Shown here: one piece after another, positions 1-22,478 of the stretch
How the letters are laid out: every line of letters starts with the position of its first letter
Numbering within the stretch: the first letter of the stretch is position 1
Source: a virus
Direction: 5' to 3' (one strand)
IMG/VR virus record: IMGVR_UViG_3300028790_000101
Coordinates: 1 to 22,478 of that record
Length of the DNA: 22,478 nt
The notes under the pieces: model-generated
What the model was told of the DNA's origin: nothing
The model's input: only the letters and a program-made list of their open reading frames with translations
Databases searched by the model: none
Program-made: the position numbers and the translations under genes

Positions 1-73
1 CGGTCTGCTCCCCCTCCATCGGCTTCGGCTTTCGCCTGCGTGTCCCTGGAGACGGCATGTTCACGACTGTCAT
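1..73 (-). CDS. 5' end of the SF3 helicase gene, repeat copy (partial)
   Basis: This is the first 24 codons of the phage/plasmid-type SF3 helicase whose full copy is at 21019-22419. The ATG is at 73-71 and overlaps the primase stop codon as ATGA. The gene runs off the left edge. On the circle it continues at the right end of the window, so this is not a separate gene. Confidence 0.85.
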   Translation of the reverse strand, partial: MTVVNMPSPGTRRRKPKPMEGEQT

Positions 74-132
74 GCGGCCCTCGTGATTCCCGCTGCTTGG
101 CGAGCCGCTTCGAGCTCATCGGTCGAGAACTC
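1..132. repeat. Terminal direct repeat, left copy (circle join)
   Basis: These 132 bases recur at 22347-22478 with a single difference: G at 122 against A at 22468. The repeat reaches exactly to both ends of the window, as expected when a circular molecule is written out linearly with its overlap kept. Gene continuity supports this reading, because the primase stop and the next helicase start (ATGA at 70-73) lie inside the repeat and the helicase body lies only at the other end. A true terminally redundant phage genome or a tandem array would look the same from sequence alone. Confidence 0.9.
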
Positions 133-1050
133 GCGGAGCCAACCACGTACGTCGACGCCTGCGCAGTGCCCATGGAGGCAGTGGATCGCGCCAACTTGCT
201 CGCCTGGTGCAGGAAGGTAGAGAAGCGTCGAGCCATCACCCGTGCGGCCCGACGTGTGCTGCAGCTCGCGCGGGCACCGGACAACGAAAGCTCCGTCGGG
301 CCGTCTGTCGAACACAGCGCCCCTTGCGCGTAGAGCGTGGTAGAGCAGGCCATACCCGTCCTGCTGGGTGCACGGGGCAAGGTTCGCGATTCGCGGCACC
401 CGGAACGCCTTCGATGCACGCATGGCGCGGTCGACGTCCTCTTGGGTGGCGTTGATTGTTAGTGCACCGATGCACGCGGCATCGCCCAGGACGCTCCAAT
501 TCTCTGGGCCTTCATTCTGCTCGCGCGTGGCGTGCGGCAAGCGGTACAGCCGCTGCCAGTCTGCACATGCCGGGTCAGCATGGATGCCGAAGCACCTGGC
601 AAGGTACGCCAGGGCAACCGCATATGTTCGCGCCCATTCGCGCCCATCGTCTCGCGTACGCAGGAGCGTAGGCTCCTCCTGGCGGTAGACGATCCGCGCC
701 CCCCCACGGGTCTCGTAGTAGTAGGGATGCGGATGCGTTCTCGAAAGCGCCCGCATCTTGTCGCGCATGCAGTGGCGCCATTGCTCGGGAGCGGGTTTGC
801 TCGACCCGTGGGTCTCTGGACAGTCCACGTCGAAGGCAATGACTTCGAGGTTGACGCCGACGCCCTGCTCGAGCGCTTCAGCGGCCAGCCTGCGGCCATT
901 CGACGAGCGGTACTGTGCAAAGTGCGCGTCCGATCGATAGGTGCGAGTCAGTGCCACGCCTAGCGGCAGGACGTATGCCGCATCCCCGTGCGCATGCCGT
1001 GGCCACGACTTTGCGTACTTGGTGCGCATCACGGACACAGATGAAGTCAT
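70..1050 (-). CDS. AEP-type DNA primase (prim-pol) with C-terminal zinc motif
   Basis: This 326-residue protein probably makes primers for replication of the element. The N-terminal half shows marks of archaeo-eukaryotic primases: an acidic FDVD pair at residues 73-76 after a hydrophobic strand, TRGGARIVY at 114-122 in the place of the conserved small-residue/His strand, and DWQRLYRLPHATR near 164-176, resembling the R-L-P-G/H motif. The C-terminal part carries C259, H265, C291 and C296, a likely zinc-binding site of the sort seen next to phage primases. The start at 1050 overlaps the upstream SF2 helicase stop (ATGA); the frame stays open for 21 codons further upstream, but that would lie inside the helicase gene. 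Its own stop overlaps the SF3 helicase start (ATGA). Primase followed by SF3 helicase is a classic replication pair of P4-like elements and plasmids. The AEP assignment is by motif only; the histidine expected in the second motif is not obvious. Confidence 0.75.
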   Translation of the reverse strand: MTSSVSVMRTKYAKSWPRHAHGDAAYVLPLGVALTRTYRSDAHFAQYRSSNGRRLAAEALEQGVGVNLEVIAFDVDCPETHGSSKPAPEQWRHCMRDKMRALSRTHPHPYYYETRGGARIVYRQEEPTLLRTRDDGREWARTYAVALAYLARCFGIHADPACADWQRLYRLPHATREQNEGPENWSVLGDAACIGALTINATQEDVDRAMRASKAFRVPRIANLAPCTQQDGYGLLYHALRARGAVFDRRPDGAFVVRCPRELQHTSGRTGDGSTLLYLPAPGEQVGAIHCLHGHCAGVDVRGWLREFSTDELEAARQAAGITRAA

Positions 1051-2732
1051 GCGACCTGCTCCGAGGGGCGTTGAAACCGTGCATCGCGGTAGAGCCACAG
1101 CGGCGGCTTCCATGCGTTCGCTGCGATTGCGTCGAGCGCCTCGCGCGCATCGTTGAAGCAGACGTCGTCTCGAAGCCCGTACCGCCGCAGAAGCTTCGCT
1201 TGCCTGACGCTACAGAGGCCTTCTTGGCGCCGCTGTGCGAGGACGTCGAATAGGGCGTCGGCATCCGCCCGCGTGATGTTGCAGGGCACCTCGAAGCCTG
1301 CCTTTCGCAGGGCACCGAGCTGCGAGTCGGTGGCCGGCTTGCGCTTCCACTCTGGCACCGTGTCGTTGGCAACTCCGGGCTCAGGCAGGCGCACGGCGCG
1401 CAGCAGGTCGCTGATGTCAACACGCGCCGCGGCGTATTTGAGGCCGCTGCGGATGAGCCGAGCGCGTTCGAGTTCCTCAGTGTGATGCCTCCTCAGAGCG
1501 CCGAGCCGCCCAGCTTCGAGGTCCTCGCGAGCCTGCTGGATGAGCTTGGCAAGGTCGCCCGCTTCGGCGCTGCTGAGCGCCCGCACGCGCGCGAGGAGCG
1601 GACTCGGCAGCTCGGCGCCGGCGAGCGCGTCGGCGGGTGCAGCGAGGCGCACAGCGCCCGCCCTGCCCGGCACGAAGTCGAGGATGAGGCACGACGTCTT
1701 GCCCTCCGCGCAGCGCGTCCCGCGGCCAATCATTTGCACCAGCAGCCCGCGCGCACGCGTCGGCCTCACGAGCGCAATGCAGCTGGTCTCGGGACAGTCG
1801 AAGCCCTCGGTGAGCAGCATGGCGTTGCACACCACCTGCACGCGCCCGCCGCGGTAGTCGGCCAGCACCTGGGCGCGCGCCTCGCGCGACATGCCGCCAT
1901 CCACGGCGGCTGCCTTCACGCCGTGCTCTCGCAGCACCCGCGCAAGCGCGTAGGCCTGCTTCACGCCGGCCACGAACGCGAGCGTGCGCCGTCCGTCGGC
2001 GAGCTCGGCAAGCGGCGCCGCCACCTCGTGCAGGACGCGCTCTCGGGTCAGCTCGCGCTCGAGGTCGGCAGCCACGAAGTCTCCGCGCTCGATGCCCACG
2101 TGCGAGAGGTCCAAGTGTTCGACCACCACCGAGCGCAGGTCGATGGGCGCGAGCCAACCCCCGCTGATGCCGGCGCCGAGCTCCATGCGGTAGGCCTCGG
2201 ACTCGAAGGCATGGCGCAGGCCAACGCCGTCGGCGCGGTCGGGCGTCGCCGTCACGCCGAGCACCTTCGCCGGCTCGAAGTACGCGAGCACGGCTCGGTA
2301 CGTCTTGGCCACAACATGGTGAACCTCATCTACGATCACCAGGCCGAAGCCGTCGGGCGCGAAGCTCTCGAGGCGCTTGCCGCGGAGTGTCTGCACCGAG
2401 GCCACTACCACCTGCGCGTCCCCCGCGCGCCGGTCGGCTTGCTCGATGCCCACCGAGAGCCCGAAGCGCGCGAGCGTGGCGGCGGCCTGGTCGAGCAACT
2501 CGCTCCGGTGCGCGAGCACCAGCACGCGGGCGCCAAGGCCGACGAAGTGCTGCGCCACCGCCGCGAAGCAGACCGTCTTGCCGAGGCCGGTCGCGAGCAC
2601 GAGCAGCGTCGCGCGCACGCGCTCTAGCTCGGCCAGCACGCGAGCGCGGGCCTCGGTCTGGTAGGGACGCAGTTCGATACCTGCGACCCGCTCCAGCTCG
2701 ACCTGTGCGGCGGAAAGATACCGCGGACTCAT
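1047..2732 (-). CDS. SF2 DEAD/DEAH-box helicase (XPB/RadD-like)
   Basis: This 561-residue superfamily 2 helicase is ATP-driven and likely acts in replication or recombination of the element. RPYQ is at residues 22-25, Walker A ATGLGKT at 47-53, motif II DEVHH at 135-139, motif III TATPDR at 161-166 and motif VI QMIGRGTR at 333-340, so both RecA-like lobes are intact. About 200 further residues follow, helical and charged, without a fold I recognise. The ATG at 2732 is preferred over an upstream in-frame start at 2807 because GGAG sits 7 bases before it and the longer form would overlap the upstream gene. The stop overlaps the primase start as ATGA, so translation is probably coupled. Helicases of this type are common next to phage primases, but the exact role is unknown. 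Confidence 0.88.
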   Translation of the reverse strand: MSPRYLSAAQVELERVAGIELRPYQTEARARVLAELERVRATLLVLATGLGKTVCFAAVAQHFVGLGARVLVLAHRSELLDQAAATLARFGLSVGIEQADRRAGDAQVVVASVQTLRGKRLESFAPDGFGLVIVDEVHHVVAKTYRAVLAYFEPAKVLGVTATPDRADGVGLRHAFESEAYRMELGAGISGGWLAPIDLRSVVVEHLDLSHVGIERGDFVAADLERELTRERVLHEVAAPLAELADGRRTLAFVAGVKQAYALARVLREHGVKAAAVDGGMSREARAQVLADYRGGRVQVVCNAMLLTEGFDCPETSCIALVRPTRARGLLVQMIGRGTRCAEGKTSCLILDFVPGRAGAVRLAAPADALAGAELPSPLLARVRALSSAEAGDLAKLIQQAREDLEAGRLGALRRHHTEELERARLIRSGLKYAAARVDISDLLRAVRLPEPGVANDTVPEWKRKPATDSQLGALRKAGFEVPCNITRADADALFDVLAQRRQEGLCSVRQAKLLRRYGLRDDVCFNDAREALDAIAANAWKPPLWLYRDARFQRPSEQVA

Positions 2733-2778
2733 GCACCGTCTCCAATGCGACCGCGCTCGAGCATTCGCGCGACGTCGG

Positions 2779-3117
2779 TCACGACACACCGTCCGGCTCG
2801 TGGGCATGCAGCAGCTCGACGTAGGCCTCCAGTTGAACGTCGTAGTACTGGCGCAGCGCGCGCACGAGGCGATAGCTGGCCATCTGATCGAGCCCGATCG
2901 CGTCGATTACGTGCTGCGCGAGCTCGCGGTCGGCGACGCTGAACCGCCCGTCGAACGTGGTGAGCGCGACCATCGCGTCGTCGACCACCTGCAGGTCGAG
3001 GCGCGCGCGACCAGCGCACCAGGCGATGCAGCCGGTGTTCCAGTGCTTGAAGCTGTAGGGCTTGCGGTTCTTCTTGTCGCGCTTGATGCTGCGCCTTGGC
3101 TTGTGTATTCTCTTCAC
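2779..3117 (-). CDS. Small hypothetical protein in the replication operon
   Basis: The protein has about 112 residues. Its N-terminus is very basic (KRIHKPRRSIKRDKKNRK), followed by an acidic, helical C-terminal part ending in HAHEPDGVS. I do not recognise a family. A GTG start at 3117 is chosen because GGAG lies 8 bases upstream; a TTG start nine codons earlier (3144) is also in frame. The gene lies between the excisionase-like gene and the SF2 helicase, on the same strand and 46 bases from the latter, so it belongs to the same transcript. The basic N-terminus suggests nucleic-acid contact, but that is a guess. Confidence 0.6.
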   Translation of the reverse strand: MKRIHKPRRSIKRDKKNRKPYSFKHWNTGCIAWCAGRARLDLQVVDDAMVALTTFDGRFSVADRELAQHVIDAIGLDQMASYRLVRALRQYYDVQLEAYVELLHAHEPDGVS

Positions 3118-3183
3118 CGTCGACTCCGCGGTTGGGGAAGGCAAGCGGCTCGTCGGGTGCGGACCCTTCGAGCTGCAGTTACT

Positions 3184-3471
3184 TCAGTGCATCGCATCCG
3201 CGATGAACGATTCGAGTGCAGCGCGAGGGATCAACACTCTCGAGGATCCACCGTTTGCGAGCTTGGCCTTAGGAAGCAGACCGGTCGCAATCAGTCGACG
3301 GACTTTGCGGTCACTGCAGCGGAGCAACGTCGCTGCCTCACGAGCCGTGAGATGCTCTGGCAGCGGAGCACGCTCGGCCTCTAGTGCCCTAGCGACTGCG
3401 CCTTCAACGAGCGTTGCGAGTTCAACCTCCGTCAGCTGCACCAGCATGCGTGGGCCGCCCCTGGTCTCCAT
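3184..3471 (-). CDS. Excisionase/AlpA-type helix-turn-helix protein
   Basis: This 95-residue DNA-binding protein has a MerR-like HTH of the excisionase (HTH_17) kind at about residues 41-90. LTAREAATLLRCSDRKVRRL forms the HTH, followed by a small wing with SSRVLIPRAALESFI. Such proteins bend DNA at attachment sites to direct excision, or activate integrase transcription as AlpA does. The first 40 residues add a helix rich in Glu and Ala. Its ATG shares one base with the stop of the upstream HTH gene (TGATG), and GGAGGAGG lies just before the start, so the two are translated together. Either an Xis or a transcriptional role fits; sequence cannot separate them. Confidence 0.75.
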   Translation of the reverse strand: METRGGPRMLVQLTEVELATLVEGAVARALEAERAPLPEHLTAREAATLLRCSDRKVRRLIATGLLPKAKLANGGSSRVLIPRAALESFIADAMH

Positions 3472-3659
3472 CAGGCCACCTCCTCCGCGCGGCGGTCTGG
3501 CAACGGCAGGCCCAACGCCTTCGCTGTGCGGCTCACGCGTGCGATCGTCGTCGACGTACAGCGCTCACCTGCGTAGACGCGCTTCACGGTGCGCGGGTCG
3601 ACGACACACTCAGCGGCAATACGAAGCTGATCGGTAACGGTGAGCTTGGCTTTGCGCAT
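3471..3659 (-). CDS. Small HTH transcriptional regulator
   Basis: This 62-residue protein begins with a basic stretch and has the pattern IAAECVVDPRTVKRVYAGERCTSTTIARVSRTAKALGLPLP. That matches a LacI/Cro-like helix-turn-helix: a short helix, a turn, a recognition helix with TVKRVY, then a further helix. The ATG at 3659 has GGAG 8 bases upstream; a GTG six codons earlier is a weaker choice. It is the first gene of the excisionase-replication operon and lies just below the paired repeats at 3729-3760, so it may control its own promoter and act as the lysogeny switch. The exact repressor family is not recognised. Confidence 0.65.
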   Translation of the reverse strand: MRKAKLTVTDQLRIAAECVVDPRTVKRVYAGERCTSTTIARVSRTAKALGLPLPDRRAEEVA

Positions 3660-3728
3660 TGTGGCGACTCCATGCACTTGGATGTCGCCTAGTTTGATGA
3701 GCCTCCCGTAGGGAAAGCTATCGTGGGG

Positions 3729-3760
3729 AGCTGCGCCCTAAGCTAGGTAGTTGCGCCCTA
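3729..3760. promoter_or_regulatory. Paired operator-like direct repeats
   Basis: AGCTGCGCCCTA (3729-3740) and AGTTGCGCCCTA (3749-3760) differ at one base and start 20 bp apart, about two helical turns. They lie 70-100 bp upstream of the HTH gene start at 3659. The second copy overlaps the stop codon of the upstream gene. Spacing and position fit binding by two dimers of the adjacent regulator. No convincing -35/-10 pair was found next to them. Confidence 0.5.
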
Positions 3761-4495
3761 GCTTTCGCTTGCGACTCGCCTCCGGTTCTTGCTCGCCTCG
3801 TCTACTTTGCTCAGCGCGTCCTCGACGTTGTCGAGGTCGAACGCGTTCACCGTTGCCATGAGTTCCGCCGTCATAAAGCGCTCGGTCTTGACCCCGCGCC
3901 CGGCGTTGCCCGTGCTGCTCCGGTTGGTGGACACGGCAACAAGCTCAGCTGCCACGCGATCGCGGGCGAGGACGCCGAATCGGGAGTCGAGTCGCTCGAG
4001 TTGTACGATGAGGGCGCCGGCAGCAATGTCGGGAACTGTCGAATCGCCAGCGAACCTCTTCACGCTATCGATAGCTTTCTTCACAAGCTCGCGCGCGTAG
4101 CGAATCTTCGTAGTCTTCAAATCTTCCCGTCTGCCCGCTCCGTAACGGAGCCTTTCCGCGCGCTCGACGAAGTCACGAATCTGATCGTTGTCGTGAGTCA
4201 GAATCGTGAACATCAGGTCTACGACGTGCTCCCTGAGTAGAAGGAGGTGGTCCCTGTCAGAAGGCGCTCCCTTGTGCTTGCCGAGGAACGCAAGCAGTCG
4301 CTCGAAGTCCCCTACGCCGCACAGCAGCTCGGTCACACATGCCTCTATCGTCAAACAAGAGCGGCCCACGACCGCCGCTACAATTGCGGCGTTCTGCTTC
4401 ATTTCAGCGAGCCTGGTGCGCAGTCTGCAGTTCAACTGGACCACGCGTTCAATCGGCAAGAGGCTCAACCACGTGATATGGTCGTCGTCGGTCAT
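3758..4495 (-). CDS. Hypothetical protein between integrase and regulator
   Basis: This predicted soluble, mostly helical protein of 245 residues is rich in Arg, Asp and Leu. It has no signal peptide, membrane segment or catalytic motif that I recognise. The C-terminal 30 residues are charged and end in NRRRVASES. The start is GTG at 4498 or ATG at 4495; the ATG is preferred because AAGG sits close upstream of it. The gene lies between the integrase and the small HTH gene, all on the same strand, and its stop codon is inside the second operator-like repeat. A regulatory or integration-accessory role would fit the position but has no direct support. Confidence 0.7.
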   Translation of the reverse strand: MTDDDHITWLSLLPIERVVQLNCRLRTRLAEMKQNAAIVAAVVGRSCLTIEACVTELLCGVGDFERLLAFLGKHKGAPSDRDHLLLLREHVVDLMFTILTHDNDQIRDFVERAERLRYGAGRREDLKTTKIRYARELVKKAIDSVKRFAGDSTVPDIAAGALIVQLERLDSRFGVLARDRVAAELVAVSTNRSSTGNAGRGVKTERFMTAELMATVNAFDLDNVEDALSKVDEASKNRRRVASES

Positions 4496-4557
4496 CACCT
4501 TGACCCCCGCCCCCGAGCGCCTGCCAGCGCTGCGTGGGGCTTCCTATGTCGACGCCA

Positions 4558-5916
4558 CTATCCCACGGCTTCGTCCGCGCCCTCAACAGACCGGCGAGCG
4601 CCGCTGACCGAGGCAACGACGCGCGCCATGATGGGCTCGATCTGCATCGCCGCTTCGAGTGTGCGCGCCTCGCGGGGAATCCCGCGCAGCAAGCCAACGT
4701 ACCGCTTTTCCGCCACGGTGACGCTATGCCCGAGTTGCTTCGCACTCCGAAACGCGCTCGCTGCCCCGAAGATGCCCGGTGCGTTCGTCAAGTACGTGCC
4801 GCACGTGCAGCGAAGCATCTGCCAATGGAACCTCGGGGCACCGTAGGTTATCCGCATGCGCCGTGCCGCGGCCTCGATCATCCCCTCCGTCATTCCGAAC
4901 ACCGAGCCCTTGCCCCCAGTACGCAATCGCATCTTCGCGAGCATCGGGCGCAGGTGCGTGCTCACGTCGAGCACAACCGTTCGCGCGTAGCGGGTCTTGA
5001 CCTCCCCCCCAATCAAGTAGATCTCCCCAGCCGCAGTCCCGTCGTGATCGAGCGCATCAAGATCAACCTGACTCCAGTCGAGGTTGGCCGCTTCATTTAG
5101 TCGCATGCCGGTCATCAGAACGAAGGCAGTAAATGGCGCGATCGAATCGTAGCGATGCGTGGTACCACGATCGCGCTGACCACGATGCTCGTCGCGCGTC
5201 TCAGCGAACATCTCCGCGTCATGACGTAGCGCAGCGTCGAGGACGCGCTGACAGTCTCGCGGTTTCAAAAACTCGATCCGCTCCGTTACCACCGGCAACC
5301 GCTGTAGCCCGTCCTTCAGGTCATCATTGGTAACGCGCGGCAACAGATCTACCTTGCGTAGGTACCCAAGGATCGTGCGCACCTTACGCAGGTCGCCATT
5401 GATGCTGTGCGGCGCCCGCAGTTCGGAAGTAGCGATGCGGGCGCCACGTCCACGGCCCTTGCCGGTAGCTGCTGCGCTTTTTGGTTCGCAAACCACCGCC
5501 TCGCGAAAGGCCATGAGCCGCGCCCGGGTGAGGTCATCGCACGTCCGCACGCCAACCTTGCTCGACCACGCCATGAACTTGTCTCCCGCGGCGCCGTAGT
5601 CGAGTTTCGAGCGAGGGCTGAGGTGGGGGTGCGCCCGGAAGTATCTCTTCACGGCATCGCTCACCGCGGTTCCAGTCGCCCGTGGTGCGCCCGAGTCCAG
5701 CGCGAGCCGGCGCTTCGCGAGCTCCCGAGACTTCCACGCGGCCCATTTCTCCCGTTGCTCGGCGGTTCCGCTGTGCTCGGCCGGCAGGCTCGCCTGCCGC
5801 GACTTGCCCGTGTCCGGGTCGCTGTAGCGGGCCATCCACCCACTACGTCGCGCCTCGTTCGGTTTGATGAGCGTGACCCCGGGGTGCTTCGGTCCACGCC
5901 GCTTGCGTGCTGCCAT
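4558..5916 (-). CDS. int: Tyrosine recombinase (phage-type integrase)
   Basis: This 452-residue site-specific recombinase should join the circle to the host chromosome at the adjacent attP. A basic N-terminus (arm-binding type) is followed by a core-binding domain around residues 85-200 and a catalytic domain from about 215. Catalytic residues seen are R272 in TGMRLNEAANLDW, K307 in EVKTRYAR, R369 in QMLRCTCGTYL, H397 in LGHS and the nucleophile Y406 in AEKRYVG. The usual His of the H-x-x-R box is Gln (Q366), though H364 lies two residues before. The ATG at 5916 is preferred over a GTG at 5961 because AAAGGA lies upstream and the protein then begins with the typical basic MAARKRRGPK. The gene reads away from attP, the usual arrangement. 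Confidence 0.95.
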   Translation of the reverse strand: MAARKRRGPKHPGVTLIKPNEARRSGWMARYSDPDTGKSRQASLPAEHSGTAEQREKWAAWKSRELAKRRLALDSGAPRATGTAVSDAVKRYFRAHPHLSPRSKLDYGAAGDKFMAWSSKVGVRTCDDLTRARLMAFREAVVCEPKSAAATGKGRGRGARIATSELRAPHSINGDLRKVRTILGYLRKVDLLPRVTNDDLKDGLQRLPVVTERIEFLKPRDCQRVLDAALRHDAEMFAETRDEHRGQRDRGTTHRYDSIAPFTAFVLMTGMRLNEAANLDWSQVDLDALDHDGTAAGEIYLIGGEVKTRYARTVVLDVSTHLRPMLAKMRLRTGGKGSVFGMTEGMIEAAARRMRITYGAPRFHWQMLRCTCGTYLTNAPGIFGAASAFRSAKQLGHSVTVAEKRYVGLLRGIPREARTLEAAMQIEPIMARVVASVSGARRSVEGADEAVG

Positions 5917-5965
5917 GATCGCTTGCGTCCTTTGTGCTCGTATCGCGGCGTAAAACCGCACCGTC

Positions 5966-5985
5966 TGCTACCACGATGCTACCAC
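5966..5985 (+). promoter_or_regulatory. Integrase arm-type sites, left pair
   Basis: Two copies of TGCTACCAC lie at 5966-5974 and 5977-5985, starting 11 bp apart in the same orientation. An identical pair lies on the other side of the tRNA-like core at 6186-6206. Paired short direct repeats on both flanks of a core are the layout of integrase arm sites in lambda-type attP regions. They also overlap the upstream region of int, so integrase binding could repress its own gene. Confidence 0.65.
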
Positions 5986-6083
5986 AACATGGCGGCAAAC
6001 AATGACCGTCTGCGCTGGACATAGCTTGACGATTACGCGACAAAAGCGCGGCTTTCCATCCGGCGCTTGGCACATCTTGCAAA

Positions 6084-6135
6084 GAGCGCCGCCCTTACAA
6101 GGCGGACGTCGCAGGTTCGACCCCTGTCCCGCCCA
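6084..6135 (+). other. attP: attP core: 3' part of tRNA-Val(UAC)
   Basis: The segment reads as a tRNA from the end of the D arm to the discriminator base. It has GAGC, then an anticodon stem CCGCC/GGCGG with loop CTTACAA (anticodon TAC, valine), a five-base variable loop, a T arm GCAGG/CCTGT with loop TTCGACC, the acceptor strand CCCGCCC and discriminator A at 6135. No matching GGGCGGG acceptor strand exists upstream, so it is not a working tRNA gene. Integrating elements commonly carry such a 3' fragment so that the host tRNA is restored on insertion. CGA rather than CCA follows, so the host gene probably does not encode CCA. Confidence 0.85.
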
Positions 6136-6185
6136 CGAATGATTACGGGTAGTTAGGGCAACTCAGAGCAACCAAACGCGCTCGC

Positions 6186-6206
6186 TGCTACCACGGTTGC
6201 TACCAC
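6186..6206 (+). promoter_or_regulatory. Integrase arm-type sites, right pair
   Basis: TGCTACCAC occurs at 6186-6194 and 6198-6206, 12 bp apart, in the same orientation as the left pair. The two pairs sit about 100 bp to the left and 50 bp to the right of the tRNA-like core, consistent with the P and P' arms of an attP site. Confidence 0.65.
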
Positions 6207-6314
6207 TAGTTGCCCGGCTGGGCGCCGCCCTCACGGCAAGGCGAGTGCTGCTGCCTGTCCAATGGGCACGGGGGTCAGCGCCCTGCTCGGCCCCGCGTGC
6301 CGAAAGGACACCCG

Positions 6315-6566
6315 GTGCCGAACTCGCGCACGGGCCACGTCGCCGGGCTCGGCTTCGAGCTGACCTACCCGACGCCCGAGGACGCGCAAAGCCGCTCGAG
6401 ACCGGAGCCGAGCACGCCAACGCGCTCCGCGAGTCTCGACGCCATCCTCGCCGCCAATGGTTGGCAGGAGCGGGAGGGCGCCGACCGCGAGCGCCTGGAG
6501 CAGCTCATCACCCTCGTGGAGGCCTTCGAGCGGTGGCACCCTGACCACCGCATCGTCGACCCGTAG
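6315..6566 (+). CDS. Small hypothetical protein next to attP
   Basis: This putative 83-residue protein is acidic and helical toward its C-terminus (ASLDAILAANGW, then ERLEQLITLVEAFERWHPDH). The GTG at 6315 is preferred because AAAGGA lies just upstream; the frame also opens at an ATG at 6210 without a good ribosome site. No family is recognised. It is the first rightward gene after attP and is convergent with the 6693-8172 group, with a strong hairpin between them. Low complexity in its N-terminal half keeps confidence moderate. Confidence 0.5.
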   Translation: MPNSRTGHVAGLGFELTYPTPEDAQSRSRPEPSTPTRSASLDAILAANGWQEREGADRERLEQLITLVEAFERWHPDHRIVDP

Positions 6567-6633
6567 GCCGGTGCCAACCCCGACCTCAAGCCGGCGAAGC
6601 TACACCCCTGGTCGGCCTCCGAACCTCCCCGAG

Positions 6634-6656
6634 GTTTGCACGCGGCGCGTGCAAAC
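6634..6656. terminator. Hairpin between convergent genes
   Basis: GTTTGCACGC and its exact complement GCGTGCAAAC are separated by the three bases GGC, giving a 10-bp perfect stem. It lies in the gap between a rightward gene ending at 6566 and a leftward gene ending at 6693, where a bidirectional terminator is expected. No T-tract follows on either strand, so it may be a rho-dependent or structure-only stop. Confidence 0.5.
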
Positions 6657-6692
6657 TCCGTCGGCCAGCCGCGACCGCACCAGCTCGCCCTC

Positions 6693-6896
6693 TCACCCGC
6701 GCTGCATGTCTTCGCGCTGCATCCGTTCGAGGTCTTCCAACGCGACCCGCGTGTTGTGGATCTGGGCGCAGCGACGCGCGCCGATCCCGATGCTGTCCGG
6801 GTCGAGTCGCTGGAGTCGCTTGGCGATCAGGTCGGGCGTGTCGCGGCCCTCAGCGCTCGCGAGGTAGCGGGCTACCGCCTGCTGGTAGGCACTCAC
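6693..6896 (-). CDS. Small protein, paralogue of its upstream neighbour's C-terminus
   Basis: This 67-residue protein starts with GTG at 6896, overlapping the upstream stop as GTGA, with GAGGGG just before. No known family is recognised. Its residues VARYLASAEGRDTPDLIAKR align without gaps to VEAYFQSEQGRTMPASICAR near the C-terminus of the preceding gene product, sharing V, Y, S, G-R, P, I and R. This suggests a duplicated small helical domain now encoded separately. It is the last gene of a coupled leftward trio. Confidence 0.6.
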   Translation of the reverse strand: MSAYQQAVARYLASAEGRDTPDLIAKRLQRLDPDSIGIGARRCAQIHNTRVALEDLERMQREDMQRG

Positions 6897-7756
6897 GGCC
6901 CCTCCTCACCGAAGCGCTTCTCGAGGTGCAGGCGCAGCGCGTGCACGCCTTCCTCGTCCTGCAGCAGGTGCCCTATGTCGATTGCGACGGCTTCGACCCG
7001 GGCGCAGATCGATGCGGGCATGGTGCGGCCTTGCTCGGACTGGAAGTACGCCTCGACGACGGCTTTCATCGAGCGGCTGGCCGGCGCGAGCGTCGGAGCA
7101 GCTCGCCCTCGACCAGCCGGTCCTTCCGCCAACTCACGGGCGGCACGTGCTCGCGCGTCCGCCGCAAGCGTCTGGGCTTCGCGCGCAGCGTGCTCGACGA
7201 TCGACTGCGCGGTCGCCGCGCCATAGCCCGGCAGCGCGTAGGCACACCGAACGAAGTCGAGGATGCTGTCGGCCATGCGCTCCGCAAGTCGCTTGCGTCC
7301 GCGCCAGTGCTCGCGGCAGGTGATTGCTGCCTCGTAAACGTAGGCTGCGAGATCGACAACAAGAGGCCGCGGACACGCCGGCACCTCATCGGCGATCTCA
7401 TCGAAGTCATCCCCGCAGCGGTGTCGGGCGATCAAGCCGAGCACGGACGTGGCTTCGGCGCGCGCGCCCGCGTCGGTCTCTGCTTGCGCGTACTGCGCCG
7501 CGAGCATCTCTAGGTGGTCGACGATCGCCCACGGTTCGACGCCAGCACGGACGGAGTCGCTGACCACGCGCGCAGCGATGAAGTCGCGTGCCTCGCAGCG
7601 AATGATTCCGTCGAGCCACTCTTCGTCGGGGCTGACCCCTTCCGTCACGTCGTAGCGTAGGGCCTCCATCACCGCGATCACGGTCTCGGCCGGGAAGAGG
7701 CGCTCGGCATTGGCAACGAGGGAAGTGCCCCGCAGGCCTCCGGCACACGCCGTCAA
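6893..7756 (-). CDS. Hypothetical helical protein, middle gene of a coupled trio
   Basis: This protein of about 287 residues is rich in Ala, Arg and Glu and predicted largely helical, with no membrane segment or catalytic motif recognised. A TTG start at 7756 is proposed because it overlaps the previous stop as TTGA, matching the coupled style of its neighbours. The open frame runs further upstream to 7903 but would sit inside the upstream gene. The last 60 residues (MKAVVEAYFQSEQGR onward) resemble the small protein encoded next. Function unknown; the product may work with its two co-translated neighbours. Confidence 0.65.
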   Translation of the reverse strand: MTACAGGLRGTSLVANAERLFPAETVIAVMEALRYDVTEGVSPDEEWLDGIIRCEARDFIAARVVSDSVRAGVEPWAIVDHLEMLAAQYAQAETDAGARAEATSVLGLIARHRCGDDFDEIADEVPACPRPLVVDLAAYVYEAAITCREHWRGRKRLAERMADSILDFVRCAYALPGYGAATAQSIVEHAAREAQTLAADARARAARELAEGPAGRGRAAPTLAPASRSMKAVVEAYFQSEQGRTMPASICARVEAVAIDIGHLLQDEEGVHALRLHLEKRFGEEGP

Positions 7757-8172
7757 TTGGGCACCCGTGGCTCTTCGTCGGACGCGACGAGTGGAACGTC
7801 GATCATCTCGGACACTCCCTCGCTCAGCGCGTCCGCGCGTCCGGCTGGAACGATAGCCACCACCTGCCCGACTGCGCGAGCGACAACGAGGTCGCAGCCA
7901 CACTCATCGAAGAACACCGGCTCAAGCGATCCCGCGTCACTGCGCAGCCAGGCAGCGATCTCTCGGACCATCAGCGTGCCGCCAGGTGAACCGCTGTCGT
8001 CTTCCTCGATGATCGGTTCACCTTTGATGAACACTCGCCAGCCGCGTGCCGCGCCGATCAGCATCTCTGGCTGCGCTGCGATGCGGTGCGCCCGGTGCGA
8101 TGTTCGAATGCGAAGGTCCTCGACGAGCTTGTCTCGCACCCCGTCCCGCGTTTTTCGATCGCTCTCCGACAT
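7753..8172 (-). CDS. Hypothetical protein, first gene of a coupled trio
   Basis: The 139-residue protein begins MSESDRKTRDG. The ATG at 8172 has GGGAGG six bases upstream, a strong ribosome site. The N-terminal third is charged and helical. The middle alternates strands (RGWRVFIKGEPIIEEDD) and the C-terminal half contains CGCDLVVARAVGQVVAIVPAG. I do not recognise a family. It leads a leftward group of three genes with overlapping stop and start codons, so the three are probably expressed at a fixed ratio. Confidence 0.65.
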   Translation of the reverse strand: MSESDRKTRDGVRDKLVEDLRIRTSHRAHRIAAQPEMLIGAARGWRVFIKGEPIIEEDDSGSPGGTLMVREIAAWLRSDAGSLEPVFFDECGCDLVVARAVGQVVAIVPAGRADALSEGVSEMIDVPLVASDEEPRVPN

Positions 8173-8675
8173 GGCTTGCCTCCCGTGGTCGACGCGACCA
8201 CTACCGCAGACACGCCGCGCGACGAAGAAAGCGGAGCGCGCGCGAGCACGCGCTGCAGACCGGCGCCCCAAGCTCGTATCGCCGCGTCTCGTGCGTCCGG
8301 CGCTCCGAGCTGGAGACGAAGCGGCGCGGCACCGAGACTGCGCGCGTTTGCGCACCTGGCCATTTCGGTTGGCCAGTTTCTGGCGAAGTGCGCCGAGATC
8401 CTGCCGCGCTGCGCTTGACGGGCGACGTGGGCGAGGGGGGAGGTCAAGCCGATGAGCGAGGTGATCGGTTCGCGGTTCGAGAATCAGGACAGGAGGCTAC
8501 GCGGCCCTCGCCCGCACCAGCAGCGCGGCGAGGACCAGCACGTCACCCGCAGCTCAGCCATCCGGCCGCGCGAAGTCGGCCGACGTTGCCTGTCAATCGT
8601 TCGAACGCAGGGCGAGCTGAGAAGTTGGACCAGCGCATCGCCGCACCCATCATCGGGCGCAAGCAAGGGGATGCG
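8173..8675. other. Divergent intergenic region, no firm gene
   Basis: About 500 bases lie between the leftward trio and the rightward 8676 gene. All six frames are open in places because of the GC content, but none looks coding. One candidate is a 78-codon frame at 8452-8688 with a strong GGGGGGAGG ribosome site, yet its product is Arg/Ser-rich and unlike a folded protein; it could be a coupled leader peptide or a decayed gene. The region must hold promoters for both directions, but I could not identify them. Confidence 0.4.
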
Positions 8676-9188
8676 ATGGAACAGATAGACTATGACGAGT
8701 TCCTCCAGAAAATCGCGGTCGCCACAATCGCAGTCCTTCAGGAGAATCCCGATGACGTCAACGCTGTGGAACGCATCTCAGAGCGCTCAGGTTTTCCTGT
8801 GGCACACGTGAGACAAGTCTTGGGCGACGTCTGGGGCTTCCAAGGCACGTTCGGCGGCGGCCTCATGTACACCAGCTTCGCAATGGAAAAGGTGTTCGCA
8901 GCCTCCACGTCGGTTCGGATCTGTAGGCATGAGGGTTCGAAAAACGTCGTCAATGTGCACGGAGGAACTGGGGTGCAGGCCGCAGCAGGCGGGAACGTTT
9001 TCGGTACGCAGTCGATCACGATCACGGGGCAGGACGCATTCAATGCCCTCGAGCAAACGATTGAAGCCTCCTCCCTCGCACCGGAGACGAAGGCGGAGGC
9101 TCGCAGTCTACTTCGGCGCGCATGGGACCTCGCCGGTCCGACGATCGTCAAGACCGCTATCGAACTGTCGACAAAGCAGCTGCTCTGA
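8676..9188 (+). CDS. Unknown wHTH-like protein with a Gly-rich strand module
   Basis: The 170-residue protein starts at the ATG at 8676, behind AAGGGG. Residues 1-60 look like a small winged-helix or helical domain (DEFLQKIAVATIAVLQENPDD, then VNAVERISERSGFPVAHVRQVLGDVWGF). Then comes a Gly-rich strand segment (VVNVHGGTGVQAAAGGNVFGTQSITITG), and the last 55 residues are helical (NALEQTIEASSLAPETKAEARSLLRRAW). A GNxFGTQ strand followed by an alternating acidic helix is a pattern I associate with bacterial hypothetical proteins, some near defence genes, but no family is assigned. It opens a rightward accessory cluster ending at 10721 and may be a morphogenesis-independent cargo gene. Confidence 0.65.
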   Translation: MEQIDYDEFLQKIAVATIAVLQENPDDVNAVERISERSGFPVAHVRQVLGDVWGFQGTFGGGLMYTSFAMEKVFAASTSVRICRHEGSKNVVNVHGGTGVQAAAGGNVFGTQSITITGQDAFNALEQTIEASSLAPETKAEARSLLRRAWDLAGPTIVKTAIELSTKQLL

Positions 9189-9303
9189 GATGCGCCTACT
9201 TGCCGGCCAGCATGCGCTCGAACGCCATCTTGGGCGCGAACGGTGGAAAGGTGGCAACCGCCAACATGGTGTTGTTGGTGGAGCGCGCCGAGAGACCGCA
9301 AGC

Positions 9304-9339
9304 GCAGTTGAACAGTTGAAGTGTGCAACTGAACTGGCG
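9304..9339 (+). repeat. Hairpin repeat, copy 1 (degenerate)
   Basis: The core AGTTGAAGTGTGCAACTG differs at one base from the core of copies 2 and 3. It is followed after a short gap by copy 2, and similarity between copies 1 and 2 extends into the flank (GGCCGCTC at 9347-9354 and at 9397-9404), so they look like an imperfect tandem duplication of about 54 bp. Confidence 0.55.
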
Positions 9340-9356
9340 GCGTCGAGGCCGCTCAG

Positions 9357-9392
9357 GCAGTTGCGGAGTTGAAGTCTGCAACTGGCGTTGAC
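9357..9392 (+). repeat. Hairpin repeat, copy 2
   Basis: These 36 bases match 16120-16155 at 33 positions. Both contain AGTTGAAGTCTGCAACTG. The flanks pair as an inverted repeat (CAGTTGCGGA with TCTGCAACTG, one G-T pair). Translated forward they give AVAELKSATGVDS, close to AVAELKSATALDG in the antirepressor-like protein. Confidence 0.6.
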
Positions 9393-9695
9393 TCGCGGCC
9401 GCTCGAGCCGACGTGGCACTCGTCAGCGAGCCCCGCAATCGCCGCTGACGCTCGTGAAACGTCGACAACGACCGAGGTCAACCACCGCGACTGCTGGTCG
9501 GCGCGAGTTCCGCAGCGCCGGCCTGCGCAGGTGGCAGCGTGGACTTGGCTACCTGGCGCACCTGCCACCGCGTAGTTTGCTGGCGGAGTCAAGAAACCGT
9601 ACACAGGGCTCGCGATGCCTCGGCTACGATCGTCATCGTGCCTTCGGTCTGCGATGTGCTGCTGTAGGATTCACGCCGCCATCTACGCAGAAGCG

Positions 9696-9724
9696 TTGGC
9701 GGTCCTTGATCTCTAGATTACATT
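9696..9724 (+). promoter_or_regulatory. Putative sigma70 promoter
   Basis: TTGGCG (9696-9701) and TACATT (9719-9724) are separated by exactly 17 bases. The stretch around the -10 is unusually AT-rich for this window. It ends 16 bases before the ATG at 9741, so the leader would be very short. Confidence 0.45.
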
Positions 9725-9740
9725 ACGATGAGAACAAGCC

Positions 9741-9932
9741 ATGGCACAGGATAGCACCGGCAAGTCGAAGTCTGAGGAGTCCCCACCGAGGGTCGAGAGG
9801 CCACGCCCATTGACGTTGACGCCTGACCAAGTGCGCGAAGGCTGGGTCATCAAGACGCAGGGCGGCATGCAGGTCAAGGTCTTGGATCTCCGGCAGATCG
9901 AGACCGTGCGGTTGACGCCCAAGAAGGGCTGA
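9741..9932 (+). CDS. Small hypothetical protein (63 residues)
   Basis: A short, charged protein: the first 25 residues are Ser/Glu/Pro-rich and probably disordered, followed by LTPDQVREGWVIKTQGGMQVKVLDLRQIETVRL, which looks like a small beta domain. The ATG at 9741 is preceded by a promoter-like sequence at 9696-9724; the ribosome site is weak. It ends 24 bases before the membrane protein gene at 9957 and is likely co-transcribed with it. No family recognised. Confidence 0.55.
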   Translation: MAQDSTGKSKSEESPPRVERPRPLTLTPDQVREGWVIKTQGGMQVKVLDLRQIETVRLTPKKG

Positions 9933-9956
9933 AGAGCCCGCCCATTGGGAGCCCGA

Positions 9957-10721
9957 TTGGACAAGGGTCTCCTCTACGGCGGCCAGCTTGGCAGCCTGGC
10001 AGCGGCTACAGTTGCCGGTCTGAGCGAGGCCTACGAGATGCGGGACGCGATGGCTTCGGGCTTAGTGCTTGCGCTTGCCGGGCAGCTCACGTCGTTCCTG
10101 GGCGGGCACCGCATTTCGCGTGCCAGCGCCGAAGCTCTACTGGACGAGCACGATCGGATTGCGCGGGCTGTTGTGCGCTTCATCGCGCAGAAGTGCTTTC
10201 GCGTGCCCCCTCCGGGCACCGTCCTAAGGGTTCCGCCGTACCGGGCTACTGCCCTCATGCCGGACGTGTCAGACCAGGCGATCACACCGCGCTGGCGCGC
10301 GTATTCCGGTGAGCAAGTCACGAAAGCGAACTCGAAGGTGTCGTTCGCCAGAGGCGATCAGCTGGCTGGCTTCTCTTGGAATGCGGACGACGCCAACCAC
10401 CTACAGATCCGCGACAACCTGCCAACCGTTGGCGACATGGGGAATGACGTGAATGCCTGGAGAGCCGAGTGGATGGCCGAGGGGGTGCCGAGCCGAGTTC
10501 TCGAACACATGGGCAGCGACGACTCGCGGGGATACCGCTACATGGAGCACGTGCGCTCCATCCTCTGCTTCCGAGTGAACGTGGGCAAGTGCTGCATGGT
10601 GATCGCGATCGACAGCACCCTGCCGAGTGCGTTCGATTCCGCCAACCTTATTCTGGGGCGAGCGATCGGGGAGACCATTGCGCTTGCCCAGTTCGTCGGA
10701 GAGCAGGTCGTCGCGGGGTAG
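9957..10721 (+). CDS. Membrane protein with a GAF-like C-terminal domain
   Basis: About 254 residues. The N-terminus has one or two weakly hydrophobic segments (YGGQLGSLAAATVAGL and AMASGLVLALAGQLTSFLGG). The C-terminal 60 residues, YRYMEHVRSILCFRVNVGKCCMVIAIDSTLPSAF in blocks, follow the strand pattern of GAF sensor domains, where a late strand usually ends in x-D-S/A. The middle is soluble. TTG at 9957 is chosen as start because GGGAG lies 5 bases upstream; another TTG at 9945 is possible. With the 63-residue protein upstream it forms a small rightward operon. A membrane-anchored sensor, perhaps in host defence or superinfection control, is an inference from domain style. Confidence 0.6.
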   Translation: MDKGLLYGGQLGSLAAATVAGLSEAYEMRDAMASGLVLALAGQLTSFLGGHRISRASAEALLDEHDRIARAVVRFIAQKCFRVPPPGTVLRVPPYRATALMPDVSDQAITPRWRAYSGEQVTKANSKVSFARGDQLAGFSWNADDANHLQIRDNLPTVGDMGNDVNAWRAEWMAEGVPSRVLEHMGSDDSRGYRYMEHVRSILCFRVNVGKCCMVIAIDSTLPSAFDSANLILGRAIGETIALAQFVGEQVVAG

Positions 10722-10790
10722 AACTGGAGTCACGCGCGCCGACGAGGCTCGCCCATTGTCGTCATCGCATCCACGCGTGGCCGCAACGTC

Positions 10791-10985
10791 TCAGTTCCCG
10801 ATCCGCTCCATGGACTCGACGCCGTTGGTCTTGAGGGCGAAGTCCTTCGGGCGAACGACGACGATGAGCTGGCCTTCGCTGAGGTCGTTGTCGATGGTCT
10901 CGAGCCGGCTATTGATGCGCTCCCACTACCCGCGGGCACTCGACGTGATCCGATAGCGACCGGGCTGGATGATTCGCCGCCTCAG
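10791..10985 (-). pseudogene. Gene remnant with an in-frame TAG
   Basis: Reading leftward, one frame gives IIQPGRYRITSSARG, then TAG (10928-10926), then WERINSRLETIDNDLSEGQL, continuing IVVVRPKDFALKTNGVESMERIGN to a TGA at 10791. The sequence on both sides of the TAG looks like real protein with mixed helix and strand. It is too short to be whole and has no start. It appears to be the 3' end of a decayed gene of unknown family. The rest of 10722-11061 shows nothing else. Confidence 0.5.
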
Positions 10986-11061
10986 CGCTGGCCTGGAGCG
11001 TCTCAACACGATGCACGTCGCGGTGCTGGGCTCCCGTCGCCAACCTCGCGGCGTGCTGACG

Positions 11062-11475
11062 TCACCAGTGGAGCACGACGGGCGTGGTTGCCACGGGCCT
11101 TGCCGATGCTCGGGTGTGCTTGCGCTTCGCGAGCCATACGCCCCCTGACACCAGGAGGGCGACGGCAGCGCTCGCGAGTACGCAGGTGACGACACTCACC
11201 TGGAGTCGTCGGTCTTGCCGCTCGTGGGGGTCGGTGCACGCGGCGTCTCGGCACTGCTCAACCTCACGCGCCCGCTGGTGTCCGACGTAGGCGCTGCCGA
11301 GCGACGTCGCCGCGAGCAGGGAGCCGGTGAAGAGCAACGCACGCGGGCCCCGCAGGGCACTCGCCTCTTCCGTGCGGTCCCAGACCTGCTCTATCGAAAG
11401 GTCCGCCGCTTGCGCCAGCGATGGTTCGAGCGCCATGAGGAAGAACGCGATCCACAGCCATCCTGCCAAACGCAT
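11062..11475 (-). CDS. Exported small membrane protein, two TM helices
   Basis: A 137-residue protein. It has a signal-peptide-like start (MRLAGWLWIAFFLMALEPSLAQA), a hydrophobic segment ALLFTGSLLAATSLGSAYV around residues 47-65, a Cys-containing loop (EQCRDAACTD) and a second segment SVVTCVLASAAVALLVSGGV followed by basic residues. It ends in PVVLHW. The ATG at 11475 has GAGG six bases upstream; a longer start at 11511 is less likely. Proteins of this style are frequent in Myxococcota genomes and are often of unknown function. It stands alone between gene remnants, so it is probably cargo picked up from a host. Confidence 0.65.
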   Translation of the reverse strand: MRLAGWLWIAFFLMALEPSLAQAADLSIEQVWDRTEEASALRGPRALLFTGSLLAATSLGSAYVGHQRAREVEQCRDAACTDPHERQDRRLQVSVVTCVLASAAVALLVSGGVWLAKRKHTRASARPVATTPVVLHW

Positions 11476-11834
11476 GCTCGACCTCGATGCAGACCCCGTG
11501 GGCCCCGCCACCAGTTGTCCACGTGCTATCGCGCGTGCCTCGGGCTGTGCAACTCTGCGTCACCCGTATCGCCTTGGTTTCGGTTCGCAGCAGACGCCGC
11601 AAGCCGGCGCCCGGTGAGCCGGCTCGCAGCTCTCATCCTTCATCGCGAGACCACGCCCAGTCTTGGTAGATCGAACATTCGACCCCGGGTGCGCGATCAA
11701 TAGGGCGTGCACGGCGTCACACCCCTCGACGACGCGTGAGCGGGCGTGCTCGTCGCCTCCTGAGGTGCATGGGGATTGTGACCCTCCCGCGCCTCTCCGA
11801 TCCTCGCCCATCGCGAGGCGCGTCCGACCGACCG

Positions 11835-12018
11835 ATGGCCATCATCAAAGCCAGCGCGCGTCGCCATCGACCAGCTGGCGCGGCAACACACAACCGTCAT
11901 CGTCATGTGCTCGAGTGTGGCCGACTCCGCCTACACCGTCAGGACGTCGCTCTCCGAGCACCTACCCTCAGCTTGGCGCGTCATCGACATGCACGAGGTG
12001 CTTCGGGGTCGAGGTTGA
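11835..12018 (+). pseudogene. Frameshifted gene fragment
   Basis: An ATG at 11835 gives MAIIKASAR. After a GCGCGCG run near 11856 the coding appearance moves to another frame: RVAIDQLARQHTTVIVMCSS, then VADSAYTVRTSLSEHLPSAW and RVIDMHEVLRGRG to TGA at 12018. The second part is protein-like and its frame has no start of its own. A slip in the GC repeat would join the two pieces into a product of about 60 residues. It could be a real mutation or a sequencing error; no family is recognised. Confidence 0.35.
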
Positions 12019-12074
12019 GGCCCGCGTCTTTCTTCGCCCATGTGCGTGCTCCGGCGACGCAGCCAGCACCGTTG
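12017..12074 (-). repeat. Duplicated 3' end of a lipoprotein gene, copy 1
   Basis: These 58 bases match 13306-13363 at 53 positions. Copy 2 encodes the C-terminus of the lipoprotein at 13303-13755 (ARCVAGACTSARKDAGL then stop). Copy 1 read in the same frame gives AGCVAGARTWAKKDAGL, but a one-base deletion removes the stop. It is a remnant of a related gene. Confidence 0.65.
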
Positions 12075-12194
12075 TAAAAGTGACTAAATGCAGTGTGAAC
12101 TGCGCTTCATTCGTGCGCCCGGGCATGCTTCCTGCTGTTCGTCCGCTTGGCACGTGCGGCGGCACAACTTGGCGCGCGCCTTGGAGTGGACGTT

Positions 12195-12875
12195 ATGCAA
12201 CACACAAGATGGGTGGCGGTTGGTCTCATGGCGTTGTTCGCGCAGATTGCCTCGACGAGCTGCACCGACGAGCACACAACGGACGTCGATCTTCGGGACT
12301 GCGGCAACCTCGACCTCCTCGCATGCGCTCAAGCGAGCGGCTGCGAGGTGCGTGCCGGGAGTCTGGTGGACGAAGCGCAGCAGTGCATCGGCCAGAACGC
12401 GCCCGTCGGTTGTATGACGAGCGTGGCTCGTCGGGGAGGCTGTGACGACGCCATCGGGTACGTTCGAGACCGTCAGGGACGCCTCTGGAGGTTTAGCGAT
12501 CTGTGTCTCCCCGAAGGATTGGAGCCAGTCCAGGACCAGGACGCGTGGACTCGCTGGGAATCATGTGACGTGCCCGTCGCAACCCCTGACATGCCCTGCG
12601 CGAGTCTCTCGGTTGGCGGCTGCCTTCGCGCTACGCACTGCAGTGTGGTCGAGGCACGTTTTGTCGTGCAACACCGTGAGTGCGTCGAGGACGAGCTCGT
12701 GGAGCTTGCCTGCGCCGACGCCACACAAACCTGTGAGCCTGGATTGGGCTACGGACGCGATGGTCAGGATCGCGTTTGGCAGTTCTTGAACCGCTGTGTA
12801 CCGCCGCGCTTTCAAGTCGTTATGCCGACGGCTGCGCAGCCTTGGAGCAACTGGGGATCCTGCAGTCGTTCGTGA
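12195..12875 (+). CDS. Cys-rich lipoprotein with two tandem repeats
   Basis: A 226-residue predicted lipoprotein. It has a signal peptide MQHTRWVAVGLMALFAQIAS with a Cys at residue 23 (STSC) for lipidation. The mature part holds two related domains of about 85 residues, each starting C-x-x-L and carrying C-L/A-x-A-x2-C, then GYxRDxQxRxWxFxxxC and ending W-x2-W-x-S-C. The regular cysteines suggest disulphides outside the cytoplasm. The ATG at 12195 has GGAG eight bases upstream. This style of protein is typical of Myxococcota surfaces; the role is unknown. As cargo of a phage-like element it could modify the host surface. Confidence 0.75.
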   Translation: MQHTRWVAVGLMALFAQIASTSCTDEHTTDVDLRDCGNLDLLACAQASGCEVRAGSLVDEAQQCIGQNAPVGCMTSVARRGGCDDAIGYVRDRQGRLWRFSDLCLPEGLEPVQDQDAWTRWESCDVPVATPDMPCASLSVGGCLRATHCSVVEARFVVQHRECVEDELVELACADATQTCEPGLGYGRDGQDRVWQFLNRCVPPRFQVVMPTAAQPWSNWGSCSRS

Positions 12876-13302
12876 CTTGGCAGTCGGCCTTCGAGACCCG
12901 AGTAGCTCCTCCTCATTGTCGACTGGCGTCGTGTATGCGAACACGCGCACCGCCGGCGTCGAGCCAAGGCCGAGGCTGCGGAGCAGAAGCGCCTCGCGCG
13001 CAACGAGTACACGCCCGCCAGGCGCGCGCAGCAGACCCAGCAGGAGGCTCCCCACGCGCCTTCGCGCCGCAAGCGCCCCACGGACATCGAGACCGTCGAG
13101 GCGCCCGACACTGCGCCTGTGATCCCGCACGGCAGCACGCTCCTGTGCCTCGCAGCTCGATTGAACCGGGAGTGCATGCGGTACCGGGTCGTGACGCTGG
13201 TGGTGGCGGGGCTGGTGGCGTGCGGCGTGGCGGACGTGGCGGTCATGTGAATCTCGAGCGCTGTGACCAGCTGCGCGTTGGTGATGCCCATCGGTGTCGC
13301 GG
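12876..13302. other. Region with remnants, no intact gene
   Basis: A forward frame from about 12904 to 13250 reads VDWRRVCEHAHRRRRAKAEA, then AEQKRLARNEYTPARRAQQT and on through RKRPTDIETVEAPDTAPVIPHG. It looks coding but has no ATG or GTG start with a ribosome site and no recognised family. Its end overlaps a truncated lipoprotein leader (13176-13250). The stretch looks like the joined ends of decayed genes. Confidence 0.4.
13176..13250 (+). pseudogene. Truncated lipoprotein leader
   Basis: ATG at 13176, behind CGGGAG, gives MRYRVVTLVVAGLVACGVAD, a compact lipoprotein signal with a LVAC lipobox, but the frame stops at 13250. The next frame continues with HVNLERCDQLRVGDAHRC, the Cys-containing style of a mature lipoprotein. 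A frameshift just after the lipobox would join them. It looks like a fifth, broken lipoprotein gene. Confidence 0.4.
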
Positions 13303-13755
13303 TTAGAGGCCCGCGTCTTTCCTCGCCGATGTGCATGCTCCGGCGACGCAGCGAGCATCGTTGGGAACGCATGATGGGGATGCTCGGCAATCAGTCGGGA
13401 TGAGCGGGCACAGTTCGGCTTCGAGCGCCTGTTCAAATGCGAGGCCGGCATCGACGTTGGCGATCGCAATCGGGTAAGGGCAGTCCGTTATGCTGATGCC
13501 CCTAGACGGACACTCTAGCCGCGGCAACGAGGAGAGAGTGCAGTCGGAGTCGACCGAACAGCTGCGTAGACTGACCATAACTGGATCTCTAAAGAGCCGC
13601 TTAGAAACGGCTTCAGCGGCCGCTTGGCACGTTGCGAAGGAGCCTCCGTCGACGCCGCCGTCGAGCTGCGAGCGGTCCGAGGAATCGTCATCGCACGCAG
13701 CACTCCATCCGACCAGGACGACAACCATTCCAGTAAGCAGCTTCTGTGATCGCAT
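13303..13755 (-). CDS. Predicted lipoprotein, Cys-rich
   Basis: A 150-residue protein with signal peptide MRSQKLLTGMVVVLVGWSAA and Cys at 21 followed by DDDSSD, a clear lipobox. Acid residues after the Cys usually accompany outer-surface lipoproteins in Gram-negatives only in some groups, so final location is open. A DGGVDGG linker is followed by a mature domain with eight cysteines, including CSVDSDC. GGAG lies seven bases before the ATG at 13755. It is 70 bases downstream of another lipoprotein gene on the same strand and probably in one operon. The last 58 bases are duplicated at 12017-12074. Function unknown. Confidence 0.75.
   Translation of the reverse strand: MRSQKLLTGMVVVLVGWSAACDDDSSDRSQLDGGVDGGSFATCQAAAEAVSKRLFRDPVMVSLRSCSVDSDCTLSSLPRLECPSRGISITDCPYPIAIANVDAGLAFEQALEAELCPLIPTDCRASPSCVPNDARCVAGACTSARKDAGL
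13306..13363 (-). repeat. Duplicated 3' end of a lipoprotein gene, copy 2
   Basis: This is the intact partner of 12017-12074, lying within the lipoprotein gene just before its stop codon. There are five mismatches in 58 bases. The two copies are in the same orientation about 1.3 kb apart and enclose another lipoprotein gene, so recombination between them could delete that gene. Confidence 0.65.
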
Positions 13756-13825
13756 TGTTTTCTCCGGATTGCCGGTTGATCCGGCAGAAATCGAGGCACG
13801 TACCGAGTCCATCGCGAGCAGCACG

Positions 13826-14392
13826 TCAGCGCTTTCGATCGCAGTACAGCACCGAGGCGTCGGGGCACGGCGGCGTGATCACGCCCGCCACGAACGCGTG
13901 ATCCTCACACGAGGAGCCGGTGATGCGAAGTGGGACGTCGTTATACCGTCCCGCGCCGACCAGGGCTCCGCCGTCGAGCGTGAAAGTGTAGTAACCCCCT
14001 GCCAGTCTGAGCGCGGGCGAGTGAACCTGCGCGAACCCGCAGCCTTCGGCCCGTGCCAAGTGATCCTGCGGATTGATCGGCACGCCGGCGTCTCCTGCAT
14101 CGGCGCCCATCACCGACGCATCCAGCGACACGGCTCGGCACGTCGCCCGCTCAATGAGATCCGCTTCGGAGGCTGGACAACCGGTCTGGCAGAACGTGGC
14201 GAGTGAGACGTACGAAGCGACGCCTCCCCCGGCATCGTACGCGGGGGGCTCGAGATGGCGATACGGCTGCTTTGGACACGAAGTCGAGGTCGCTTCGTCG
14301 TCGTCGCCACACGCGGCTGTCCGCGCCAGCCATGCCAAATCGACGATGCGAAGCGAAATGGATTGTGAATGCCTAAAGTGCGGCGCGCGCAT
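13826..14392 (-). CDS. Predicted lipoprotein, Asp/Cys-rich
   Basis: 188 residues. The N-terminus reads SLRIVDLAWLARTAACGDDDE, with Cys at 28 in a lipobox-like AAC, but the hydrophobic stretch is interrupted by Asp and Arg, so the signal may be damaged or the start misjudged. The mature part has paired cysteines (TSCPKQP, FCQTGCPAS, ATCRA, EGCGF, SSCED, PPCPD, LYCD), an ADAGDAG linker and a strand-rich section (GGYYTFTLDGGALVG). It is followed on the same strand by the 13303-13755 lipoprotein. Family not recognised; composition is typical of Myxococcota surface proteins. Confidence 0.65.
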   Translation of the reverse strand: MRAPHFRHSQSISLRIVDLAWLARTAACGDDDEATSTSCPKQPYRHLEPPAYDAGGGVASYVSLATFCQTGCPASEADLIERATCRAVSLDASVMGADAGDAGVPINPQDHLARAEGCGFAQVHSPALRLAGGYYTFTLDGGALVGAGRYNDVPLRITGSSCEDHAFVAGVITPPCPDASVLYCDRKR

Positions 14393-14469
14393 GTGGTGAG
14401 GATAACCGGCCTGTCGCCCTGCTCGCCTCTTTTCGAGTTCGTGGCGTCGCGTCCGCCCGGTTCATGGGC

Positions 14470-14682
14470 TCAGCGCCTCTTCGCTGACTTCGATGCGGGT
14501 GTCGCGCACTCTCGCTCAAGCTGATCTAGGCCGCGCACCAGAGCCATGCGCAGCACTTCAGAGCGCACCGGGGCTCCAGATGCCCTTCCGCTGTCGAGCT
14601 GGGCAAGCGCCGGGATGAGCCGGTCGGCGCGGTCGAGAATCGCCTGCGGTACTCGTAGGCCGGTCATTGCTGACTTGGTCAT
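14470..14682 (-). CDS. Ribbon-helix-helix DNA-binding protein
   Basis: A 70-residue protein with LRVPQAILDRADRLI followed by RSEVLRMALVRGLDQLE, the strand-helix-helix pattern of CopG/Arc-type repressors, and a basic tail. GGAGGGGG precedes the ATG at 14682. It begins 16 bases after the stop of the serine resolvase and is on the same strand, so it is likely co-transcribed and may regulate the resolvase operon. It could be an antitoxin, but no toxin-like partner is adjacent. Confidence 0.7.
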   Translation of the reverse strand: MTKSAMTGLRVPQAILDRADRLIPALAQLDSGRASGAPVRSEVLRMALVRGLDQLERECATPASKSAKRR

Positions 14683-14698
14683 GTCGTCCCCCTCCTGA

Positions 14699-15412
14699 TC
14701 AGACTGCAACGGCGCCCAGGCGCTCGAGCAAGCGCCGCACGGTCGTTCCATGCCAGCGCTTGCCGCGGGCCGGAAAGCCCTCTTCGTTCAAGACGTCGGC
14801 AATGCCGTTCGCGTAAAAGCCAGCATCGCGCAGCTCGCAGATGCGAGTGAGCACCGCCTGCTCAGCTGCATTCGTTACCAGCTGCTTGCCATCGTCGCGC
14901 ACTCCGAAGCCGATCGGCACGGTGCCAAGACGCTCGCCACGACTGCGCTTGATGGCGAGAGCCGCCGTCGTGCGGCGCTGAATGAGCGCGCGCTCGTACG
15001 CTGCGAAGGCGTCGACCATCACCGCCATGAGGGCACCTTCCGCGCCTTCGGTGCTGCCCACGCCATCAGCGGAGACGATCCGCGCGCCCTTGCTCTGCAC
15101 GAGCCGCTCGACGGTGGCGGCGATCACCACGTCGCGCGCGAGGCGGTCGCGCTTGGCCACCACGAGAATGCCGGCGTTGGACGTCTCAAGCGCAGCGAGT
15201 GCCTCGATCAGCGCCGGACGATCCGCCAGTTCGGCCCCACCAGACACGCCGACGTCGCGGTGCACCGAAACGACGTCGATGCCCTGAGCGCCTGCCCAGC
15301 GCTGAACGGCGGCGAGCTGCGCCTCAGGGCCGAGCTGCTGATCGTCGGTGCTGACACGTAGGTAACAGACGGCGCGTTTCGGATCGGTGCTGGGCTTGGT
15401 ACGGCGAGCCAT
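14699..15412 (-). CDS. Serine recombinase (resolvase/invertase family)
   Basis: A 237-residue small serine recombinase. The catalytic Ser is S21 in YLRVSTDDQ. The KRDRLARD motif at 87-94 supplies active-site Arg residues, and the E-helix AYERALIQRR is at about 138-147. After residue 160 comes a C-terminal HTH part (GFYANGIADVLNEEGFPARG, then KRWHGTTVRRLLERLG) similar to the start of the Recombinase domain in phage serine integrases but much shorter. The ATG at 15412 has no clear ribosome site; the upstream frame is open but not protein-like. In an element with its own tyrosine integrase, this enzyme more likely resolves dimers or inverts a segment. The repeats at 15434-15488 could be its site. 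Confidence 0.88.
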   Translation of the reverse strand: MARRTKPSTDPKRAVCYLRVSTDDQQLGPEAQLAAVQRWAGAQGIDVVSVHRDVGVSGGAELADRPALIEALAALETSNAGILVVAKRDRLARDVVIAATVERLVQSKGARIVSADGVGSTEGAEGALMAVMVDAFAAYERALIQRRTTAALAIKRSRGERLGTVPIGFGVRDDGKQLVTNAAEQAVLTRICELRDAGFYANGIADVLNEEGFPARGKRWHGTTVRRLLERLGAVAV

Positions 15413-15433
15413 GAGAGCGATCGTATCCGTCGA

Positions 15434-15488
15434 TGCACCACGCTTGCACCACAGATGCGACGCGTTGGTAAGGACGTCAACGTGTTGG
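15434..15488. repeat. Paired direct repeats upstream of the resolvase
   Basis: TGCACCAC occurs at 15434-15441 and 15445-15452 (11 bp apart), and CGCGTTGG/CGTGTTGG at 15461-15468 and 15481-15488 (20 bp apart). They fill the gap between the winged-helix gene and the resolvase start, where a res site or operator would be expected. TGCACCAC is one base short of the integrase arm motif TGCTACCAC, possibly by chance. Confidence 0.35.
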
Positions 15489-15554
15489 CTGCCCATGTGG
15501 CTCGAAGTACTACCGCGTTGAGCTGGTCGGTGCGCCCGCCCGTGACTGCTGCGC

Positions 15555-15836
15555 TCAGGCGACGAGCCAGTAGTAGCGGCGGGCCTGCCGGATCTGCGTG
15601 TCGCTCGGCGCTGGAAAGAAGAGATCTGACTCTGCGAGCCCATCGCGCTCGAGCGATTGGAGCGCGTGCCTGGTCTCGCGCACGCGCATTGCTCGGTCGC
15701 TCCCCGAGAGTGAGTCGGCGACTTCGCCAACGTAGCTACGGCCATGAACGGCCAGGTACGCGAGCACATGCGATCGCACGCGCGCCTGGCGACGGGCGAT
15801 TCCCTGCAGAGTCTGCTTGATCTGCGCCGTAGGCAT
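15555..15836 (-). CDS. Winged-helix DNA-binding protein
   Basis: A 93-residue protein. After a helical start, RSHVLAYLAVHGRSYVGEVA, then DSLSGSDRAMRVRETRHALQ and SLERDGLAESDLFF fit a winged helix: two helices, recognition helix and wing, with a final aromatic strand (RRYYWLVA). It is probably a transcription regulator. The ATG at 15836 lacks a strong ribosome site. It is 142 bases upstream of the resolvase and on the same strand, with direct repeats between. Family not assigned. Confidence 0.65.
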   Translation of the reverse strand: MPTAQIKQTLQGIARRQARVRSHVLAYLAVHGRSYVGEVADSLSGSDRAMRVRETRHALQSLERDGLAESDLFFPAPSDTQIRQARRYYWLVA

Positions 15837-15963
15837 TATCGAGATGATGCCAGGTGGGACAGCAAGGTGGCGCTCTCACAGCTTCGGTACGACGGGCTGA
15901 GCGCCTTCAGCAAGTCGCCCCTGCGGCCAGCGTGGTACCGCGACTGCTTGCTGCTTCGAGACG

Positions 15964-16326
15964 ATGCGGGCGGCTCGCGCAGCGCACGCGCGCTGTTCGA
16001 GCCCCATCCAAGCGGTGCGCGGCGACGGCGAGCAGGTATGGGTGGTGGTCAAGCGGGTATGTGAGGCGCTCGGACTCGACGAAACCGGGCAGCGCCGGAA
16101 GCTTGCTGACAAGGCATGGGCAGTTGCAGAGTTGAAGTCTGCAACTGCCCTTGACGGGAAGGCTTACGAAACGCTCTGCCTCTCGCTGGACTCGCTGCCC
16201 ATGTGGCTGGCCACCATCGACGTGAAGCGTGTCAAGCCTGAAGTGCAGCCGAAGCTCATCGCTGCTCGTTGGGCCATCGCCAGCTCGGTCGCAGCCGCGA
16301 AGTCGTGCCCTCGGTGCCGTCGGTGA
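15964..16326 (+). CDS. P22-type antirepressor N-terminal domain protein (short form)
   Basis: Up to 120 residues. EQVWVVVKRVCEALGLDETG, QRRKLADKAWAVAE, LCLSLDSLPMWLATIDVKRV and KPEVQPKLIAARW match the order of the phage antirepressor N-terminal domain (P22_AR_N/BRO-N-like). These proteins block phage repressors. The usual C-terminal domain is missing, and the first 20 residues are Ala/Arg-rich with no good ribosome site, so the gene may be truncated at both ends. A perfect 13-bp hairpin (16118-16150) sits in the coding sequence. It reads opposite to the flanking winged-helix gene and ends 12 bases before the lipoprotein at 16339. Confidence 0.7.
   Translation: MRAARAAHARCSSPIQAVRGDGEQVWVVVKRVCEALGLDETGQRRKLADKAWAVAELKSATALDGKAYETLCLSLDSLPMWLATIDVKRVKPEVQPKLIAARWAIASSVAAAKSCPRCRR
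16118..16150 (+). repeat. Perfect hairpin inside the antirepressor gene (repeat copy 3)
   Basis: GGGCAGTTGCAGA and its exact complement TCTGCAACTGCCC are separated by the loop GTTGAAG. The surrounding 36 bases (16120-16155) match 9357-9392 at 33 positions. In frame it encodes the middle of the antirepressor domain without changing the expected spacing of the family. Confidence 0.65.
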
Positions 16327-16338
16327 GACACTCGCCCG

Positions 16339-16893
16339 ATGAAGCGATGGAGCCTGGTGGTGGCCGTAGGAGGCGCGGCTGCGGCGTGCAGCAGTGATGC
16401 CGCTGGGGAGATGCTGCGCGACGCCGGAGAGCTGATCGCCGATGCAGGAGCGTGGCTGGCGGGCGCCGGTGCGCGTGGTGATGGCGGCGCCCAGGCGCAG
16501 CCGAGCGCTGTCGAGGCGCGCTGCGACAAGGTCTACGAGTTCGTCGCCGTGAATAAGTCGGGCGGCGTGGTCTCATCCACGACCACGATGACGCGCTGGT
16601 ACGCCGAACTCGCGATGGACACCAGCGGAGTGATCGGCGTGGACGCCCTCAAGTGCGGTCACGAGGCCCATGGGGCGCAGACAGCGATCTCCTGCTGGGA
16701 AGGTGCCACGTGCACAGGCCAATACTTCCCCCCGCTGGTCGACTGCCAGGCTTCCTCCTTCGCCGACGTGGCGCCCGGGTTCATCCGCATCGACTGCGGC
16801 TATCGCCAGCGAGTGGACTACGCGAGCGCGGCTACTGCGGACGTCGACAACGGCGACTTCTTCAAGACGGTGCGTGTGACCGTCCGGCGCTGA
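16339..16893 (+). CDS. Predicted lipoprotein beside the spike genes
   Basis: 184 residues with a short signal (MKRWSLVVAVGGAAAAC) and lipidation Cys at 17. A linker with repeated DAG units (RDAGELIADAGAWLAGAGAR) leads to a mature domain of strands with cysteines near 62, 105, 118, 124, 135 and 152. No ribosome site is evident before the ATG at 16339, but the frame is clearly coding. It converges with the spike gene ending at 16903. Phage lipoproteins next to tail genes sometimes block receptors against superinfection (as Llp of T5 does); that role is possible here but untested. Confidence 0.7.
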   Translation: MKRWSLVVAVGGAAAACSSDAAGEMLRDAGELIADAGAWLAGAGARGDGGAQAQPSAVEARCDKVYEFVAVNKSGGVVSSTTTMTRWYAELAMDTSGVIGVDALKCGHEAHGAQTAISCWEGATCTGQYFPPLVDCQASSFADVAPGFIRIDCGYRQRVDYASAATADVDNGDFFKTVRVTVRR

Positions 16894-16902
16894 GTGGCTC
16901 GC

Positions 16903-17586
16903 TCACGCGCCCTTCACCTTCTTAGCCGCGGTCGACAACACCGAGCCGCCCAGGATGCCGCCCACAGTCGTGCCGGACTGCGTGGTGGAGCTGCCCGCAG
17001 TGGTCACCGTGTGGGTGTGCCCATGGATGGCAGCCTCGATGGCCTTCTCGACCAGCGGAGCGAGCGCCAGGGCCAGCGCGCCAGCCTCGCCGCCGAGCAC
17101 CACCGTCCCATCTGGTTTGATGCGGATGGTGGCATCCGTCTTGAGGTTGCCGATCACGATGTCCGTCGCGCTGACGTTGGTGAGCTTCAACTTGTCGGGG
17201 TACCAACCGGGCCTGGCCATACAGCCATTCAAGCCGTGAGGCATGGAGATGCCTGGTGGGCTGACCTCGCCCTTGTCGCGCCAGACCAGCGTCGACTGCT
17301 CGGCGCACTGGACCTCCACGAAGTCGCCGGGCTTGATGGGCAGCGCGAAAGCTTGATCGCCAGAACGCGGCCACTGCACCGGCACGTCGTAGAGCGTTGG
17401 CAGCGTCTCGTACCCAAGCGCACCCTCGTCGTCTTGCAGCTCGCGCATCAGCTGCGGCTCGACGTCGACCGTCTGCGCCGCGACGTCGTACGCGAGCACG
17501 CGCGCAGGGAAGCACGTGTGCAGGCTGCGGCGACCGGCTCGAAGTACGGCGTCGAGGGCCTCGCGCTGGGTGGGCGTCGTGCTCAT
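16903..17586 (-). CDS. Gp138-like spike/baseplate protein, copy 2
   Basis: 227 residues. The N-terminal 120 residues match the phage Gp138 N-terminal (baseplate V/spike OB-fold) type: HTCFPARVLAYDVAAQTVDV, LPTLYDVPVQWP, PIKPGDFVEVQCAEQSTLVW and PHGLNGCMARPGWYPD. Then come a strand repeat region (ATIRIKPDGTVVLGG) and a C-terminal part with GHTHTVTTAG. Such proteins form the trimeric membrane-piercing tip of contractile or short tails. It is a tandem duplicate of the next-listed gene, 9 bases downstream of its stop. Its C-terminal tail differs from the other copy, so the two may form different tips or a hetero-assembly. Confidence 0.8.
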   Translation of the reverse strand: MSTTPTQREALDAVLRAGRRSLHTCFPARVLAYDVAAQTVDVEPQLMRELQDDEGALGYETLPTLYDVPVQWPRSGDQAFALPIKPGDFVEVQCAEQSTLVWRDKGEVSPPGISMPHGLNGCMARPGWYPDKLKLTNVSATDIVIGNLKTDATIRIKPDGTVVLGGEAGALALALAPLVEKAIEAAIHGHTHTVTTAGSSTTQSGTTVGGILGGSVLSTAAKKVKGA

Positions 17587-17595
17587 CCAATGTCC

Positions 17596-18267
17596 TCACT
17601 TCACTCGGGCGCTCTCGGCGCCGACGTCGGGGGTGCTCTCGTAAGGCTTCGTGAACGTCGCCGGGGCCCCGGCGCCGCCAGTCAGCGATGCCAGCGTTGC
17701 CTTGATGGCCTTCAGCTCGGCCTCGACCTTGTCGGCGCGAGCAATGGGATGGGCGCCGTCGACCGTGCCCAGCACGATGGTGCCGTCGGCTTGGATGCGA
17801 ACCGAGGCGCTTCCATCGAGTTTGCCGATCACGAGGTCCGTGGTGCTGATGCTCTCGAGCTTCTCGGCGTCAGGGAACCACCCAGGAATCGCCACGCAGC
17901 CGTTGAGGCCGTGCGGGTCGTTGAGCCCTGGATGGGCAGGAGCATCTCCGCGCGAGCGCCACAGCATCGTCGACTGCTCGGCGCAGAGCACCAGCACCCA
18001 GTCGCCAGGCTCGACAGGCAGGAGCACGCCGTACTTGCTCGTGCGCAGGGCCATGAAGGGGACATTCAGCAGATCGGGCAGCTGCTCGAAGCCCCACGGC
18101 TCTGACGGCTCGTCGTTCGGCACTTCCCGAAGCAGTGCCGGGCGCACATCCACCGTCTGCGCGTCGGCGTCGTAGGCGAGCACGCGCGCAGGGAAGGCCG
18201 TGTGCAGTTCGGCGCGCATGTCGGAAAGCACGCGGTCGATCACCTGCCTCGGACTCGGCGCAGTCAT
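17596..18267 (-). CDS. Gp138-like spike/baseplate protein, copy 1
   Basis: 223 residues with the same domain order as the downstream copy: HTAFPARVLAYDADAQTVDV, LPDLLNVPFMAL, PVEPGDWVLVLCAEQSTMLW, PHGLNGCVAIPGWFPD and ASVRIQADGTIVLGT. It ends in a helical, charged tail without the HTHT segment. The start at 18267 overlaps the upstream stop as ATGA. Upstream lies a 92-residue protein that also carries a DGT-type strand repeat. Together these three make up the only tail-like genes I see. Proteins of this family occur in Mu-like and related phages. Confidence 0.8.
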   Translation of the reverse strand: MTAPSPRQVIDRVLSDMRAELHTAFPARVLAYDADAQTVDVRPALLREVPNDEPSEPWGFEQLPDLLNVPFMALRTSKYGVLLPVEPGDWVLVLCAEQSTMLWRSRGDAPAHPGLNDPHGLNGCVAIPGWFPDAEKLESISTTDLVIGKLDGSASVRIQADGTIVLGTVDGAHPIARADKVEAELKAIKATLASLTGGAGAPATFTKPYESTPDVGAESARVK

Positions 18268-18542
18268 GACAGCTCCTTCGGCGGCTCAGTATCCGAGAAG
18301 TCTCTCTCACGCATCTTGCGGTCGACGACCTTCACGCTCTCCGCACACGTAAGGAGACACCCCTGCATCGTCGCGATGGCACGGCTGATCACCTCACGAG
18401 GATGGAGGCCTTTGACGCCGCGAGGGAAGGCCCCGACCACGGTGTGCGTGATGGTTCCGTCAGGAGCGATGCTCAAGACGGTGGTTCCGTCCTCGTGACG
18501 CACCTCGATGTTTTCAGGGTTGAACTTCAACTTGCCGGTCAT
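18264..18542 (-). CDS. Small protein of the spike operon
   Basis: 92 residues, starting MTGKLKFNPENIEVRHEDGT and continuing TVLSIAPDGTITHTVV. The two DGT turns resemble the strand repeats of the spike proteins encoded next (PDGTVVLGG, ADGTIVLGT), so it may belong to the tip or act as its chaperone. The C-terminal half is helical with two cysteines and a charged end. The ATG at 18542 is behind GAGGAGG; an upstream in-frame start at 18626 would run over the palindrome. The stop overlaps the next start (ATGA). Family not recognised. Confidence 0.65.
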   Translation of the reverse strand: MTGKLKFNPENIEVRHEDGTTVLSIAPDGTITHTVVGAFPRGVKGLHPREVISRAIATMQGCLLTCAESVKVVDRKMRERDFSDTEPPKELS

Positions 18543-18610
18543 GAGTCCTCCTCTGTGCGTCGGTTCGTCTTCTGGAGCTTCGTGGTCGCTCCCTCCGCGC
18601 GCGCCGCTGC

Positions 18611-18629
18611 CTTGTGAAGACTTCACAAG
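18611..18629. promoter_or_regulatory. Palindromic operator-like site
   Basis: CTTGTGAAG and its exact complement CTTCACAAG flank a single A, a 19-bp perfect palindrome. It is 69 bases upstream of the spike operon start (18542) and 87 bases after the terminase stop, where a late-gene control site would be placed. No clear promoter hexamers are seen. Confidence 0.5.
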
Positions 18630-18715
18630 CTCGCTTGCTCACCAATCGGCACACGCGTTCAACGGTCGGTGTTTCTGTCCGTATGCCGCCGCACTGGCCG
18701 GCTTCGGTGCCGCGC

Positions 18716-20200
18716 TCAGTCACGTGCCGCCTGCATCCACAGCTCGCTGCGTATCAGAGCGCTTTCGACTTCTCTGGTCGCGCTCCAAAGCATCGCGCAC
18801 GCGACGGCGACGTCTCCGTGCCGGCGAACCGTTCCCCCGTCCGCCTTCACAAGCACAGCGCTCGGAAGCTTCGGGATGCCCTGCACGCGCTTGACCGCCG
18901 TGAAGTCGGCGCGCACCTCTTCGTCGCTGGGGAGGCGGATCTTGCCCTCCTCAAACGCGGCGCGCAGGGGCGGCCAGCTCTCGAGATGCCATCGCTCGCC
19001 GATCTTCACTTCGACGACACGGCTTGTGCCGTACTTCTGTGCACAGACCTCTGCGAGGTAGGCGCCGTTGCCGGTCGCGTCGAAGTGAGCGCGCCGGAAC
19101 CTGGGCAGCTTGTCGAGCAGATAGAATGCGATCTGGCGCTGCTGCTCGAAGGGCACATTCGATAGCTCGATGAGAAACGGGACGTCACGTGTGAGATCAC
19201 TCTGCAGAGTCCCGGGCATCAGGACGCTCAAGTCGGAGGTCCGCCCAAAGTCAACGCCGAGAAAGTGCGTGCGGTCGCGTGGGAGCTTGGCGATGCATGG
19301 CCCGACTTCGGCTTCGAGCCAGTCGCGCACGTGCTGCTCTCTGTCGCGCTCAGGTCGCCCAGTGAACTCGCGCGGCAAGTAGAGGCGCAGCACAGGGCGG
19401 CCCATCACCATGCGGCTCTCGATGACGTCGCGGTTGAAGTACGTGAGGCCGCCGCGACTCGGAGCGCAGTCGAGTTCCTCGTCGGCGTTGTCGCCCATCT
19501 CCGCGCGAAGCTCCGCCTCCCACCGCCGCTCCGCCTCGGGCGACCATGCGCGGCCCTGGATCATGGCAATGCGCCGGTACAGTCCATCCGCCAGCGCAGC
19601 GCGCAGCGTGACCCGGTGGAGCGAGTGCGGCTTCTTGCCAGCTCGGATGTCCTCGATTAGCTGGTTGAAGGGGCTGTCGATGCCGTTGTGCGTGGAGATG
19701 ACCCACACCTGACCGCCCCACGTGAGAGTGGCGGTGGCTGCCTTAAGTAGGCCCTGCAGGTCGTCATGGAAGGCGGCCTCGTCGATGATGATCAGGCCCT
19801 GCTTGCCGCGCAGGTTCCGAGGCGCACTGGTCAGCGCCGAGATGCGCTTGCCCGATGGAAACGAGATCTGGAACGCCTTGACGCCTTCGAGCCTTCCGCC
19901 TTCGTCCCCGGGAAGAACCACCGTAGCGTACGCGCCAGCAAACACGTTGAGCGTGCGTGCCGCCTTCTCGCATTCGAGGATGAACTCCTTGGCGCCATCC
20001 TCGTTGTACAGGATGTACCAGACGTCGAACTTACCCTGCGAAGCACGCAACACCGAGTGCACCGCGCTTGCGTACGTGATGCCTACGCGACGCCCTTTCT
20101 CGCAGACCCGGAAGTCCGAAGGGTCGAGCACCCAGCGCTGCTGGTAGGGCAAGAGCAGAGCATGCTCGGAGTACTCGGTGCGTGGGGTGTAGTCCTCCAT
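18716..20200 (-). CDS. terL: Terminase large subunit (Mu gp28-like)
   Basis: A 494-residue packaging motor. The ATPase half has a Walker A variant EKGRRVGIT (34-42), Walker B LIIIDEA (136-142) and the coupling motif STHNG (169-173). The RNase H-like nuclease half shows GVDFGR (D317), HFDATGNG (D374) and RRHGDVAVACAM (D463), the three metal-binding acids. Length and motif spacing are those of a complete enzyme. The ATG at 20200 follows GAGG and shares one base with the small-subunit stop (TAATG). In most phages a portal gene follows; here the next genes are the spike group. An intact terminase suggests that the element directs packaging of its own DNA. Confidence 0.9.
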   Translation of the reverse strand: MEDYTPRTEYSEHALLLPYQQRWVLDPSDFRVCEKGRRVGITYASAVHSVLRASQGKFDVWYILYNEDGAKEFILECEKAARTLNVFAGAYATVVLPGDEGGRLEGVKAFQISFPSGKRISALTSAPRNLRGKQGLIIIDEAAFHDDLQGLLKAATATLTWGGQVWVISTHNGIDSPFNQLIEDIRAGKKPHSLHRVTLRAALADGLYRRIAMIQGRAWSPEAERRWEAELRAEMGDNADEELDCAPSRGGLTYFNRDVIESRMVMGRPVLRLYLPREFTGRPERDREQHVRDWLEAEVGPCIAKLPRDRTHFLGVDFGRTSDLSVLMPGTLQSDLTRDVPFLIELSNVPFEQQRQIAFYLLDKLPRFRRAHFDATGNGAYLAEVCAQKYGTSRVVEVKIGERWHLESWPPLRAAFEEGKIRLPSDEEVRADFTAVKRVQGIPKLPSAVLVKADGGTVRRHGDVAVACAMLWSATREVESALIRSELWMQAARD

Positions 20201-20703
20201 TAGTCGCCTCGATGGAGCGGCACCACTTCGCAGCCCTGGGCAGTATCCTCCGCTTCACGCGGTTCGTGCGCTTCACGGTCGCGCTCGCCGAGCAGCGCCT
20301 TGCGCATGAGCTGGTCGGCGGCCTCATCCGAAAGCGCGAACGACGCGTTGAGGGTCTCGATGGGCCGCCCGTCCGCACCCGTGTGCTCGATCCGCGCCTT
20401 GTCGCCGTACAGGTCCGGGCGGAACGCCTTCAGCAACTTGAACGCTGTGTTCACGTCCCCCGCTCGTGCTGCCTTGATGAGGCCCAGCGTCAGCTCCGTG
20501 TTGCGCTTCGCGGCGGCGCGCTCGACCTCGTACCAGAGCGTGGCGAAGGGCTCCTCTCCAGCAAGCGCCTGGCGGCGCCATTCGTAGAACGAGCTTCGAG
20601 AGACGCCTTCCGCAGTGAAGGCGGTGAGCTCGTCCAGGCCGAGGGCGACGAGGTGCGTAATACGCGCCTGGAGTTCCTCGGTGAGCTTGCTCGTTCTACC
20701 CAT
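20200..20703 (-). CDS. terS: Terminase small subunit
   Basis: A 167-residue DNA-recognition subunit. MGRTSKLTEELQARITHLVA and VSRSSFYEWRRQ form an N-terminal HTH, followed by a long helical section (ERAAAKRNTELTLGLIKAAR) and a charged C-terminal tail that likely contacts the large subunit. LLKAFRPDLYGDK is a characteristic end of the helical core in this type. It overlaps the large subunit gene by one base. The repeats at 20904-21008, some 200 bases upstream, would be a natural place to look for its recognition site. Confidence 0.82.
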   Translation of the reverse strand: MGRTSKLTEELQARITHLVALGLDELTAFTAEGVSRSSFYEWRRQALAGEEPFATLWYEVERAAAKRNTELTLGLIKAARAGDVNTAFKLLKAFRPDLYGDKARIEHTGADGRPIETLNASFALSDEAADQLMRKALLGERDREAHEPREAEDTAQGCEVVPLHRGD

Positions 20704-20739
20704 GGTCTGGCTCGTCCTACACGTGGGTTGCTGGACCGT

Positions 20740-21012
20740 TCAGAGCTTCGGACAGTGTAAGGCGACGTTGCGCCGGACCGCGTCCAGAAATGCATGAGCT
20801 CGGGCGGCTGCGGCGACATCTCGAGCGCCCGTCCACGGCGCAGGACGAATCACTGCCGCCGCTCTGTCTGCCTCGCCGCTCGCCAGTCCAGCAGATGCCT
20901 CGGCAGTGGAGCCAGTGGAGGCAGTGGAGACGTTTCCGAATAGCCGACACATATGCACTCGCGAGGGCCGATCGGGAAAGGTATCCACCGACTCCACTGA
21001 CTCCACTGGCAC
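20740..21012 (-). CDS. Possible small protein between helicase and terminase
   Basis: 90 codons from a GTG at 21012 with AAGG directly before it. The N-terminal part (VESVESVDT, then VSTASTGSTA) is just the translation of the 9-bp repeats and is low in complexity. The C-terminal 30 residues, GARDVAAAARAHAFLDAVRR and NVALHCPKL, look more like real protein. An overlapping frame starting at the helicase stop (TGATG, 21022) encodes a Cys/Arg-rich product that looks like chance. No family recognised. The area may instead be a non-coding origin or packaging site. Confidence 0.4.
   Translation of the reverse strand: MPVESVESVDTFPDRPSRVHMCRLFGNVSTASTGSTAEASAGLASGEADRAAAVIRPAPWTGARDVAAAARAHAFLDAVRRNVALHCPKL
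20904..21008. repeat. Inverted triplets of a 9-bp repeat
   Basis: On the plus strand, three contiguous copies of CAGTGGAGN lie at 20904-20930. On the minus strand, CAGTGGAGT occurs twice at 21008-20991, followed by the diverged CGGTGGATA at 20990-20982. The two arrays face each other across a 51-base spacer (20931-20981) with the least GC-rich patch nearby. Tandem 9-bp units in opposed arrays between replication and packaging genes are typical of an iteron-type origin or a terminase site. Confidence 0.65.
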
Positions 21013-21018
21013 CTTGCA

Positions 21019-22419
21019 TCACTCGTCCCCGCTGCGGCGGTCGTCGGACACCGCTCGGAGGCCGATTCCGAGGTAAAGCCGACCGCTTGCACGCTCGACG
21101 CGTTGATAGCCGCGCGCGACGAGCTCAGCCCCAAACTCGTTCGCGCTCACGGCGCGCTGGCCCCCGTCTTCACACCAGCGCTTGTAGGATGCGTACAGAA
21201 CACCCGCTTTGACCGTCGCAGGGGGCGTTTTGATGGTGTTTTCGCTCAGGAAGGAGGCGACCACATCCTCGCTTGCCCGATAGCTCTCGGTCTGCTCCCG
21301 AACGACAGCAGGCGCCGCAAGCCCTATGGTCGCCCACTCTCTTGCTCCTTCTACGATCCAACGCAGCACACCGGGCGCTTCCGCACGAATGGCATCCGCG
21401 AGCTGAGCGTCACGCCGCTCCTCGGGGATGACTACATCGAAGGGCACGAGCTGAACGCGCCGCCAGAGCGCAGCATCCGAGGCGTCTGCCCGCGGCTTGT
21501 AGTTCGAGAGCATCACAAGCTTGTGCGTCGGCGCGAACGTGAAGAAGTCCTGCCGCATCTGGCGCGCTGTGAGGCGGTCACCGCCTGTGAGCAGCTTGAC
21601 CTTGCTGGCGTCGAACCCAGCGCCTCGCTTCGTCTCATGGACGATGACGAGTCGAGAGCCGACGCATGAGGCCACATCGGTGGGGTGCGGCTCATGATTG
21701 CCCGTCTGCACGATGAGGCTGGCGGGACCAGGGCGCGCGTACGCGCCCAAAACGAACGTCACCACGTCCGCGAGCACGCTCTTCCCGTTGGCACCCGGCC
21801 CCCACAACACCGAAAGGACATGCTCGCGCACCACACCCGTTGCCGCATAGCCGAAGAGCCGTGCCAGGTAGCGCCGCACCTCCTGGTCTGGCTGCACCTC
21901 GTCGAGGAAGCGATGAAACGTTGGCGCTTGAGCCGACGGGTCGTATGCAACCGGGCATGTGCGTGTGATGAGATCGCTGCGGTCGTGCGCACGTAGGTCG
22001 CCGGATCGTAGGTCCACCACGCCATTGGCAACGTTCAGCGCATAGGGGTCGCGATTCGCATCATCGGGCAAGAACACCAGACCTGGCGTGCTGCGAGCAA
22101 GGTTCAAGATGGCCTCGACCCCTCCCGCCGATCCAGCGCGCTTTGCTGCCTTGAAGAGGTTCTGGTCCAGGCGCGTCGCCGCTTCTCCCGCGAGGGCGCG
22201 CGCGATGTTCTTGACGAGCTCGCGTGACTGCTCGACCTCATCCTGCACCCAATGGGTCCCCGTCCACGTGTGCCAGCCGCCGAGCTGCGCGCAGTAGCGA
22301 ACCTCGCTGCCATAGCGCTCTACAAGCCTCTCTGCGATGTCGAGTTCGGTCTGCTCCCCCTCCATCGGCTTCGGCTTTCGCCTGCGTGTCCCTGGAGACG
22401 GCATGTTCACGACTGTCAT
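21019..22419 (-). CDS. P4/D5-type SF3 replicative helicase
   Basis: 466 residues. The N-terminal 160 residues are D5_N-like (WHTWTGTHWVQDE, LNVANGVVDLRSGDL, ITRTCPVAYDPSA). The SF3 ATPase follows, with Walker A GPGANGKS (207-214), Walker B RLVIVHE (256-262) and motif C LVMLSN (301-306), then a C-terminal winged-helix-like part. Such hexameric helicases unwind origins of phages, satellites and plasmids. The ATG at 22419 follows GAGGG and overlaps the primase stop (ATGA). The upstream primase lies at the other end of the window, which shows that the sequence is circular. The primase function of P4-type fused proteins is here on the separate upstream gene. Its stop is followed by the 9-bp repeat arrays. 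Confidence 0.92.
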   Translation of the reverse strand: MTVVNMPSPGTRRRKPKPMEGEQTELDIAERLVERYGSEVRYCAQLGGWHTWTGTHWVQDEVEQSRELVKNIARALAGEAATRLDQNLFKAAKRAGSAGGVEAILNLARSTPGLVFLPDDANRDPYALNVANGVVDLRSGDLRAHDRSDLITRTCPVAYDPSAQAPTFHRFLDEVQPDQEVRRYLARLFGYAATGVVREHVLSVLWGPGANGKSVLADVVTFVLGAYARPGPASLIVQTGNHEPHPTDVASCVGSRLVIVHETKRGAGFDASKVKLLTGGDRLTARQMRQDFFTFAPTHKLVMLSNYKPRADASDAALWRRVQLVPFDVVIPEERRDAQLADAIRAEAPGVLRWIVEGAREWATIGLAAPAVVREQTESYRASEDVVASFLSENTIKTPPATVKAGVLYASYKRWCEDGGQRAVSANEFGAELVARGYQRVERASGRLYLGIGLRAVSDDRRSGDE

Positions 22420-22478
22420 GCGGCCCTCGTGATTCCCGCTGCTTGGCGAGCCGCTTCGAGCTCATCGATCGAGAACTC
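22347..22478. repeat. Terminal direct repeat, right copy (circle join)
   Basis: 131 of 132 bases match 1-132. The differing base (A at 22468, G at 122) changes codon 310 of the primase from Thr to Ile. This suggests two variants in the sequenced population, or a base error at a contig end. Confidence 0.9.
22416..22478 (-). CDS. 3' end of the primase gene, repeat copy (partial)
   Basis: The last 20 codons and stop of the primase gene whose full copy is at 70-1050. It runs off the right edge. On the circle it is the same locus, except for one Thr-to-Ile codon difference. Confidence 0.85.
   Translation of the reverse strand, partial: EFSIDELEAARQAAGITRAA

What the first reader, a model, noticed from the sequence alone, without database searches (positions are those of the whole stretch)
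16903..20703. Terminase plus spike but no capsid: candidate new phage satellite
A complete TerS-TerL pair is followed directly by a spike module with two Gp138-like proteins. Across the whole circle I find no portal, capsid, protease, tail tube, tape measure or lysis gene. Known satellites differ: P4 and typical PICIs lack TerL, and capsid-forming PICIs bring head genes but not tails. An element that supplies its own full terminase and tail tip, and borrows the rest, would be a different hijacking plan. A defective phage with a deletion between terL and the spike genes is the main alternative.
Basis: partly seen in the sequence, partly recalled or inferred. Interest (0 to 1): 0.85.

Follow-up and report, generated by a model that had tools for sequence, protein, structure and literature searches.

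The report
Gutted temperate phage, possibly a proto-satellite
A 22-kb circular viral DNA keeps a phage's integration, DNA-copying and DNA-packaging genes plus two tail-spike genes but has lost all head and most tail genes; its nearest relative is an ordinary phage with those genes in the gap, so it is most simply a stripped-down, non-autonomous phage rather than a proven new kind of satellite.

Summary
On the minus strand TerS (20200-20703), an intact Mu-like TerL (18716-20200), a 120-aa ORF and two gp138-type membrane-piercing spike genes follow one another. No portal, capsid, protease, sheath, tape measure, hub, wedge or lysis gene was detected in the circle (about 22,346 bp; ends share 121 exact bases). 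The satellite interpretation is not established. The nearest relative, contig IMGVR_UViG_3300028790_000020 (TerL 65%, spike 73-78% identical), is an ordinary contractile-tail phage module: terL, portal, MuF, protease, capsid, sheath, tape measure, hub, spike, wedge. The window lacks that portal-to-hub block and everything after the spike. The next TerL relative (61%) also has portal directly after terL. Complications: the two spikes are closest to different phage lineages, a third spike survives only as a fragment, both spikes and TerL are intact and conserved, and the element keeps an integrase with a tRNA attP and a replication module. It could be a proto-satellite, but no second copy, helper or particle evidence was found.

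The parts
20200..20703 (-). terS, terminase small subunit (167 aa)
   Evidence: PHROG 4102 E=4e-15, phrog_309 E=5e-9
18716..20200 (-). terL, Mu gp28-like terminase large subunit (494 aa), intact
   Evidence: PHROG terminase large E=2e-28; 65% to G001, 61% to L177, 41-50% to Mu-like phages; differs from 8 of 77 conserved columns against 10 and 10 in its two phage relatives
18264..18626 (-). 120-aa ORF containing a spike-type repeat segment; probable fragment of a third spike gene
   Evidence: 59% over 27 aa to the spike gene of L281, E=2e-4; weak matches to spike a, 1/500 and 6/500 shuffles
17596..18267 (-). spike a, gp138-type membrane-piercing spike (223 aa)
   Evidence: PF18352 E=4e-10; closest to the spike of viral contig L171, 63%
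16903..17586 (-). spike b, gp138-type spike (227 aa), with HGHTHT near the C-terminus
   Evidence: PF18352 E=3e-16; 73-78% to the spike of G001; phi92 gp138 structure 3pqi E=1e-5 alone, 4e-10 by profile
21019..22419 (-). P4-family D5 primase-helicase C-terminal part (466 aa)
   Evidence: PHROG 6088 E=1e-121; TIGR01613 E=8e-86
70..1113 (-). probable primase N-terminal part (347 aa), upstream of the D5 gene across the circle junction
   Evidence: weak PHROG DNA primase match, E=0.007
1047..2807 (-). DEAD/ResIII-type helicase (586 aa)
   Evidence: PF04851 E=7e-32; PHROG 16 E=2e-83
3184..3471 (-). excisionase-like helix-turn-helix protein
   Evidence: PF12728 E=3e-11
4558..5961 (-). tyrosine integrase (467 aa)
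   Evidence: PHROG 1 integrase E=6e-21
6061..6135 (+). probable attP: the 3' 53 bases of a tRNA gene (6083-6135)
   Evidence: Rfam tRNA 30.3 bits with mispaired acceptor stem; bases 23-75 match genomic DNA in most of 195 genomes of the phylum of a Myxococcales MAG, best 90%
15964..16326 (+). anti-repressor N-terminal domain only (120 aa)
   Evidence: PF10547 E=2e-21; PHROG Ant matched over 25-103 of 317
14699..15769 (-). serine recombinase
   Evidence: PF00239 E=2e-30
6893..14751 (.). cargo region: unassigned ORFs, putative lipoproteins and membrane protein
   Evidence: no Pfam family above its cut-off; no structural family by PHROGs

Best explanation
This is a reduced, non-autonomous derivative of a temperate contractile-tail phage that carried a Mu-like terminase. 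Its ancestor had the order seen in the nearest relative: replication genes (inferred), terS, terL, portal, head genes, tail genes, hub, spike, wedge. The block from portal to hub, and everything after the spike, was lost; spike genes were left or re-acquired by recombination with related phages. Shown: gene content, gene order, intact terL and spikes, integrase beside a tRNA-type attP, replication genes co-oriented with terS-terL. Inferred: it integrates at a tRNA gene, can excise and replicate, and could spread only if a related phage supplied heads and tails, with its own TerS-TerL packaging its DNA. It may thus be a proto-satellite, but nothing shows that it has become an adapted one.
For: Nearest relative G001 encodes TerL (65% identical) followed by portal, MuF, protease, major capsid, tail terminator, sheath, tape measure, hub, spike (73-78% identical), wedge. 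L177, TerL 61%, has portal directly after terL and then MuF. Of 205 TerL loci with at least 3 kb downstream, 195 have a portal-sized ORF next and 8 of the other 10 match a portal profile. Spike genes elsewhere sit after a hub gene and/or before a wedge gene. Signs of erosion: partial spike ORF, anti-repressor reduced to its N-terminal domain, short repeated pieces. L373 has a truncated terL next to what looks like the capsid gene, an apparent independent deletion. No second copy of the arrangement.
Against: A single deletion does not give two spikes closest to two different phages (63% to L171, 74% to G001). At least two losses are needed. TerL and both spikes are intact, dN/dS 0.25-0.31 against nearest relatives, and TerL is as conserved as in its phage relatives, so decay is not evident in these genes. 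No remnant of portal or hub was found at the junction. G001 is a fragment and too divergent to be the parent.
Confidence: 0.6

Rival explanations
1. An established satellite that brings its own TerS-TerL and two spikes and borrows heads and the rest of the tail from a helper phage. TerL would dock on the helper's portal and package satellite DNA; the spikes would replace the helper's spike.
For: Integrase, tRNA attP, P4-family primase and helicase with conserved terminase and no head genes. Two intact spikes from different lineages, dN/dS well below 1. Size about 22 kb.
Against: No second copy or family found in viral contigs, nor a close TerL, integrase or spike in 195 genomes of the likely host phylum. 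No helper, capsid-size or interference gene recognised. The spike has no hub or wedge partner in the element. The nearest relative is simply a phage with the head and tail genes.
Confidence: 0.24
2. A domesticated remnant or integrative element in which the spikes and terminase are left-overs with no role in transfer, maintained for the cargo (putative lipoproteins, serine recombinase).
For: About 7 kb of cargo without phage families; fragmentary genes.
Against: Conserved TerL motifs and spike dN/dS well below 1; the overlapping ends suggest a circular form rather than a fixed chromosomal remnant.
Confidence: 0.1
3. Assembly artefact: a chimeric or collapsed circle joining pieces of different phages.
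For: The two spikes resemble different phages and the terminal repeat has one mismatch.
Against: Spikes a and b are only about 50% identical in protein and no long near-exact repeat at the junction was listed that could bridge an assembly. The ends overlap by 121 exact bases.
Confidence: 0.06

Closest known systems
Contractile-tail phage with Mu-like terminase, contig IMGVR_UViG_3300028790_000020 (G001)
   Same: TerL 65% and spike 73-78% identical, same relative orientation and order
   Different: has portal, MuF, protease, capsid, sheath, tape measure, hub and wedge between and after them; its replication side is not on the contig
Capsid-forming PICIs and the Streptomyces Mulch/Flayer satellites (PMC10690885)
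   Same: small helper-dependent elements with own TerS and TerL
   Different: those encode portal and major capsid; this element encodes neither but has tail spikes
P4-like satellites
   Same: P4-family primase, integrase, tRNA-type attachment site
   Different: P4 is packaged by the helper's terminase at its cos site (PMC10690885), while this element has its own TerS-TerL; Sid/Psu-type capsid genes were not recognised here
Defective prophages as proto-satellites (PMC11389934)
   Same: loss of structural genes with integration and packaging genes kept; the review proposes such elements as possible proto-hitchers
   Different: here the element is known only as a circular metagenome contig

Membership tests
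Capsid-forming PICI | own TerS and TerL | tested here: met
Capsid-forming PICI | major capsid, protease, portal and head-tail connectors | tested here: not met
   none by PHROG or direct search
Capsid-forming PICI | HNH endonuclease in packaging module | tested here: not met
   no HNH family among Pfam or PHROG matches
P4-like satellite | P4-family primase and integrase | tested here: met
   TIGR01613 E=8e-86; integrase
P4-like satellite | no terminase of its own | tested here: not met
   TerS and TerL present
PICI | packaging through the helper's large terminase, with own TerS at most, no TerL | tested here: not met
   own TerL present
Phage satellite in general | mobilised by a helper phage | not testable with these tools
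   needs induction and particle sequencing
Phage satellite in general | recurrent element distinct from complete phages | tested here: inconclusive
Defective (structurally deleted) phage-derived element | relative with intact module and the same flanking genes | tested here: met
   G001
Defective (structurally deleted) phage-derived element | missing genes required for virions | tested here: met
Mu-like phage TerL family | full-length terminase with conserved motifs | tested here: met
   69 of 77 conserved columns kept

The most novel reading that the evidence does not exclude
A satellite that supplies its own complete terminase and two alternative tail spikes, and borrows head, tail and baseplate from contractile-tail helpers, swapping the puncturing tip of the helper particle.
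Probability: 0.18. Interest if true: 0.8.

Novelty: new member of a known kind. Interest (0 to 1): 0.36.

Why it matters
If only a deleted phage, it is a useful snapshot of how satellites may begin: integration, replication and packaging kept, structure lost. If it is mobilised, it would be a hijacking plan (own terminase plus own spikes, no capsid) unlike the satellite families compared here, and would show that the puncturing tip can be a satellite's contribution.

Tried and rejected
Hidden portal or capsid in unassigned ORFs: not found by Pfam, PHROG or direct searches. Internal duplication as the source of the two spikes: rejected as the simple account, since each is closer to a different phage than to the other. 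ORF120 as a hub remnant: no similarity to hubs. Other portal-less TerL loci: of ten candidates eight have portals by profile, L142 has a portal-like ORF on the other strand (by eye, untested) and L373 is a truncated terL beside a capsid-like gene. Relatives of the integrase in viral contigs and in 195 genomes of the likely host phylum: none. Host assignment through a lipoprotein gene: no match. Literature searches for a satellite with TerL and spikes but no capsid: none recognised in the held library. The phylum searched from G003 was probably not the host's. No structure predictions were run; without homologues for the unassigned ORFs they were judged unlikely to be reliable.

Full report
What is there. 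The window is one virus record of 22,478 bp whose ends share 121 exact bases, so the molecule is probably a circle of about 22,346 bp. On the minus strand, running through the junction of the circle, lie helicase, a probable primase part, D5 primase-helicase, a small ORF, terS, terL, a 120-aa ORF, spike a and spike b. TerL belongs to the Mu gp28 kind, about 41-50% identical over its length to many Mu-like phage terminases. The two spikes carry the N-terminal domain of phi92 gp138, and their profile matches the solved structures of phi92 gp138 (3pqi), Pam3 gp20 and other baseplate spikes.

What is missing. Besides Pfam scans of 30 chosen ORFs, all 148 stop-to-stop ORFs of at least 95 aa were scanned against PHROGs. 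The 25 families listed were primases, helicases, integrases or an invertase, terminase subunits, anti-repressor, a transposase and unknowns. The tool listed 25 of 44 families; the per-protein scans account for nearly all the rest, so one weak match could have gone unseen. Searches with the eight structural proteins of the nearest phage found nothing in the window, while several of the same queries found homologues in other spike loci.

The nearest relative settles most of the question. Contig IMGVR_UViG_3300028790_000020 (18,507 bp, G001, locus L090) has a TerL 65% identical and a spike 73-78% identical. Its order is terL, portal (PF06381, E=2e-72), MuF, protease, major capsid (PF09950, E=6e-54), tail terminator, sheath, tape measure, hub, spike, wedge. 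About 14 kb lie between terL and spike. A second relative, L177, TerL 61% identical, has portal directly after terL and then MuF. In a tree of TerLs these two and the window form one group. Across 205 TerL loci with room downstream, 195 have a portal-sized ORF next and 8 of the other 10 a portal by profile; the loci are not fully independent. Spike relatives elsewhere follow a hub gene and/or precede a wedge gene. The window thus lacks the block from portal to hub, and the wedge and all that follows, around a pair of genes that in phages stand far apart. The simplest reading is loss of those blocks.

What the simple reading does not explain. The two spikes are not recent duplicates. Spike a is 63% identical to the spike of another phage contig (L171) and 50% to spike b; spike b is 74% identical to that of G001. 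In the annotated phage collection a spike b search matched 557 records at 559 places, so two detectable copies are rare. The ORF between terL and spike a contains a short segment matching the middle of spike genes in two bacterial genomes (59% over 27 residues, E=2e-4, in the better one), so it is probably a fragment of a third spike. I infer repeated recombination with related phages at this place. TerL departs from 8 of 77 conserved columns, its two phage relatives from 10 each, and dN/dS of terL and spikes against nearest relatives is 0.25-0.31. These values mostly reflect the long shared phage history and cannot date the loss, but they show no decay.

Life style. The integrase lies beside a stretch matching the 3' 53 bases of a tRNA gene, with mispaired 5' acceptor bases, as expected of an attP. 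That stretch matches genomic DNA in 139 of 195 genomes of the phylum of a Myxococcales MAG, best at 90%. This fits a Myxococcota host but does not prove it, since tRNA genes are widely conserved. Replication genes, integrase and terminase could suffice for integration, excision, copying and cutting of its own DNA; heads and tails must come from elsewhere if it moves. This is inference.

Recurrence. In 195 genomes of the likely host phylum no close TerL besides one 48% relative, no integrase relative, and only distant spikes, beside hub genes, were found. A recurrent family would be the main evidence for an adapted satellite, and it is absent so far.

Comparison. Capsid-forming PICIs and the Mulch and Flayer satellites bring terminase together with portal and capsid; P4 is packaged by its helper's terminase (PMC10690885). 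A review of such elements proposes defective prophages as possible proto-hitchers (PMC11389934). The window fits none of the tested satellite definitions and fits the last idea best. Verdict: observation confirmed, satellite claim unproven, deletion-derived proto-satellite most likely.

Noticed in passing
window 5967-5984 and 6187-6206: Pairs of a GCTACCAC motif on both sides of the tRNA-like core, looking like integrase arm-type sites.
   Followed up: no
window 9303-9392 and 16119-16155: A 37-base imperfect palindrome in three copies; the copy at 16119 lies inside the anti-repressor ORF and one at 9356 is 92% identical, perhaps a fragment of a second anti-repressor gene.
   Followed up: partly
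window 12017-12074 and 13306-13363: A 58-base repeat, 91% identical; one copy is the 3' end of a putative lipoprotein gene, the other stands without that gene.
   Followed up: partly
window 12147-14392 and 16339-16893: Several putative secreted or lipoprotein genes without family matches, unusual cargo for a phage.
   Followed up: partly
window 70-1113 and 21019-22419: The primase appears split into two ORFs across the circle junction.
   Followed up: partly
window 1047-2807: Helicase also matches restriction-enzyme helicase models in the defence library, best a type IV enzyme, E=2e-45; read here as a replication helicase.
   Followed up: no
L373:8990-11152: Another Mu-like viral contig with a truncated terL followed by what looks like the capsid gene, an apparent deletion of the portal region.
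   Followed up: partly
L302:7230-14974: In genome G020 of the same phylum, a tyrosine-recombinase-like ORF, D5 primase and a serine recombinase related to the window's lie within 8 kb with no terminase match, possibly another integrative element.
   Followed up: partly
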